NCBI RefSeq assembly: GCF_000241055.1
Contig: NZ_CM001398.1
Span: forward strand, 1,187,119-1,251,118
Origin: Oenococcus kitaharae DSM 17330
GTDB lineage: Bacteria; Bacillota; Bacilli; Lactobacillales; Lactobacillaceae
DNA: 64,000 bases
Direction: 5' to 3'
Position 1 is the stretch's first letter, and the number at the start of each line of letters is the position of its first letter. Below the pieces are notes generated by a model. The model saw only the letters and a list, made by a program, of their open reading frames with translations, had not been told where the DNA came from and did not search any database. Shown here piece after piece: positions 1-64,000 of the stretch. A program made the translations under genes and the position numbers.

Positions 1-1
1 G

Positions 2-622
2 CCTGATACTGACCCGCCTGGCATTGTCGATGTCATTCCCGCTTATCACACTTTGACGGTTAATTTTGATCCGGCTTTGCTGCAGGCTGACGAGCTGCAG
101 GATTATTTGGATCGATTAATTCAGTCAAAAAAATTAGAAGCAAGTGCGCCAGTGAAACACGTTTTGCTTTTACCGGTCTGTTATGACGAAGAATTCGGTC
201 CAGATCTGAACAGTGTTGCTGCATATGGCCATATGACTGTGCCTGAATTAATCGACCTGCATAGCAGCCTTGATTATTTTGTCTATATGCTGGGCTTTCT
301 GCCTGGATTTGCTTATATGGGCACGGTACCGGATCGGATTGCCATGCCGCGTTTGGACCAGCCGCGGGCAGTCACTGCAGCTGGCAGTGTCGGCATTGCT
401 GGTCAGCAGACTGGCATGTATCCTTTGCAGTCTCCTGGTGGCTGGCGTTTGCTGGGGCGGACGCCGGTGAGGCTTTATGATCCTAAACGTCCTGCGCCCC
501 TTTATGAAGCGGGTGACTATATTCGCTTCCAGGCAATTTCACGAGCGGATTATAACAAGATTCGGCAGTTGGATCAGGCCGGGAAGTTCCAGCTGGCGCA
601 AAGAAATGAGGCGGACTCATGA
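2..622 (+). CDS. pxpB: 5-oxoprolinase subunit B (PxpB/KipI family), 5' partial
   Basis: The frame is open from base 2 with no start in the window, so the gene begins upstream; residues read from base 2 (PDTDPPGIVDVIPAYHTLTV) already belong to the family. Conserved KipI/AHS1 blocks follow: GFLPGFAYMG and the later PGGWRLLGRTP motif. PxpB is the smaller half of the heterodimer with PxpC that, with PxpA, opens 5-oxoproline using ATP. The same fold forms the AHS1 part of urea-carboxylase-type enzymes. The stop overlaps the next start (ATGA), implying translational coupling. The biotin carboxylase genes downstream raise the alternative that it is part of a biotin-dependent carboxyltransferase. Confidence 0.93.
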   Translation, partial: PDTDPPGIVDVIPAYHTLTVNFDPALLQADELQDYLDRLIQSKKLEASAPVKHVLLLPVCYDEEFGPDLNSVAAYGHMTVPELIDLHSSLDYFVYMLGFLPGFAYMGTVPDRIAMPRLDQPRAVTAAGSVGIAGQQTGMYPLQSPGGWRLLGRTPVRLYDPKRPAPLYEAGDYIRFQAISRADYNKIRQLDQAGKFQLAQRNEADS

Positions 623-1644
623 TCGGCGCGACAGTTATTGATAAGGGCCTTTCAGCATCCATTCAGGATTTAGGCCGTTTCCGCCACCAGATCGAAGGAT
701 TTCCGACATCGGGTGCGATTGATCAAGCGGCTTTTTGCTTAGCTAACGGCTTGGTGAACAATCCAGTTAATGCTGCGGCGATTGAATTTTGTCTTTTAGG
801 CCCCAGCTTGAAATTTCATTGTCGGACTTTCATCGCGATCACAGGCGCTGTCTGCCCAGTCTTTATTAATGCCCAGCTGGCCGAAGAAAATCAGGTTCTT
901 GAGATTTTTGAAAACGATGTCTTGACCTTCGGCCCGGTCACAAGGGGTCGATATGGTTACATTGCCTTTGCAGCTGGCGGCCTGTTAACAGTGCCTGTTT
1001 TAGATAGCCGCTCGACAACTTTACGAGCTGGTATTGGCGGATTGGATCGGCATCTGCTGCAAAAGGGGGACCAGTTGCCTTTGAATGAATGCTACCAAAT
1101 GCCCAGTCTGCAGTCACGGCAATATGCAGTTGATGAGAAAAAGGTGGTAACGGGAATCAGAGTCGTCAAAGGGCCGCAGTGGTCCTTGTTTGATCCAGCA
1201 GCTCAGGAAAACTTGGTCAAGCAGACTTTTACCGTTTCCACACAAGCTGACCGTATGGGCTATCGGCTGACTGAAAAATTATTGCCGGCCGCACAAGTCA
1301 GCCTGCTTTCTGAAGGAACAGTTTTTGGCAATATTCAAATTACGCGAAACGGCCAGCCAATTGTGCTGCTGGCAGATCGTCAAACGACGGGCGGATATCC
1401 TGTGATTGCCACGATTATTGCTGCCGATTTTTCAGCTTTTGTGCAGATGCCGCTTGGTCAAAAATTTGCATTCACGCTCGTTGATCTACCAAAAGCGCAG
1501 CAGGAGTTATTGGTACGGAGGCAGCGATTTAAACGTTTGCTGGCATCATGGCAGCAGGCACGATATCAGTTTCCGATCGGCCCAGCCCGAAAAGCTGCAG
1601 TGAAAATTCAGGCTTTATTAGCATCGGAAAATGAGGGGGATTAG
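619..1644 (+). CDS. pxpC: 5-oxoprolinase subunit C (PxpC/KipA family), biotin-dependent carboxyltransferase-like
   Basis: 341 residues, the usual length for KipA/AHS2 proteins. It opens with the family signature: an Ile-Gln-Asp-Leu-Gly-Arg block near residue 15 and SGAIDQAAF near residue 31. Later it has the TVSTQADRMGYRL block and LLADRQTTGGYP, both typical of this family. It partners PxpB, whose stop it overlaps by 4 bp. The family is often annotated as biotin-dependent carboxyltransferase because it is homologous to the urea carboxylase AHS2 domain. Here true biotin carrier and carboxylase genes follow immediately, which makes that annotation less idle than usual. Confidence 0.93.
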   Translation: MIGATVIDKGLSASIQDLGRFRHQIEGFPTSGAIDQAAFCLANGLVNNPVNAAAIEFCLLGPSLKFHCRTFIAITGAVCPVFINAQLAEENQVLEIFENDVLTFGPVTRGRYGYIAFAAGGLLTVPVLDSRSTTLRAGIGGLDRHLLQKGDQLPLNECYQMPSLQSRQYAVDEKKVVTGIRVVKGPQWSLFDPAAQENLVKQTFTVSTQADRMGYRLTEKLLPAAQVSLLSEGTVFGNIQITRNGQPIVLLADRQTTGGYPVIATIIAADFSAFVQMPLGQKFAFTLVDLPKAQQELLVRRQRFKRLLASWQQARYQFPIGPARKAAVKIQALLASENEGD

Positions 1645-1646
1645 CA

Positions 1647-2069
1647 GTGAAAATTGCGCATTTGAAAAAAATCATTCAAGTATTCAATCAGTCCGGCCTC
1701 AACAGCCTGGAAATCAATGACTATCAGGGACAGATTCGTCTGACCAAAGAATCGGACACACATACTCAGACGCCGGTCGTGTCGGAAACGACCGATAAGT
1801 CGGTAACCCCGGATGATACTTTTACGATTAAAGCACCTTTCGTCGGTACTTTTTATACTGCACCCGGCCCTGATCAAGCAGCTTTTGTGAAAGTCGGCGA
1901 TCAAGTGACAAAGGGGCAGACTGTCGCGATTATTGAAGCGATGAAAATGATGAATGAGGTAAAAGCCTTGCAAGACGGGCGAATTAACGATATTTTAGTC
2001 GTTGATGGCAGTACTGTCGAGTACGACCAAGCATTGTTTGCTTTGACAAAAACAGGTGATGCCTCTTGA
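1647..2069 (+). CDS. biotin carboxyl carrier protein (AccB-like)
   Basis: 140 residues; GTG start chosen because a GAGGGGG ribosome site lies 8 bases upstream. The N-terminus resembles AccB (helix, then a Gly-Leu-Asn-Ser-Leu-Glu-Ile block), a Thr/Ser-rich linker follows, and a C-terminal biotinyl domain carries EAMKMMNE with the acceptor lysine at residue 100. It is in the same operon as PxpB/PxpC and 2 bp from the biotin carboxylase. It could serve fatty-acid acetyl-CoA carboxylase, but no accA/accD is nearby, so a dedicated carboxylase with the Pxp subunits is a reasonable inference. Confidence 0.93.
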   Translation: MKIAHLKKIIQVFNQSGLNSLEINDYQGQIRLTKESDTHTQTPVVSETTDKSVTPDDTFTIKAPFVGTFYTAPGPDQAAFVKVGDQVTKGQTVAIIEAMKMMNEVKALQDGRINDILVVDGSTVEYDQALFALTKTGDAS

Positions 2070-3385
2070 AAAAGGTGCTAATTGCTAATCGAGGCGAAAT
2101 TGCGGTCAGAATTATCCGTGCCTGCCGTCTGCTGAATATCGCGACTGTCGCTGTCTATTCGACGGCTGATCGGAGTGCTTTGCATGTGCAGCTGGCTGAT
2201 CAAGCAGTCTGCATCGGGCCGGCTGATGTTCAGCACAGTTATTTGAATCAGGCAAGCATTATCGCGGCCGCTGAAATGACTGGGGCTGACGCGATCCACC
2301 CTGGTTATGGTTTTCTCTCGGAAAATGCTGAATTTGCTCAAGCCTGCCAGGATGCCGGCATTAAATTTATCGGACCAGGTGCCAAAGTGATTGCGACGAT
2401 GGGCGAGAAATCAGCTGCAAGAAAAACGATGATTGCGGCTGGTGTGCCCGTTGTCCCAGGCAGCGGCAATGAATTTACCACGTTAGCGCAGGGGACGGCT
2501 GCAGCTGAGCAGATCGGTTATCCGATTATGTTAAAAGCCAGCGCCGGCGGCGGCGGCAAAGGTATGCGTGTCGTCGACAGCCCTGAAGTGTTCGGCCGTT
2601 TGTTTGCCTTAACGCAAAGCGAAGCTGAACATGCCTTTGGCGATAATCATATGTATTTGGAAAAATATCTGGCCCATCCACGGCACATTGAAATTCAGAT
2701 TGCGGCCGATCAATTCGGGAATGCGATTGCCGTTGGCGAGCGGGACTGTACGATTCAGCAGCATCACCAAAAAGTGTTAGAAGAAGCGCCGGCCATTGCT
2801 CTTGATGAAGCCAGTCGACAGAAAATGTTTCAGATTTCGGTCACGGCAGCCAAGGCGATTCATTACGAAGGCGTTGGCACCTTGGAATTTCTCTTTGACG
2901 GCCCGGATCATTTCTACTTTATGGAAATGAATACGCGGATTCAGGTCGAACATCCAATTACAGAATTGACCAGCGGTCTTGATCTCGTGGATCTGCAGCT
3001 AAAAATTGCTGATGGGAAGCCACTGGCTATCACACAGGCAGATGTTTCTCGGCGTGGCTTTGCTTTAGAATGCCGTGTGACTGCTCGGACGGCCGGCAAG
3101 ATTAAATTGCTGCATTTACCAGGCGGCCATGGTATTCGTGTCGATGATGCCCTGTACCAGGGTTATACGGTGCCGGCTAATTATGATGCCATGATTGCTA
3201 AGATCATCGCCTTTGGCCCTGACCGACAGAGCGTGATTCGGGAAATGCAGATGACCATTGATGAAACAGTCATTGACGGTATTCAGACGAATTTAGATTT
3301 TTTGATGCAGCTACTAGCTGAAAAGGATTTCCAGGCTAATCACACTGATATTAATTGGCTTGATCAGCTGACAGAAACAAGTTAG
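2066..3385 (+). CDS. biotin carboxylase (AccC-like)
   Basis: 439 residues, full length for a stand-alone biotin carboxylase, TTG start overlapping the upstream stop. N-terminal KKVLIANRGEIAVRIIRA, the glycine-rich ATP-grasp loop KASAGGGGKGMRVV near residue 160, and EMNTRIQVEHPITEL near residue 290 (with the catalytic Glu, Asn and Arg) are all present. It carboxylates the biotin of the preceding carrier using ATP and bicarbonate. The gene order PxpB-PxpC-BCCP-BC gives every domain of a urea-carboxylase-like enzyme as separate chains. Confidence 0.95.
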   Translation: MKKVLIANRGEIAVRIIRACRLLNIATVAVYSTADRSALHVQLADQAVCIGPADVQHSYLNQASIIAAAEMTGADAIHPGYGFLSENAEFAQACQDAGIKFIGPGAKVIATMGEKSAARKTMIAAGVPVVPGSGNEFTTLAQGTAAAEQIGYPIMLKASAGGGGKGMRVVDSPEVFGRLFALTQSEAEHAFGDNHMYLEKYLAHPRHIEIQIAADQFGNAIAVGERDCTIQQHHQKVLEEAPAIALDEASRQKMFQISVTAAKAIHYEGVGTLEFLFDGPDHFYFMEMNTRIQVEHPITELTSGLDLVDLQLKIADGKPLAITQADVSRRGFALECRVTARTAGKIKLLHLPGGHGIRVDDALYQGYTVPANYDAMIAKIIAFGPDRQSVIREMQMTIDETVIDGIQTNLDFLMQLLAEKDFQANHTDINWLDQLTETS

Positions 3386-3396
3386 GAGTGATAGTG

Positions 3397-4197
3397 ATGG
3401 AAACAAGTGAAGATTTAACACAGTTAACGCCAGTCGCATTACGACATTTGATTCGGTCCGGCAATTTTTCCGGCCAGACGAGCGGACTGGCAGCAGGATA
3501 TACACAAGCAAATCTTGTGATCCTGCCGAAAGATTTGGCTTATGACTTTTTACTGTTTACACAACGGAATCCGCGTCCCTGTCCAGTCTTGGAAGTCAGC
3601 GACACGGGTAGCCGCAAACTTCATCAAATGGCTACGGACATTGATTTAGCCAATGATTTTCCGAAATACTGGATTTATCGTCATGGCCAGCTAGATGAAG
3701 AAGTAACTTCAGTTGAAAGTTTTTGGCGGCCGGATTTTGTCAGCTTTTTAATTGGCTGCAGTTTTTCTTTTGAATCAGAATTAATTGCTGCCGGTATTGA
3801 GGTTCGAAATATCACGGAAAAAGTCAATGTTCCCATGTACAATACGACAATCCCTTTGCAATCAGCAGGGCCTTTTCACGGCAACATGGTCGTCAGCATG
3901 CGCCCGATTCCAGAAGATCAGGTGATTAAAGCCGTGCAAGTAACAGCAGCCATGCCTAAAGTCCATGGTGCACCGATTCAAATTGGCAACCCGGCTCATA
4001 TCGGTATTCATGATTTGGCACATCCAGATTATGGTGATCCGGTCACGATTAAAGATGGCGAACTGCCGGTCTTTTGGCCATGTGGGGTGACACCTCAAAA
4101 TGTGATTATGCAGGTCAAACCGGATTTCGTGATTACTCACGCCCCGGGTCATATGCTGGTTACCGATGTTAAAAATACGAGCTTGAAATATGCATAA
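3397..4197 (+). CDS. YcsI/DUF1445 family putative hydro-lyase
   Basis: I start at the ATG at 3397 rather than the GTG at 3388, because the TAGGAG ribosome site at about 3383-3388 is correctly spaced only for the ATG. 266 residues. The family pattern is clear: the LIRSGNFSGQTSGLAAGYTQ-type N-terminus, then QRNPRPCPVLEV and the late CGVTPQ and THAPGHMLVTD blocks. In Bacillus subtilis ycsI sits with ycsF and kipI/kipA, the same neighbours as here. The reaction is not established; 'hydro-lyase' comes from the family name. Confidence 0.9.
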   Translation: METSEDLTQLTPVALRHLIRSGNFSGQTSGLAAGYTQANLVILPKDLAYDFLLFTQRNPRPCPVLEVSDTGSRKLHQMATDIDLANDFPKYWIYRHGQLDEEVTSVESFWRPDFVSFLIGCSFSFESELIAAGIEVRNITEKVNVPMYNTTIPLQSAGPFHGNMVVSMRPIPEDQVIKAVQVTAAMPKVHGAPIQIGNPAHIGIHDLAHPDYGDPVTIKDGELPVFWPCGVTPQNVIMQVKPDFVITHAPGHMLVTDVKNTSLKYA

Positions 4198-4208
4198 GGA
4201 GGAAATGA

Positions 4209-4958
4209 ATGCAATCAATCGATCTTAATAGTGATTTAGGCGAAAGTTTTGGCCGTTATTCTTTGGGAAACGACGATCAAATCATCAAACTGGTTTCTTC
4301 TGTCAATGTTGCTTGTGGCTTTCATGCTGGTGATCCTGATGTGATGGCCCAAACAGTTGCAAAAGCACAAGTGTCCGGGACCGCAATTGGAGCTCATCCT
4401 TCTTATCCGGACCGTCAGGGATTTGGCCGTCGTTTTATGGCAATGACACCCGATGAAGTCAAACATCTTGTGATTTATCAGATTGGTGCTTTAAAGGCTT
4501 TTACAAAAAACGGCTGCCTGCATCACGTCAAACCGCACGGTGCTCTGTATAATCGAGCTGCCAAAGATCACGAGCTGGCTTTAGCAATTTGCCAAGGCAT
4601 TCAATCAGTTGATCCTAGGCTGCCGATTTATGGTTTGGCTGGCAGCCAATTGATTAAAGCAGCACAAGAAATCGGCCTGCCTTATGCCCAAGAAGCATTC
4701 GCCGACCGCAATTATGAAGCGGATGGCAGTCTTGTAGCGAGAAGCCACGAAAATGCCGTGATTACAGACCCGGACTTGATTGCAAAACGTGTTTTAAAAC
4801 TGATTCAAACCGAGTCGCTTCAAACGATTGACGGCAGTATCTTAAATTTAAAAGCTGATTCAATCTGTGTTCACGGCGACAATAAAGCCGCTCTGGAAAT
4901 TGTGGAGAAAATCCGGAGCGTTTTGTCTGAAGCAAATATTCAAATTAAATCTTTTTAA
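4209..4958 (+). CDS. pxpA: 5-oxoprolinase subunit A (LamB/YcsF family)
   Basis: 249 residues, typical length. It begins IDLNSDLGESFGRY, the LamB/YcsF signature, followed by VNVACGFHAGDP near residue 33 and VKPHGALYN near residue 104. AAGGAGG lies just upstream. PxpA is the third component of prokaryotic 5-oxoprolinase. It is separated from pxpBC by the biotin enzymes and the YcsI gene but transcribed in the same direction with short gaps, so one operon is likely. Confidence 0.94.
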   Translation: MQSIDLNSDLGESFGRYSLGNDDQIIKLVSSVNVACGFHAGDPDVMAQTVAKAQVSGTAIGAHPSYPDRQGFGRRFMAMTPDEVKHLVIYQIGALKAFTKNGCLHHVKPHGALYNRAAKDHELALAICQGIQSVDPRLPIYGLAGSQLIKAAQEIGLPYAQEAFADRNYEADGSLVARSHENAVITDPDLIAKRVLKLIQTESLQTIDGSILNLKADSICVHGDNKAALEIVEKIRSVLSEANIQIKSF

Positions 4959-4982
4959 AAATTATGTGAAAGAAGAGCATAA

Positions 4983-6227
4983 ATGGCAGATAAAGAGGAA
5001 ACAGGGACGGTCAAAGTGAGTGCTGACCAGCCCCAAACTATGAAACATTCAGCAAGATCAATCGCTATGGGCGCCGCTTTCTTAATGGCGATGGCGGCTG
5101 TCGGACCGGGATTTTTGACGCAGACGGCCACTTTTACGGGCCAGATGGGTGCTAATTTCGGATTCGCGATTTTGGTCTGCATTATTGTTGATATTATTGT
5201 TCAGATGAATATCTGGCGCATTATCGTCGTTAGCGGCAAGCGCGCCCAAGTGATCGCAAACGAAGTCCTGCCCGGGCTGGGTTACCTTTTATCATTTCTT
5301 GTTGCACTTGGCGGTTTGTTTTTCAACATTGGCAATATCGGTGGTGCCGGACTAGGGCTGAATGTCTTATTTGGTATTTCACCGGAAAACGGTGCCGTGA
5401 TCGCAGCGGCCGTGGCGATCGGTATTTTCGTTGTTAAAAACGCACTGACCGTCATGGATCGCACGGTGCAATTATTGGCTATCGTTAAAATCGGTATCTT
5501 GATTTACATCATTTCTGTTATGGCAGTCCCGTACCAATCAGCAATTCAGCACACTTTTGTTCCGACACAGTTAAGTTTTTACGCGATTGTCACGATCGTC
5601 GGCGGCACAGTCGGCGGTTATATTTCATTTGCTGGCGGCCATCGTCTGCTTGAAGGCGGCCTAAAAGGCAAGGAAAACATTAAATATGTTAACGAAGGCG
5701 CTCTAACCGGTATTGGAATTGCTTCGGCTATTCGTGTGATGCTTTTCTTAGCCGGCTTATCGGTCGTTGTTTTAGGCGACAAACTGGATCCGACCAACCC
5801 AGCTGCTTCAATTTTCAGATACGCGGCCGGTAATTTTGGCTACCGTTTCTTCGGACTACTGCTTCTGGCAGCTGGCATGACCTCGACATTGGGTTCGACT
5901 TTTACGTCAACTTCATTTCTTGATTATGCCGTCAGCAGCAAAGGGCAGAGCAAATATAATCAGTATCGCAAATGGATCATCATTGGCTTTATTGTCGTTT
6001 CAACGGCTATTTTCTACTTTATCGGCAGCCCGGCACAAGTTCTCGTGGTTGTCGGTACATTGAATGGTTTTATTCTGCCAATTGCTTTGGCGATTTTGCT
6101 GCTGGCCTCGACCAAGGAAAAAATTATCGGTGATTATCACCATCCTCGGCTTTTAATTTATACCGGTTGGCTGGTCGTCATTTTTATGGCTTATGCCAGC
6201 ATCAATACCTTAATCGGATTGTTCTAA
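4983..6227 (+). CDS. NRAMP-family transporter (YcsG-like)
   Basis: 414 residues, strongly hydrophobic, about eleven predicted membrane helices. AAVGPGFLTQTATFTGQMG near residue 40 corresponds to the first NRAMP helix. This branch accompanies ycsF/ycsI/kip genes (ycsG in B. subtilis), so the substrate may be an organic compound feeding the operon rather than a metal; that is inference. A GAAAGAAG ribosome site precedes the ATG, and a terminator hairpin follows at 6237-6267. Confidence 0.88.
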   Translation: MADKEETGTVKVSADQPQTMKHSARSIAMGAAFLMAMAAVGPGFLTQTATFTGQMGANFGFAILVCIIVDIIVQMNIWRIIVVSGKRAQVIANEVLPGLGYLLSFLVALGGLFFNIGNIGGAGLGLNVLFGISPENGAVIAAAVAIGIFVVKNALTVMDRTVQLLAIVKIGILIYIISVMAVPYQSAIQHTFVPTQLSFYAIVTIVGGTVGGYISFAGGHRLLEGGLKGKENIKYVNEGALTGIGIASAIRVMLFLAGLSVVVLGDKLDPTNPAASIFRYAAGNFGYRFFGLLLLAAGMTSTLGSTFTSTSFLDYAVSSKGQSKYNQYRKWIIIGFIVVSTAIFYFIGSPAQVLVVVGTLNGFILPIALAILLLASTKEKIIGDYHHPRLLIYTGWLVVIFMAYASINTLIGLF

Positions 6228-6236
6228 TAAGTATTG

Positions 6237-6267
6237 AAAAGCGCGCCAGACTTGGAACGCTTTTTTT
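6237..6267 (+). terminator. intrinsic terminator of the pxp operon
   Basis: Stem AAAAGCG / CGCTTTT with a 14-base loop, followed by a T tract, starting 10 bases after the NRAMP stop codon. Confidence 0.7.
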
Positions 6268-6322
6268 GTTTGCCGAAATAATCGTCGCCCGGCCAATTTT
6301 TCGTTACAGTTGTAAGTATGCA

Positions 6323-6343
6323 AAACAGTCGCAAGAACTGTTT
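6323..6343. promoter_or_regulatory. inverted repeat, possible operator before the LacI-family gene
   Basis: AAACAGT - 7 bases - ACTGTTT, just before the likely start at 6357. It could be an autoregulatory operator. It also lies inside the longer reading frame that starts at 6318, which argues for the later start. No footprint evidence. Confidence 0.35.
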
Positions 6344-6356
6344 GACGGTAATACAT

Positions 6357-7373
6357 ATGGTAAATAATAGGAATAATTCAGAACATGTTTTCACAATCAA
6401 AGAGGTCGCACAATTGGCCGGTGTCTCCAGCGCGACAATTTCCCGCTTTATCAACGGCAAAATGAACCGTATGTCCAAAGAAACGGCCGCCAAAATTGCC
6501 GACATTATTGATCAGACCGGCTTTGTCGTGAATGCAACCGCGCGCCAGCTAAGTACACATAACAGCCAGCTGGTCGCTGTTGTCGCTGCGGATATTGACG
6601 ATTACTTTTCGACAGAATTTTTTAAGGGCGCCAGTTCAGTCTTGGAACAGAATCAACTGACTGCAATTTTGTTTGATTCAAATTCAGATAAGAAAAGGGA
6701 ACTGACCAATCTCAAAATCATTAATCATCAGGTGTTTGACGGCTTAATTATTCAGCCCTTAATTAACGAGCAATCCGAATTAAGACAGGAAATCAGGCAG
6801 GGATTAAAGACAATCATTGTCGACCGGGATCTGCATACACAAGATTGGACGATGGTCACCACCAATAACTACAGTATTTCTCAGCAGACAGCTGCCTATT
6901 TTCGTCAGCAGCAGTTTGATGATTGTATCGTGATTTCTGAAGCGGTTACCGGTACATCGACGCGTGAAGACCGCTCGGCCGGCATTCGTACTGTTTTCCC
7001 AAATGCTTCGCTGATAGAAATTGATAATTCACGGCCTTTTATCAAGGAGAACGAAAAGAAAGCACTGGCCATGATTGAAAAAAATCGTGCTGCCAAACGC
7101 AAAACGCTGTTCTTCTTCTTGAAGGAGCGTCTCTTGCTGGCTTTTTTCCCAACTTTTATGCATCACGACCTGCTTTCAGCCCCAGATATCGCGATCACGG
7201 CCTTTTCCGATACTGCGATTGTCAAACGGCTGCTGCCTGACTCAAAACTGATCAAACAAGATCCATTTTTGATGGGTGCGACGGCTGCTGAAATACTTGC
7301 CGATCGGATTAACAATCAGCAGACGCCAAATATTTCGTCCAATCAGATCGTGATTCCGGCCAAATTGCAATAA
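6357..7373 (+). CDS. LacI-family transcriptional regulator
   Basis: The helix-turn-helix is near the N-terminus (FTIKEVAQLAGVSSATISRF, then an NGKMNRMSKETA hinge-side helix). A periplasmic-binding-like effector domain follows, with the typical VAVVAADIDDYF start and VFDGLIIQPL. I place the start at 6357 (338 residues), although the frame is open from an ATG at 6318; neither has a strong ribosome site, so the start is uncertain. It may control the upstream pxp operon or the downstream acyltransferase operon; nothing in the sequence decides. Effector unknown. Confidence 0.88.
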   Translation: MVNNRNNSEHVFTIKEVAQLAGVSSATISRFINGKMNRMSKETAAKIADIIDQTGFVVNATARQLSTHNSQLVAVVAADIDDYFSTEFFKGASSVLEQNQLTAILFDSNSDKKRELTNLKIINHQVFDGLIIQPLINEQSELRQEIRQGLKTIIVDRDLHTQDWTMVTTNNYSISQQTAAYFRQQQFDDCIVISEAVTGTSTREDRSAGIRTVFPNASLIEIDNSRPFIKENEKKALAMIEKNRAAKRKTLFFFLKERLLLAFFPTFMHHDLLSAPDIAITAFSDTAIVKRLLPDSKLIKQDPFLMGATAAEILADRINNQQTPNISSNQIVIPAKLQ

Positions 7374-7610
7374 TTATCTGCCCACCGTGTTAAGCCTCGA
7401 TCTGCAATCTGATTGACATGGATTTGTCAAACAGCTATGGAAATTGAAAGATATGCACTTTTTACATAAATAATAGTCGGATATGCTTCCACTGACGATA
7501 GACCTATACTTTTTCGTTCGCTTTTCTGAGAATGCGGCCTGTAAAGTAATAAGAATGAGACAAAAATGTCACCAACGTGTACACAAACGTTAAGTAAGAT
7601 AATATTAATG

Positions 7611-8771
7611 CCTGACAATCGTAGCAAACGTAAATATTTATATGGCGTGGACTTGATGCGGCTGCTGTTTATCGTCGGTGTCCTGACCATCCATACTTCG
7701 ACACAATTCACTTTTAAATTCTCCATCGGCTCTGCGCCGTTTCTGCTTCTCAGTGCTTTTCACATGCCTATGCATTTCACTCGCATGGGTTTCATGTTCG
7801 TCTCAGGCTTGGTCTTATTTCTCAATTCCTATCGCCGGCCGATGCATCTTTTGAGTTTTTGGAAACGACGCTATTTTTGGGTGCTGATTCCTTATTTTTT
7901 TTGGAACATTTTTTACCATTTTCTTGCCCACTATCCTGAAAAAATCCTGACTTCAAATTGGTGGCTGCAATATTGGCATCTGTTAATTCACGGAAGTGGT
8001 TATTATATGTACTTTTTGCTGATTATGCTGCAGTTGTATCTGCTTTATCCCTTGCTGAGACTGCTCTTGAAAAAGACTGAGGGTAAGCATCTGCAAGTCT
8101 TTTTTTATGCCTTTGCCATCGAAATTCTGATTACCGTTTTTACAAAATTTGTCATGCCTCATTTATCGACGAGCAACTGGCCGTATCTGCTGCAAAGTTA
8201 TGGCATGTTCGTCCTCACGTATGAAGGCTATTTTATCGCCGGTGCCTTAGCTGGTATCCATTATGAAGCCGTCGAAAAGTGGATTGTGGCAAACATTAAA
8301 AAGATTTTTATTGCGGCTCTGATCGGTATTCCGGTCATTTTTGCTTATTATTTTTACAACGTGAATCTGCTGCATCTCAGCTACAGCAAGGCTTATGAAG
8401 TACACCAGCCCTTGATTGTCGTGTACGCTTTTATCATTATTGCCAACATCTTTTATGTCGGTCATTTGTACGATCAATTAGTCATCAGCAACAAGCATCC
8501 CAAGTTTGTTGCCTTTATTTCCAAGGCACAGAAAATAGCTTTTGGCTTGTATCTGAGCCAGACCGTCGCCTTGACGATTCTGGATTTGATACTGGAACAG
8601 GTCACGACCAATTCAGCTTGGCTTTGGCTGATTTGGCCAGTGGCAACACTAGCAGTCATTGCTTTTAGCGGTCTTCTATGCTGGACAATCTATAACACGC
8701 CGGTAGCTCATTATGTTATCGGGAGACCATTAAATCAGAGGAATAAATGGAAAAGTACCAGTCACAATTAG
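7611..8771 (+). CDS. membrane acyltransferase, acyltransferase-3 (OafA/YrhL) family
   Basis: About 386 residues from the ATG at 7611 (an ATG at 7566 is in frame; ribosome site unclear for both). It starts KYLYGVDLMRLLFIVGVLTIH, the family's first helix with the conserved Arg and the His of the HT motif, and has about ten hydrophobic helices. Such proteins move acyl groups onto cell-surface polymers or small molecules. The 3' end overlaps the acyl-CoA ligase start by 25 bp, so it heads a five-gene operon with that ligase and an SsuABC-like transporter. The acceptor is not visible. Confidence 0.85.
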   Translation, partial: PDNRSKRKYLYGVDLMRLLFIVGVLTIHTSTQFTFKFSIGSAPFLLLSAFHMPMHFTRMGFMFVSGLVLFLNSYRRPMHLLSFWKRRYFWVLIPYFFWNIFYHFLAHYPEKILTSNWWLQYWHLLIHGSGYYMYFLLIMLQLYLLYPLLRLLLKKTEGKHLQVFFYAFAIEILITVFTKFVMPHLSTSNWPYLLQSYGMFVLTYEGYFIAGALAGIHYEAVEKWIVANIKKIFIAALIGIPVIFAYYFYNVNLLHLSYSKAYEVHQPLIVVYAFIIIANIFYVGHLYDQLVISNKHPKFVAFISKAQKIAFGLYLSQTVALTILDLILEQVTTNSAWLWLIWPVATLAVIAFSGLLCWTIYNTPVAHYVIGRPLNQRNKWKSTSHN

Positions 8772-10300
8772 TTGAAACAACATTTAAATGGATTGAAGAA
8801 AATCCAGAAAAGAAAAAAATCTACGATGCCGATATGAAAATCTGGCTGACTGATGCCCAGTTGCTGAAATCCGTTGAACAGGCACTGGCTACGATGCAGG
8901 ATGCCGGTCTGGAGACTGGCGATCTGCTCTTATTAGCTTTGCCGAATTCTGCGGCCTATGTGATTGTTTATCTCGCGGCGATGAAGCTTGGCTTGGATAT
9001 TTATTCGATGAATCCAACCATGCCTAAAAATCGCGCGATCGAGCAATTTAGAAAACGCAATTATAAAGCAGCAGTGCTGACGCCTGATTATGCAGGTTAT
9101 TTTGCTGAAACGGCTCAAGGCATTTCCGAGAGGCTGCTGACAAAGTTCGGCCCGGACGACACGGAAATTAAATTGACTTTGTGGCAGCACATCGATCCCA
9201 TCGATAAATTCGATATGATTCCGTCTCATTCAGGCATTCTCATGTACACGTCTGGTACGACCAGCGAGCCTAAGGGTGTCTTGTTGAGTCAGGAACAGAT
9301 GGCCATAGCCGGTGAAAACATTATTCAAAGCCATTTGCTGACGGCTCAAGACCGGATTTATATCACGCTGCCATTTCATCATATTAATGCGCAGCATATT
9401 GGCTTGATTTCGACCTTGATTTCCGGCGGCTCGCTGATTGTTCAAAAACATTTTTCGGCTCATCGTTTCTGGCCGATTGCTGAAGAACAGGCCGCGACTT
9501 GGGTAACTGCTGCGCCAGCGATTATTTCAATCCTACTGAATACCGCGATTGATCCGGTACATTTAACGAAGATGCGTTTCATCCGTTCTGCTTCGGCACC
9601 ATTACCGATTGCAGCCATGGAAAGATTCGAACGGCGTTTTGGCGTCTCAATTCTAAATTCATATGGCATGACAGAAGCACCGAGTCAGATTTCCATTGAT
9701 CCGCTGCCGCCACTGAGGAGTCCGGAAGGGTCATCCGGGAAGCCTTTTAACATTAAAGTACGGATTGCCAATGCTGAATTGACAAAAGATTACTCGACCG
9801 GTAAGGACGGTTATATCTGGATTCAGGGGCCGGGGACAATTTCCGCTTACCTGCACGGCCGGGACAAAGATTCCTTTTTAAAGGGCTGGTTTAAGACGGG
9901 CGATATGGGCCATTTTGATGCTGACGGTTTCTTATATCTTGTGGGCCGAAGCAAAGAAATGATCAATAAATCCGGTGATAAGATCAGTCCTTATGAAGTG
10001 GAGAACGTGATTGACCGCCTTGATTTTATCGGAAGTTCGGCTGTTGTCGGCTATCCGGACGACATTTATGGCGAAACAGTTGCTGCCGTGATCGTTTTGA
10101 AGACGCCGGCTGAAGATCGCGACCAGTTGGCCAATTATGCGGATCAAATTCGCAAAATCGTTGCTGAAAACGAAGAAAAGTTCAAAATTCCGAAATATGT
10201 TTTCTTTATGACTGAACTGCCGCATGGCGCGACGGGCAAAATTCAACGCACGGCTCTGAAAAAGAAATTGAGCCAAGAAACTGGATTGGAAAAATACTAA
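8747..10300 (+). CDS. AMP-forming acyl-CoA synthetase / ligase
   Basis: 517 residues, standard for the ANL superfamily. The P-loop motif ILMYTSGTTSEPKGV is near residue 165, NSYGMTEAPSQIS (A5-like) near residue 304, WFKTGDMGHFD near residue 383 and GRSKEMINKSGDKISPYEVE near residue 402; the catalytic lysine region PHGATGKIQRTALKK is at the C-terminus. An AGAGGAA ribosome site precedes the start. It activates a carboxylic acid to acyl-AMP and then CoA (or another thiol). The substrate cannot be read from sequence; the neighbouring acyltransferase may use the product. Confidence 0.9.
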   Translation: MEKYQSQLVETTFKWIEENPEKKKIYDADMKIWLTDAQLLKSVEQALATMQDAGLETGDLLLLALPNSAAYVIVYLAAMKLGLDIYSMNPTMPKNRAIEQFRKRNYKAAVLTPDYAGYFAETAQGISERLLTKFGPDDTEIKLTLWQHIDPIDKFDMIPSHSGILMYTSGTTSEPKGVLLSQEQMAIAGENIIQSHLLTAQDRIYITLPFHHINAQHIGLISTLISGGSLIVQKHFSAHRFWPIAEEQAATWVTAAPAIISILLNTAIDPVHLTKMRFIRSASAPLPIAAMERFERRFGVSILNSYGMTEAPSQISIDPLPPLRSPEGSSGKPFNIKVRIANAELTKDYSTGKDGYIWIQGPGTISAYLHGRDKDSFLKGWFKTGDMGHFDADGFLYLVGRSKEMINKSGDKISPYEVENVIDRLDFIGSSAVVGYPDDIYGETVAAVIVLKTPAEDRDQLANYADQIRKIVAENEEKFKIPKYVFFMTELPHGATGKIQRTALKKKLSQETGLEKY

Positions 10301-11316
10301 TGAAAAGGCATCGTGTAAAAAAAATAGTTTACGGTTTGCTGGCAATCTTATGGCTTGTTGTCGCTATAGAAGGTTTTTTCATCATTCAGTCTGAGAATCT
10401 GCGGGGCGGCAATCAGCAAAGCGGTAGTGCTGGTGATCGGAAACTGAAGGTGATCAATTTTGGTTACCAGCGTGGGGATGAAGCGGATCTGGTCAGGATT
10501 AATGGCCAGTTTGCAAGCGATGCCAGGAAATTAGGTTATCGTATCCGTTGGACTAATTTTCAGGATGGACCGACGATGCTGTCAGCTTTAACTAGCCACC
10601 ACATTCGTTTTGCCCGTACCGGAAATACGCCGCCAGTCGTCTCGCAGGCAGGTGGTTCGGACATCGTCTATGTAGCGGCGACCGTTTCCAAATATCGTGC
10701 CTCGATGATTCTGGTCCCGAAAGATTCGACCATCAGCAATCTCAGTGATTTGCGCGGTAAACGGATTGCCTACGGCTTTGGTACAGCTTCGACTTATTTA
10801 TTGTTAAAAGCACTGCAGAGTGCTGATTTAACACTGAGTGATGTCAATGCCGTGAACCTGAATCAATCTGCAGCTGGTACTGCTTTCAAGACCGGGCGGG
10901 TCGATGCTTGGGTCACTTGGGATCCCTTTTCTGCCGCCGCTCAGGTTGAAGATGATGCCCAAGTTCTAGCTAATGCTAAGGGCCTCTCAGGCGACCATAA
11001 TTTCTTTACCTCGACCCGTTCTTGGGCAAACAAGCATAAAGATCTGCTGCGTTTATTGAATCGCGATGCTCAGACTACGATGACTTGGGCAAACAATAAT
11101 CACGCACTGCTGATTCGGCAGTTTACAAAGGATCTTGGCTTAAGCCAGCGTGTTGCTCGCCTGCAGGTCGGCCGACGGACTTATGGCATGGCTAATTTGA
11201 CCGATCCGGCCATTGTTAACGAACAGCAGGATATCGCTGATCTGCTTTATAAAAACAAGATGATCGATCGCCGTGTTCGGGTGAAAAATGCCTTTATCGA
11301 TCTGGGGAGTGACTGA
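10300..11316 (+). CDS. sulfonate-type ABC transporter substrate-binding protein (SsuA-like)
   Basis: 338 residues. N-terminal basic residues and one hydrophobic segment (about 10-29) suggest an uncleaved membrane anchor; no lipobox cysteine. KVINFGYQ begins the mature fold; FARTGNTPPVVSQAGG near residue 105 matches the SsuA ligand-site motif (TGDTPPxF), and VDAWVTWDPF near residue 203 is also typical. The start overlaps the previous stop by one base. It would bind an alkanesulfonate or similar compound for the next two genes. Confidence 0.85.
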   Translation: MKRHRVKKIVYGLLAILWLVVAIEGFFIIQSENLRGGNQQSGSAGDRKLKVINFGYQRGDEADLVRINGQFASDARKLGYRIRWTNFQDGPTMLSALTSHHIRFARTGNTPPVVSQAGGSDIVYVAATVSKYRASMILVPKDSTISNLSDLRGKRIAYGFGTASTYLLLKALQSADLTLSDVNAVNLNQSAAGTAFKTGRVDAWVTWDPFSAAAQVEDDAQVLANAKGLSGDHNFFTSTRSWANKHKDLLRLLNRDAQTTMTWANNNHALLIRQFTKDLGLSQRVARLQVGRRTYGMANLTDPAIVNEQQDIADLLYKNKMIDRRVRVKNAFIDLGSD

Positions 11317-12083
11317 TGAAAAAAACATTTTTGAAAATAATTCCCTACAGCTTACCGGTCTTGATTATTGTTCTTTGGCAAGTTTCATCCATGGTCGGTA
11401 TTTTGCGAGATAATGTTCTTCCCAGTCCGCTGCAGGTGATTCAGCAGGCAATCACTTTGTGGAATAACGGCCGTCTGCCGCGTAATATCGCCGTGTCGCT
11501 GTATCGTGCGACTGCCGGCCTGCTGTTAGGCGGATCGATCGGATTTATCTTCGGCCTAGCAAACGGTTTGTCAAAAGTTTCCCGCTCAGTGTTTGATTCT
11601 TCGATTCAGATGATTCGAAACATTCCCCATCTAGCTTTAGTACCACTTTTCATTTTGTGGTTCGGCATCGGCGAACCGGCCAAAATCCTGTTGGTATCGT
11701 TGGGTGTTATGTTTCCCATCTACATCAATACTTATTCTGGTATCAAAGATGTTGATCCGGAATTAATTGAGATGGGACGTGTTTACCAGTTTTCCAAATG
11801 GCAGATGTTCAAAGATATTATTGTGCCGGCCGCTTTGCCGAACATTCTTGTCGGCCTGCGTTTTGCTTTAGGTGTCATGTGGACGACTTTGATCGTGTCC
11901 GAACAGATTAACGCGCGTTCCGGACTTGGCTATATGGCCATGGACGCTCAGCAGTTTGCTAATACTCGGACGATTATTCTTGTCGTAATCATTTATGCGC
12001 TGCTCGGCAAGCTGTCTGATTCGATTGCTAAATTCCTCGAAGACGAACTTCTGTCTTGGCGTGAAAGGAGAGTGGCTGCCTGA
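11316..12083 (+). CDS. ABC transporter permease (SsuC-like)
   Basis: 255 residues with about six membrane helices. The EAA-type cytoplasmic loop (ELIEMGRVYQFSKWQMFKDI, then VPAALPNILVG) near residue 150 is clear. One-base overlap with the binding protein and one with the ATPase, so the three are translationally coupled. Confidence 0.9.
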   Translation: MKKTFLKIIPYSLPVLIIVLWQVSSMVGILRDNVLPSPLQVIQQAITLWNNGRLPRNIAVSLYRATAGLLLGGSIGFIFGLANGLSKVSRSVFDSSIQMIRNIPHLALVPLFILWFGIGEPAKILLVSLGVMFPIYINTYSGIKDVDPELIEMGRVYQFSKWQMFKDIIVPAALPNILVGLRFALGVMWTTLIVSEQINARSGLGYMAMDAQQFANTRTIILVVIIYALLGKLSDSIAKFLEDELLSWRERRVAA

Positions 12084-12799
12084 TGACGAATTTAATCGAA
12101 ATCAAAGACTTGACCAAGACTTACAGCAGCAAGACGGTTGTCGAGAAGGTCAATCTGGCTTTTCCGACTGGATCATTTACAGCGATTGTCGGTGAGTCCG
12201 GCGGTGGGAAAACAACTTTGCTGCGCATGATTTCCGGTTTGGAATCGGCGACAAGCGGTCAAGTCACAGAGCATGGCAACGTGTTGGAAACCGTGTCCAA
12301 GACGACCCGGATTATGTTTCAAAACGGCCGTCTGCTGCCTTGGAAAAACGTCCTGAATAATATTCTGCTGGGTTCACAAAATAGTACCAAAGAACGTGCT
12401 CTGGATTTGTTGGATGCTGTAGGATTAAAAGATAAGGCTGATGTTTTTCCAGTCAGCCTATCTGGTGGTGAACGGCAGCGTGTTGCTTTAGCCAGAGCTT
12501 TGATTTCTCAGCCGGAGCTGCTACTGCTAGATGAACCACTTGGTGCTTTGGATGCGCTGACCAGGCTGAATATGCAGAAACTGATTGAAAGTATCTGGAA
12601 AAAATACGGCTTTACTGCGATTTTAGTCACGCATGATGTCGAAGAAGCTGTCCGTCTGGCCGATCGTGTTGTCGTCGTGCACGATCATCAAGTCAGCCAG
12701 CCGATTGATTTGATCGATCTGCCGCGTCCGCGGAAACTAAATGACAGTGCCTTACAGAAAAATGTTGAATTGATCTTAGATCAGATTATGCAGCAATAA
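12083..12799 (+). CDS. ABC transporter ATP-binding protein (SsuB-like)
   Basis: 238 residues. Walker A is GESGGGKTTLLRM near residue 37, the signature is VSLSGGERQRVALARAL near residue 125, Walker B is LLLLDEPLGALD, and the switch His is in VTHDVEEA. An intrinsic terminator follows directly at 12799. This is the ATPase of the preceding permease. Confidence 0.92.
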   Translation: MTNLIEIKDLTKTYSSKTVVEKVNLAFPTGSFTAIVGESGGGKTTLLRMISGLESATSGQVTEHGNVLETVSKTTRIMFQNGRLLPWKNVLNNILLGSQNSTKERALDLLDAVGLKDKADVFPVSLSGGERQRVALARALISQPELLLLDEPLGALDALTRLNMQKLIESIWKKYGFTAILVTHDVEEAVRLADRVVVVHDHQVSQPIDLIDLPRPRKLNDSALQKNVELILDQIMQQ

Positions 12800-12838
12800 A
12801 AAATCCCCACTAGTACCAATATGCTAATGGGGATTTTT
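12799..12838 (+). terminator. intrinsic terminator after the SsuABC-like operon
   Basis: Perfect 11-bp stem AAAAATCCCCA / TGGGGATTTTT, T-rich 3' arm, beginning at the last base of the stop codon. Confidence 0.85.
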
Positions 12839-12916
12839 GTAAAATAGACATATAAGGGCAGAGACAGTCGGGATATTTAGATTGCGTCAAAAATGATGAA
12901 TTAAGGACGTTATGAT

Positions 12917-13480
12917 ATGGCAAAACTGATCTATGCAATTAATGAATCTTTAGACGGCTACATTGAAGACCGCCAAGGAAGCCTGGATTGGTCAGTTTCA
13001 GATGATGAATTGTTTTCCTTCTGGACTGACTTTCAACGCTCGATTGGCACTTATCTCTACGGACGCCGCATGTATGATGCGATGGTTTACTGGGAAAATC
13101 CCAGTGGTCAGCCCTTTCACGATCCCAAGGCGAGTCAGGAATTTTCGCGCATCTGGCGCAATGCCCATAAGACTGTCTTTTCTCGGACGCTTGAAAAGGC
13201 GTCAACTGGCAATACTGAAATCGTTCACGCCTTTGACGCTGATCAAATCCGCCAATTAAAAGCATCTGCTGCCGAGGATTTGACAATCGGCGGCCCAGAT
13301 TTTGCCGGTCAAGCCTTAAAAGCGGGCCTTGTCGATGACTGTTATTTTCTGGTTAATCCAATTATTTTAGGCGGCGGCAAACGCGCTCTGCCAGAAAATC
13401 ATCAGATCCAACTCCAGCTGCTGGATCTGCGCCGTTTTCGCAGCGGGGTCGTCATGCTCCATTACAGAGTCGCACAATAA
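12917..13480 (+). CDS. dihydrofolate reductase-like (RibD C-terminal) protein
   Basis: 187 residues. It starts LIYAINESLDGYIEDRQGSL, the pattern of small RibD_C/DHFR-like reductases (NADPH-binding), with GRRMYDAM near residue 49 and DLTIGGPDFAGQAL near residue 120. It is monocistronic between two terminators. The substrate is unknown; these proteins are commonly annotated as dihydrofolate reductase family without proof of folate activity. Confidence 0.85.
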   Translation: MAKLIYAINESLDGYIEDRQGSLDWSVSDDELFSFWTDFQRSIGTYLYGRRMYDAMVYWENPSGQPFHDPKASQEFSRIWRNAHKTVFSRTLEKASTGNTEIVHAFDADQIRQLKASAAEDLTIGGPDFAGQALKAGLVDDCYFLVNPIILGGGKRALPENHQIQLQLLDLRRFRSGVVMLHYRVAQ

Positions 13481-13481
13481 T

Positions 13482-13512
13482 AAAAAGCATCGTCAATTTG
13501 GCGATGCTTTTT
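13482..13512. terminator. bidirectional terminator
   Basis: Perfect 11-bp stem AAAAAGCATCG / CGATGCTTTTT between the reductase (+) and the small gene on the minus strand; it can serve both. Confidence 0.85.
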
Positions 13513-13514
13513 GA

Positions 13515-13739
13515 TTAGTTCAAACGCTTATTATCGTGTCTCACACGAACGCGCACTGGCTGGTAGCTGTAGATGATGCTGATGGGAATAACATAGATTG
13601 TATTTTTGATAATCTCAATCAGCAATTCAATCCCGCTGACAATCTTTCGATCGGCAACTTGCAAAGTGGATCGGTCAAAAGCTGAGTTCTTTTCGTGATG
13701 AAACTTGTTTAATAAACGCATCGTGTTGATTAATTTCAT
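13515..13739 (-). CDS. small hypothetical protein
   Basis: 74 residues, not recognised. A strong GAGAGGAG ribosome site 6-7 bases before the ATG supports translation. There is one hydrophobic stretch (about residues 40-60, ELLIEIIKNTIYVIPISII) and a basic C-terminus (RVRVRHDNKR). It could be a small membrane-associated protein. The convergent terminator immediately follows its stop. Confidence 0.6.
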   Translation of the reverse strand: MKLINTMRLLNKFHHEKNSAFDRSTLQVADRKIVSGIELLIEIIKNTIYVIPISIIYSYQPVRVRVRHDNKRLN

Positions 13740-13831
13740 GTGATTCTCCTCTCGTCAGTTGATCGCTGATGCAGATATTGTATGTGCCTAAAGTAAAATG
13801 GAGATTAAATATGATCTGAAATTGAGCAATT

Positions 13832-14554
13832 TTACTCTAGTTTTGATTTGACAAAAACAGTCACGCTGCCTTGATCATATCGGTGCCGCGTACTCGAAAA
13901 CTCAAAAGGGATGCCTGTGTTGAGAAAAACGGTCTGTGTTACCTCTAAAACGGGATCCATGGGACCGCATTTCAGGTATTTTTCATCGTTTGAGTTTGCT
14001 TTATCTGCACTGATCTTCCTGAAGGCCGAGCCGATTTTTAACTTGAGATCATTCTGGATATAGCCATAAATAGATGCGTGCAGCACTTTATCATCAAGTC
14101 CCGGAATTACCTTGACAGGCATTTTACTGTATTCCAAAGCATAGGGTTCTTTATCAACAACTCGTTGACGAATAATATCATAGATTAATTCTTTGTCATT
14201 AAGACGCAGTGCAATCTGTTCGGAATCATTAGGATAACGAATTTCGAATTTAATTACTTGACTTTCAATTTGATGCCGGTCTCCTAAAAGTGTACTTGTG
14301 CCAACATACTGATCAACGCCGAAGTCAGATTGAACAATGAGATCAGCATTTTTTGAAATAAAAGTACCCGATCCTTGGCGACTATATATCAAACCTTCGG
14401 CGCGCAATATATTTAATGATTTTTGTACTGTCATTCTGCTTGTTGAAAATCGGTTGGCCAAGTCTAATTGATCGGGGAAAGGCTGATCTTGGCTGAATTT
14501 GTGTTGACTAATATCCGATCTTAATTGATTTGCGATTTCAATGTATTTTGCCAT
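13832..14554 (-). CDS. GntR-family regulator with UTRA domain
   Basis: 240 residues. The N-terminal winged helix has the GntR pattern: YIEIANQLRSDI, LANRFSTSRMTVQKSLNIL, and IYSRQGSGTFI ending near residue 67. A C-terminal UTRA effector domain follows. It is divergent from the GH1/PTS pair, so it most likely represses them and responds to a phosphorylated beta-glucoside; that is inference from position. Confidence 0.9.
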   Translation of the reverse strand: MAKYIEIANQLRSDISQHKFSQDQPFPDQLDLANRFSTSRMTVQKSLNILRAEGLIYSRQGSGTFISKNADLIVQSDFGVDQYVGTSTLLGDRHQIESQVIKFEIRYPNDSEQIALRLNDKELIYDIIRQRVVDKEPYALEYSKMPVKVIPGLDDKVLHASIYGYIQNDLKLKIGSAFRKISADKANSNDEKYLKCGPMDPVLEVTQTVFLNTGIPFEFSSTRHRYDQGSVTVFVKSKLE

Positions 14555-14666
14555 GCACTTAACCTTTCTACGATTAATTCTGCTCCATTATGACAAATAA
14601 TTGATCAAAATCCAAAGAATTTATCTGATTTCAAAAATAAATGTATTTACAACATAAATAAAAGAG

Positions 14667-14695
14667 TTTACATATTTTTCACATGGTCATATAAT
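14667..14695 (+). promoter_or_regulatory. sigma-A promoter of the beta-glucoside operon
   Basis: TTTACA, 17-base spacer, consensus TATAAT, 64 bases before the GH1 start. Confidence 0.8.
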
Positions 14696-14708
14696 TAATT
14701 TGTAATCA

Positions 14709-14724
14709 TTGTAAGCGCTTCCAA
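14709..14724. promoter_or_regulatory. cre site (CcpA operator)
   Basis: TTGTAAGCGCTTCCAA agrees with the catabolite-responsive-element consensus. It lies just after the expected transcription start, a position where CcpA acts as a repressor or roadblock. Confidence 0.85.
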
Positions 14725-14758
14725 AGAATGAATGAATGATTACAAAGAAGGAGGCAAT

Positions 14759-16129
14759 ATGGGGGAACTCAAGCAAGGCTTTTTCTGGGGCAATTCCACC
14801 TCTAGTATGCAGACGGAAGGCGCCTGGAACGAAGATGGCAAGGGCAGATCCGTTTATGACATTAAAAAGGCCGGTCCTAACCAATCTGATTGGAAGGTCG
14901 CGATTGACGAGTACCATCGTTATTCAGAAGATATTTCTCTGATGCAGGATTTGGGGATGAATTTTTATCGTTTTCAAATCTCTTGGAGCCGTGTTCAGCC
15001 CGATGGCGAAGGAGATTTCAACCAAGCTGGCATCGATTTTTATGATCGGCTGATTGACGAGCTTTTAGCTAAAGGCGTTCAACCAATGGTGTGTCTTTAT
15101 CATTTTGACATGCCCTTAGCTCTTGCTGAGAAGTACAACGGTTTTGTTAGTAAAAAAGTCGTTGAAGCCTATACACGTTTTGCAAAAAAGATGGTTGATC
15201 ATTTTGGTGATCGCGTGAAATATTGGCTTAGTTTCAATGAACAAAATTGTTTCAGCTTAAAATTCGCATTTACTAGCAGTGGCTATCTTCATGGCGAAGA
15301 AACGTTAAGGGAACTGTATCAGATTCAGCATAATACTATGTTAGCCCACGCTCGTTTGGCGAATTACATTCACTCGCAAAAACCAGATCTGAAAATTGGC
15401 GGCATGCTGGCTTTTCAAGAAGTGTATCCGGCATCTTCTTTGCCAGCGGATGTGGAAGCTGCGCGTAAATTTATGACTTTCGGTGATTTCAATCTGCTTA
15501 ACGTGTTTGTTAAAGGCCAATATTTACCTGAAGTCACGTCCTTTATGGTTCAAAAACACCTCGATGACATTTTAGAACCGAGCGAGCTTGCTGAAATTGC
15601 TCAGACACGCAGCGATTTTATCAGCTTCAGTTATTACACAAGCACGACCATTTCTGCGGCAAAAATTCCGATCGCAACCGTACCGAATTTTTATGGTGAT
15701 TTTGGTGCCGAACTCAATCCGGCTCTTCGCACAAATGAGTGGGGATGGCAGATCGATCCAGAAGGTTTTTATGGTATTTTGATGGACCTTTATAACCGTA
15801 CCAATCTACCCATCTTTCCAATAGAAAATGGCATTGGTATGCGTGAGGTGTGGGATGGCGAGCATCAAATTGACGATGATTATCGCATCGACTATCATCG
15901 TTTGCACATTCAGGCATTGAAACGTGCTGTTAAAGATGGTGCTGATGTGATCGGCTATCTTGGTTGGGGCCTGATTGATATTCCGAGTTCAAAAGGGGAT
16001 GTCGAGAAAAGATATGGCCTAGTGTACGTGAATCGCAGTAATCATGATCTTCGTGATTTGAAGCGGGTACCAAAGAAGAGCTATGCCTGGTTTCAACGAG
16101 TAACACGTTCCAATGGCGAAGATCTCTAA
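14759..16129 (+). CDS. 6-phospho-beta-glucosidase, glycoside hydrolase family 1
   Basis: I start at the ATG at 14759 (456 residues), preceded by AAGGAGG; an in-frame ATG at 14732 has no ribosome site. The GH1 features are GFFWGNSTSSMQTEGAW at the N-terminus, SFNEQN (acid/base Glu) near residue 165 and PIFPIENGIGM (nucleophile Glu) near residue 357. It hydrolyses phosphorylated beta-glucosides imported by the EIIC gene 16 bp downstream. Regulated by the divergent GntR protein and the cre site. Confidence 0.92.
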   Translation: MGELKQGFFWGNSTSSMQTEGAWNEDGKGRSVYDIKKAGPNQSDWKVAIDEYHRYSEDISLMQDLGMNFYRFQISWSRVQPDGEGDFNQAGIDFYDRLIDELLAKGVQPMVCLYHFDMPLALAEKYNGFVSKKVVEAYTRFAKKMVDHFGDRVKYWLSFNEQNCFSLKFAFTSSGYLHGEETLRELYQIQHNTMLAHARLANYIHSQKPDLKIGGMLAFQEVYPASSLPADVEAARKFMTFGDFNLLNVFVKGQYLPEVTSFMVQKHLDDILEPSELAEIAQTRSDFISFSYYTSTTISAAKIPIATVPNFYGDFGAELNPALRTNEWGWQIDPEGFYGILMDLYNRTNLPIFPIENGIGMREVWDGEHQIDDDYRIDYHRLHIQALKRAVKDGADVIGYLGWGLIDIPSSKGDVEKRYGLVYVNRSNHDLRDLKRVPKKSYAWFQRVTRSNGEDL

Positions 16130-16145
16130 AAAGGAGGTAATTTCA

Positions 16146-17474
16146 ATGAACGAATCTGGGAACAAAGCTCAAGGAAAACGATTTTTGGATAAGTTTTCTG
16201 AAGTTTCGGCTAAAATCGGTAACGAGGTTCACCTGCGTTCCTTGCGTGACGCTTTTGCGACAATTATGCCTTTGTTCATTTTAGCTGGATTAGCAGTATT
16301 GATTAATAATGTTATTTTTCCTTTTGTTGCAAAAGGACAGGCATTGGCCAATTTGCAGTTTTGGGGAAATATGGTTACTAACGGGACACTTAATATTGCT
16401 GGACTCGTATTGGCACCTGTGATTGGTTTTACTCTGGCACGAAATAAAGGCTTCACAAACGGATTGCTGGCTGCAGTCATAGCGCTCTCGAGCCTAATTA
16501 TCGTCATGCCATTTACTCTTTCAGTCCTACCGAATGGTGCAAAAAAGGCCGTTGATTTGACTGGCGTGCTGAGTTTTTCAAATCTAGGCACGACTGGCAT
16601 GTTCGCCGGTATTATTATTGGTTTGGTCGCGACTGAAATTTTTATTCGATTGTCAAAGATTAAGCATCTGAAGATTAATATTGGCGGTAATGTGCCGCCA
16701 TCGGTATCAGCTTCTTTTAGCGACATGATTCCAGTCATTCTGACTCTCAGCCTCATGGCTTTGCTCTCAGCCTTGTTACTGGTTCTTGGGAAGACGAATC
16801 TCATTGCACTGATTACGAATATTATTCAGGAACCTCTCCGGAGCTTTAATACTAGCTTACCGGGCATGCTATTCATTTATAGCTGCGGCAATTTCCTGTT
16901 CACTTTGGGAATTCATCAAACAGTTATCAATGGTACCTTGCTGGATCCGGTTCTGTTGATCAACATGAATAAAAACATGGCCGCTTATGCTGCCCATCAA
17001 CAGATTCCTTACATTTTGACAAACACTTTCCGTGATACATTTGGCATGATTGGCGGAACAGGATCAACTCTATGTTTGTTGATTGCGATCTTTATCTTTT
17101 CTCGCAACCGTGTCAGCAAAAACGTTGCAAGTTTGGCATCTGCACCTGGTATTTTCAACATCAATGAACCCGTCATTTTCGGTTATCCCATTGTCTTCAA
17201 TATTCCGATGATGATTCCTTTTGTTCTCCAACCTGTTATCGGCATTTTGATTGCTTATTTCTTTACAACAATCGGTTGGATGAGTCGAGTAGTTGTCTTA
17301 ATTCCTTGGACAACACCACCATTGCTGAGTGCCTATTTGGCCACTGCTGGTGATTGGCGAGCGGTCTTGGTGCAATTGCTGATCATTATCCTAGGTGTTC
17401 TTTTCTACATTCCTTTCATGAAAATCAGTGAAAGAGTCATGGCTAAAGAAGCTGCTTTGGAAACACAAAAGTAA
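16146..17474 (+). CDS. PTS EIIC component, lactose/cellobiose family
   Basis: I start at ATG 16146 (442 residues), which has AAAAGGAGG at the right distance; the longer frame from 16113 overlaps the GH1 gene. About ten hydrophobic segments. SLRDAFATIMPLFILAGL near the N-terminus and the INEPVIFGYPIVFNI motif near residue 342 are hallmarks of this EIIC family. No EIIA or EIIB gene is in the window, so these must be supplied from elsewhere. Confidence 0.92.
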   Translation: MNESGNKAQGKRFLDKFSEVSAKIGNEVHLRSLRDAFATIMPLFILAGLAVLINNVIFPFVAKGQALANLQFWGNMVTNGTLNIAGLVLAPVIGFTLARNKGFTNGLLAAVIALSSLIIVMPFTLSVLPNGAKKAVDLTGVLSFSNLGTTGMFAGIIIGLVATEIFIRLSKIKHLKINIGGNVPPSVSASFSDMIPVILTLSLMALLSALLLVLGKTNLIALITNIIQEPLRSFNTSLPGMLFIYSCGNFLFTLGIHQTVINGTLLDPVLLINMNKNMAAYAAHQQIPYILTNTFRDTFGMIGGTGSTLCLLIAIFIFSRNRVSKNVASLASAPGIFNINEPVIFGYPIVFNIPMMIPFVLQPVIGILIAYFFTTIGWMSRVVVLIPWTTPPLLSAYLATAGDWRAVLVQLLIIILGVLFYIPFMKISERVMAKEAALETQK

Positions 17475-17494
17475 GTTTCTGAAGAAATTAATTA

Positions 17495-17521
17495 AGGCAA
17501 TCATACGATTGTCTTTTTTTA
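17495..17521 (+). terminator. intrinsic terminator after the beta-glucoside operon
   Basis: Stem AGGCAATC / GATTGTCT (one G-T pair), loop ATAC, followed by a run of T. Confidence 0.8.
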
Positions 17522-17570
17522 TGCAAAAAGCTACACTGAGCTTATTTGTGTGACAACATTTCTGGGATAA

Positions 17571-18743
17571 ATGGTCATCAAGCGGGGGAGTATGTTCAAA
17601 AATAAGCTGGTATTGTTAGCAAGTTTATTCATAAATATGGGCATTGTGCTGATTATGCCGATCACGACTTTGTTCATCCATCGGACACTTGGCAAAAGTC
17701 TGCTGATCGCCGGATTTGTATTGATGGCATTCTCGCTGGCTCAGATGGCCGGCAATTTGCTCGGCGGTTTTCTCTTTGATCGCTGGCAGCCCAAACAATC
17801 GATGTATCTGGGCGGGGCGATCACGGTTGTGTCACTGGCCTTGATCACGATCTTTCCGATCTGGCTGACATATTCCTTATTGGTTGCCACTTATGGTTTT
17901 GGCCTGGGCATTTTAAACGCGAGCGTTAACGGCTATCTGGCTTTTTTGAAAAAAGACGATCCGCAGATTTTTAACAACAATTATTGGCTGGCTAGTCTGG
18001 GATCAGGTCTGGCGAGTTTTCTTTCTGGTATTTTGTTTGGCATCAACGTCCGCCTGGTCTTTGGATTTTCGACAATTCTTTTCATTTTGACTTTAATTCT
18101 CGTCAGGTTGAGCATTCATCCAGTAGAGAAGAACACGAAACTAAATAATTCCAAAGCCCAAAAAACTCATTCTTTTCCGCACCTTTGGCCGGTTGTTTTA
18201 GTCTGCTTGAGCTTTGTGATTGCTTGGATGGGCTATGAACAGTGGGACACGAACATTTCCACTTTTATGATTTCACAAGGCATTTCAGTGCAGGCATATA
18301 GTGTGCTCTTCACGATTAACGCGATCGTGCTGCTGATTATTCAGCCGATAACGAAAATCGTTTTCAGAGATACTTTCCGCGCAGATAAATGGCGGATTAT
18401 TTCCGGGATTGTCATGTTTTCCTTCTCGTACTTAGTCATCATTGATGCCAGCAATTATTGGCAATTTGTTGTGGGAATTGTCATTTTGACTTTTGGCGAA
18501 ATCTTAGCTTTTCCGGCGATTCCGTCCATGCTGAACCGCTTTGCGACTGACGAAAATCGCGGTCGTATTCAATCTTTCGGCAGTCTGGCCGGATCATTAG
18601 GGCGTGCAATCGGCCCTGCAATTGGCGGCTTTTTGGTAACGAGTTTTAGCTATCCGAGCTTGTTTGTCACGGTTTTTCTGCTGCATATTCTTATCGCCAT
18701 TGTCCTGCTGTCTTTAAAAAGACACAAAAAGGCTCCGGTTTAA
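17571..18743 (+). CDS. MFS transporter
   Basis: 390 residues with about twelve hydrophobic helices. The loop 2-3 motif [18 protein letters not shown] is near residue 60, and the C-terminal half has [20 protein letters not shown]. The start is uncertain: the GGGGGAG at 17584-17590 is too close to the ATG at 17592, so I keep the ATG at 17571. The substrate is unknown; it resembles drug efflux members. The stop overlaps the convergent kup stop. Confidence 0.85.
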
Positions 18744-20755
18744 GAGCCTTGGTCCTGATTTTTAGTTTCTGTTCGAATCAGATCAATTCGACTGCTTTCA
18801 CTCATAAACAGCGGGACGGTTTCTTCAACGAATTCACTAAATTCTAGTCCATACCAAGCTGGCTGAGAGGCTGTGATCCGTTGCAAGAAAAGCCGGCCGG
18901 AAATTAAAAACTTATCGAGACGTTTGATATTCGGCAAAAAATTTAAGTCCTGTACACGCTGATTTAATAACACGAATCTGAAATCACCGACTTGCCGGTC
19001 AGGAATCGTCGAATAACGGGGAACCTGGCGGTCAATCACATCGGCCTCGATCAAGTCGTTGACAATCCGTCTTAGGTAACGTGTGATGTGCTGAGATTTT
19101 TTAAAACCCAAATACAGCTGAACGTCAACAATGTTTCTTGTACCCAGCATGTCGACTGTATAGCTGGCACCGTAAGGATAGTCAGTCTGATTGACTGTGA
19201 AGAACCAATAGACTTTAGCCCTTTTAGGCCGTTCATCAAAGATCGAGTACAAAACATGCCGTTTAATCTGGTAATTGTCTTTGACCCGGTTCATGTAAAT
19301 CAGATTTGTTGCGTACAGAGGCAGCGAATTGTCATCACTAAGTTGCTGGAGCTTGGGCGTTGCTTCTTTTAAAGACAGGTATTGGCTGTCAGCGGTATAA
19401 GAACGTCTGATTTCGTTGCCAAAATGCCAGAAGATCATGACCATGAGAATGACAAGTGTGATTAGCAGAGTCAGATAGCCGCCGTGGACAAATTTGATCA
19501 GACTTGAAATCAAGAAGACGCCCTCCAAGAATCCAAAAAAGATCACGAAGACACTGGCTAACAGGCGATGTTTATTCATCATGAGAAACTGGTGAAGCAG
19601 CAGCGTTGTCATCAGCATCGTCACGGTGATGGCCAAACCGTAAGCGGCTTCCATATGATCCGAGGTCTGAAAAAGCCAGACGATTATCAGTGTCGTGAGG
19701 CACAGCAGCCAGTTTACGCTGGCAATATAGGATTGGCTTTTGATTTTGCCAGGATAGGTGATTTTAAGTCTCGGCAACAGTTTGAGGCCGATGGCTTCGC
19801 TGACTAGCGTAAAGGAACCCGTGATCAGTGCTTGTGAGGCAATAATCGCAGCAATTGTCGCAATAATGATTGCTGCGGCATGCCAATCAGCCGGCAGCAT
19901 ACTATAAAAAGGATTAGCTTCGCCGATACTGTTTTTATTCTGAGAAATAACCCAAGCACCTTGGCCAAAGTAACTGAGCATGAGGCTAAGATAGACCAGA
20001 GGCCAAGTACGATAAATGTTGGCTTTTCCGACGTGGCCCATATCAGAATACAAGGCCTCGGCACCAGTGGTCGCTAAAAAGATGCTACCGAGAATGAAAA
20101 ATCCCATTTTATTATCAGGGCTGAATAAGACTTGGATACCATAAATTGGTGAGAGAGCTTTGAGTATTTCCCAGTGGCCGAACAGATTGATCAGCCCGAA
20201 AATGCCAATAAAAGAGAACCAAATCAGCATCAGAGGGCCAAAAAGTTTGCCGATTGACGAAGCACCTAAACGTTGGAAGAGAAAAACAAACAATAAAATG
20301 ATTGTCACGGTCAAAATGACCGGCCACTGAGATTGGCCGAAACGAACGATACCAATCTGCTCGCCTTTTAATCCTTCAATTGCAGAAGTGACCGTGACGG
20401 CTGGCGTCAAAGTGCCATCGGCTAATAGGGCAGCTCCACCAATTAAGGCCGGCAGGATCAGCCATTTTGCTCTATTTCTGACAAGCGCGTACAAGGAAAA
20501 GATGCCGCCTTCATGGTGGTTATCCGCTTGCATGGCCAGCAGCACATATTTGATTGTCGTGATCAGCATTAGTGTCCAGAAAATGAGTGACAAACAACCG
20601 ATGATGTAGGTACTGTCGGCGTTTTTCAAGCCACCTGCATCTGACACAATTGCATTCATTACATACAGAGGCGAGGTACCAATGTCGCCGTAGACGATGC
20701 CTAAGGCGATCAAACCACCAATCGTTTTTTTGCTGAAATGATTTTTATTTTTCAT
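18740..20755 (-). CDS. kup: potassium uptake protein Kup
   Basis: 671 residues, the expected length. It starts with the Kup signature [19 protein letters not shown], has about twelve helices in the first 440 residues, and ends in a long cytoplasmic tail. The NADGTLTP-like [17 protein letters not shown] block near residue 110 is present. A K+/H+ symporter of the plasma membrane, important for K+ gain in acid-adapted lactic acid bacteria. Confidence 0.95.
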
Positions 20756-20817
20756 CCGTTAATCCTTAAATGAGATATCCAGAATATAGATCATATTAAC
20801 ACTAATTGCGATTAGAC

Positions 20818-20840
20818 TAAAAAACAGCCGAAGCCGTTTT
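20818..20840 (-). terminator. terminator of the broken ohrR gene
   Basis: On the minus strand AAAACGGC TTCG GCTGTTTT followed by T; a tetraloop hairpin with a U tract directly after the shifted ohrR stop at 20839. Confidence 0.75.
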
Positions 20841-21317
20841 ACTGTTTGATTAAGGCATCTTGATCGACATTTCCGAGTAATTTATTAGCAAAACGCATCA
20901 ATTCTTGCCATTCTTGTGACGATAACTGGCTGCGGTCTAATAATACTTTTGGTGAATCCTGTGCTCTTCGCGCTTTTTTCTGCCGGCTTCAGTCAGACTC
21001 GCATAGACAATCCGTTCATCGTCTTGTTCGCGCGTCCGCGTTAGTAATTCGGCTTTTTCCATACGCTTCAGTAAAGGGGTAATTGTGCCGCTATCTAGTT
21101 CCAAATATTGACCAAGCCGTTTAACCGTTAAATCATCATGTTCGTATAAAATCACGAGTGCCAGATATTGCGGATAGGTTAGGTCCACCTCTGCCAAACT
21201 CGGGTGGTACAAACGCTGGATAGCTCTGGAAGTGGCATGAAGAATGGAACACAAGTGATCATCTAAAGGAAGTAAGTCGTCGTTTTTCCAGAATATTCTG
21301 GTTCTCCGGAAGCACAA
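20839..21317 (-). pseudogene. MarR/OhrR-family regulator, frameshifted and missing its native start
   Basis: The frame from 21317 gives a MarR winged helix (LTYPQYLALVILYEHDDLTV, LDSGTITPLLKRMEKAELL, DDERIVYASLTEAG) but stops early at 20937. If the run of six A (minus strand; T at 20974-20979) had seven, the frame would continue to 20839 through LLDRSQLSSQEWQELMRFAN, the expected OhrR C-terminus. The first ~11 residues (MCFRRTRIFWK) are antisense to the truncated hydrolase, so the real start was lost in a deletion. The DNA-binding part might still be made. Confidence 0.8.
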
Positions 21318-21899
21318 TATCCAACTGCAATCGAACAGAATTTCGCAACGCTGCAGAAATTATCTGATTGGCAGGACCAAGAGAATTTGGACTTGAGCCG
21401 TCTGACTGTAGCTGGCGATTCAGTCGGTGGCAATATGTCGACAGTCATGACAATTTTGGCCAAACAGCGTGGTGGCCAGAAAATTAATCAGCAGCTGCTT
21501 TATTATCCTGTGACCGATGCTGCGATGGACACAGTCTCTTATGACGAATTTGGTGATAACTACTATCTGACCAAAGAGGGGATGCTCTGGTTCCGGAATC
21601 AATATACGACTGACGAAAAAGCTCGTGCCGAAATTACAGCTTCGCCGCTGCGTGCCAGTTTAGAAGATTTGGCAGATTTACCGGCAGCCATGATTCTGAC
21701 TGACGAAGCAGATGTCTTGCGTGATGAAGGCGAAGCTTATGCGCGCAGGCTGCGTGATGCTGGTGTTGAAGTAACGCAAGTTCGTTTTCAAGGTATGATT
21801 CATGATTTCGTGATGCTGAATACTTTGGATCAGACTTGGGCTGCTCGTGCGGCCATGGACTTGTCAACTGATTGGATAAACAAAAAGAATCAAAGGTAA
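21285..21899 (+). pseudogene. alpha/beta hydrolase (Aes/NlhH-like), N-terminally deleted
   Basis: Homology begins abruptly at about 21288 (PEYSGSPEAQYPTAIEQNF) with an in-frame stop at 21273 and no start. The rest is well kept: the nucleophile elbow GDSVGG at about 21411, a catalytic Asp region (TDEADVLRDEG), and the catalytic His in MIHDFVML. The oxyanion HGGG segment that normally precedes is missing. The frame could be translated from an internal ATG at 21387 or 21435, but without HGGG it is unlikely to be active. The breakpoint abuts the ohrR remnant. Confidence 0.85.
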
Positions 21900-21918
21900 C
21901 TTCTTTATGCTTTTTATT

Positions 21919-21950
21919 AAAAAACTCCTTATTTGATTAAGGAGTTTTTT
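21919..21950. terminator. bidirectional terminator
   Basis: Perfect 13-bp stem AAAAAACTCCTTA / TAAGGAGTTTTTT with a 6-base loop between the hydrolase remnant (+) and the P-type ATPase (-). Confidence 0.9.
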
Positions 21951-23745
21951 AATGATCTCTTCTGGCCCGCAAGGATGACAGGATGGAAACGGAATCAACC
22001 ACTTCTTGCAAAGCGGCTCCAAATAAGGCGGGGATGACGCCGGTGCTGGCGACAAGCATCAAGAAAACACAGATGCCGATGCCGATCAGTACAGATTGCC
22101 GAGCGATTCTCATCGTGTCTTGCGAGATATCGACGGCTTCAGCAACACGCGACAAGTCGTCCTTTAAAATAACGGCATCAGCACTTTCGCTGGCGGCAGT
22201 TGATCCGTGAGCACCCATGGCGATACCGACATCCGCAGCGGCCAAAGCAGGGGCATCATTGACGCCATCACCGACCATGATAATTGGTTTGTATTGTTTG
22301 GGAATATTATTGATCAGGCTGATCTTATCTTCAGGCAGGCACTGGGCATGGATCTCATCAAGTGCCAGTCCGGCTGCAATCTTATCGGCGACAGGCTGCT
22401 GATCACCAGTCAGCATGATTAGTTTGGACAATCCCAATTCTTTTAGCCGAGCCAGTGTGTCTTTGGCTTCAGGCCGGACCGTATCTTTAAAAGTGATTGA
22501 TCCAGCGTATTTACCATCAATTGAGACATAGACGGCCGTCTGATCCGGTAGATCTGTGGCTGGATTTTGGGCAAACGCGGCTTTACCGACAGCGATTTGC
22601 TGGCCATCAACTTCAGCTTTAATCCCTTGTCCTGTGACTTCGGCTAAGTTTGTGACAGGCAGCAAGTGGATTTTTTTATTTTTAGCATCGGTCAATAATG
22701 AACGGGCCAAGATGTGTGAAGAATCCTGCTCGGCACTGGCTGCTAGAATCAGCAGGCGGTCTGCGGAAAGTGCAGCATCCGCTGATTCGATCTGGTCAAC
22801 GAAGAGACTTCCGGCCGTAATCGTACCTGTCTTATCAAAGGCGGCACTTTTGGCTTTCGCTAATTTTTCAATTGTCGTCCCGTTTTTAACAACGATGCCT
22901 TTACGGCTGGAACGGCTCATACCAGCGACTAATGCGACTGGGGCGGCTAAAATCAAAGGGCAGGGTGAAGCCACGACCAGCACTTCAGCAAATCGGACCG
23001 GGTCCTTAGCGAGAAACCAGGCAATGCCCCCGATTAGATAGGCAATCAGGGTGAATGGTACTGCATAATGGTCAGCAAGTCTGACAAAATGTGCTGGCTT
23101 GGCTTCAGATTCCTTGACTAAGCGAACCAGCCTTTGATATTGGCTGTCTGAAGCGATTTTCGTGACGCGAAACTGCAAAGCACCATCACCATTGACAGAT
23201 CCGGACATCAGCATATCATCGGCATCTTTTGTAACAGCTCGCGATTCACCGGTTAGAGATGATTCGTCAACGGTCGACTCGCCGGAAATGATCATGCCAT
23301 CGACTGGCACTGTCTCGCCGGGTTTGACAAGAATGATATCGCCGATTTTGACGGCTTCGACTGGCAGATCGGTTGTCTGCTGGTCGCTGATTTTGTGAGC
23401 CGTATGCGGCGAATTATCCAACAATGACCGAAGTTCGCGAGAGGGCTGGCGGCTTGCGTAATCTTCCAAACTGTCACCGCCAGTCAGCATAATCAAGACG
23501 ATCAGGCTGGCCCAATATTCACCAACGGCCAAAGTCGCGACGATGGCTGTAATCGCCAGAATATCGACACCGTATTTACCGCTGCGGATGGTTTTGATCA
23601 TGCCGATCAGCATGGAAATCGTGGTCAGCCCCCCAGCTAGCAGAATCAGCCAGTAAGCAACGGCGCCGGCTGCAAAGACAAATTGGCTGATTAGGGCAAT
23701 GACACCGATAATCAGCGCTAACATAAATTTTCTAAAATTAGACAC
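21949..23745 (-). CDS. heavy-metal-translocating P-type ATPase (P1B, SPC type)
   Basis: 598 residues, GTG start with AAGGGG upstream. Phosphorylation motif DKTGT with Asp304, TGES near residue 165, the membrane metal site Ser-Pro-Cys at 260-262, and the hinge GDGVNDAPALA. There is no N-terminal metal-binding domain. SPC instead of CPC/CPX points to the P1B-4 (Co/Zn/Fe-type) group rather than copper pumps; the metal is inference. Confidence 0.92.
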   Translation of the reverse strand: MSNFRKFMLALIIGVIALISQFVFAAGAVAYWLILLAGGLTTISMLIGMIKTIRSGKYGVDILAITAIVATLAVGEYWASLIVLIMLTGGDSLEDYASRQPSRELRSLLDNSPHTAHKISDQQTTDLPVEAVKIGDIILVKPGETVPVDGMIISGESTVDESSLTGESRAVTKDADDMLMSGSVNGDGALQFRVTKIASDSQYQRLVRLVKESEAKPAHFVRLADHYAVPFTLIAYLIGGIAWFLAKDPVRFAEVLVVASPCPLILAAPVALVAGMSRSSRKGIVVKNGTTIEKLAKAKSAAFDKTGTITAGSLFVDQIESADAALSADRLLILAASAEQDSSHILARSLLTDAKNKKIHLLPVTNLAEVTGQGIKAEVDGQQIAVGKAAFAQNPATDLPDQTAVYVSIDGKYAGSITFKDTVRPEAKDTLARLKELGLSKLIMLTGDQQPVADKIAAGLALDEIHAQCLPEDKISLINNIPKQYKPIIMVGDGVNDAPALAAADVGIAMGAHGSTAASESADAVILKDDLSRVAEAVDISQDTMRIARQSVLIGIGICVFLMLVASTGVIPALFGAALQEVVDSVSILSSLRARRDH

Positions 23746-23833
23746 TTAAATCCCCTTAAGTTTGAGAATATATTAGCATATCGATTTGAGTTAAAAAATG
23801 AGAAAAAATCAGATTATTTGTGAAAAAAGGGTT

Positions 23834-23861
23834 TGATGCCGTCGGTGGGAGTCGAACCCAC
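23834..23861 (-). repeat. tRNA/tmRNA 3'-end-like fragment
   Basis: On the minus strand a perfect T-arm (GTGGG TTCGACT CCCAC) is followed by CGACGGCATCA, the layout of an acceptor strand plus discriminator. No 5' half of a tRNA lies next to it; instead a protein-gene terminator does. It may be a relic of an integration site. Related sequence occurs at 27790 and 34133. Confidence 0.5.
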
Positions 23862-23889
23862 AAAAAAACAAGCCTCACGACTTGTTTTT
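23862..23889 (-). terminator. terminator of the 85-residue membrane protein gene
   Basis: AACAAG ... CTTGTT stem followed by seven T on the minus strand; the stop codon lies in the loop. The same terminator recurs at 27804 and 34147. Confidence 0.75.
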
Positions 23890-24132
23890 CTTATGGATAA
23901 ATCCGTCTTTTTTAAAAGCGCGATAAGTGTTGATGACACCGAAAAAAATCAGAAAGGCCGATGCAATGATCCCAGTCATGTATTTGCCCAGCGTGCTCAG
24001 GACATCCGGCTGCTGTGAAAAAATCAGTAAATTCACCGTAAAGACAAAGAAGAGAGTTATAAAAATGTCGAAAATATCAAAGGCTAGATGCAACCACCGC
24101 CAGCGTTTTGCTTTTGTCACTTTGTCAGTCAT
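23875..24132 (-). CDS. small membrane protein
   Basis: 85 residues with two clear hydrophobic helices (about 20-37 and 50-68) and basic ends. GAGAGGAAA precedes the ATG. Family not recognised; hypothetical, but the ribosome site and terminator support a real gene. Confidence 0.7.
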   Translation of the reverse strand: MTDKVTKAKRWRWLHLAFDIFDIFITLFFVFTVNLLIFSQQPDVLSTLGKYMTGIIASAFLIFFGVINTYRAFKKDGFIHKKNKS

Positions 24133-24241
24133 CGCGTTTCCTCTCTGATGCCGCCAGTATAGCGCGATCCGGGATAAAAATCAGCGCAGCATTAATTCTG
24201 CTTCCATATGTATATCATCTTGCAGGTAAACGATAATCAAT

Positions 24242-25045
24242 CTAATCCATTGTCATCGCGGCTGACTCCAAAACTCGCAGCTTCTTAAAGCCGAGATGCT
24301 CATATAACAATCCAGCCGCTTCAGCTTTTTCGGACTGAACCAGGGTCATGGTTTTACCACTGTCAGACATATATAAATATTGCCAAAGAAAAGCGATTAA
24401 ATTTGTCGCAATAGATTGATGTCTGAATGCCGGCGCCACAGCTACAAAAAGCAGGCGTGCCAAGGTTTCTTCGACCTCGACGAGCGCGTATCCGCACAAT
24501 TGTCTCCCTTGGTAGGCCAAAAAGAGGGGATGTTCAGCTGAGATATCGGCAACAGCATCATCATGAAACATTTGATGATGCAGCTTGAGAGCTTCTTCTG
24601 CTTTTTCCTTTGGAAGCGGATTTTCATAAGCCTCAAAGCGCAGGCTAGATGGCCTCATAGCTACGGGGTAAACCTGCCAAATAGTCTGCCGGGTCAACGC
24701 CGCCTGATGGCTTTTCAACCAATTGGCGAGTGCGGCGTTTTCCAATCCATAAAAGAAATTGATTTGTGCAGGAAAGTGCGAGATAGATTTTTTCAGATTT
24801 TCCGCCAGTGCTATTTCCGGGAAAACAGTACCCTGAAAAAAGGGTCCCCAGACTTCGACGAACCATTCTTTGCCGACTGCATATTGATCCAAGACCAGCA
24901 GGCAGTCGTCTTGATCGACAACAGTCACATCCGAATCGGCTAAATCAAGCTGAATTTCCGCTGCATTATCCGTGACAAATTCACAGTATTGATCTGGCCT
25001 TTGATTCAGATTGGCGATGCGGTCCGCGATCATTTTATTTGTCAT
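24242..25045 (-). CDS. GNAT-family N-acetyltransferase
   Basis: 267 residues. The recognisable GNAT core is C-terminal: LARLLFVAVAPAFRHQSIATNLIAF (motif A, acetyl-CoA binding) near residue 191 and LYEHLGFKKLRVLESA near residue 249. The first 130 residues are not recognised. The acceptor is unknown. Confidence 0.8.
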   Translation of the reverse strand: MTNKMIADRIANLNQRPDQYCEFVTDNAAEIQLDLADSDVTVVDQDDCLLVLDQYAVGKEWFVEVWGPFFQGTVFPEIALAENLKKSISHFPAQINFFYGLENAALANWLKSHQAALTRQTIWQVYPVAMRPSSLRFEAYENPLPKEKAEEALKLHHQMFHDDAVADISAEHPLFLAYQGRQLCGYALVEVEETLARLLFVAVAPAFRHQSIATNLIAFLWQYLYMSDSGKTMTLVQSEKAEAAGLLYEHLGFKKLRVLESAAMTMD

Positions 25046-25712
25046 GCAAGCTCATCTTCCCATCCATTATTTCATAAATTTTATCAGCAAAAGGCATCAA
25101 ACGTGTATCATGCGTGACGATGACGACGGCTTTGTCACGCTGTTCAGCCAGTTCCTTAAAGAGTTGTCCGATTTTAACGACACGGTCCGAATCCAAAGCG
25201 GCACTGGGTTCGTCGGCAAGAATCACTTCCGGATTTGTGTAAACGGCTCTGGCGATCGCCACGCGCTGTCTTTGTCCACCGGATAGTTGTCCGGGATATT
25301 TGTTGACCAAATCTTCGATACCTAATTGGGCAAACAGTTCCTTTAGCTCCTCTGCATTCAGATTACCTTCCGGCTTGATCCGATCGACAAAAGCCAACTG
25401 CTCGCTGACTTTTAAATAGGGCACTAAGGCGTATGATTGCAGGACAAAACCAATGTGGGACAGTCTTAATTGATCGCTTTGTTCGCGGCTTAACTGATTA
25501 ATTGATTGGCCTTCGATTGAAACATCACCCGAAGAGGCTGTCTGCAGACCGCCGGCAATTGTCAAAAAGGTACTCTTGCCAGAACCTGAAGGGCCGACAA
25601 TCAGTACCAATTGTCCTTTTTCCGCAGAAAAATTAATGTCCTGTAAGACATGAACAAGGCTGCTGCCGGAACCGAAATAATGATTGACTTTTTTTAATTC
25701 AATTGCTGCCAT
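25035..25712 (-). CDS. ABC transporter ATP-binding protein (MacB/LolD type)
   Basis: I start at ATG 25712, two bases after the permease stop, where GGAGGC provides the ribosome site; the frame is open further upstream into the permease gene. Walker A is VGPSGSGKSTFL, signature LSGGQRQRVAIARAV, Walker B VILADEPSAALD. It pairs with the FtsX-like permease just upstream and belongs to the peptide/drug-export or lipoprotein-type class. Confidence 0.92.
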   Translation of the reverse strand: MAAIELKKVNHYFGSGSSLVHVLQDINFSAEKGQLVLIVGPSGSGKSTFLTIAGGLQTASSGDVSIEGQSINQLSREQSDQLRLSHIGFVLQSYALVPYLKVSEQLAFVDRIKPEGNLNAEELKELFAQLGIEDLVNKYPGQLSGGQRQRVAIARAVYTNPEVILADEPSAALDSDRVVKIGQLFKELAEQRDKAVVIVTHDTRLMPFADKIYEIMDGKMSLHDK

Positions 25713-25713
25713 A

Positions 25714-26778
25714 TTAGCCTCCAATAACGCTGACCGGATCAATTTTCGCGATTTTTCTTGCTGGCAGCGCCGCACCGACAATCCCCATGACCATCAAACC
25801 TAGAGTAATCAGCGACAGCATGACCAGATTAAAGGAGAGCGGGACGCCGAAGGGAATCAAGCTGGCTGTAACAGCCGTTAATAAAGCACCGCCAATGATG
25901 CCGATGATCATTAAGACCAGTGATTGGCTGATAATCGTATTGACAAGTTTAGCTCCGGGAATACCTTGCGCGCGTAGTACGGCATAGGTTGGCAAAGCCT
26001 GAATTGTGAGGATGTACAGGAAGACGGCAATCACAACCAATGAAATGACCATCAAAAATCCGATCATAAAGGCAAAAGTCGTGTTCTGTGCTGAATAGCC
26101 GGGCAATTTGGAGATGAAGTAGTGACTGCTATACCGTTTTAAACCTTTGACACCGGCAGTAAAATGAGCTGTTTTTGAAATGATCGCACTGGCAGCAACT
26201 TGACCGCCAGGAAAAGGACGCAACTTTTTCCAAACGGCTATCTGTCCGTATACGATAGGAGCGATGTTCAGCTTCGCATTTTTAGTAAAACCGACGATTG
26301 TATACTGGTTGGACGCGGAATTGAATTTGATTTTGTCTCCGATCTTGTAGCCCTCGGATTTAAATTGCTGATCGACGATGACTTCGTGCTGCTTGCGAAA
26401 ACGGCGGCCGCTGCTGGCCACGAGGTTTTTTGCAATATATTGGCTTTTGTCGAGTCCGATAAACTGTGCCGATTCTTTTTCGCGATTGCTGCTTTTGACA
26501 ACGATTGCTGCTTGTCCGACAATTGCTTGGCTTTTCGTCAGGTTGGTTGCAGCGAGCTGTTTCTTTGTGATCGTGGATTGCGACAAATTCACATTAGCGT
26601 CGCGATTCAAGAGGACAGTTTTTGTGTGCCAGGAGGTGATTGCCTGCGTGTTCTCGCTCGCTAAGCCGTTTGCCAGCCCCGACAGAATAAAAATCAGGTA
26701 GCTAATCAGGACAATCATGGCCGTGATCAGCGTGTAGCGCAGTTTCTCGTGACGAATTTCCTTTAGAGCCAGATACAT
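25714..26778 (-). CDS. FtsX-like ABC transporter permease
   Basis: 354 residues from the ATG at 26778; the ATG at 26784 abuts GGGAGGG and is too close. It has an N-terminal helix, a large extracytoplasmic domain (about 40-215) and three C-terminal helices (VISLVVIAVFLYILTIQALP, LVLMIIGIIGGALL and LITLGLMVMGIVGAALPARK): the MacB/FtsX layout. It ends in AKIDPVSVIGG, typical of the family. Probably exports a peptide or hydrophobic compound. Confidence 0.9.
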   Translation of the reverse strand: MYLALKEIRHEKLRYTLITAMIVLISYLIFILSGLANGLASENTQAITSWHTKTVLLNRDANVNLSQSTITKKQLAATNLTKSQAIVGQAAIVVKSSNREKESAQFIGLDKSQYIAKNLVASSGRRFRKQHEVIVDQQFKSEGYKIGDKIKFNSASNQYTIVGFTKNAKLNIAPIVYGQIAVWKKLRPFPGGQVAASAIISKTAHFTAGVKGLKRYSSHYFISKLPGYSAQNTTFAFMIGFLMVISLVVIAVFLYILTIQALPTYAVLRAQGIPGAKLVNTIISQSLVLMIIGIIGGALLTAVTASLIPFGVPLSFNLVMLSLITLGLMVMGIVGAALPARKIAKIDPVSVIGG

Positions 26779-26956
26779 AATCATCCCTCCCTGCCGTGCT
26801 TGTGAATTCTGCCTTACCGCCTCATTTTACTCTTAAGTAGATTTTTCCTAGCGCTTTTGCGTGATAATAAAAAGTATCGATGAGAGGGGGCGATCGTGAT
26901 GATTAATCAAGCTATTATTTGTTTCAACAATAAACGATCACGAGGTAATTTTTATA

Positions 26957-27415
26957 TTGGTCACACTAAGAAAAGCATCACCGGTCGAACTCACTCAAAT
27001 ATATATGATGGGCTACGACGCCTGGGGCGAGCATCAATCAGTCGCAGCTTATTTACAGGAATGTCGTTCTTCGACTAAATATCAGCGGGGCACTTGGTGG
27101 GTTCTTGAAGAACAAGGCCAGCTGCTGAGTTCGTTAATTATTTATGAGCTGTCTAATCATGTATTAGGGATCGGATCGGTCTCGACTGATCCGGTTAGCC
27201 GGCATCAAGGTTATGCAACGGCTATGCTTAGACAATTCATGACTGCCCATCTGGCATTTAATTTCTTTTTATTCAGCGATATTGATCCATCTTTTTATAT
27301 GCGGCTGGGCTTTCAGGCTGTCAGTCAGGAAAACCAGTCTTATTCCGATACGACGCTGATGTATTATCCTGAGGATTTTCATCCAGCAAAGGATCAGCTG
27401 CCAACTTATTTTTAG
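26957..27415 (+). CDS. GNAT-family N-acetyltransferase
   Basis: 152 residues, TTG start preceded by GAGGT about ten bases upstream. GIGSVSTDPVSRHQGYATAMLRQF near residue 72 is the acetyl-CoA motif, and FYMRLGFQAVSQ the C-terminal part. Monocistronic. Substrate unknown. Confidence 0.78.
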   Translation: MVTLRKASPVELTQIYMMGYDAWGEHQSVAAYLQECRSSTKYQRGTWWVLEEQGQLLSSLIIYELSNHVLGIGSVSTDPVSRHQGYATAMLRQFMTAHLAFNFFLFSDIDPSFYMRLGFQAVSQENQSYSDTTLMYYPEDFHPAKDQLPTYF

Positions 27416-27426
27416 GGTCGCAAACG

Positions 27427-27468
27427 GTCAGAAAAACATTCTCAATTAAATTCGGGGGGTGTTTTTTT
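27427..27468 (+). terminator. probable terminator after the GNAT gene
   Basis: AAAAACATTCTC ... GGGGGGTGTTTTTTT can pair with several G-T pairs and ends in a T tract. The T tract also leads into the SOS promoter. Confidence 0.5.
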
Positions 27469-27478
27469 GACTTTGATC

Positions 27479-27507
27479 TTGTCATTGCGAACACATGTTC
27501 GTATAAT
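27479..27507 (+). promoter_or_regulatory. SOS-regulated promoter (LexA box in the spacer)
   Basis: TTGTCA, 17-base spacer, TATAAT. The spacer contains CGAACACATGTTCG at 27488-27501, a perfect match to the Gram-positive LexA/DinR box (CGAAC-N4-GTTCG). Only seven bases separate the -10 from the next ATG, so the mRNA is predicted to be leaderless. Confidence 0.88.
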
Positions 27508-27513
27508 TTTCCT

Positions 27514-27750
27514 ATGACTAACGAGCAAATAATTATCCAAGCTGTCCGTGATCTGCCGTCTACTGATTACAGGCTGAAAATGATGGACTTTGAAGATCTG
27601 CAAGCATTGACAGATTTAGATGAAGCCGATCTAGTTGTTGCTTTAAACCATCTCCATGATCGCGGGCTTTTATTTAATGGCTATATTGATGAGGAGACAG
27701 GGGAAGTCGTGACTGACGATATTGGCTATTTGTATAAATTGGCAAACTGA
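27514..27750 (+). CDS. small SOS-controlled protein, leaderless mRNA
   Basis: 78 residues, strongly acidic, not recognised. No ribosome site precedes the ATG; the promoter -10 ends at 27507, so transcription should start at or next to the ATG. LQALTDLDEADLVVALNHLHDRGLLF followed by a beta-turn (GYIDEETGEVVTDD) looks like a small winged-helix fold, which is inference only. The LexA box predicts induction by DNA damage. It sits about 40 bases outside the left repeat of the integrative element. Confidence 0.75.
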   Translation: MTNEQIIIQAVRDLPSTDYRLKMMDFEDLQALTDLDEADLVVALNHLHDRGLLFNGYIDEETGEVVTDDIGYLYKLAN

Positions 27751-27789
27751 ATTCTTATGTGAAAACGGCCGAGTCTCATAGTTTGATCT

Positions 27790-27869
27790 GGAATCGAACC
27801 CACAAAAAAACAAGCCTTTCGATTTGTTTTCTACTGTATATTAGTTGCCTTGTGTGATCAAATTATAGG
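27790..27869. repeat. left direct repeat of the integrative element (attL-like)
   Basis: 80 bp, 76 identical as read to 34133-34212. It contains on the minus strand a copy of the last codons of the phnD-like gene (SYNLITQGN and stop), its terminator (27804-27830) and a TTCGATTCC T-loop-like end. No gene precedes this copy, so it is a stranded 3' end, as expected when an element integrates at a gene's 3' end and brings a replacement. Confidence 0.82.
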
Positions 27870-28365
27870 AACGCCATAGGCTACGAAGTTGTTTTGAAGA
27901 GGAATTTTCCGATAACAAAGAATTGAGAGGGGGCACTATCATTTCAAACCTAAATTCTGTTCACCAGATTGCTTGCCACACTGTCAAAATTCTGAAAGAA
28001 AACGATGAATTTTATAAAAGAATTCCAGAAAATCTAAGAAACAAAATAGACCAAAAAGATACACAAAAAAGTCTACCAAAAAGTAGTCTGGTGGGCTTCA
28101 ATTTGTCTATTTATTATTGATCTGGCTGCAATATTGGTTAGTAAGTCGATGCACCTACTGTTACTTTTGCGTAATTGTCAATTCTTTTAGTTGAGTCGGC
28201 GTTATTTAGGAAGTGATAACGCCAATATTTGCTTATTTCATCAAGATTTAAGTTGCGCTTTATCATAAATTTGTTATTCTATTGTCAAAATCAAGGTAAT
28301 ATATTGATATGATAACGTTTAGTAGGACTATCAAAAAATTTAAGAAAAGATAAAATGATGACCCA
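27870..28365. other. gene-poor left end of the element
   Basis: AT-rich, no convincing gene. A frame at 27923-28120 (65 residues, basic) has a GAGAGGGGG ribosome-like site but no ATG at the correct distance, so it may be a decayed gene. An inverted repeat GGCGTTAT - 10 bases - ATAACGCC lies at 28198-28223, and TGATAACG recurs at about 28308; these could be operator remnants of the CI-like repressor next door. Confidence 0.5.
28198..28223. promoter_or_regulatory. inverted repeat, possible phage-type operator
   Basis: 8-bp arms GGCGTTAT / ATAACGCC upstream of the CI-like pseudogene; half-site TGATAACG appears again before that gene. Function inferred from position only. Confidence 0.4.
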
Positions 28366-29002
28366 ATGTCAATTAACTCGGGTTCATATTATTCTTGTAT
28401 CTTACTATTGGAAAGAAATATGAGGTCAGTGCCAAGTATGAAGGTGCTTAATCAGTTATCAAGTAGCCTTAGAGCAGAAAAATCAATTCTCTATCAGGCT
28501 GCAGGATTTGTTCCAAGTGGTACGGATGATTTTGATTCTAATATCAACATTAGTCATCCCCTCTCATTTTTAAAGATGAGGAGGTTCCCCAATTACCCAT
28601 TTATGGCCGGATTTTTGCAGGTGCGCCATCTGGCGTTCAAGAAAATATTGAGGGTGCAATTACACCCAAAAAAGTTTGGTCGATAAATACGGTTTAGATG
28701 AATTGATGGGTTTACGCGTGGTTGGAGACTCCATGACCAAAGCCAGCATTGCTGAAAACGCCGTTGCTGTGATTCATAAAACATCCGATTTCGATAATGG
28801 GAATATCGTAGTGGCCATCATTAATAACGATGCAGGTACCTTGAAAAGAGTTTATAAGCGGCCCGATGGCATTTATCTTGAGCCTGATAGTTACGATCCC
28901 ATTTATAAGCCATTTCCATATACTGAAAAACATATAAAAGACGAGGATCCAAGTGTCATTATCGTGGGCGTGTATCTGTACTCTGTAAGTGGAATTATTT
29001 AA
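28366..29002 (+). pseudogene. CI-like phage repressor (XRE plus S24 peptidase-like), broken
   Basis: Fragments in three frames join into one repressor: a helix-turn-helix remnant with an internal deletion (LLLERNM... then VLNQLSSSLRAEKSILYQAA), the linker LPIYGRIFAGAPSGVQENIEG, and the S24-like C-terminal fold from 28676 (LRVVGDSMTKASIAENAVAV, TLKRVYKRPDGIYL). Restoring one T at 28567-28571 and one A at 28668-28673 makes the reading continuous. The Ser of GDSM, used for self-cleavage in this family, remains. The whole protein cannot be made, so repression of the element is probably lost. Confidence 0.8.
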
Positions 29003-29008
29003 AAACGC

Positions 29009-29025
29009 ACGTGCAGCGACCACGT
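29009..29025. promoter_or_regulatory. 17-bp inverted repeat, candidate operator (copy 1)
   Basis: ACGTG CAGCGAC CACGT, upstream of the DUF4041 gene. It differs at one base from the copy at 31356-31372. Confidence 0.55.
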
Positions 29026-29054
29026 AAAACCGGATAAGATAAAATGAATTAATA

Positions 29055-30455
29055 ATGAGCGTTTATAACACACTAGCTGTTTGGCAAAGGATTGAAAAAA
29101 TGGGAATTAAAAACGATCTATCAAATTTCATTAATAGGAAAATCTATTCGAAGGAAGAAATTGAAAAAAATAAGCAAGAACTTCTCAAGCTTCGTGCCAA
29201 AATTGAAAAAAATAAAGTCCAATTAAAAAAATTAAAAGAGACAATTGCTGTTTCTCGAAATGAGTTTGACAACATTAACCAATCGATTTCAGCAGATAAG
29301 GAACTCAGTCAAATATTAGATCTTCAAAAGAAAGCCCACGAAAACCTTACTAATTTATTGGATAAAATCAAGTCTGAAAACAATGTTCAAGAATCAGGAC
29401 TTTTCATACCAAGATATAATTTCGCAAGTTCGTTAAATTACAAAGATAAACTCGCTAGAATTCGTGAGAACGAAAAATTAATGATTGATACTGGAGACGC
29501 CGTGATGATAAAGGAACGGGTATCCCTGAACGGAGATTATGACAAAGGTGAAGCATTACAGAATTCACAGGCAAAAGCATTAACACGATGCTTTAACGGC
29601 GAAGCAGACGCGATTATATACAAAGTAACAGCAAGCAACTGGGAGCAAAGGAATAAACAACTGGGCAGAATTTTTGTTTCTCTCAATAGAATTTTCAAAA
29701 AACAATATATGTCCATCTCTGAAGCCTACCTGAGACTGAAACAAGATGAACTTAAGTTGGCGGCGGAATACGAACTTAAAAAAGAAGAAGAAAGAGAGGC
29801 ATTGAGAGAACAAAGAGAAAAGGAACGAGAAGATAAAAAACTCCAAGAAGAAATTAAGAATGCTAGAAAACAAATTGAAAAAGATAAGCATCAATACCAG
29901 AATGCAATTCTAAAAACTCAAGAGCGTTTACAAAATGCGGCATCAACTGAAATAGCCAAATTAAAACAGCAGTTGGAAGAATATAGACAAAAAATGGCCG
30001 ATTTGAGTGCGGAAGAAGAAAGTGTTGACTATCGGGAAGGGCATGCCACGGCTGGTTATGTTTATGTAATTTCTAACATCGGTTCATTTGGAGAAGGAAT
30101 TTTTAAAATTGGAGTAACGAGGCGTCTAGATCCCTATGAACGTATTGCGGAGCTTAGTAGCGCATCTGTGCCATTCAGATTTGATGTTCATACAATGATT
30201 TTTAGTGAAGATGCTTATGGGCTTGAAACCGAACTGCACCAAACGTTTGACAAATACAAAGTAAATCAAGTTAACCTCAGAAAAGAATATTTCAAAGTTC
30301 CTTTGAAAGATATTGAAGATGTTTTGGCCAAACACAAAGATTTAACTGTCGATGTTACGGAAAATGCTGAAGCTTTTGAATTTCATCAAAGTCTAGCAAT
30401 TGCTAGTCAAAAGCTGAATACAAAAGTACATACTGCGGCCACTTTAATTCACTAA
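29055..30455 (+). CDS. DUF4041 plus GIY-YIG (T5orf172/MUG113) protein
   Basis: 466 residues. Coiled coil at about 30-110, DUF4041-like domain about 115-235 (KALTRCFNGEADAIIYKVT), a long charged coiled coil about 235-325, and a C-terminal GIY-YIG-type nuclease domain (GYVYVISNIG, FKIGVTRRLDPYERIAEL, and the probable catalytic Glu in GLETELHQTF). An alternative start at 29100 has the better ribosome site (AAAGGA). Such proteins are frequent in prophages and mobile elements; their job is not established. The ion-channel gene starts 4 bases after its stop, so the two are coupled. Confidence 0.88.
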   Translation: MSVYNTLAVWQRIEKMGIKNDLSNFINRKIYSKEEIEKNKQELLKLRAKIEKNKVQLKKLKETIAVSRNEFDNINQSISADKELSQILDLQKKAHENLTNLLDKIKSENNVQESGLFIPRYNFASSLNYKDKLARIRENEKLMIDTGDAVMIKERVSLNGDYDKGEALQNSQAKALTRCFNGEADAIIYKVTASNWEQRNKQLGRIFVSLNRIFKKQYMSISEAYLRLKQDELKLAAEYELKKEEEREALREQREKEREDKKLQEEIKNARKQIEKDKHQYQNAILKTQERLQNAASTEIAKLKQQLEEYRQKMADLSAEEESVDYREGHATAGYVYVISNIGSFGEGIFKIGVTRRLDPYERIAELSSASVPFRFDVHTMIFSEDAYGLETELHQTFDKYKVNQVNLRKEYFKVPLKDIEDVLAKHKDLTVDVTENAEAFEFHQSLAIASQKLNTKVHTAATLIH

Positions 30456-30459
30456 GAAA

Positions 30460-31098
30460 ATGAAAACAAAAATATTAAATATCTTTTTATATTTACTTGC
30501 TGCAATCTCCATCCCACTAGCATTCATGGACACATCAAAAGCACCGCTTATTTTTGCAGACTGGGGAATTTGGATCATTTTTGTTTTTGACTATTTTTTT
30601 GAATTCAATCTAGCTAAAGATAAAAGAAATTATTTAAAGCACCATATCATAGAACTCATCTCAATCATCCCCTTTAATGCGTTCCCGGCATTTAGAATTT
30701 TAAGAATCGTGAGAGTCTTCGCCTTCGCTGGCCGTTTTCTGCATAAAACCAAAGACTTTCTTATCGAAACAAAAGTCTATATTGCTTTTATCATTACCGG
30801 CATCATCCTGATCATTTCAGGATTGTTATTCGCCTTTTACCAAAAAGATAACTTTCTAGATGGCCTATTTTGGGCCCTAGGTGTAGCGACAACAAGCGGG
30901 TCCCCATTCACTGCTACCAAAATGGTGATTAAGATCGTCAATATTATTCTCATGTTTACCGGAATTGGACTAGTTGGGTATTTCACCGGTGCATTGGCAA
31001 GTTGGTTAACGAAGGACGATATTTCCAACAATGATATTGATAAAAAACTAGATGAAGTACTGAAGAGAATCGATCTTATTGAGAGTGAAAGGAAATAA
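30460..31098 (+). CDS. voltage-sensor-type ion channel protein
   Basis: 212 residues with about six hydrophobic segments. An S4-like helix FRILRIVRVFAFAGRF (Arg every third residue) lies near residue 76, a pore loop near residue 140 (ALGVATTSGSPF) and a glycine-rich last helix (FTGIGLVGYFTGALASWL). The selectivity filter of K+ channels is TVGYG; here the aligned stretch is TSGSP, so selectivity is probably altered. The C-terminus is a short coiled coil. It lies between the DUF4041 and XRE genes, with gaps of 4 and 6 bases, as one operon. Confidence 0.85.
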   Translation: MKTKILNIFLYLLAAISIPLAFMDTSKAPLIFADWGIWIIFVFDYFFEFNLAKDKRNYLKHHIIELISIIPFNAFPAFRILRIVRVFAFAGRFLHKTKDFLIETKVYIAFIITGIILIISGLLFAFYQKDNFLDGLFWALGVATTSGSPFTATKMVIKIVNIILMFTGIGLVGYFTGALASWLTKDDISNNDIDKKLDEVLKRIDLIESERK

Positions 31099-31104
31099 CA
31101 CAAA

Positions 31105-31320
31105 ATGAGTGACACTGAAAAACAATATTTTGCAAGTCAACTACGTCAAGCCGTTGATAATTCTGATCTGACATACAGCGACCTTGCTCATACAAGCGGT
31201 ATTAGTCTATCCACAATTAATCGATGGAAAGAAGGAAAAGCAGTACCAAGATTTGAGAATATTCTCAAACTCGCTGACGCACTGAATGAAAGTATCAATT
31301 GGTTTCTTGGCCGTTATTAA
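31105..31320 (+). CDS. XRE-family HTH regulator
   Basis: 71 residues, a single helix-turn-helix domain: LTYSDLAHTSGISLSTINRWKEGKAVP, then ENILKLADAL. It starts 6 bases after the channel stop. It is the only intact DNA-binding protein of the element and a natural candidate to bind the two 17-bp inverted repeats. Confidence 0.9.
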   Translation: MSDTEKQYFASQLRQAVDNSDLTYSDLAHTSGISLSTINRWKEGKAVPRFENILKLADALNESINWFLGRY

Positions 31321-31355
31321 TGTAATCAGTTAATTACTATGAGCTTAACGTACAT

Positions 31356-31372
31356 ACGTGCTGCGACCACGT
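31356..31372. promoter_or_regulatory. 17-bp inverted repeat, candidate operator (copy 2)
   Basis: ACGTG CTGCGAC CACGT, 17 bases before the DUF4177-like gene. The sequence around it (about 31349-31395) also resembles 30424-30465 at the end of the DUF4041 gene, so a longer segment may have been duplicated. Confidence 0.55.
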
Positions 31373-31388
31373 TAATCCACCAAGGAAA

Positions 31389-31688
31389 ATGAAAATGGGA
31401 TTATTTTCACAGTCACAGAAAAACAGCAGCGAGAATGTTTATACAAACAGCGTTTTGCCTAACCTACATGCTAAAGACGGCAATAAACATATTGTCATGA
31501 TCACGAGCTTCAGTAAATGGATCGACCAGGTGTTTGGTGTTGAATCTAAATATACGACTCAAGTTGGCTACATTGTCGATAAAATGCAAGAAGACGGCTA
31601 TGAAATAGTCGCTATCGAACATACAACTTTGCAAAATCAGGGCATGTTTAAATCCATGGAAGGATTTCATACTTTAATTTACCTATAA
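31389..31688 (+). CDS. DUF4177-like small protein
   Basis: 99 residues. The C-terminal half (TTQVGYIVDKMQEDGYEIVAI, then LQNQGM and MEGFHTLI) fits the short DUF4177-type family. The start has a weak AAGG site; an in-frame ATG at 31395 is possible. Function unknown. Confidence 0.65.
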   Translation: MKMGLFSQSQKNSSENVYTNSVLPNLHAKDGNKHIVMITSFSKWIDQVFGVESKYTTQVGYIVDKMQEDGYEIVAIEHTTLQNQGMFKSMEGFHTLIYL

Positions 31689-31735
31689 GTGATAACTAGC
31701 TATGAGTCGAAAGAAGCGAATTAAAGGTTAATAAG

Positions 31736-32944
31736 ATGTCAAATGGAGATTTAGATAATTTCATAGCTGCAGAGTTGCAGAAGCTTGATAAAGATATAAA
31801 TTTAGATTTTCAGGACTTATATGTGGATTTCAAGAATTCAGATTTAATAAATCTTCTCTCAACTTTACAGAGCTTAATAAGTAGCGATTATGTCACAGAT
31901 AGTTTCGCTATGAATCAACGGCTTCCAACGGATGATAATGAAGCATACTTTTGGGCCCCTGAGAGCAGGAAAATTCTGTCACATATTAGAACAATCGAAA
32001 GACTGCAAGATTTTTTGGTGGGCAATGAAGATGAGTTTCAAATTGATTCTTATTATAAAAATATTTTTGATAATTCGCTCAAGTTTCTAAAGCCTACAGG
32101 TGGAAGCGTTATTCCACCGCACACTGCAGAAGTTACTCTTTATTTGAAGAAACCTATTTTTTTGAAATCTGAGAAATTTAACATTAAGAGAAGTAACGAA
32201 AGCAATTGGATCAACAAGCAATTAATTGGCCAAGGATCATATGCCAGGATATATAAATATAACGATCCATTTTACAAAACCACTTTTATTCTAAAGTCTG
32301 CTCAGCCAGATCTTAATGACCAAGAGCTAAGACGATTCAAACAAGAATTTGCAATTTTACGAAAATTGGACTCGCCTTATATCGTCAAAGTCTACGATTA
32401 CAATGAGACCAACAACACGTACACTATGGAGTACATGAAATCTGATCTAGACAAATTTATAAATCACAATAATAACAAACCAGATTTCAATAAATCGACA
32501 AGATTTTCAATAGTTAACCAGTTATTTGCCGCATATAAATATGTGCATGATCAAGGAGAACTTCAGCGAGATGTTAATCCAAAAAATATTTTAATTAATC
32601 AGTATGGAGATCAAACAATTGTTGTTAAATTATCCGACTTCAATTTGGCAAAAATTCCTAATAGTGAAATTACCGAAAGCGTTAGTGAAGTCAAGGGCCA
32701 TCTAAAATACATCGACCCTGCTTTACCGGACTATGACTTTAAGCACTATGGGATTAAGAACGAAATCTACTCTATTGCACTAGTAATCAATTTCGTTATG
32801 ACCGGGAAAGAATCATTTAAAACAACTAAAAATGAACAATTTGATCATTTTATGCAGAAAGCCACTGACTTGAACATAAATAATCGCTACGAAAACGTGT
32901 CAGAAATGAAGGCGGCTTTCAAAAAAATAATTTTTGACGAATAG
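31736..32944 (+). CDS. Ser/Thr protein kinase-like protein with DFN motif
   Basis: 402 residues. The first ~160 are an unrecognised domain. The kinase fold runs from about 163: glycine loop IGQGSYARIYK, ATP lysine K187 (FILKSA), catalytic loop LQRDVNPKN with D279 and N284, and D301-F302-N303 in place of DFG. GHLKYIDPALP replaces the usual APE region. The key Lys and both Asp remain, so activity is possible. No membrane helix or PASTA domains, so it is not the housekeeping PrkC/Stk1. Its place beside an Abi-alpha-like gene suggests a defence role, which is inference. Confidence 0.88.
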   Translation: MSNGDLDNFIAAELQKLDKDINLDFQDLYVDFKNSDLINLLSTLQSLISSDYVTDSFAMNQRLPTDDNEAYFWAPESRKILSHIRTIERLQDFLVGNEDEFQIDSYYKNIFDNSLKFLKPTGGSVIPPHTAEVTLYLKKPIFLKSEKFNIKRSNESNWINKQLIGQGSYARIYKYNDPFYKTTFILKSAQPDLNDQELRRFKQEFAILRKLDSPYIVKVYDYNETNNTYTMEYMKSDLDKFINHNNNKPDFNKSTRFSIVNQLFAAYKYVHDQGELQRDVNPKNILINQYGDQTIVVKLSDFNLAKIPNSEITESVSEVKGHLKYIDPALPDYDFKHYGIKNEIYSIALVINFVMTGKESFKTTKNEQFDHFMQKATDLNINNRYENVSEMKAAFKKIIFDE

Positions 32945-33069
32945 TTTATAGACAGTAAACTTCATCAGGTTAAAAAACACATGCATTTATGAAAATTTTA
33001 TTGACATCGTAACTGACATTAAATTTTATATGAAGTCTAATCGGAAATATGAAGAAGGGAAACACTATC

Positions 33070-33846
33070 ATGGCTGGAGATATTAACTTTGATTTAGGAC
33101 AAATACTACCTGAAAAAAGCATGGACGCACTTTTATATCCGACTTGCAAAGATCTTGGCATTCTTGCAGGGGGATTGGTAACAGCAATTACAAAACCGCT
33201 TCTAAAGTGGTCACTTTGTCAACAACAGGACATTGATGACTATCAAAATAAAATACAAAAGAATTTAAATACTATACCCGAGGACCAACTAGCAACTGAT
33301 AAATTTGGAATGGCAATCAAAGCACTTAACGATTCACGGTTCCAATTAGGTGATGAAGGTTTGAGAGAAATGTTCGCGAAACTGATTGCAACAACTTTTG
33401 ATAAAAGAAAAAATGAAAATTTGGTCCCACTATTTTCATCTCTCCTATCAAACATGTCACCAAAGGAAGCTGGATTCCTAAAAAAGTGGTATGAAAAAAC
33501 TAAAGTATCACATTTTAACTCCGTCGTCATCAATATGGTTCAGCAAAATTCCATTGGCACTCAATTTCCTCTTTTAGATGGAATCCTGGTATATCCAGAT
33601 GGATCAATGGAAAATGATGCATTAAATATTAATCTCCTAGAAAGTGCTGGCCTTATGGTTAGGTATAGAGGTCGAGAACTGAAGCATGAATTATTTCAAA
33701 AGCAGTATATTTCTGCTGAAAATTATTTCAAAAGCATTAAAGTGCCTCAAGAAAAATTCATGCCAGACTGTCATTTGGAATCAGAAAGAGGATATGTGAT
33801 TTTGACAGAATTAGGCAAAATGTTCACGAATGTTTTGTTTGATTGA
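33070..33846 (+). CDS. Abi-alpha (DUF4393) family protein
   Basis: 258 residues from ATG 33070, chosen because GAAGGGA lies 9-10 bases upstream; the frame is open from 33049. FGMAIKALNDSRFQLGDEGLREMFAKLIATTFDKR near residue 85 and PLFSSLLSNMSPKEAGFLKKW fit the family PF14337 (Abi_alpha, formerly DUF4393). Members are linked to abortive infection by family name; the mechanism is not known to me. About 125 bp after the kinase gene. Confidence 0.82.
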   Translation: MAGDINFDLGQILPEKSMDALLYPTCKDLGILAGGLVTAITKPLLKWSLCQQQDIDDYQNKIQKNLNTIPEDQLATDKFGMAIKALNDSRFQLGDEGLREMFAKLIATTFDKRKNENLVPLFSSLLSNMSPKEAGFLKKWYEKTKVSHFNSVVINMVQQNSIGTQFPLLDGILVYPDGSMENDALNINLLESAGLMVRYRGRELKHELFQKQYISAENYFKSIKVPQEKFMPDCHLESERGYVILTELGKMFTNVLFD

Positions 33847-33868
33847 TAAATGTTTCCTACAAATAGTT

Positions 33869-34083
33869 ATGAAAAAAGTAACCATATATCTATCTACGGG
33901 TCTTTACTCTGGAGCAAGCTGAAAGCGGCTATTCGATTGATGAGCAGATCTCTAAATTAACTTATATACGTTGAAGTGAAAGATTGGACCGTCTATCAAG
34001 TTTATAAAGATCCTGGCTTTTCTGGATCTAACATTAAACGCCCAGCCATCACGAAATTGCTTGGAATTTTTGAACAACTTTAG
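33869..34083 (+). pseudogene. large serine recombinase (integrase), N-terminal remnant
   Basis: Pieces in different frames read as the resolvase N-terminus: MKKVTIY from 33869, then RVFTLEQAESGYSIDEQ, then EVKDWTVYQVYKDPGFSGSN and KRPAITKLLG, ending at the stop at 34081. At least two frameshifts, and the whole C-terminal DNA-binding part is absent. Its place just inside the right repeat is where an integrase gene of such an element belongs. Confidence 0.85.
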
Positions 34084-34132
34084 TTATCTTTATTTTAACG
34101 ATACTGGTTTTATGTTCACAATGGCCCAGCCC

Positions 34133-34212
34133 GGAATCGAACCCACAAAAAAACAAGCCTTTCGACTTGTTTTCTACTATATATTAGTTGCCTTGTGTGA
34201 TTGAATTATAGG
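34133..34212. repeat. right direct repeat of the integrative element (attR-like)
   Basis: 80 bp, 76 identical as read to 27790-27869. It includes the last codons of the intact phnD-like gene and its terminator. About 6.3 kb lies between equivalent positions of the two repeats. Confidence 0.82.
34147..34173 (-). terminator. terminator of the phnD-like gene
   Basis: On the minus strand AAACAAG TCGAAAGG CTTGTTT followed by more T, starting about ten bases after the stop. Confidence 0.8.
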
Positions 34213-35101
34213 CTTTTCTGACAACATTGAAGTTACTATTTTTCGAACGCTCAAAGCCGGCGATGCCATAAAGGTTTTCGACGAGCTTTTTGCCTTTTTT
34301 CGTCTTCACGATTTGCATGAAGGCTTTAGAAATTTTCTGATCCAGCGAAGAAGACAAAGTCTTGCGAACCGTGATCGTATCATTAGGAATCTTCATGGTC
34401 TGTGCCAAAATCCGCGTGTCTTTGAAAATGTTAGGCACATCGCTCTTGACGAGGTTGCGGGCATCCTGATAAACGAATGCAGCGTCTGCCTGCTTGTTTG
34501 CCAAGGCCAGAACCCCTTGATCATGGCCTTTGACAGTAACGAGATGGGCATTTTTCACAACATCGATTCCTTTAGCATTCAGGTAGTAGATCGGGAAGAT
34601 GTAACCCGAAGAACTGGTCGAATCCTGGACCGCGATATTTTTGCCTTCGAGGTCTTTTAAGCTCTTGATATTGGAATCCTTGCGGACAAGAATCAGTGAC
34701 CGGTACCAGCTGACCATTTTCTTTTGATTGGAGCCGTCGTGATTGATGCCGTTTCGTACGACTTGAAGCAGGACTTTGGATCCATACTGCTTGTGTGCCT
34801 GGACGTAGCTTGCAGGCGGTAGGAAACCAACATCGATTTTGCCGGAGCCTAGGGCCTCGACGATCGAATTATAATCAGTGGAAACGGTGACCTGGACTTT
34901 TTTGCCTAAGCGTTTGGATAACATTTTTCCTAACGGGATGGCGCGGGCCTGCATGGTTGACGCATTCTCAGAAGGGACGAATCCAACGCGGATTGTCTTG
35001 GGATTGCGGCTTTGTGCAGCTGAAGCAGGGGATGCAGGCAGGCTGACAATCAGACCAGCCGCCAGCAGCAGACTGCCGATAAAGGTGATAATTTTTCTCA
35101 T
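34184..35101 (-). CDS. phosphate/phosphonate-type ABC transporter substrate-binding protein (PhnD-like)
   Basis: 305 residues. Cleavable signal peptide (MRKIITFIGSLLLAAGLIVS, then Ala-rich APASA-like site near residue 28). The fold starts KTIRVGFVPSENASTMQARA, typical of PhnD/PtxB proteins, with VQDSTSSSGYIFP near residue 155. GAGAGTGAG precedes the ATG. No permease or ATPase gene is adjacent, so it is an orphan; either the transporter is elsewhere or its partners were lost. Its 3' end is the integration site of the neighbouring element. Confidence 0.88.
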   Translation of the reverse strand: MRKIITFIGSLLLAAGLIVSLPASPASAAQSRNPKTIRVGFVPSENASTMQARAIPLGKMLSKRLGKKVQVTVSTDYNSIVEALGSGKIDVGFLPPASYVQAHKQYGSKVLLQVVRNGINHDGSNQKKMVSWYRSLILVRKDSNIKSLKDLEGKNIAVQDSTSSSGYIFPIYYLNAKGIDVVKNAHLVTVKGHDQGVLALANKQADAAFVYQDARNLVKSDVPNIFKDTRILAQTMKIPNDTITVRKTLSSSLDQKISKAFMQIVKTKKGKKLVENLYGIAGFERSKNSNFNVVRKAYNSITQGN

Positions 35102-35131
35102 AACTTCTCACTCTCTTAATCTTGTTAATTT

Positions 35132-35178
35132 AAGTAAATAATACCTTTAATTGGTTAAAATAAAGGTATCGTTTACTT
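35132..35178. promoter_or_regulatory. large inverted repeat upstream of the phnD-like gene
   Basis: Arms AAGTAAA-TA-ATACCTTTA and TAAAGGTAT-CG-TTTACTT: 16 of 18 positions pair around an 11-base centre. Without a T tract after a GC stem it is more likely an operator than a terminator. It lies 31 bases before the start codon. Confidence 0.55.
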
Positions 35179-35281
35179 TTATTTTAACCTCTTGATACGA
35201 TATCACGGTGAGGAGGGGAAAGCAAGTTCGCTTTGGATGTAAATCGCTGAAAAATATTTATTTTGGGAATGTTTTTAACAT

Positions 35282-35287
35282 TATAAT
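35282..35287 (+). promoter_or_regulatory. -10 element for the GIY-YIG/DUF2075 gene
   Basis: Perfect TATAAT only 14 bases before the ATG; no good -35 at 17 bases and no ribosome site, so a very short 5' leader is predicted. Confidence 0.5.
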
Positions 35288-35301
35288 TAAGTGAATTAAT
35301 T

Positions 35302-37002
35302 ATGATAAATCCGCCAATCATTAAAAAAATAAAGTATTCCGAGGCTTCGATTGAGAGTCTTGATGATGTTTTAATCAACTCTGAGGAAAAGCACTACATT
35401 GAGGATTATCCGACTGTTTATGTTGTCAATGACAAAAAAGATAATGCAGGGAGGCTGAACTTTGATGTCTATGTTGGAGAAGCCAACTGGATTATTCAGA
35501 GAACAAAACAGCATCTTGAGAATGCAAATGATAAATTACAGCATTTGAATTCTGATGCGCAGATCATGATTATTGGCCATGATCATTTTAATAAGTCAAT
35601 GACTTTGGATATTGAGAACCGGCTTATCAATCATATGATTGGCATTGATAATGTTGTTTCCTTGAATGGCCGGGGCAATCAGCAGGGAACTTATTTCACC
35701 TCCAATTTGACAGGCGAAATTTTTAATAAAATATGGCGAAAAATGCATCTGATTGAGCCTGAATTAATTCCACCTCTAAATGTTGTCAGAGATTCGGCAC
35801 TTTTCAAAGCTTCGCCATTCCATAACCTTTCCGAAGAACAGCGAAATGATAAAAACCAAATTGTTGCGGAAACCGAGGCTGCACTTTCTAGAGACGAAAT
35901 TGGCCAGTTAATCATTGTCGAAGGAGCCGCCGGAACTGGCAAAACAGTCTTGCTGAGCAGCTTGTTCTATGAATTCGCCTCACACGGCGGAGGAGAATTC
36001 AGCAACTCGATTATTAATGATGCGAGGAGTTTTCTGCTTGTGAATCATGACCAGCAGTTGACTGTTTACCAGCAAATCGCCAAGAAACTTAATTTGAGTT
36101 CAAAAAATAAAGAAGTCGTTTATAAGCCGACTGTCTGGCTAAATTATATGGAAAACCAGCCAATTGCTGATGTTGCCTTAGTTGATGAGGCACATTTACT
36201 TTGGACTCAAGGTAAACAAGCTTATCGTGGCAAAAATCAACTGGATGATATTCGCAAACATGCCCGAGTTGTGATTGCTGTTTTCGACAAAAATCAGATT
36301 CTGAGATCCGAACAGCATCTGTCCGATGAGTCAATCGCGAAATTATATGTTGGAGCAAAGGTGATTAAGCTGAATCATCAATTTCGCATCCACGCAAACG
36401 AGAATACAATTCAGTGGATTGATGATTTTGTTGAAGGCACACTCACCAAAATCCCTAAAGACGACAGCTACGACCTGAAAATTTTTGATGATCCCGAAAA
36501 AATGTACGAGCAAATTAAGCAAAAGAATCAAGATCAGCGATTCGGCTTGTCCCGTATGCTCGCGACTTTTGATTGGAAATATATTGAAAACAAGGAGCCT
36601 GAAAATGGCGGGCTCTGGCGTGTGACCGTTGGTGATTTCTCATTGCCATGGAATTTGGAATTAGAAAATAAAACCAATAGGAAACGCAATAAAGGTCTTT
36701 CTTGGGCTGAGCGGGATTATACAATTAATGAAATTGGATCAACATTTACGATTCAAGGTTTCGATTTAAATTATGCAGGTTTGATTATCGGGCCATCGGT
36801 TAAATGGCGTAATGGTCGTTTGGTCTTTGATCGCGATGCAAGTGCCAATCATAATGCAATTAAAAAACGTGACGGTCAGGATTTTTCTGAGCAGCACCTT
36901 CGAAATGAGTTAAATGTGTTAATTAAAAGAGGTGTCCGCGGCTTATGTATTTATGCAGTCGATGATGAACTGCGAAATAAACTTATGTCTTTGACGAACT
37001 AA
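35302..37002 (+). CDS. GIY-YIG nuclease-like plus DUF2075 ATPase/helicase-like protein
   Basis: 566 residues. Residues about 30-75 (PTVYVVNDKK, FDVYVGEANWIIQRTKQH) form a GIY-YIG-like domain. From about 175 a P-loop ATPase of the DUF2075 family follows: Walker A VEGAAGTGKTVLL with K214, Walker B VALVDEAHLLW near residue 292, and later helicase-like blocks (KLNHQFRI, and TIQGFDLNYAGLIIG near residue 485). Family members resemble superfamily 1 helicases. The fusion is common in mobile or defence neighbourhoods. It lies between the integrative element and cas9, with no proven link to either. Confidence 0.85.
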   Translation: MINPPIIKKIKYSEASIESLDDVLINSEEKHYIEDYPTVYVVNDKKDNAGRLNFDVYVGEANWIIQRTKQHLENANDKLQHLNSDAQIMIIGHDHFNKSMTLDIENRLINHMIGIDNVVSLNGRGNQQGTYFTSNLTGEIFNKIWRKMHLIEPELIPPLNVVRDSALFKASPFHNLSEEQRNDKNQIVAETEAALSRDEIGQLIIVEGAAGTGKTVLLSSLFYEFASHGGGEFSNSIINDARSFLLVNHDQQLTVYQQIAKKLNLSSKNKEVVYKPTVWLNYMENQPIADVALVDEAHLLWTQGKQAYRGKNQLDDIRKHARVVIAVFDKNQILRSEQHLSDESIAKLYVGAKVIKLNHQFRIHANENTIQWIDDFVEGTLTKIPKDDSYDLKIFDDPEKMYEQIKQKNQDQRFGLSRMLATFDWKYIENKEPENGGLWRVTVGDFSLPWNLELENKTNRKRNKGLSWAERDYTINEIGSTFTIQGFDLNYAGLIIGPSVKWRNGRLVFDRDASANHNAIKKRDGQDFSEQHLRNELNVLIKRGVRGLCIYAVDDELRNKLMSLTN

Positions 37003-37128
37003 TATTAAAAACTAAATTTTAATGATATTTGGTATCAGCCATTCTTTCAAATAGCCATTTATTTTTTTAATTTTGCTTATATTTCCGTGTTAATTAAGTT
37101 TAAAATTATATCGAAAAGGATGGTTTTT

Positions 37129-40100
37129 ATGGCACGGGATTATTCAGTTGGGTTGGATATTGGAACGAGTTCTGTTGGCTGGGCGGCGATTGACAATAAA
37201 TATCACTTGATTCGAGCAAAAAGTAAGAATTTGATCGGAGTCAGGCTTTTTGATTCTGCCGTTACTGCAGAAAAAAGACGAGGCTATCGTACGACACGTC
37301 GGCGATTGTCACGCAGGCACTGGCGTTTAAGGCTATTGAACGACATATTTGCAGGGCCACTGACAGATTTCGGGGATGAAAATTTTCTTGCACGTCTCAA
37401 ATATTCTTGGGTTCATCCACAGGACCAATCAAACCAGGCTCATTTTGCCGCCGGACTCTTGTTCGATTCCAAAGAACAGGATAAAGATTTTTATAGGAAA
37501 TATCCCACAATCTACCATTTACGATTGGCATTGATGAATGATGACCAAAAGCATGATCTCAGAGAAGTCTATTTAGCGATTCATCATCTAGTCAAATATC
37601 GTGGTCACTTTCTCATCGAAGGCGATGTGAAAGCAGATTCTGCTTTTGACGTACACACTTTTGCAGATGCTATTCAGAGATATGCCGAGTCAAATAATTC
37701 GGACGAAAATTTACTTGGTAAAATTGATGAAAAGAAGTTGTCTGCTGCATTAACTGATAAACATGGTTCGAAGTCTCAACGCGCAGAAACAGCAGAAACT
37801 GCTTTTGACATTTTAGATCTACAAAGCAAAAAACAAATTCAGGCAATTTTAAAATCTGTCGTTGGTAATCAAGCTAATTTGATGGCGATATTTGGCTTGG
37901 ATTCATCAGCTATTTCCAAAGATGAACAAAAAAATTACAAATTCTCTTTTGATGATGCTGATATTGATGAGAAAATTGCAGATAGTGAAGCATTGCTGTC
38001 AGATACTGAATTTGAGTTTCTTTGTGATTTAAAGGCGGCTTTTGATGGTTTGACCTTGAAAATGCTTCTAGGCGATGATAAAACGGTCAGTGCCGCGATG
38101 GTTCGCCGCTTTAATGAACATCAAAAAGATTGGGAATACATAAAATCTCATATTCGTAATGCAAAAAATGCCGGCAATGGTCTCTATGAGAAAAGCAAAA
38201 AATTTGATGGTATCAACGCAGCCTACTTGGCTTTACAAAGCGATAACGAGGATGATCGCAAAAAGGCCAAAAAAATTTTTCAAGATGAAATAAGTTCTGC
38301 CGACATTCCGGATGATGTAAAAGCTGATTTTCTTAAAAAAATTGATGATGATCAATTCTTACCAATTCAAAGAACAAAAAATAATGGTACGATTCCTCAT
38401 CAGCTTCACCGTAATGAACTGGAACAAATTATTGAAAAACAAGGTATTTATTATCCATTTTTGAAGGATACATATCAGGAAAATAGTCATGAACTGAATA
38501 AAATAACGGCTCTAATTAATTTTCGTGTGCCGTATTATGTCGGCCCCTTGGTAGAGGAAGAACAAAAAATTGCAGATGATGGAAAAAATATTCCCGATCC
38601 AACCAATCATTGGATGGTAAGAAAGTCCAATGATACGATTACGCCATGGAATTTAAGTCAAGTCGTAGATTTGGATAAATCAGGCAGGCGATTTATTGAG
38701 AGATTGACGGGTACGGATACATATTTGATAGGCGAACCCACATTACCAAAAAATTCGCTTTTGTATCAGAAATTTGATGTTCTACAGGAACTAAACAATA
38801 TCCGAGTATCCGGCCGCCGTTTGGACATTAGGGCAAAACAAGACGCATTCGAACATCTTTTTAAGGTACAAAAAACAGTCTCAGCAACGAACTTGAAGGA
38901 TTTTTTGGTTCAGGCCGGTTATATTTCAGAAGATACTCAAATTGAAGGATTGGCTGATGTAAATGGGAAGAATTTTAATAATGCACTAACAACCTATAAT
39001 TATCTTGTTTCGGTTTTAGGAAGAGAATTTGTTGAAAATCCTAGCAATGAAGAATTGTTGGAAGAAATAACAGAATTACAAACCGTTTTTGAAGATAAAA
39101 AAGTCTTGCGCAGGCAGCTTGACCAGTTAGATGGCCTTTCCGATCATAATCGAGAAAAACTGTCAAGAAAGCATTACACCGGTTGGGGACGGATTTCAAA
39201 GAAACTTTTAACCACAAAAATTGTTCAAAATGCTGATAAAATTGATAATCAGACTTTTGATGTTCCCCGTATGAACCAAAGTATCATTGATACTCTGTAC
39301 AATACAAAAATGAATTTGATGGAGATTATTAATAACGCGGAGGATGATTTTGGCGTTCGGGCCTGGATTGATAAACAGAATACGACGGATGGGGATGAGC
39401 AAGATGTTTACAGTCTCATTGATGAGTTAGCTGGTCCAAAGGAAATAAAACGTGGTATTGTTCAGTCCTTTCGAATCCTGGATGACATCACAAAAGCTGT
39501 TGGCTATGCTCCGAAACGTGTTTACCTAGAATTTGCAAGAAAAACACAAGAATCACATCTAACTAATTCTCGAAAAAATCAGCTAAGCACATTATTAAAA
39601 AATGCCGGGCTGTCGGAACTTGTGACTCAGGTGAGCCAATATGATGCTGCCGCTTTGCAAAACGACCGCCTATATTTGTACTTTTTGCAGCAAGGCAAAG
39701 ATATGTACTCTGGCGAAAAGTTGAATTTAGATAATCTTTCAAATTACGATATTGATCATATTATTCCGCAAGCCTACACGAAAGATAATTCTTTAGACAA
39801 CCGTGTGCTTGTCAGCAATATTACTAACAGGCGCAAATCTGATTCGTCAAATTATTTGCCAGCTTTAATCGATAAAATGCGCCCATTCTGGTCTGTGCTT
39901 TCAAAGCAGGGCCTATTGAGTAAACACAAATTCGCTAATCTGACTCGGACACGTGATTTTGATGATATGGAGAAAGAGCGTTTTATTGCACGTTCGCTGG
40001 TAGAAACACGCCAAATTATCAAAAATGTTGCCAGCTTGATTGATTCGCATTTTGGCGGTGAAACAAAAGCCGTTGCCATTCGTTCATCATTAACGGCTGA

Positions 40101-41298
40101 CATGCGGCGTTATGTCGATATTCCTAAAAACCGTGATATTAATGATTATCACCACGCGTTTGATGCCTTACTTTTTTCAACTGTCGGTCAATATACAGAA
40201 AATAGCGGACTAATGAAAAAAGGTCAGCTTTCAGACAGTGCGGGAAACCAATATAATCGTTATATCAAAGAGTGGATTCATGCTGCTCGTTTAAATGCTC
40301 AGTCGCAAAGAGTTAATCCATTTGGTTTTGTTGTTGGGTCTATGCGGAATGCTGCTCCCGGAAAATTGAATCCAGAAACTGGTGAGATTACGCCAGAGGA
40401 GAATGCTGATTGGTCCATTGCTGATTTGGATTATCTGCATAAAGTGATGAATTTTAGAAAAATAACTGTGACTCGCAGGTTAAAAGACCAAAAGGGCCAA
40501 TTATATGATGAAAGTCGTTATCCATCCGTTTTGCATGATGCCAAAAGCAAAGCATCCATCAACTTTGATAAACACAAGCCCGTAGATCTATACGGTGGAT
40601 TTAGTTCAGCTAAACCGGCCTATGCTGCATTAATTAAATTTAAAAATAAGTTTCGATTGGTCAATGTGCTGCGGCAATGGACTTATTCTGATAAGAATTC
40701 TGAAGATTACATTTTGGAACAGATTCGTGGAAAATATCCTAAGGCTGAGATGGTCTTGTCACATATACCATATGGCCAGTTGGTAAAAAAAGATGGTGCT
40801 TTAGTTACTATCTCATCAGCGACTGAATTGCATAATTTCGAACAGCTATGGCTGCCTTTGGCTGACTATAAATTAATTAACACTCTCTTGAAAACAAAAG
40901 AGGATAATCTCGTTGATATTTTGCATAACCGCTTAGACTTGCCTGAAATGACTATTGAATCAGCTTTTTACAAAGCTTTTGATTCGATCTTATCTTTTGC
41001 TTTCAATAGGTATGCTTTGCATCAAAATGCATTGGTAAAGTTACAAGCACATCGTGATGACTTTAATGCTTTAAATTATGAAGATAAACAGCAGACTCTG
41101 GAGAGGATTTTGGATGCCCTGCATGCGAGCCCGGCTTCTTCGGACTTGAAGAAAATCAATTTATCGAGTGGATTCGGGAGATTATTTTCTCCCTCGCATT
41201 TCACATTGGCAGATACTGATGAATTCATATTCCAGTCTGTCACTGGTTTATTTTCTACTCAAAAAACTGTTGCACAGTTGTATCAAGAGACAAAATAA
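37129..41298 (+). CDS. cas9: CRISPR-associated endonuclease Cas9 (type II-A)
   Basis: 1389 residues from ATG 37129, preceded by AAAAGGA; the frame is open from a GTG at 37087. RuvC-I has D10 in GLDIGTSSVGWAAID; the arginine-rich bridge helix (RRGYRTTRRRLSRRHWRLRL) is near residue 60; RuvC-II has E801 (YLEFARKTQ); HNH has H877 in YDIDHIIPQ; RuvC-III has H1009 and D1012 in DYHHAFDALL. All catalytic residues are present, so it should cut both strands of a target. The C-terminal ~250 residues form the PAM-interacting part. The length matches my memory of O. kitaharae Cas9. Confidence 0.98.
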   Translation: MARDYSVGLDIGTSSVGWAAIDNKYHLIRAKSKNLIGVRLFDSAVTAEKRRGYRTTRRRLSRRHWRLRLLNDIFAGPLTDFGDENFLARLKYSWVHPQDQSNQAHFAAGLLFDSKEQDKDFYRKYPTIYHLRLALMNDDQKHDLREVYLAIHHLVKYRGHFLIEGDVKADSAFDVHTFADAIQRYAESNNSDENLLGKIDEKKLSAALTDKHGSKSQRAETAETAFDILDLQSKKQIQAILKSVVGNQANLMAIFGLDSSAISKDEQKNYKFSFDDADIDEKIADSEALLSDTEFEFLCDLKAAFDGLTLKMLLGDDKTVSAAMVRRFNEHQKDWEYIKSHIRNAKNAGNGLYEKSKKFDGINAAYLALQSDNEDDRKKAKKIFQDEISSADIPDDVKADFLKKIDDDQFLPIQRTKNNGTIPHQLHRNELEQIIEKQGIYYPFLKDTYQENSHELNKITALINFRVPYYVGPLVEEEQKIADDGKNIPDPTNHWMVRKSNDTITPWNLSQVVDLDKSGRRFIERLTGTDTYLIGEPTLPKNSLLYQKFDVLQELNNIRVSGRRLDIRAKQDAFEHLFKVQKTVSATNLKDFLVQAGYISEDTQIEGLADVNGKNFNNALTTYNYLVSVLGREFVENPSNEELLEEITELQTVFEDKKVLRRQLDQLDGLSDHNREKLSRKHYTGWGRISKKLLTTKIVQNADKIDNQTFDVPRMNQSIIDTLYNTKMNLMEIINNAEDDFGVRAWIDKQNTTDGDEQDVYSLIDELAGPKEIKRGIVQSFRILDDITKAVGYAPKRVYLEFARKTQESHLTNSRKNQLSTLLKNAGLSELVTQVSQYDAAALQNDRLYLYFLQQGKDMYSGEKLNLDNLSNYDIDHIIPQAYTKDNSLDNRVLVSNITNRRKSDSSNYLPALIDKMRPFWSVLSKQGLLSKHKFANLTRTRDFDDMEKERFIARSLVETRQIIKNVASLIDSHFGGETKAVAIRSSLTADMRRYVDIPKNRDINDYHHAFDALLFSTVGQYTENSGLMKKGQLSDSAGNQYNRYIKEWIHAARLNAQSQRVNPFGFVVGSMRNAAPGKLNPETGEITPEENADWSIADLDYLHKVMNFRKITVTRRLKDQKGQLYDESRYPSVLHDAKSKASINFDKHKPVDLYGGFSSAKPAYAALIKFKNKFRLVNVLRQWTYSDKNSEDYILEQIRGKYPKAEMVLSHIPYGQLVKKDGALVTISSATELHNFEQLWLPLADYKLINTLLKTKEDNLVDILHNRLDLPEMTIESAFYKAFDSILSFAFNRYALHQNALVKLQAHRDDFNALNYEDKQQTLERILDALHASPASSDLKKINLSSGFGRLFSPSHFTLADTDEFIFQSVTGLFSTQKTVAQLYQETK

Positions 41299-41325
41299 AA
41301 GTCCGCAAGTGAATGCGGACTTTTT
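41297..41325. terminator. bidirectional terminator shared by cas9 and tracrRNA
   Basis: Stem AAAAGTCCGCA / TGCGGACTTTT with T runs on both strands. It overlaps the cas9 stop codon on the plus strand and ends the tracrRNA on the minus strand. Confidence 0.9.
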
Positions 41326-41396
41326 ATGTATTGTGGGCATAAGCCCTTCTGCACATAAAATGTGAAGAAAATTAAGCTTGAAATTAATCTTGCTTT

Positions 41397-41434
41397 ACTT
41401 CAATGCTGTGTGTCAGATCAATGAGGTAGAACCC
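41397..41434 (-). other. tracrRNA anti-repeat
   Basis: On the plus strand it looks like a degenerate CRISPR repeat (TGTGTCAGATCAATGAGG and the end GTAGAACCC are intact; the first ~10 bases differ). The change sits exactly at the bulge and lower stem of the guide duplex. Confidence 0.92.
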
Positions 41435-41469
41435 AATGATGTTTGGGATGATCAATCCCAAACATCATT
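41435..41469. repeat. perfect 15-bp inverted repeat at the tracrRNA 5' end
   Basis: AATGATGTTTGGGAT / ATCCCAAACATCATT around GATCA. It adjoins the anti-repeat and overlaps the tracrRNA -10 box. No T tract on either side, so not a terminator. Confidence 0.8.
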
Positions 41470-41495
41470 AGAACATAATTCGGGAGTGCTTGCAA
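41467..41495 (-). promoter_or_regulatory. tracrRNA promoter
   Basis: On the minus strand TTGCAA, 17-base spacer, TCTAAT. The -35 overlaps the bases just before the cas1 ATG (41497), and the spacer covers the cas1 GGGAG ribosome site. Confidence 0.75.
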
Positions 41496-41496
41496 G

Positions 41497-42366
41497 ATGG
41501 CATGGCGAAATATTTTAATTAATCAACATTGTAAAATCTCTTACAAAATGAATATGTGCGTCGTTCAGACTGAAACAGATGTTCATCAGATTCCGGTGGA
41601 AGATATTCGACTACTGGTTATTGCAACCACAAGAGCCGTGATTACCACTTATGCAGTCATGGAACTGCTTAAAAGACAAGTCGGTATTTTGTTTACTGAC
41701 GACAAGGCTTTTCCGATTGGTGAGATCAATAATTATTTAGGTGGTGGCAATCGAAATAAAAATATCCAGCAGCAGGTTGATTGGCCCATTGAAAGAAAAC
41801 AAAATTTATGGGCCGAGATAGTTAAATCCAAAATATTGAATCAATCGAAATGTCTAGATTTTTTTTCTGAAAATGATCGATCACTAGAGCAGCTAATCAT
41901 ACAGGTTAATCAGAACGATAATTCGAATAGAGAAGCTGTCGCTGCACGCATGTATTTTACGAGACTTTTTGGCCCGAGTTTCGTCAGGCACAATGATGAT
42001 GAACCTATTAATGCGTTGCTAAATTATGGTTATTCGATTCTGTTATCGACCGTTGCTCGAGAAATTTCATCAAATGGTTTTCTGACAGAACTTGGCATTC
42101 ATCATAATAGCCAAGAAAATGTTTTTAACCTCGCCTGTGATCTGATGGAACCCTTTCGTCCGATTATTGATCGTGCTGTTGCACAAATGACAGATTTTGA
42201 TTTATCACTGCAGCATAAGATAGAGCTAATTGAATTATTTGATGATGAAGTGGGTTATTTGCAACACCAAGCGACTGTTAACAGTGCCATTACGGAGTAT
42301 GTAAGAAACGCACTCGACTATTTATGTGGCAAGCGACCGGAAGTTGCGGTTAGTGTGGCGATATGA
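41497..42366 (+). CDS. cas1: CRISPR-associated endonuclease Cas1
   Basis: 289 residues, type II-A length. Metal-binding residues: E146 in NREAVAARMYF, His in LGIHHNSQENVF (202/203) and the acidic patch NLACDLMEPFRP near residue 215. With Cas2 it integrates new spacers. The ribosome site GGGAG is ten bases before the ATG and lies under the antisense tracrRNA promoter. Because a strong terminator follows cas9, cas1 may have its own promoter or depend on read-through. Confidence 0.96.
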   Translation: MAWRNILINQHCKISYKMNMCVVQTETDVHQIPVEDIRLLVIATTRAVITTYAVMELLKRQVGILFTDDKAFPIGEINNYLGGGNRNKNIQQQVDWPIERKQNLWAEIVKSKILNQSKCLDFFSENDRSLEQLIIQVNQNDNSNREAVAARMYFTRLFGPSFVRHNDDEPINALLNYGYSILLSTVAREISSNGFLTELGIHHNSQENVFNLACDLMEPFRPIIDRAVAQMTDFDLSLQHKIELIELFDDEVGYLQHQATVNSAITEYVRNALDYLCGKRPEVAVSVAI

Positions 42367-42683
42367 GGTATCGAATTATGCGCTTAATGATTTTTTTTGA
42401 TCTACCGACTTTAACAGCCTCAGATAGACGAAATTACAGACAGTTTCGAAAGATGTTGATTAATGAGGGATTTTTGATGATTCAAGAAAGCGTATATGTG
42501 AGAGTCGCTATGAATCGAAAATCTGCGGACTTTTTAGTTAAGCGCGTCGCACAGCTTTGCCCGAAAAGTGGCATTGTTCAGTCGCTCATGATCACGGAAA
42601 ACCAATATGCCTCCATCGAATTTTTGGCCGGTAATCCTATTGAAGATGTTCGAAATAGTGATGCAAAGGTAGTGGTGATATGA
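42363..42683 (+). CDS. cas2: CRISPR-associated Cas2
   Basis: 106 residues. It starts MRYRIMRLMIFFDLPTLTAS, the Cas2 beta-strand with the conserved Asp; ATGA overlaps with both cas1 and csn2 show tight coupling. It bridges two Cas1 dimers in the adaptation complex. Confidence 0.96.
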   Translation: MRYRIMRLMIFFDLPTLTASDRRNYRQFRKMLINEGFLMIQESVYVRVAMNRKSADFLVKRVAQLCPKSGIVQSLMITENQYASIEFLAGNPIEDVRNSDAKVVVI

Positions 42684-43342
42684 ATTATCAAATTACGAGA
42701 TACCCATTTGATCCTGTTGCTCTTGATACGGGACTGAATATACTCTCGGTTGAGGATACACAATTATTTTTTGATTTTTGTCAAGATTTTCAGTCAGAAG
42801 AAGGAAAGACAATCATTACGAGTGGTGGGAAACAGCTCGTGATGCAAAAAAATATGACGTTTTTTGGGGATGTGACACGAGTTTTTGATTTTAATCAGCT
42901 TTATTTAAAAGCAGCAATCAAAACTTTATCAAAAAATTTTGACGAAATGGATTTGCAACAGCTTGACGATCTTAACGGTCAAATTAATCGGTTATTTACA
43001 AAGGTCATTTTTTCTAGCAATTTACCAATAGATTTAAACTTAGAATTTGATTTAATGGAGACAATCAAATCTAGGAAAATCGTGATAGATATGCCCATTC
43101 TCAACACGCCCTACGATAAAATTCGAAGTACAATAGATCTAGCAGCTGAGTTGTCAGATCCTCATTTGCTTGTTTTTACGAATGCTTTTCAATACTTGAC
43201 TATGGGCCAAACCAATCAATTGGCTGAATATTCAAGATCAATGGAAAGAAATGTCTTATTTTTAGAAAGGTTTGATTCCAAAATTGATCTCACTGAAGCA
43301 GCTAATTCCTATTTCTTCGATAAAGACTTTGTCCAATTCTAG
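42680..43342 (+). CDS. csn2: CRISPR-associated Csn2
   Basis: 220 residues, the usual size of the short Csn2 form. It defines subtype II-A. It starts NYQITRYPFDPVALDTGLNI; Csn2 forms DNA-encircling tetramers needed for spacer acquisition. The first CRISPR repeat begins only 20 bases after its stop. Confidence 0.94.
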   Translation: MNYQITRYPFDPVALDTGLNILSVEDTQLFFDFCQDFQSEEGKTIITSGGKQLVMQKNMTFFGDVTRVFDFNQLYLKAAIKTLSKNFDEMDLQQLDDLNGQINRLFTKVIFSSNLPIDLNLEFDLMETIKSRKIVIDMPILNTPYDKIRSTIDLAAELSDPHLLVFTNAFQYLTMGQTNQLAEYSRSMERNVLFLERFDSKIDLTEAANSYFFDKDFVQF

Positions 43343-43362
43343 AAAGTACGAACATGCGGTCT

Positions 43363-46300
43363 GCTTCAGATGTGTGTCAGATCAATGAGGTAGAACCCTG
43401 CACCATGTGCCATATCATCGGCATTGCCGCTTCAGATGTGTGTCAGATCAATGAGGTAGAACCCATAATCACCCAGCTAGGATTTGTACATGGCGCTTCA
43501 GATGTGTGTCAGATCAATGAGGTAGAACCCAAGAATTCTGTCAAATGCTAAAGACAGATAGCTTCAGATGTGTGTCAGATCAATGAGGTAGAACCCCACC
43601 ACTTTTTACAAGCTCTGTTCTAATGGGCTTCAGATGTGTGTCAGATCAATGAGGTAGAACCCGCTATATCGGCCAAACACAAGACCAACAAGGCTTCAGA
43701 TGTGTGTCAGATCAATGAGGTAGAACCCTTGCTTCTGTCGGGAATGCCGTGACTCAAGGCTTCAGATGTGTGTCAGATCAATGAGGTAGAACCCAAAGTT
43801 TGGTCATTTTTTTACCTCAATCATGCTTCAGATGTGTGTCAGATCAATGAGGTAGAACCCTTCAAACAAAGCAATTGGTCGAAACATTGGGCTTCAGATG
43901 TGTGTCAGATCAATGAGGTAGAACCCTGATACGATTGACTTTCAATATCACCAAACGCTTCAGATGTGTGTCAGATCAATGAGGTAGAACCCTAATTGAT
44001 ACAAACGGCGAAGTGTTAAGCAGCTTCAGATGTGTGTCAGATCAATGAGGTAGAACCCACTGTGATTTGCCTGTACGTGTGAAAAACGGCTTCAGATGTG
44101 TGTCAGATCAATGAGGTAGAACCCTGGAACGGTGCTGAGAACCAATGGTTATGCGCTTCAGATGTGTGTCAGATCAATGAGGTAGAACCCGTGATATTTG
44201 GATTAGGTGAAACAGAAACGGCTTCAGATGTGTGTCAGATCAATGAGGTAGAACCCACAACCTCAACTATTTGAGTGTTGGCAAGCGCTTCAGATGTGTG
44301 TCAGATCAATGAGGTAGAACCCGCAACGAATAGGCCGTACCGACCTATTCGTGCTTCAGATGTGTGTCAGATCAATGAGGTAGAACCCAAACGGATATTA
44401 TCAATTTGAGGTAATCGCGCTTCAGATGTGTGTCAGATCAATGAGGTAGAACCCTTCAGTGGCTCATAACCCATTGGCATTTGTGCTTCAGATGTGTGTC
44501 AGATCAATGAGGTAGAACCCATGATTTGAAAACAATCTTGCAGATAAAAGGCTTCAGATGTGTGTCAGATCAATGAGGTAGAACCCAACGCATTTGCTGG
44601 AATTCGGACACGCCACGCTTCAGATGTGTGTCAGATCAATGAGGTAGAACCCAGTACAATACGGATGAAATCAGCATGTCGAGCTTCAGATGTGTGTCAG
44701 ATCAATGAGGTAGAACCCATTCATGGGCTTAGGCACACACATGCGAGTGCTTCAGATGTGTGTCAGATCAATGAGGTAGAACCCACAATCGTGTGCTTAT
44801 CGCCACGCCATGGCGCTTCAGATGTGTGTCAGATCAATGAGGTAGAACCCGGTTGGATGACCATAATTTGCTGGGCTTTGGCTTCAGATGTGTGTCAGAT
44901 CAATGAGGTAGAACCCAATCCTTGAGCTAAATTACCGTTAATCGTAGCTTCAGATGTGTGTCAGATCAATGAGGTAGAACCCTTTATTACTCCTTTCAAG
45001 CTGACTGTTGGGGCTTCAGATGTGTGTCAGATCAATGAGGTAGAACCCTAGCTGCACTGGCAGAAACACGGGCATTAAGCTTCAGATGTGTGTCAGATCA
45101 ATGAGGTAGAACCCAAAATATCGTCAATACACAATCAGAAGGTTGCTTCAGATGTGTGTCAGATCAATGAGGTAGAACCCTTTCTGTCATCTCGATCCTT
45201 TCTAAATTAAGCTTCAGATGTGTGTCAGATCAATGAGGTAGAACCCAGAATGCGTTGTTTATCAAGGCTCAAAGTGGCTTCAGATGTGTGTCAGATCAAT
45301 GAGGTAGAACCCAGTTATCAAATCAAAATCGAGAGTATTAACGCTTCAGATGTGTGTCAGATCAATGAGGTAGAACCCGAGACCACTGGCTCTATGATGG
45401 AAAAGTAGGCTTCAGATGTGTGTCAGATCAATGAGGTAGAACCCCTACTTCTATTGAAGTAGTACTACCAAGCAGCTTCAGATGTGTGTCAGATCAATGA
45501 GGTAGAACCCAAGTAAATGGTACAAAAGCTCTCACAACGCGCTTCAGATGTGTGTCAGATCAATGAGGTAGAACCCTCTTGGCCGGTATCGGAAAGGGCA
45601 TTGCTAGCTTCAGATGTGTGTCAGATCAATGAGGTAGAACCCAATTGCTTAGAGAGCGATTTTTCAAACAATGCTTCAGATGTGTGTCAGATCAATGAGG
45701 TAGAACCCTACCACATTCTTCAACAGACTATCAGTCCTGCTTCAGATGTGTGTCAGATCAATGAGGTAGAACCCAACTAATTTATTCCTTTTAAGGAACA
45801 TATTGCTTCAGATGTGTGTCAGATCAATGAGGTAGAACCCGCGTATATGCTCAAACCGGAGTTCATAGAAGCTTCAGATGTGTGTCAGATCAATGAGGTA
45901 GAACCCATAGCGACGTTGGCTAAACAACCAAATGGGGCTTCAGATGTGTGTCAGATCAATGAGGTAGAACCCTTTATCAGGTTTCTCTAAATAGTTCTGC
46001 CAGCTTCAGATGTGTGTCAGATCAATGAGGTAGAACCCTACAAAGCCGTTGGTAATTTATCCGGTTCAGCTTCAGATGTGTGTCAGATCAATGAGGTAGA
46101 ACCCTTCACTTCCTCTTTTCTGAGCCCAGAAAATGCTTCAGATGTGTGTCAGATCAATGAGGTAGAACCCAAGCGGTGGTTCATGAAGCTCGCCAAAATT
46201 GCTTCAGATGTGTGTCAGATCAATGAGGTAGAACCCCTGATAAACGACGGAATTTTGTCCCTTGACGCTTCAGATGTGTGTCAGATCAATGAGGTAGAAC

Positions 46301-47160
46301 CCATTTCAAAGCAATTTCGCAAAAAGATCAAAGCTTCAGATGTGTGTCAGATCAATGAGGTAGAACCCGAAAGCAAATCTTATCTCGTGACGCAGGTGGC
46401 TTCAGATGTGTGTCAGATCAATGAGGTAGAACCCTAGAATCAATCCCCTGTGCTTCGTCTCTTGGCTTCAGATGTGTGTCAGATCAATGAGGTAGAACCC
46501 GAAGGCTACATCAAGACTGGTGTCGATCATGCTTCAGATGTGTGTCAGATCAATGAGGTAGAACCCCCGTTGGCATGCAACCAGATGCCAACAACCGCTT
46601 CAGATGTGCGTCAGATCAATGAGGTAGAACCCAACCGTTCAGTCCATAAACGCCGGCGCTATGCTTCAGATGTGTGTCAGATCAATGAGGTAGAACCCCG
46701 GCAAAGCGGAATAATCTTGTCACCTTCGGCTTCAGATGTGTGTCAGATCAATGAGGTAGAACCCTACAGCTTACAAAATACATAAAAGTATGCAGCTTCA
46801 GATGTGTGTCAGATCAATGAGGTAGAACCCTTATTTAAAAGCCGGTCAACATCCTTTTAAGCTTCAGATGTGTGTCAGATCAATGAGGTAGAACCCCATT
46901 TTTATCTGTAATGTCACTAAAAATATGCTTCAGATGTGTGTCAGATCAATGAGGTAGAACCCTACAGCTTACAAAATACATAAAAGTATGCAGCTTCAGA
47001 TGTGTGTCAGATCAATGAGGTAGAACCCTTTCCCGTGCGTGGGAAAACCCTGATTTAAGCTTCAGATGTGTGTCAGATCAATGAGGTAGAACCCCATGCT
47101 GGTCTTGTATGACACCAAACATGAGCTTCAGATGTGTGTCAGATCAATGAGGTAGAACTT
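43363..47160 (+). CRISPR. CRISPR array, 58 repeats and 57 spacers
   Basis: 36-bp repeats starting GCTTCAGATGTGTGTCAG and ending AATGAGGTAGAACCC, with 30-bp spacers; the 66-bp period holds from first to last repeat. Repeat 50 (46597) has one T-to-C change; the last repeat (47125) ends CTT instead of CCC, the usual decay at the leader-distal end. New spacers should therefore enter next to csn2. Orientation agrees with tracrRNA pairing at the repeat 5' end. Spacers 52 and 55 are identical. The repeats read as ASDVCQINEVEP in open frames; these are not genes. Confidence 0.99.
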
Positions 47161-47342
47161 ACTTTATCTCGCATAACTATTTGTGCTTGTGGCTCAGATA
47201 AATATCAAATCCAGTTAGCACCGCCAGATAGTTCTTTATATGATAGTTTGCAAATAAAATTGAGTGAAAATTCAAATTTCCTGTCGGAAAATCTCGTTTT
47301 AAACTAAAATTTAAATGGGTAAAGGGATTTAAAGGGGAGATT

Positions 47343-48014
47343 ATGAAGAGCGTTTTTTTATTGTGCGTAATAATTGCGTCAATTAGTTTGGTCTTATTTG
47401 TCGTTTCAGGAATTTTATTAATCTTAAAGAAATTTAGAACGGTTTCAAAAATCGTTCTTTTTCTATCGCCAATTTTACTTATTTTCGCGGTGTTTGGTGG
47501 ATGGGCTGCTAACAATCAATATCAAGCTAATCTGAGGCAAGCACGCATTGCCCGAGAAAAGCAGGATCGGAAAGCTGCCATTAAAGAATCAAGTAGCTAT
47601 AAGGCGGATGTGCTTGCCAGTGGCTATCTTGCTGGTTCGGAAATTGAAAAATCCGGATCTTATATTTACGGTAAGTGGCAAAACTATTTTAATGATGATA
47701 ATGCTGACTATAATTCAGACGGCATCACCAAAGTTGTTAACGCGGCTGTCAGTGACCAATCTAGTAACTTGTCTAAAGCACAGGCCAAGATTTCTTCTAT
47801 AGAAGATGATGTTTCCAAAATTAGGTTGATTTATGATAAATATCCACATGTCACACGGATTGCCAGCAATTACTCCAGCAGCAAAAAAATGCTGAACTTG
47901 CTGAATAAGTTTTATGATAATTGCTCGAATCCTGTTGGCACCTATAATGGTTGGACTGATAAATATAATAGTCTGGATAGTGATTTGGGCAATTTGTTAA
48001 AAAGCGACTATTGA
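47343..48014 (+). CDS. membrane-anchored hypothetical protein
   Basis: 223 residues. Two N-terminal hydrophobic helices (about 4-28 and 38-57), then a hydrophilic, serine-rich part predicted outside or in the cytoplasm. AAAGGGGA before the ATG supports it. Family not recognised. It starts about 180 bp after the array; the intervening DNA shows nothing else. Confidence 0.7.
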   Translation: MKSVFLLCVIIASISLVLFVVSGILLILKKFRTVSKIVLFLSPILLIFAVFGGWAANNQYQANLRQARIAREKQDRKAAIKESSSYKADVLASGYLAGSEIEKSGSYIYGKWQNYFNDDNADYNSDGITKVVNAAVSDQSSNLSKAQAKISSIEDDVSKIRLIYDKYPHVTRIASNYSSSKKMLNLLNKFYDNCSNPVGTYNGWTDKYNSLDSDLGNLLKSDY

Positions 48015-48129
48015 TTTTTTATTTGAATATTCAGATGTTCTTTGACACCCAATATCGTAACTTTTAGGCTTATGCTGTTTGTATAACTTGGTCGTTTTCA
48101 CACCACCGACCAAATCTAGAAAGCTGGGC

Positions 48130-49281
48130 ATGCCTATCAAATTTCAGAAGCTAAGAATCGTTATCGTTGGTGTTTTACTGATATTTATAGGGTGGACGAT
48201 TATCCACTTTTTCATTCTGACTTTGCCATCGAATACTGCCAGTTGGCCGAGTACTGAAAAATTGGCTGGCTACAAGCCGCCTTCAGCAAAGGTCAAAGCG
48301 TTCGCGAGGGCTTATCCGACCGATTATTGGGATAAGGAGACGCGCACACGTTATGTCTTTGACAAGTCGCAATACATCTCTGGGTTTTTTGTTGATGATA
48401 TCAACTTCATTAATCACTACTATATGGCTCGCGACCAGCATCACCCGGGTATTTTTGTGGTGGCCGTGCCAACGACTCATGGCCAAAACGCTGCCCAGCA
48501 AGCCGAACAGGCCTTTAAAAAACACAAACTTGATAAACGGCCGCATGACACGGCTTTACTGATTTATGTAGCGATTAAAGAACGCCAAGTATCGGTTGTG
48601 ACGGGCAGCGGTTTGCGCAGCAAGATAGGGAATAACGCTATTTCCTGGATTGTGAATGATGAAGATAAGCTCATGATGCAAAAGCAATCCTATGGTGAAG
48701 GCATTGATAAGATGGTTCGCCGTGCCGCGGGCCTGATCAATGTTTACATGGATCCAAGCGTCAAAGCTAAAACGAAAGCTAGCCAGCATGCGTATGCCCA
48801 GACTTATTTGCAGAAATTCAATCGTTTTATCCTGATTTTTTTGGCGATCGGATTAGTCCTAGTTATTGCGCTGCTTGTTTTCCTGTTGCCAAAAGGTCGC
48901 CGAAATAAGCAGATGCGTCTGGCACTTGTTTCTCTGCAGCCTGTCATTCAGCCAAATTTAGGAGAGATGACGCCTGTGCTGAAAGATAATTTAGTTCTGC
49001 TCGCTCAGGCCCTGCAGACTGTTGATGCTGATTTACTGACGCGCCTTAAAATCGCAGTCAACATGGTACGTTATGGACATCCTGATTCTTTAGGACTGAC
49101 GCAGGTTTTCAATGATTTTACTCGCGCGGTTAAGCTCTATGCGGATTATGGCGACAGCAAAGATTACCAGGGTGCCGAGATGACTTGGGCCAATCTGGCT
49201 TTGCCAACTTTCGATCCTGCGACCTTTGTTGCGGATTTGGCAGCTTTGGATGCATTGAAAAAGCGGGCTAACCTGAAATAA
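48130..49281 (+). CDS. TPM-domain membrane protein
   Basis: About 383 residues from ATG 48130; the frame is open from a TTG at 48079 and neither start has a good ribosome site. N-terminal helix (about 10-30), then a TPM domain: FFVDDINFINHYYMARDQ, GIFVVAVPTTHGQNA and DTALLIYVAIKERQVSVVTGSGL. A second helix (about 233-255) and a cytoplasmic tail follow. TPM proteins are envelope-associated, with roles in photosystem or envelope maintenance in other organisms; the role here is unknown. Confidence 0.75.
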   Translation: MPIKFQKLRIVIVGVLLIFIGWTIIHFFILTLPSNTASWPSTEKLAGYKPPSAKVKAFARAYPTDYWDKETRTRYVFDKSQYISGFFVDDINFINHYYMARDQHHPGIFVVAVPTTHGQNAAQQAEQAFKKHKLDKRPHDTALLIYVAIKERQVSVVTGSGLRSKIGNNAISWIVNDEDKLMMQKQSYGEGIDKMVRRAAGLINVYMDPSVKAKTKASQHAYAQTYLQKFNRFILIFLAIGLVLVIALLVFLLPKGRRNKQMRLALVSLQPVIQPNLGEMTPVLKDNLVLLAQALQTVDADLLTRLKIAVNMVRYGHPDSLGLTQVFNDFTRAVKLYADYGDSKDYQGAEMTWANLALPTFDPATFVADLAALDALKKRANLK

Positions 49282-49285
49282 TTTT

Positions 49286-49435
49286 TTATCGAGCTTTTAG
49301 CCACCAATGCAGGAATTGTGAGATGGCGATAATGACAATCACGCCGAGAAGGCCAGCCCAAAAAGATTTTGCTCCGAAGAAAAGCCAAAGAAAAATCGCG
49401 ATTAATTCAGCTGCAAAAATAAGATATTTGGTCAT
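49286..49435 (-). CDS. small membrane protein (49 residues)
   Basis: ATG preceded by AAGGAGCG at good distance. MTKYLIFAAELIAIFLWLFF begins one hydrophobic helix, a second is GLLGVIVIIAISQFL, and it ends HWWLKAR. Function unknown; its coding signals and amphipathic end look genuine. Confidence 0.65.
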   Translation of the reverse strand: MTKYLIFAAELIAIFLWLFFGAKSFWAGLLGVIVIIAISQFLHWWLKAR

Positions 49436-49537
49436 GTTTTCGCTCCTTGCTTTAATTATTCCTTATTTCGGGGAAGGTTGACAACTTATTACTAAAAGCT
49501 CCTATAATGATCTCAATCAAATCTGAAAGGAGTTTTT

Positions 49538-50503
49538 ATGTGCACATCAATTACGTATCAGACAGAGGATAATGTCCGCATGCTGGCTCGGACGATGGAT
49601 TTTTCATTTCAGCTGGGTGCCAAACCAATCTACATCCCGAAAAATTACCATTTTGCCACTTTGGCAGGGCAGTCAGGATTCACTGGCCGCGAAGCTTTTT
49701 TGGGCGCCGGTGCCAATGTCGGTGGCTATATATTCGCTGACGGACTCAATGCAGCGGGTTTTTCGATGGCCGCGCTCTATTTTTCAGAAAACGCTAAATA
49801 TGCTGATGAAGCCGATCCCGATAAGACAAATCTTGAATCTGCCGACTTGGTCGCTTGGGGATTAAGCCAGGCGTCATCTGTGGCGGATTTCATTGACCGT
49901 TTTAAAAAAGTCGTGATCGTCAATCAGGAAAATCGTTTCTTGAAAATTGTCGTCCCGCTGCATTGGGTGCTGGCTGATAAATCCGGTGTCTCAAAAGTCT
50001 TGGAAATCACGGCGAGCGGCGTACATTATTACGATAATCAGGTCGGCGTCATGACTAATTCGCCGGCGTATGGCTGGCACATGGAAAACTTGCGCCGTTA
50101 CAATCATTTGCAGCCGCAGGATCATGCTGATAGACAGTACGGCAGTTTTAAATCCATTTCTGACGGCCCTGGATATGGTGCATTGGGCTTGCCGGGCGAT
50201 TATAGTTCCGTTTCGCGTTTTATCAGAGCAGCTTTTTTGAGAAATTATATTGGCAAGACGACTGGCGGCGAGGCTGGCGCGAAGGCTGTTTTCCATCTTT
50301 TAAATGCTTTTGATATCCCTAAGGGTGTCAAAATTCAGGCTAATGGCGAGTCGGATTACACGCAGTACAAATGTGTCATGGATTTGACGAATTCAGCCTA
50401 TTATTTCCAGCTTTACGAGCAATTCGGGCCGGCAAAATATGCCTTGGATGCCCATCTGTTGGCGAGCGATCAAGTCGTGGAATTGGATAAAGCGACTGCA
50501 TGA
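49538..50503 (+). CDS. choloylglycine hydrolase family protein (bile salt hydrolase / penicillin V acylase type)
   Basis: 321 residues. Nucleophile Cys2 (MCTSITY) follows the initiator Met, as in Ntn hydrolases. ARTMDFSFQLG has the conserved Arg and Asp; GADGLNAAGFSMAALYF-like FADGLNAAGFSM near residue 68; VMTNSPAYGWHMENLRRY near residue 170 carries the Asn and Arg region. GAAAGGAG precedes the ATG. The natural substrate of a fermentation-niche species is unlikely to be bile; N-acyl compounds are possible. Confidence 0.88.
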   Translation: MCTSITYQTEDNVRMLARTMDFSFQLGAKPIYIPKNYHFATLAGQSGFTGREAFLGAGANVGGYIFADGLNAAGFSMAALYFSENAKYADEADPDKTNLESADLVAWGLSQASSVADFIDRFKKVVIVNQENRFLKIVVPLHWVLADKSGVSKVLEITASGVHYYDNQVGVMTNSPAYGWHMENLRRYNHLQPQDHADRQYGSFKSISDGPGYGALGLPGDYSSVSRFIRAAFLRNYIGKTTGGEAGAKAVFHLLNAFDIPKGVKIQANGESDYTQYKCVMDLTNSAYYFQLYEQFGPAKYALDAHLLASDQVVELDKATA

Positions 50504-50567
50504 TCATCTGAAATCAGCCCATTTCAAATAAGGCTATGATGGAGGTATACGAAATGGAGATGGAAAG

Positions 50568-51608
50568 ATGAAAGCAGGAATTTTTGTTGAAGCAGGCAAG
50601 ATTGAGACACAGGATCTGCCTAAACCGGAAATCAAGGCGCCGACTGATGCCATTTTGAAGATCGTTCGCGCCTGTGTCTGTGGTTCGGATTTGTGGTGGT
50701 ACCGCGGCATTTCCAAGCGCCAGCTGAATTCGCAAGTTGGCCATGAGGCGATTGGGATTGTTGAATCTGTTGGGTCGCAAGTTACAAATGTTAAACCGGG
50801 CGACTTTGTCATCGCACCATTCACACATGGCTGCGGTCATTGTGCTGCATGTTTAGCCGGATTTGATGGTGATTGCATGACGAAGACTGATTCTGAAATT
50901 GTGGGCTATCAGGCTGAATATCTGCGTTTTAAAAATGCTAATTGGGCCTTGGTCAAGATTCCGGGACAGCCTGAAGATTATAGCGATGAGCAGTTAAATG
51001 ACTTGCTGACGCTGGCTGATGTGATGGCGACTGGTTATCATGCGGCTGCCAGTGCTGAGGTTAAAGATGGCGATACAGTCGTTGTCATGGGCGATGGTGC
51101 CGTGGGCCTTTGCGGAATTATCGGTGCTAAATTGCTGGGTGCCAAACGGATTATTGCCATGAGCCGTCATGAAGACCGTCAGAAATTAGCCAAATCTTTC
51201 GGTGCTACTGATATCGTGCCAGAACGTGGTGACGCTGCTGTTGCTCGCGTCTTGGAGCTGACTAATGGCGCTGGTGCAGATGCTGTGCTGGAATGTGTCG
51301 GCACGGAGCAGTCCATTGATACAGCTGTCAAAGTCGGCCGTCCGGGCTCAATTGTCGGCCGTGTCGGTGTGCCGCAGAAGACTGAAATGGACACAAATGA
51401 TTTGTTCTGGCGCAACATCGGCCTGCGCGGCGGGATTGCATCTGTCACAACTTACGATCGTGGGGTATTGCTGGATGCTGTTTTGCAGGGCAAGATTCAT
51501 CCGGGCAAAGTCTTCACTAAGCGCTTTGATTTGGATCTTATCGAAGATGCCTATGCAGCTATGGACAAGCGTGAAGCGATCAAGTCACTGCTGGTTGTTA
51601 GTGCTTGA
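50568..51608 (+). CDS. zinc-dependent alcohol dehydrogenase family protein
   Basis: 346 residues. Catalytic zinc ligands: Cys38 region (ACVCGSDLWWYRG), GHEAIGIVESVG with His and Glu; the structural-zinc loop is partly changed (GCGHCAACLAGFDGDC keeps the cysteines). NAD(P) site VVMGDGAVGLCGI near residue 168. Resembles threonine or sorbitol dehydrogenase-like enzymes. Monocistronic, terminator at 51641. Confidence 0.9.
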   Translation: MKAGIFVEAGKIETQDLPKPEIKAPTDAILKIVRACVCGSDLWWYRGISKRQLNSQVGHEAIGIVESVGSQVTNVKPGDFVIAPFTHGCGHCAACLAGFDGDCMTKTDSEIVGYQAEYLRFKNANWALVKIPGQPEDYSDEQLNDLLTLADVMATGYHAAASAEVKDGDTVVVMGDGAVGLCGIIGAKLLGAKRIIAMSRHEDRQKLAKSFGATDIVPERGDAAVARVLELTNGAGADAVLECVGTEQSIDTAVKVGRPGSIVGRVGVPQKTEMDTNDLFWRNIGLRGGIASVTTYDRGVLLDAVLQGKIHPGKVFTKRFDLDLIEDAYAAMDKREAIKSLLVVSA

Positions 51609-51640
51609 TAGATTCATGTTGCAGAAATTTTGAGTAAATT

Positions 51641-51669
51641 AAAACCCAAGCAATTAAGCTTGGGTTTTC
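51641..51669. terminator. bidirectional terminator
   Basis: Perfect stem AAAACCCAAGC / GCTTGGGTTTT between the dehydrogenase (+) and the SDR gene (-). Confidence 0.88.
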
Positions 51670-51675
51670 TTTTGT

Positions 51676-52452
51676 TTAAGCGAGATGCGGCTGGCCAGTT
51701 GAAGCACTTGTACCGCCATCGACCGTCAGGATTGTGCCTGTGATGTAGGCAGCATCTGCTGAGGCCAAGAAGAGGACGGCAGGCGCAACGTCGGCCGGTT
51801 TTTCCACACGGCCCAAAGCAACACGGTTATTGTAGGGTACTAATTGTGCTGGGTTTTGGATGGCATTTTTCGTCATGTCAGACAGTGTGAAAGCTGGTGC
51901 CACGGCATTAATCCGGACACCGAAGGCGCCCCAATCAAGTGCTAGCGAACGGACGAAACCGTTAATCGCATGTTTGCTGGCATTATAAATGGCTTGTTTC
52001 CAATCTCCGAAACTTCCGGAGACAGAGGAGATGGCCACGAAATTACCTTTGCTTGCTTTTAAAGCCGGCAGGGCAGCTTGAGCTAGGTAGAAAAATGCAT
52101 CAACATTGATCGAGCGCAGCGTTTCCCAATCGGCGACGCTGACTTTATCAAAATCACCGCCCTTGAAGACTGCGGCATCACTGACGACGACATCCAATCT
52201 GTGAAAATGTTCCAAGATTTCTTCGACGATTTCATGAGCAGACTCGGGTTTTGAAATGTCTTCAGCGATAGCGAGTGTTTTTTCTGCTGGATAGCCGGCA
52301 AGTGTCTCCTGTAAAGCCGAAAGACGACGGCCAACGATCGCGACGCTGGCACCGTTTTGCAAAAAGGCCTGAGTGATTGCTCGGCCGATACCGCTGCCGC
52401 CTCCCGTGATCAGGACAACTTTATTTTCGAATTGATAGTGATTTTCTGTCAT
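51676..52452 (-). CDS. short-chain dehydrogenase/reductase
   Basis: 258 residues from ATG 52452, which has GAAAGGA upstream; the frame is open to 52476. Cofactor loop VLITGGGSGIGRAI near residue 15, catalytic Ser in ISSVSGSFG, and YNASK (catalytic Tyr and Lys) near residue 155. C-terminal TGTILTVDGG. NAD(P)-dependent oxidoreductase with unknown substrate. Confidence 0.92.
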   Translation of the reverse strand: MTENHYQFENKVVLITGGGSGIGRAITQAFLQNGASVAIVGRRLSALQETLAGYPAEKTLAIAEDISKPESAHEIVEEILEHFHRLDVVVSDAAVFKGGDFDKVSVADWETLRSINVDAFFYLAQAALPALKASKGNFVAISSVSGSFGDWKQAIYNASKHAINGFVRSLALDWGAFGVRINAVAPAFTLSDMTKNAIQNPAQLVPYNNRVALGRVEKPADVAPAVLFLASADAAYITGTILTVDGGTSASTGQPHLA

Positions 52453-52593
52453 TAATTTTCCTTTCGATTGTGCCAAAAAGGACGCAAGTTAATTATAGGC
52501 AACTTCGTTAGCAGCGACAATTTGCAATTGCTTCTGTAAAGACAGGGATTTTAGGTCATAATAAATAAAGTTCTGTTTTTTGAGGAGCTGGGG

Positions 52594-54933
52594 ATGTTTT
52601 TGGTTTTTTCGGTCAAATTGCGAAGATTATTGATAACAGGTTTGGCAGCTTTTATGTCGCTGTTTTTGTTTTCCATGTTTGGGCCGATGGAATCGATAAG
52701 CGCGGATACGACAGCTAACCAGGCCTCGACTCAAGTCAAATATGATCAGATTCTAAGCCGGAATACCAGTGCAGTCTATCCGGTTATCATCCGTCAGACG
52801 ACACGAAATGATTCGCTATATTCAGCACCAGCTCTAACCGCTGCCGCTTTCATGCAGCCAGTTGGCAGCGCAAAGACATTAAATGGCCAGATTGCTTTGG
52901 TAACTGAGATAGATTCGACACAGCGTGCCGCTAATGGGCAGACTTATCAGTACGCGAAAATTATCGTGGGCGGAACCAACCATATCTATTGGCTTGATTT
53001 ACGAGCGCTTGAAACAACCACATACGCAAGTGTCAAAAAGACCGGTATGAATGACGAAGGCTACATTAATGAGAACGGCCGTCATGATGGTGCCTTTCTA
53101 TATGGCCCGGCACTAACATCAGCTGAGACTTTCCAGCCTGCCTTTGATGGTGCAACAGTTAATTCGCAGCAAGTACGAATTCTGGAAATGGACAAAACTG
53201 ATCGCGGCAATGACCAGTACTATTCTTATTATCAGGTTCAGGATCAAAGCGGCAAGACTTATTGGATCGATACACGAGCAGTCACTATCTATCATTTTGC
53301 GCAGATTGATAAGCGAAGCCCAGAAAATTTTCAGGCAATCGTTGATCAGTCTTCACGTCATGATTATTTATACAGCAATCCCGCTTTGACGAGTCTCGAT
53401 ACTATGAAGTATGTTGGGGATGCACAGGCTTTGAATCAAAAACTCGTCACCGTGACCGAGCTCGTCGATACCAAACGGCCGGGAAACAGCCAGACCTATA
53501 CTTACGCCCATATCCAAAATGGTTCTGCCGATTACTGGATTGATTATCGTGCTATAAAACGGATTGATTTTGATCAAATCACTGATCGCATGCCAGTCGA
53601 TTTTACAGCGGCTATCAATGGCAGCAGCCGAAATGATGGCCTGTACTCAGCTCCGGCTCAGACTGATCCAAATTCTTGGGACGCAATCGCTCAGGCATCC
53701 TGGTCTGGATTTAATCACCGTTCAGTACAAGTGTCCGAAATTGACACAACCAAACGGGCCTCAAACGGGCGGACTTATCAATACGCTCGCATCACTTTGG
53801 ATGGCAAAACTTATTTTTGGATTGATCTGCGCGGCCTATTTTCACCGATTCTTTCTCGAGACAATGTCGATTATTCCGCTTGGATAACACCGCAAACTGG
53901 ACAGGATCAAGGCTTATATACCGGTCTCCCTAAAAATAGTCCCGACGCTTTTTCCAGCAGCCAGACAGTTGACAGCTTGATTGGTAGATCAATTCAGGTC
54001 ACGGAAATTGATCGTTTATCTGATAATGCGACACAGGCTGTTGAGCAATTCGCCAAGATCCTAGTCGATGGTAAGACATATTGGCTCAGGCTTGAAAATT
54101 TGCAGTTTGCTCGGATTGTTTCTCAGAAGAACTTTAGCGGTCAGTCATTGATTGTCCAAAAGAAGACACATCGTAATGATGGTATCTTTGTTAACGGTCC
54201 CGGCTTGACCGCAATGAATACGCTTTTGCCTGATCGCCAGGGACTACCTTATAATGCCCATCAAGTGACTTTGCTGAAAGAAGTCGTGACTGTACGTCCC
54301 AATGGTGGCCAATATACTTATGTCTATGTCCAGGATGGCAACCAACATTACTGGATTGACGCGCACGCCTTGGCTAGTGGCTTTCAATACGTGAACGGTG
54401 TGAAGTATTACGATCCGAACTCACATGTTTTAAAGACAAACGCGACCGTTTGGGATCGTGGACATAGTTATCACACTGACCAATATGGGAATCTCACTAG
54501 CGGTAATTCACAAATAGAACGCGCAATTTCTGCTGGTCTATCGATTGTTGGCAAGTCGCCATATCTGTGGGGAGGCGGTCGCAACGATTGGTCTGTTGCT
54601 GAAAGAAGATTTGATTGTTCGTCATTTGTCTATTGGTGCTATCAGCAGGCTGGTATCGTACTTGGAAAACGTTCTATTGTTGTGACTTGGTCATTGGCAG
54701 AAGAAGGCCGTCCAGTATCGTGGGACTCTATGAAACGTGGCGATATTTTCCTCATGGATGAGTATAATCATATCGGTATTTATCTCGGCGGTGGCTATTT
54801 CTTGCATGATTCGCCAAATTCGCCGACAGGTGGCGTCGGCATTTCTAATTTGTCCGATATTGTCAATCCAGATAATTTTCCATATACCTGGGAAGGGATT
54901 CGAGATAATTGTATCCGCCGCATCGTCGGCTAG
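52594..54933 (+). CDS. secreted peptidoglycan hydrolase with GW repeats and NlpC/P60 domain
   Basis: 779 residues, signal peptide at about 9-38. Residues about 45-615 are seven or so repeats of 75-85 residues with the pattern RxDxLYSxPA ... YQYAKI ... YWIDxRAL, i.e. GW/SH3-type wall-binding modules. The C-terminal NlpC/P60 domain has catalytic C675 (FDCSSFVYW) and H726 (YNHIGIYLGG). It probably cleaves wall peptides during growth or division. A strong terminator follows. Confidence 0.9.
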   Translation: MFLVFSVKLRRLLITGLAAFMSLFLFSMFGPMESISADTTANQASTQVKYDQILSRNTSAVYPVIIRQTTRNDSLYSAPALTAAAFMQPVGSAKTLNGQIALVTEIDSTQRAANGQTYQYAKIIVGGTNHIYWLDLRALETTTYASVKKTGMNDEGYINENGRHDGAFLYGPALTSAETFQPAFDGATVNSQQVRILEMDKTDRGNDQYYSYYQVQDQSGKTYWIDTRAVTIYHFAQIDKRSPENFQAIVDQSSRHDYLYSNPALTSLDTMKYVGDAQALNQKLVTVTELVDTKRPGNSQTYTYAHIQNGSADYWIDYRAIKRIDFDQITDRMPVDFTAAINGSSRNDGLYSAPAQTDPNSWDAIAQASWSGFNHRSVQVSEIDTTKRASNGRTYQYARITLDGKTYFWIDLRGLFSPILSRDNVDYSAWITPQTGQDQGLYTGLPKNSPDAFSSSQTVDSLIGRSIQVTEIDRLSDNATQAVEQFAKILVDGKTYWLRLENLQFARIVSQKNFSGQSLIVQKKTHRNDGIFVNGPGLTAMNTLLPDRQGLPYNAHQVTLLKEVVTVRPNGGQYTYVYVQDGNQHYWIDAHALASGFQYVNGVKYYDPNSHVLKTNATVWDRGHSYHTDQYGNLTSGNSQIERAISAGLSIVGKSPYLWGGGRNDWSVAERRFDCSSFVYWCYQQAGIVLGKRSIVVTWSLAEEGRPVSWDSMKRGDIFLMDEYNHIGIYLGGGYFLHDSPNSPTGGVGISNLSDIVNPDNFPYTWEGIRDNCIRRIVG

Positions 54934-54957
54934 TGATTCTGTTTCATAATTTCTATG

Positions 54958-55000
54958 AACGAACGATTTTCTCATTATGAGAAAATTCGTTCGTTTTTTT
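54958..55000 (+). terminator. long intrinsic terminator
   Basis: AACGAACGATTTTCTCA pairs with TGAGAAAATTCGTTCGTT (one mismatch), loop TTA, followed by T8. Confidence 0.88.
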
Positions 55001-55089
55001 TGTCACATTTCTATTGCATTTTTCACAAATGAGACTACTATTAAAAACAAATCTAATAAGACCCAATCGGATCCCAGGGGGATAAGTTA

Positions 55090-56991
55090 ATGAAAAAAAT
55101 CAGATTTTTTTCTGTAGCACTGGTTGCTGTTCTTTTATCTTTATTATTCTTCGCTAAAGCACAGCTGATAGCAGCTGATTCGAGCAGAGGCTCGGTAGCG
55201 CAGACTGTCACAAAAAAGGTGCTCAATCAAGCGGATTATAGTTCAGCCGTTCCAAACGACACTCAGGAAAGTGTTGATGTGATTTTAAAGCCAAAAAGTC
55301 AGACGGCTTTGGGTAATTATGTTTACAGCACGGTATCTCCGACTAGTTTTTCATATCGGCGCTATATGACGCCAGGCCAGTTTGGCAGTACTTTTGGTGA
55401 TGCTGGTGCGGCACGAGCCGTTTTGAAGTATTTGTCAGGATTTGGCATTCACGCTAGTCTGGCCGCTGATAATCTTGTCGTAAAATCGGTCGGTACCACG
55501 AGCCAATTTGAAAAGGCATTTGATACCTCGATCAGTCAAGCCACTTATCGGGGCCGCAGATTCCATGCGACAAGAAAAACACCGACTTTACCGTCTTGGT
55601 ACGCCAGCCGTATTCTTGGAATTCTTGGCCTGACCACTTACAACTCGCTCACGAGTAATATTCAAAAAGCACCAAAGAATTTGATGAAAGCTGTAACGCC
55701 CAAAGATGACCCGACGACGGCTTATCCGTCCACACCGGCCAGTTTTGCTGCTCGTTACCACCTAGACCAGCTTTATAAAGAAGGCTTCACAGGTGCTGGT
55801 CAGCGGATGGCAATCGTTTCCTTAGCTGAATTCAATCCGGCTGATGCTTATGCGTATTGGCAGACAATGGGAATCAAAGTGCCGAAAAATAGGCTTGATT
55901 TGATTAACGTTGATGGCGGATCAGGCTGGGATGGTTCGGACGAAACATCTTTGGATGTTGAACAGTCCGGAGCCTTGGCGCCGCAAGCCAAAATCAGCGT
56001 CTTTGTGGGTCCCAATAGCGATACTGGTTTCTTCGACGCTTTGGAAACAGCTATCGATCAAGATAAAGCCGCTCAATTGTCCCTGAGCTGGGGCGAGAGC
56101 GAGACGGCGATTACGGAGAGCGTTGCTCAAGGCATCGAAACGCCAGTCTATGGCCAGATCTTCAATCTGATTTTCGAACAAGCTGCAGCAGAAGGCATCT
56201 CTTCCTTTGTGGCTTCCGGTGATCAAGGTGCGTATGATGCGACGAAAGACGTCGGCACCTTTGATTTAGCTGTTGATAACCCGGCAGATTCGCCATTCGT
56301 CGTGGCAGCAGGCGGTACCACACTGCCATATTCCGCTACTTTCGTCGATGGTACTTCGATTTCCATTCCGCAGGAACGTACTTGGGGTTGGGATTATCTG
56401 TATCCTGTCTTTGATAATCTTGGATTTAATCAGACACCGGACGGCTTAGGCTACTACTTCGCCGGTGGTGGCGGTGGATTCAGCAAGTTCTTTGCTACAC
56501 CGCGTTATCAATTTGGTGTTCCGGGTGTGAACCACTTTACAAGCCTTGCTCTCTGGCAGACTGATCCTACCTTCTCGACTGTTCAGCGTATTGCACAGCC
56601 TGCACTTGCAAACGGCAGCGGGACAGGCCGAAATGTGCCGGATCTTTCACTGAATGCTGATCCGGAGACAGGCTACGGTGTCTTTTACAGCGCCGGCCCT
56701 GGACAGCCAGCCTCTTGGGATGGGGCATATGGCGGCACGAGTTTCGTCGCGCCTCAGTTAAATGGTGTTTCTGCGCTGCTTAATAGCAAACGCAAGACTC
56801 GCCTAGGATTCTGGAACCCGCAAATTTATCACTTTGCCACAAGCGGCCATTCGCCATTCACGCCTTTGAATGCGACAAGCGACAACAGCAATCTGTTCTA
56901 TACAGGAACTCCTGGGACTGTCTATAATCAAGGAAGCGGGCTTGGTACGATTGATTTCACTAAGCTGCAGCAATCCTTTGGTTCTCGATAA
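55090..56991 (+). CDS. secreted S53-family serine-carboxyl peptidase (sedolisin/kumamolisin type)
   Basis: 633 residues. Signal peptide (about 1-28), pro-kumamolisin activation domain (about 50-200), then the S53 catalytic domain. Catalytic triad E285, D289 (DETSLDVEQS) and S551 in GGTSFVAP; oxyanion Asp in ASGDQGAYD. These enzymes are acid-active endopeptidases and self-process. It fits an acid-adapted fermentation bacterium that uses proteins. The ATG follows an AGGGGGAT ribosome site. Confidence 0.94.
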   Translation: MKKIRFFSVALVAVLLSLLFFAKAQLIAADSSRGSVAQTVTKKVLNQADYSSAVPNDTQESVDVILKPKSQTALGNYVYSTVSPTSFSYRRYMTPGQFGSTFGDAGAARAVLKYLSGFGIHASLAADNLVVKSVGTTSQFEKAFDTSISQATYRGRRFHATRKTPTLPSWYASRILGILGLTTYNSLTSNIQKAPKNLMKAVTPKDDPTTAYPSTPASFAARYHLDQLYKEGFTGAGQRMAIVSLAEFNPADAYAYWQTMGIKVPKNRLDLINVDGGSGWDGSDETSLDVEQSGALAPQAKISVFVGPNSDTGFFDALETAIDQDKAAQLSLSWGESETAITESVAQGIETPVYGQIFNLIFEQAAAEGISSFVASGDQGAYDATKDVGTFDLAVDNPADSPFVVAAGGTTLPYSATFVDGTSISIPQERTWGWDYLYPVFDNLGFNQTPDGLGYYFAGGGGGFSKFFATPRYQFGVPGVNHFTSLALWQTDPTFSTVQRIAQPALANGSGTGRNVPDLSLNADPETGYGVFYSAGPGQPASWDGAYGGTSFVAPQLNGVSALLNSKRKTRLGFWNPQIYHFATSGHSPFTPLNATSDNSNLFYTGTPGTVYNQGSGLGTIDFTKLQQSFGSR

Positions 56992-57009
56992 TCAATATGA
57001 AAAGTAGGC

Positions 57010-57039
57010 AAAACTGTGCCAATCCATGACACGGTTTTT
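57010..57039 (+). terminator. intrinsic terminator after the peptidase
   Basis: AAAACTGTG / CACGGTTTT stem (one G-T pair) followed by T. Confidence 0.7.
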
Positions 57040-57233
57040 GTTTGGCCATATTAGAGGGTTTATCCAATTTTTTAATCGTCGTTTTATTTTCAGCACTAGA
57101 GGTTGGAGCTGGCTTTATGTTACGATTTGTGTGTAAAAGCGGCGTTTTAACGCGTTATCGCATCTACTACCATCTTCGCTGCTTTAGCCAGCTGCTGATC
57201 GGCAGCTAATCCAGTTACTAGAAAAGAGGTCAA

Positions 57234-57920
57234 ATGAAAAAAATACTTTTAGCAGTCATCGCTGCAGCCATCGTCATTGTCGCAGGAGTTGTGTGGGCGA
57301 TGAATGGCTTGAGGACTGCACCCCAGACATCTTCCAGCAGCTCGCAAATGTCCACAAGCAGCACTTCTGGATCGGGATCGGGGACAGGGTCTAATCAGAA
57401 GACACTGATCGTTTATTATTCTCGGACAGGCAATACAAGAGCGGTCGCTGAATTAATTCAGAATCAAGTCGGCGGCGATCTCTTTCAAATCGAGACCAAA
57501 GTACCGCGGCCAAAAAACTATCGTGCTGAGGTTAATCAAAATGAGCAGGAGCAAAGTGATAATACCTTACCGGTGCTGAAAAGCAAAGTACCGAATTTTG
57601 CGTCCTATGACCGTGTCTTTATCGGTTCTCCGACTTGGAATATGGCACTGCCGCAAGCTGTTGTCACATTTTTGGACAGCTATAATTTTTCCGGCAAGAC
57701 CGTGATTCCTTTTAATACGAATGGTGGCTATGGTGTCGGTTCTGTCTTCACACAAATCAGATCAGGCGCGAAAAATGCTGATCGTGTCCTTCAAGGCTTT
57801 TCTGTTGAAGGCGGCCAAGAGACAAATGGTATTTTGCTGGCCATTAAAGGCAATCGCCGTGTCCAAGTAAGCAAAGAAGTCGATAGCTGGCTTTCTAGAA
57901 TCGGACAAAATCGAAAGTAA
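57234..57920 (+). CDS. membrane-anchored flavodoxin
   Basis: 228 residues. N-terminal helix (about 3-23), then a Ser/Gly-rich linker, then a flavodoxin domain from about 52: LIVYYSRTGNTRAVAEL holds the FMN phosphate loop, and FIGSPTWNMALPQ and FNTNGGYGVGS the other FMN loops. The layout puts the flavin outside the cell, unlike ordinary cytoplasmic flavodoxin. An extracellular electron carrier or reductase is inferred. Confidence 0.85.
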   Translation: MKKILLAVIAAAIVIVAGVVWAMNGLRTAPQTSSSSSQMSTSSTSGSGSGTGSNQKTLIVYYSRTGNTRAVAELIQNQVGGDLFQIETKVPRPKNYRAEVNQNEQEQSDNTLPVLKSKVPNFASYDRVFIGSPTWNMALPQAVVTFLDSYNFSGKTVIPFNTNGGYGVGSVFTQIRSGAKNADRVLQGFSVEGGQETNGILLAIKGNRRVQVSKEVDSWLSRIGQNRK

Positions 57921-57950
57921 GTCCTTTGAATCAATCAGGTTCAGGAAAAC

Positions 57951-58783
57951 ATGCAGCGCAAACGGATAATTAGCATCACTATTTTAGTATTCGTGGCCAT
58001 TGCTGCCATATCTGTCTCAGTTTGCCTATTTTTTGTAAATCAATCAAATGATAGTCAGGCTCGCAATCGGTTGGTTCGCTATCAGACTGTTTATAAGGGC
58101 AGAACTTATGATAAAACAGCCTTAGTATATTTGCCTCGCGGCTATCAGAATTCGTCAAAAAAGTACAATGTGCTGTTTTTGATGCACGGATGGGGGATGT
58201 CTGAGAATGATTTTATTAAGGGCGATTCCAATGACCAAGCACCTGTTATTAATGATTTAATGAAGGACGAGAAGGATCCTTTTATCGTTGTCTCTCCGAC
58301 CTATTATCCAGATCGAACATTTGCAAATGATAGTCAGGCTAGTGAAGACAGGCTGACAAAACGCTTCGCTAAGACTGAGATTTTACAGGTTTTACGTGTG
58401 GTTCAAGCCAAGTATCGCGTTTATAAGGGCCGTAACCATTATGGTTTTGCCGGATTTTCCTTTGGTGCGATCACAGGTTGGGCCGTCATGCAGGATCAAT
58501 TAAGCCATTTTCGGTATTTTCAAATGATCGCAGGCGGAGATGACCGGGCCGCTCAATTACGCAGCAAGCTTTTGAAAAGCAAATTGGCTTACGATGTCAC
58601 TGTCAGCGTCGGCAGCGATGATTATGTGAACAACGGCACGCCCTATGATATCGATCGAACCATGAATACGCTGAAAAATGTGCCGCATATTCGTTTCCAT
58701 ATTGAATTGATAAAAACGGGAGCCATGATTTGCCGAGCGCCATGCGGCAGTTAAAATACGGCATGCGTTTCTTCTTTAAATAA
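57951..58783 (+). pseudogene. secreted/anchored esterase (EstD/feruloyl-esterase-like), frameshifted at the C-terminus
   Basis: The frame from 57951 ends at 58754. N-terminal helix (about 8-28), esterase domain with YLPRGYQ, NVLFLMHGWG and the nucleophile elbow GFAGFSFGAITGW near residue 170. The natural end would read GSHDLPSAMRQLKYGMRFFF, with the catalytic His in GSHD, but it is in another frame; one extra A in the A5 run at 58712-58716 restores it to the stop at 58781. As read, the product lacks the catalytic His and ends ICRAPCGS, so it is probably inactive unless this is a sequence error or slippage. Confidence 0.82.
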
Positions 58784-58790
58784 GCTAATA

Positions 58791-58820
58791 AAAAACCGGC
58801 CTCTAATGACCGGTTTTATT
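58791..58820. terminator. bidirectional terminator
   Basis: AAAACCGG / CCGGTTTT stem between the esterase (+) and the aldo/keto reductase (-), T-rich on both sides. Confidence 0.82.
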
Positions 58821-59669
58821 TTATTTGCCAAGTTTGCTCAATGCTTTGAAATCATCATCGTCCAGCTCAATTTTTTGAGCGGCAATATTATCGATCGCAT
58901 GATCAGCATTGCTGGTTCCTGGAATCGGCAGGATAACATCGGACCGTTTTAACAACCAAGCCAATGCCAGCTGGGCCGGACTGGCAGCGTATTTTTCCGT
59001 CAGTGAGGCGAGTTCTGGATTTTCCAGCAGTTTGCCAGTTGCCAAGGGGAACCAAGGAATGAAGGCGATATGATGTTTTTCAGCGTATTTTAAGACGTCC
59101 TCATCTCGGCGGTCAATCAAATTGTAGCGATTTTGCACGGAAACGATCGGAGCAATCTTTCTAGCGGCTTTAACCTGCTTGACAGATACTTGGCTCAGGC
59201 CGATATGCTTGATTTTGCCTTCATCCTGCATATCTTTAAGTACGCCGATTTGATCTTCCAAGTCGACTTTGTGATCAATCCGATGGAGCTGGAGCAGGTC
59301 AATGTGGTCAAGCCCTAAAGTATACAAGTTTTCCTCGACTTGCTGGCGGAGATATTCGGGACGGCCAACTGCTGTCCATTCATCAGGCCCTTGACGTGTG
59401 AAACCAACTTTCGTGGCGACCATGACTTTGGCATCCGGCCTGTTTTTTAAGGCTTCTTTCAAATAAAGATTAGCAAACAGTGGGCCGTAGGCATCGGCTG
59501 TATCAATAAAATCCACGCCGTGGTCAATCACGGTCTCAATCACGTGAACGGCGTTTTCCGGGTCGGCAGAAGGGCCCCAGACACCTGGTCCCGGCAGCTG
59601 CATTGTCCCATATCCCAAGCGATTAACGGTCAAATCATCATCAAACTGAAATTTCTGTTCCAGCATCAT
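58821..59669 (-). CDS. aldo/keto reductase
   Basis: 282 residues. GVDFIDTADAYG (catalytic Asp and Tyr) near residue 50, the Lys in VATKVGF near residue 85, and LLQLHRID (His) near residue 125 complete the tetrad. The NADPH loop IPGTSNADH is near residue 250. AGAGGTG precedes two adjacent ATG codons. Substrate unknown. Confidence 0.93.
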   Translation of the reverse strand: MMLEQKFQFDDDLTVNRLGYGTMQLPGPGVWGPSADPENAVHVIETVIDHGVDFIDTADAYGPLFANLYLKEALKNRPDAKVMVATKVGFTRQGPDEWTAVGRPEYLRQQVEENLYTLGLDHIDLLQLHRIDHKVDLEDQIGVLKDMQDEGKIKHIGLSQVSVKQVKAARKIAPIVSVQNRYNLIDRRDEDVLKYAEKHHIAFIPWFPLATGKLLENPELASLTEKYAASPAQLALAWLLKRSDVILPIPGTSNADHAIDNIAAQKIELDDDDFKALSKLGK

Positions 59670-59813
59670 TCACCTCTTGCATATAGCATAGGCGCGTGTC
59701 AAATGATAGTCAAAGCATTTCAAGTTATTTTTTTCATTTGTTACTAACATATTGTAAGGCTAAAAAAACTAGTGTAGCCTTGACAGTATAAGAAGAAAAT
59801 TGGAGGAACGACA

Positions 59814-61154
59814 ATGCCTGATAAGCAATTTGATTATGATGTTTTGTACATTGGAAGTGGTCATGGTACTTTTGACGGTGCGATTCCACTTGCAGCTAAA
59901 GGTTACAAAGTAGCAGTTGTAGAAGCTGATTTAATTGGCGGTACCTGTCCGAACCGCGGCTGCAACGCGAAAATTATTCTGGATATGCCCGTTGCGCTTC
60001 GTCGCCAATTCGAGGATCTAAATGGTGTCGTAACAGGCGGCGTTGCAATTGATTGGTCGCAAAATGTTGCTCATAAAGATGAGGTCATCGGGGTACTTCC
60101 CGGCTTTATCGGCGGCCTTTTGGACTCAGTGCACATCGACGTGATTCACGGCAAAGGTGTTTTGGAAGATCCTCATACTGTTTCGATTGATGGTACTTTG
60201 AAAACGGCTGGCAAAATCGTGATTGCGACTGGCCTGCGCCCCAACCGTCTGGACATTCCTGGGATTGATTTGGCTCATGATAGCAGTGATTTCATGAATT
60301 TGACAAAGATGCCGAAAAAAATCACGATTATCGGCGCCGGTTATATCGCGATGGAGTTTGCGACAATTGCCAGTGCCACTGGTGCTGATGTGACCGTTTT
60401 GCTTCGCGGCGACAAGGCTTTGCGTGCCTTCCATCAGGAATTTGTCGAGACGATTATCAGCGATTTGGAAAAACACGGTGTTGCTTTCAAACGCGAGACC
60501 TCAGTAACAGAACTGAAAGCCGCTGGCGATCAGATTGAAGTGCTGACATCTGATGGCCAATCCAGCACGACAGATTGGGTACTGGATGCCACTGGCAGAA
60601 TCCCAAATGTTGAAAACATTGGTCTTGAAAAGGTGGGTGTGCACTATACAGCTAAGGGTGTCACGGTGAACGATCACCTGCAGACTTCTGTCCCGAGTAT
60701 TTATGCTTCTGGCGATGTGATTGATAAGACACAACCTAAGCTGACACCGACTGCGATCTTTGAATCTAAATATCTATCGGCACAGTTTGCCGGAGAATCA
60801 AGCGATCCGATCAAGTATCCGGTCATTCCATCGGTCGTCTTTACGACACCGCGTTTGGCTAAAGCCGGTGTTTCACCGGAAACAGCAGCTGCAGCACCAT
60901 CTGATTACACAGTTTCAGCTAATCATATTCCTGATGATTGGTACCGCCAGGCAAGCAAAGAGACGCTGGGCGATAACCTGCTGGTCTTTGATAAGGCCCA
61001 TCATCTAGTAGGTGCGACTGAAGTCAGCAATCAGGCGGAAAATGTGATCAACAGCCTGCTGCCCGCCATTGAATTCAAATTCGGGCCGGCTGAGCTGAAT
61101 CGTCTGGTTTATTTGTTCCCATCGATTACTTCTGCGGCTTATGGCCAATTGTAA
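59814..61154 (+). CDS. pyridine nucleotide-disulfide oxidoreductase (class I, glutathione-reductase-like)
   Basis: 446 residues. FAD motif YIGSGHGTFDGAI at the N-terminus, redox-active disulfide GGTCPNRGCNAK near residue 44, NAD(P) motif ITIIGAGYIAMEFA near residue 173 and IYASGDV near residue 298. GGAGG precedes the ATG. The C-terminal His-Glu pair of true glutathione reductase is not evident, so the substrate (disulfide, metal or quinone) is open. Ends in a strong bidirectional terminator. Confidence 0.92.
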   Translation: MPDKQFDYDVLYIGSGHGTFDGAIPLAAKGYKVAVVEADLIGGTCPNRGCNAKIILDMPVALRRQFEDLNGVVTGGVAIDWSQNVAHKDEVIGVLPGFIGGLLDSVHIDVIHGKGVLEDPHTVSIDGTLKTAGKIVIATGLRPNRLDIPGIDLAHDSSDFMNLTKMPKKITIIGAGYIAMEFATIASATGADVTVLLRGDKALRAFHQEFVETIISDLEKHGVAFKRETSVTELKAAGDQIEVLTSDGQSSTTDWVLDATGRIPNVENIGLEKVGVHYTAKGVTVNDHLQTSVPSIYASGDVIDKTQPKLTPTAIFESKYLSAQFAGESSDPIKYPVIPSVVFTTPRLAKAGVSPETAAAAPSDYTVSANHIPDDWYRQASKETLGDNLLVFDKAHHLVGATEVSNQAENVINSLLPAIEFKFGPAELNRLVYLFPSITSAAYGQL

Positions 61155-61165
61155 AATTAATTATT

Positions 61166-61200
61166 AAAAAAAACGCCGACCATTTGGCCAGCGTTTTTTT
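61166..61200. terminator. bidirectional terminator
   Basis: AAAAAAACGC / GCGTTTTTTT stem with an inner GACC...GGCC pairing, between the oxidoreductase (+) and sod (-). Confidence 0.85.
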
Positions 61201-61211
61201 GTTGAAGAAGA

Positions 61212-61841
61212 TTACATCACTATCTCTGAAAGCGAAGACTGTGACATGTTTTGGGAAACTTGTGCCCAATTAACGACGTGCCAGAATGCTTTGATATATT
61301 CAGGCCGGCGATTTTCGTATTTCAAATAATAAGCATGCTCCCAAAGATCAATTCCCAAAAGCGGTGTCAGCCCCATCGAAATTGGCGAATCCTGATTCAT
61401 TGTGGAGACAATTTGCAACTTGCCATCTGGTTTCATCACAAGCCATGTCCAGCCGGATCCGAATACGGCAACGGCGCTGCTGGAAAAGGCGTTTTTGAAT
61501 TCTTGCAGGTTTCCCCATTCTTTGTTGATCCTGCTGAGAAGTCCGGCATCGATTTTCTGATTAAAGTCCGGAGAAAGCATCTTCCAAAAAAGGCTGTGAT
61601 TGTAGTGGCCGCCAGCTTGGTTTCGTACCGGTGTCCGTAGATTTTCAGGCAGTTTGTCCAGATTGGTCAGTATCTTTTCAATCGGCCAATTTGCAAATTC
61701 CGGGTAATCCACCAGCAGGGCATTTAATTTATTAATATAGGTCTGATGGTGCATGTCATGGTGAAGGTGCATGGTTCTTTCGTCGATATAAGGTGTTAGC
61801 GCATCGTAATTGTAGGGTAATTCGGGTAAAACAAAAGTCAT
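61212..61841 (-). CDS. sodA: superoxide dismutase (Fe/Mn family)
   Basis: 209 residues. Metal ligands are His in MHLHHDMHHQTY near residue 27, His in GGHYNHSLFW near residue 78, and Asp/His in DLWEHAYYLKY near residue 165. GSGWTWLV is also typical. Cytoplasmic. Mn rather than Fe is likely for a lactic acid bacterium but not shown by the sequence. Confidence 0.95.
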   Translation of the reverse strand: MTFVLPELPYNYDALTPYIDERTMHLHHDMHHQTYINKLNALLVDYPEFANWPIEKILTNLDKLPENLRTPVRNQAGGHYNHSLFWKMLSPDFNQKIDAGLLSRINKEWGNLQEFKNAFSSSAVAVFGSGWTWLVMKPDGKLQIVSTMNQDSPISMGLTPLLGIDLWEHAYYLKYENRRPEYIKAFWHVVNWAQVSQNMSQSSLSEIVM

Positions 61842-61939
61842 CGGATAGCCTCCTTATTTTTGGATTAAGCACTTACATCCACCTCAATTTTATCAAATTT
61901 CGGAATTTGTTTCTTTAAAGGACTGTCTTGACAAATCGT

Positions 61940-61967
61940 TTGACAATCCAATAATTTCATGTATCAT
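61940..61967 (+). promoter_or_regulatory. promoter of the methionine T-box operon
   Basis: TTGACA, 16-base spacer, TATCAT. A second TTGACA lies 12 bases upstream. Confidence 0.75.
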
Positions 61968-61984
61968 TGAAGACAATATATCGG

Positions 61985-62266
61985 CATAGAGAAGATAAGT
62001 AATTAGCCAAATTTTAAGAGAGCCGGAGGTCGCTGAAATCCGGTAATGACAGCTAATGAATCATGGTCTTTGAGCTTTGTTCTTGCGAGTGGTTTACCGC
62101 GAGTAGGAATCGGTTGCGTCCGTTATCACGTCAGACTATAATCGCAGGTTCATCTACCTTGCGACGTAGCCACAGAGGGTATGCAGGTGACTGTATACTG
62201 AACACGAGTGGTAAAGCGCTTATTCGCCCCGTAAACAGGTCTTTCTGTTTGCGGGTTTTTTGTGCA
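61985..62266 (+). promoter_or_regulatory. T-box riboswitch (probably tRNA-Met)
   Basis: Stem I is framed by ATTAGC / GCTAAT, with the apical block AGAGAGCCGG...CCGGT. A candidate ATG specifier is at 62063-62065, just 3' of that stem. The T-box sequence is GAGTGGTAAAGCGC...CGCCCC at 62206-62230; its TGGT fits an A discriminator base, as in tRNA-Met. The terminator CCCGTAAACAG / CTGTTTGCGGG with six T follows (62228-62261). Uncharged tRNA would favour the antiterminator and expression of the Met genes downstream. Confidence 0.9.
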
Positions 62267-62298
62267 GACGGGAACAAATTGAGAATAGGGGAAAAATT

Positions 62299-63423
62299 AT
62301 GACATTAGTAGCAAGTAAAATTGGTTTTCAGCACGTTGGTTCCTTTTTGCGGCCGCAGGCAATCAAGGAGGCCCGGGCTAAGTTTGCTAAGAAGGAAATT
62401 ACCTTCGATCAGCTGCACGAGATTGAAAATCAGGAAATCGGCAAGTTAATCAAAAAAGAGGCTGAGGCAGGACTCGATTACGTCACGGATGGTGAATTCC
62501 GCCGCAGTTACTGGCACCTTGATTTCTTCTGGGGATTTGGCGGCGTAAAACACACGCATTATGGCGAAGGCTATCGTTTTGCCCATGAAGAGACGCGTGA
62601 TGACTCGGCTGTTTTGGATGGCAAGCTGACCTTTGATGCTGAGAAACATCCCTTTATTAATGACTTTAAAATCACGAAAGCCTTTGCTGACGAAAATAAT
62701 GTCCAAGCCAAAATCACAATACCAGCGCCCGCACAGTTCTATGCTGAGCTTGTTCGCGGCGATAATGCAAAAACAGTTCGCAATTTTTATGCCACAGATG
62801 ATGCCTTGTTTGCTGATATCATCAAGGTTTATCACGAAGCCATTTTGGCCTTTTATGATGCCGGCGCTCGTGTTGTGCAGATTGATGACTGCACTTGGGG
62901 CATGCTGGTTGATAAGAATTTTTGGCAGACAATGGTTGGTGCCGGTTTTGATCCCGAGAAGCTGAAGGATACTTATTTGAGGCTGAACAATGGTGCGATT
63001 GCTGACCTGCCCTCAGATTTGACAGTTAATACACACGTTTGCCGTGGCAATTATCATTCTGATTGGGCAGCACAAGGCGGCTATGATTCAGTAGCCGATA
63101 AGCTTTTCGGCCAGGAAAATGTTGCCAACTATTTCTTGGAATATGATTCTGACCGTGCCGGCAGTTTTGCACCTTTGGCTAAAGTCAGCGGTGATAAAAG
63201 AGTTGTTCTGGGCCTTATAACTTCTAAAAGCCCTGTATTAGAAGATCGTCAAGTCATTATCGATCGTATTCATCAGGCCGAAAAATATCTGCCTTTGGAC
63301 CGTTTGTGGCTCTCGACTCAGTGCGGTTTTGCTTCGACCGAAGAAGGTAATGAGTTAACTGAAGCTGATGAATGGAAGAAATTAGCTTTGGTCAAGTCAA
63401 TTATCGAAGAGGTTTGGGGATAA
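62299..63423 (+). CDS. MetE C-terminal-like methyltransferase (YxjG/YxjH type)
   Basis: 374 residues from ATG 62299, preceded by AGGGGAA; the frame is open from 62260 in the T-box. It is the cobalamin-independent methionine synthase catalytic fold without the N-terminal half: FQHVGSFLRP, VTDGEFRRSYW, the QIDDCTW region, zinc ligands His and Cys in NTHVCRGNYHSDW, and the last Cys in LSTQCGFASTEEGN. It methylates homocysteine or a related thiol. Controlled by the T-box. Confidence 0.93.
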   Translation: MTLVASKIGFQHVGSFLRPQAIKEARAKFAKKEITFDQLHEIENQEIGKLIKKEAEAGLDYVTDGEFRRSYWHLDFFWGFGGVKHTHYGEGYRFAHEETRDDSAVLDGKLTFDAEKHPFINDFKITKAFADENNVQAKITIPAPAQFYAELVRGDNAKTVRNFYATDDALFADIIKVYHEAILAFYDAGARVVQIDDCTWGMLVDKNFWQTMVGAGFDPEKLKDTYLRLNNGAIADLPSDLTVNTHVCRGNYHSDWAAQGGYDSVADKLFGQENVANYFLEYDSDRAGSFAPLAKVSGDKRVVLGLITSKSPVLEDRQVIIDRIHQAEKYLPLDRLWLSTQCGFASTEEGNELTEADEWKKLALVKSIIEEVWG

Positions 63424-63426
63424 ACA

Positions 63427-64000
63427 TTGGCACATATCGACACAATCTTAGTCCAGGCCAGCAATGGGTCTGATGATGCAAAGACCGGCGCCGTCAGTAC
63501 GCCCCTGTATTTTTCGACGGCTTTCCGTCATCCGGGATTAGGCGAGTCGACCGGGTTTGATTATGCACGCCTGCAGACACCGACGCGCGCGATTTTGGAA
63601 AAACAGTTAGCCGTCTTGGAACATGGTTCCGATGGTTTTGCTGTTTCTTCAGGCATGGCAGCGATCGACCTGCTGTTTTCCAGCCTTATGCATAGTGGTG
63701 AGAATTTTGTCAGTTCGGATGATTTGTATGGCGGCTCTTTTCGCTATTTTGACGATATCGCCAAGAAAGATAATGTCAGCTACACGCTTTGGGACGGCCA
63801 GGACGAGCAGGCATTAGCGGATAAAATCAACGATAAGACGCAGTTGTTGTGGCTGGAAACACCCAGCAACCCGACCATGAAAATCATTGACATCAAAAAA
63901 TGCGCTGAGGTTGCCCACAAGAAAAATCCAAATATTATCGTGGCTGTCGACAACACATTTTTGTCGCCGATTTTCCAAAATCCGATCGACGATGGCGCTG
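63427..64000 (+). CDS. Cys/Met metabolism PLP-dependent enzyme, 3' partial
   Basis: TTG start 3 bases after the previous stop, with GAGGTTTGGGGA upstream; the frame is open to the window end (191 residues). TPLYFSTAFRHPG, PTRAILEKQLAVLEHGSDGFAVSSGMAA and WLETPSNPTMKIIDI are cystathionine gamma-synthase / beta-lyase family blocks, and VAVDNTFLSP precedes the PLP lysine, which lies beyond the end. Same operon as the methyltransferase, hence methionine or cysteine synthesis. Confidence 0.93.
   Translation, partial: MAHIDTILVQASNGSDDAKTGAVSTPLYFSTAFRHPGLGESTGFDYARLQTPTRAILEKQLAVLEHGSDGFAVSSGMAAIDLLFSSLMHSGENFVSSDDLYGGSFRYFDDIAKKDNVSYTLWDGQDEQALADKINDKTQLLWLETPSNPTMKIIDIKKCAEVAHKKNPNIIVAVDNTFLSPIFQNPIDDGA

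Follow-up and report, generated by a model that had tools for sequence, protein, structure and literature searches.

A segment with defence-like genes beside a phnD-like gene of Oenococcus kitaharae, probably a grounded prophage

A segment of about 6.3 kb in the chromosome of Oenococcus kitaharae DSM 17330 is bounded by direct repeats, has a broken repressor gene at one edge and a broken recombinase gene at the other, and carries six intact genes between them. The locus raises the question of what this segment once was, and whether its genes have been kept by selection. The window analyzed here is a 64-kb stretch of the 1.83-Mb chromosome (a second contig has 8.3 kb), and positions are those of the window unless another locus is named. 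The segment is very probably a grounded prophage, that is, the lysogeny module (cI, cargo and integrase) of a temperate Oenococcus phage, the rest of which is gone. The features discussed below are as follows.

23837..23890, minus strand: third, partial copy of the repeat; terminator and a 25-nt copy of the 3' end of tRNA-Leu(CAA)
27790..27869, minus strand: left direct repeat; copy of the phnD 3' end, decayed terminator, tRNA T-arm-like GTGGGTTCGATTCC
28328..28996, plus strand: CI-like repressor pseudogene (HTH and S24 peptidase); the S24 half matches PF00717
29009..29031, plus strand: linker copy 1, about 6-8 nt after the cI stop codon, upstream of the DUF4041 gene
29055..30455, plus strand: DUF4041/GIY-YIG protein, 466 aa, PD-Lambda-1 (SNIPE) homologue; PF13250, PF10544, PF13455
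30460..31098, plus strand: voltage-gated-type ion channel, 212 aa; PF07885
31105..31320, plus strand: Cro/CI-type HTH protein, 71 aa; PF01381
31356..31378, plus strand: linker copy 2, upstream of the 99-aa gene
31389..31688, plus strand: 99-aa protein, phrog_17572 (E 6e-43)
31736..32944, plus strand: Ser/Thr protein kinase, 402 aa, Stk2/PD-T4-6 like; PF00069 (E 2e-30)
33049..33846, plus strand: Abi-alpha (DUF4393) protein, 265 aa; PF14337 (E 2e-29), PADLOC PDC-S47
33861..34062, plus strand: broken remnant of a large serine recombinase; the first ~62 of ~480 residues are left
34133..34212, minus strand: right direct repeat; genuine 3' end and strong terminator of the phnD-like gene, single copy in G005
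34184..35101, minus strand: phnD-like gene (phosphonate/phosphite substrate-binding protein), the host gene adjoining the site; PF12974 (E 1e-63)

Repeats and insertion site

The initial annotation had described 80-bp direct repeats, each holding the 3' end and terminator of the phnD-like gene, and both statements are correct. The repeats are identical at 76 of 80 positions (95%), have direct orientation and lie 6,343 bp apart. They enclose 6,263 bp with a GC content of 35.0% in a neighborhood of 45-46% (45.6% and 45.5% in the flanks, 47.4% in the phnD gene). GC3 in the element is 0.25-0.41 compared to a host mean of 0.47 (sd 0.05), and the proposed check of composition thus marks the interior as foreign. 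Each repeat contains the phnD-like gene's final ~9 codons and the terminator, the fold of which has decayed on the left: the hairpin of the right copy has -18.8 kcal/mol (z -3.2 against shuffles), whereas the left copy folds no better than shuffles (z -0.1). Furthermore, at three sites the left copy alone is changed and the right copy is identical to that of the nearest relative, genome G005, whose phnD-like protein is 97% identical. The left repeat is therefore the redundant copy. The two repeats are nearer to each other in sequence than either is to the copy of G005, as would be expected of a duplication that took place later than the divergence from G005 or only shortly ahead of it.

When the whole genome was searched with the 80-bp repeat, the sole further match was a 41-bp partial copy at 23848-23888. 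This third copy may well be an att relic, given that a terminator is annotated close to the attP core of phage fOgPSU1. A block related to the third copy is present at the matching place in G005.

The suggestion that the repeats were made by the element's own recombinase had to be abandoned. Large serine integrases leave a core of only a few base pairs, and relatives of this recombinase are located at other sites (in a comG operon in locus L089). The 80-bp repeat consequently needs a different origin, and it may derive from an attP in which the phage had the end of phnD, from an earlier event catalyzed by a tyrosine integrase, or from ectopic recombination.

An empty phnD site had been expected in a relative, but the comparison did not provide a clean one. 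G005 has one copy of the repeat and lacks the element, but 5.9 kb of other genes, coding for an aldo-keto reductase (AKR), membrane, Asp23-like and glycosyltransferase proteins (L384 600-6450), are located between phnD and the shared left flank. The searched portion of this insert has no match in the genome of the window except for a 67% AKR paralogue. Because of this unrelated DNA the comparison is suggestive only, and the site is variable. On its outer side, the left repeat is preceded by a 78-aa open reading frame that is an Oenococcus gene, with a 76% identical counterpart in genome G003 (probably O. sicerae) and none in G005.

A Schlafen helicase and a type II-A CRISPR-Cas block occupy 35302-47156, just to the right of the element. 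The helicase (35302-37002, between phnD and cas9) belongs to Schlafen group 3, has an N-terminal GIY-YIG-like domain and gives weak PADLOC matches to Nhi and AbiO, making it a further defense candidate. In G005 the place of the block (L027 11700-14980) is taken by partial hsdR/hsdS genes and CRISPR-repeat remnants; at the cas position there are a 363-aa HsdR/integrase fusion, HsdS and a CRISPR-repeat remnant, as described for O. kitaharae CRBO2176 (PMC9867325). Judged by this comparison of the two genomes, defense genes turn over at one locus.

Broken edge genes and intact cargo

The genes at both edges are as shattered as had been claimed. The CI-like repressor aligns to residues 6-216 of an intact oenococcal prophage cI, against which it has at least three frameshifts as well as in-frame stops in its N-terminal half. 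What is left of the serine recombinase corresponds to residues 3-64 of a phage integrase of 483 aa and has an early stop and a frameshift. It has no catalytic serine at the aligned position, and functional catalytic and DNA-binding domains are not present. The description of these genes as dead mobility and lysis-control genes is right about their state, but the repressor is a lysogeny repressor and not a lysis gene. The stretch 27870-28300 has no match, no convincing coding remnant was found in 27870-28365, and structural, replication, lytic or lysis genes are present neither there nor elsewhere in the element; the full phage ancestor is consequently one that we infer, from the lysogeny half.

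Six cargo genes lie between the dead cI and the dead recombinase and, in agreement with the initial annotation, all are of full length compared to their relatives. Their order is DUF4041-GIY-YIG, ion channel, HTH, 99-aa protein, Ser/Thr kinase and Abi-alpha. Three of the six match defense families by profile, namely the predicted PD-Lambda-1/SNIPE-type nuclease, the Stk2/PD-T4-6-like kinase (tentatively) and Abi-alpha.

The DUF4041-GIY-YIG protein matches the PADLOC PD-Lambda-1 model over its full length (E 2e-122) and thus has the same domains as PD-Lambda-1/SNIPE (PMC13190303; PMC9519451). PD-Lambda-1, now renamed SNIPE, acts as a nuclease on phage DNA while this is being injected (PMC13190303), and its homologues protect Streptococcus thermophilus from some phages (PMC12322248). 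Unlike typical SNIPE, the protein encoded by the element is without an N-terminal transmembrane segment, as are 34% of the homologues (PMC13190303). No hydrophobic or transmembrane segment was found in it or in its relatives from phages of lactic acid bacteria in L035, L095 and L116. The next gene, 5 nt downstream, codes for a membrane channel.

The channel is 88.7% identical to a gene in an intact Oenococcus prophage. A dN of 0.05 and a dS of 0.7-1.7 between the two indicate strong constraint, in which both branches are reflected. Homologues of the HTH protein immediately precede the integrase in Oenococcus phages, and Lj928, bIL312 and oenophages carry homologues of the 99-aa protein in the interval bounded by cI and the integrase. 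The predicted structure of the 99-aa protein had a mean pLDDT of 58 and was set aside.

The best PADLOC match of the kinase is Stk2 (E 1e-32), but general kinase models match it too, and the assignment to the Stk2/PD-T4-6 defense kinases is tentative for this reason. A kinase domain is what it has in common with these anti-phage kinases; the N-terminal ~150 residues are different, and the activity is a prediction. QRD and DFN replace the HRD and DFG motifs, with both aspartates retained. Among 301 Lactobacillaceae genomes full-length relatives of the kinase occur in only two others (G177 and G231).

Abi-alpha matches PF14337 with 103.8 bits (the curated cut-off is 29) over positions 2-195 of the 196 in the profile. 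It belongs to the same Pfam family as Abi-alpha of prophage 6 of Enterococcus V583, presented in the accessible part of PMC6356687 as a prophage-borne abortive infection gene. The same part of that paper, from 2019, notes that abi-alpha of O. kitaharae is located near other putative Abi genes, possibly in a resistance island, so that to this extent the defense reading was already known; it contains no description of a prophage remnant, of the repeats or of the other genes of the element. Peptide patterns retrieved no close relatives of the kinase, Abi-alpha or the 99-aa protein from viral contigs, and promoter and terminator scans of the cargo gave results at the level of chance.

Kinship with oenophage lysogeny modules

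The arrangement of a dead cI, a series of cassettes and a dead integrase on one strand is that of a lysogeny module from which the phage has gone. The order was compared with that in loci L113, L034, L035 and L093-L097. The intact Oenococcus prophage of G003 (L113) has cI, a SHOCT gene, an ion channel, a membrane gene, HTH and a tyrosine integrase, and the genes of the element are 49% (cI), 89% (channel) and 35% (HTH) identical to their counterparts there. DUF4041 relatives are found between cI and integrase in Javan633 and PLE3, a channel relative in PLE2, and Abi-alpha relatives in G2-Guo and LF1. Relatives of Abi-alpha also occur outside this interval (OlisA3 and StauST398-1), and in JNU_P5 the channel is on the cI side and the integrase lies outside the stretch seen. 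In a search of 401 Lactobacillaceae genomes the whole interior was complete only here.

The same one-strand order of cI, cargo, HTH and integrase characterizes the lysogeny modules of temperate oenophages (the O. sicerae prophage, PMC9867325; fOgPSU1 and OE33PA6), which have the ion channel, the HTH protein, the 99-aa family and a linker motif in common with the element. Unlike these modules, the element has a dead cI and integrase, has lost its phage, had a serine recombinase for its integrase and has a larger cargo, with DUF4041, the kinase and Abi-alpha in addition. Since the Oenococcus phages examined have tyrosine integrases, a class to which this recombinase does not belong, the module is a mosaic. 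The prophage of O. sicerae UCMA15228 has 45.3 kb, and mitomycin C lysed the culture; an 89% match to O. kitaharae was noticed in that study, where the corresponding regions were taken as not mobile (PMC9867325). Grounded, or domesticated, prophages likewise are small, have a defective integrase and no morphogenesis genes, and keep genes that are useful to the host (reviewed in PMC6379469). Phage remnants of O. oeni sit at tRNA genes (PMC8074189), whereas the element adjoins the phnD-like gene at its 3' end.

A second prophage remnant is present in the same genome (L244, G000:C1:901500-920000). It contains a cI remnant and the linker motif, and an intact-looking tyrosine integrase gene that adjoins tRNA-Glu(CTC), with tmRNA beyond.

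The linker is a sequence of 23 bp, ACGTGCnnCGnCCACGTTAATCC, located directly after cI and before the cargo genes, and its pattern is ACGTGCnnCG(n)CCACGTTAATCC. This genome contains three instances of the pattern, two in the element and one in the L244 remnant (at 9149, near the cI remnant). It occurs twice in G003 (L113 10038-10059 and 10926-10943) and is absent from five other members of the genus. The tight pattern was found in 12 viral contigs, nearly all with cI, HTH or integrase matches around it and two of them matching known O. oeni phages; in all 12 it is positioned 10-25 nt upstream of a start codon. A test independent of the motif gave the same picture: all seven modules with a cI similarity of at least 60% (L385-L391) carry the linker just after cI, with 19-21 of 21 positions matching, a count that omits other cI matches that were too short or not scanned. 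Two remote cI relatives lack the linker. By these sequence comparisons the linker is apparently diagnostic of oenophage lysogeny modules. No prior report of it was found in the literature searched.

A loose form of the pattern was of no use in the viral and genome collections, where chance matches dominated. Those in Lentilactobacillus look, by eye, like ssrA and are presumably coincidental. An RNA hairpin was also considered for the linker, and it folds no better than shuffles.

The placement of the linker at cassette junctions suggests a recombination linker or DNA site. The second junction in the element sits where other phages pass straight to the integrase. Tentatively, and with some doubt, the linker may be a functional exchange or regulatory site that lets defense cassettes swap into Oenococcus lysogeny modules, of which the element would preserve two junctions.

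Origin and retention of the segment

The segment was initially regarded as a degenerate integrative element. A degenerate mobile element with defense-like cargo it is, but it appears to be the lysogeny module of an oenococcal phage and not a free-standing element. The small size, the load of defense genes and the repeats at both ends would also fit a phage satellite or a small integrative element that had at no time been a complete phage and whose entire load, framed by 80-bp att repeats, was a regulator, a serine recombinase and defense cargo, and a homologue of the 99-aa protein is indeed present in bIL312, a 15-kb phage-like element. Such an origin is nevertheless quite improbable. Neither the open reading frames nor the PHROG matches include the hallmarks of PICI-like satellites, i.e. 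primase or other replication genes and packaging-interference genes; cI, channel and HTH match the lysogeny module of the intact Oenococcus prophage in order; and, from what is generally known of the family, a large serine recombinase does not yield 80-bp repeats. Least probable is a defense island of the chromosome that grew by the addition of single genes close to CRISPR-Cas; the phage fragments at its margins would then be unrelated to it, and the repeat would be a separate duplication. The neighboring Schlafen-type helicase and type II-A system, the turnover of the region in G005 and a recombinase that does not explain the repeat would suit such an island, but the cargo is bordered precisely by cI to its left and the integrase to its right, all of this is on a single strand, and the linker motifs of oenophages occur within it.

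The claim that the cargo has been retained by selection holds conditionally. The cargo comprises 4,563 nt with zero lesions, where 5.5 to 32 disabling ones are expected if the repeats date a neutral insertion, and cI and the integrase together have at least 5 lesions in ~860 nt. The probability of zero lesions in the cargo ranges from 0.004 to 9e-15 over the range tried. The expectation assumes that the left repeat diverged neutrally after the insertion, which is the weak point of the selection argument. If the repeats do date the insertion, the intactness of the cargo beside its decayed neighbors is, on this estimate, greater than neutral decay would leave. A young insertion, compatible with the prophage reading, could have left the cargo intact with no selection or host benefit; the promoter-like sites at chance level agree with this, and the repeats would fail to date the insertion if the left copy was phage-borne and already divergent. 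This explanation is unlikely, because the lesions of cI are several and arose independently, and the integrase, besides being truncated, has at least a frameshift and an early stop, all of which takes time, and because 4.6 kb of cargo are free of lesions, with a probability of 0.004 or less even at 1.25% neutral divergence.

The grounded prophage would then have had the following history. A temperate phage would have inserted beside the phnD-like gene, probably later than the separation of this lineage from its nearest relative. In phages of this kind, lysogenic-conversion cassettes come after cI on its strand, and the integrase comes last. Here the lytic and structural genes are missing, cI and the integrase have decayed, and the six cassettes are left. 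Their transcription may start on the old cI side and take in all six as a single operon-like unit. Near the membrane, incoming DNA would be cleaved by the DUF4041 nuclease, and infections that escape it would be aborted by the kinase and Abi-alpha. The content and order of the genes in this scheme are observed; their expression and defense activity are predictions.

The observation is real and of a known kind, a grounded prophage with defense cargo, and the linker motif is its newer element. The segment illustrates how a defense island can be left by a dead prophage. It offers a concrete block that can be cloned, with three predicted anti-phage genes next to CRISPR-Cas, in a genus relevant to food, in which fermentations are spoiled by attacking phages. 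The linker makes the trading of cassettes among temperate phages directly testable in a small and well-sampled group of phages.
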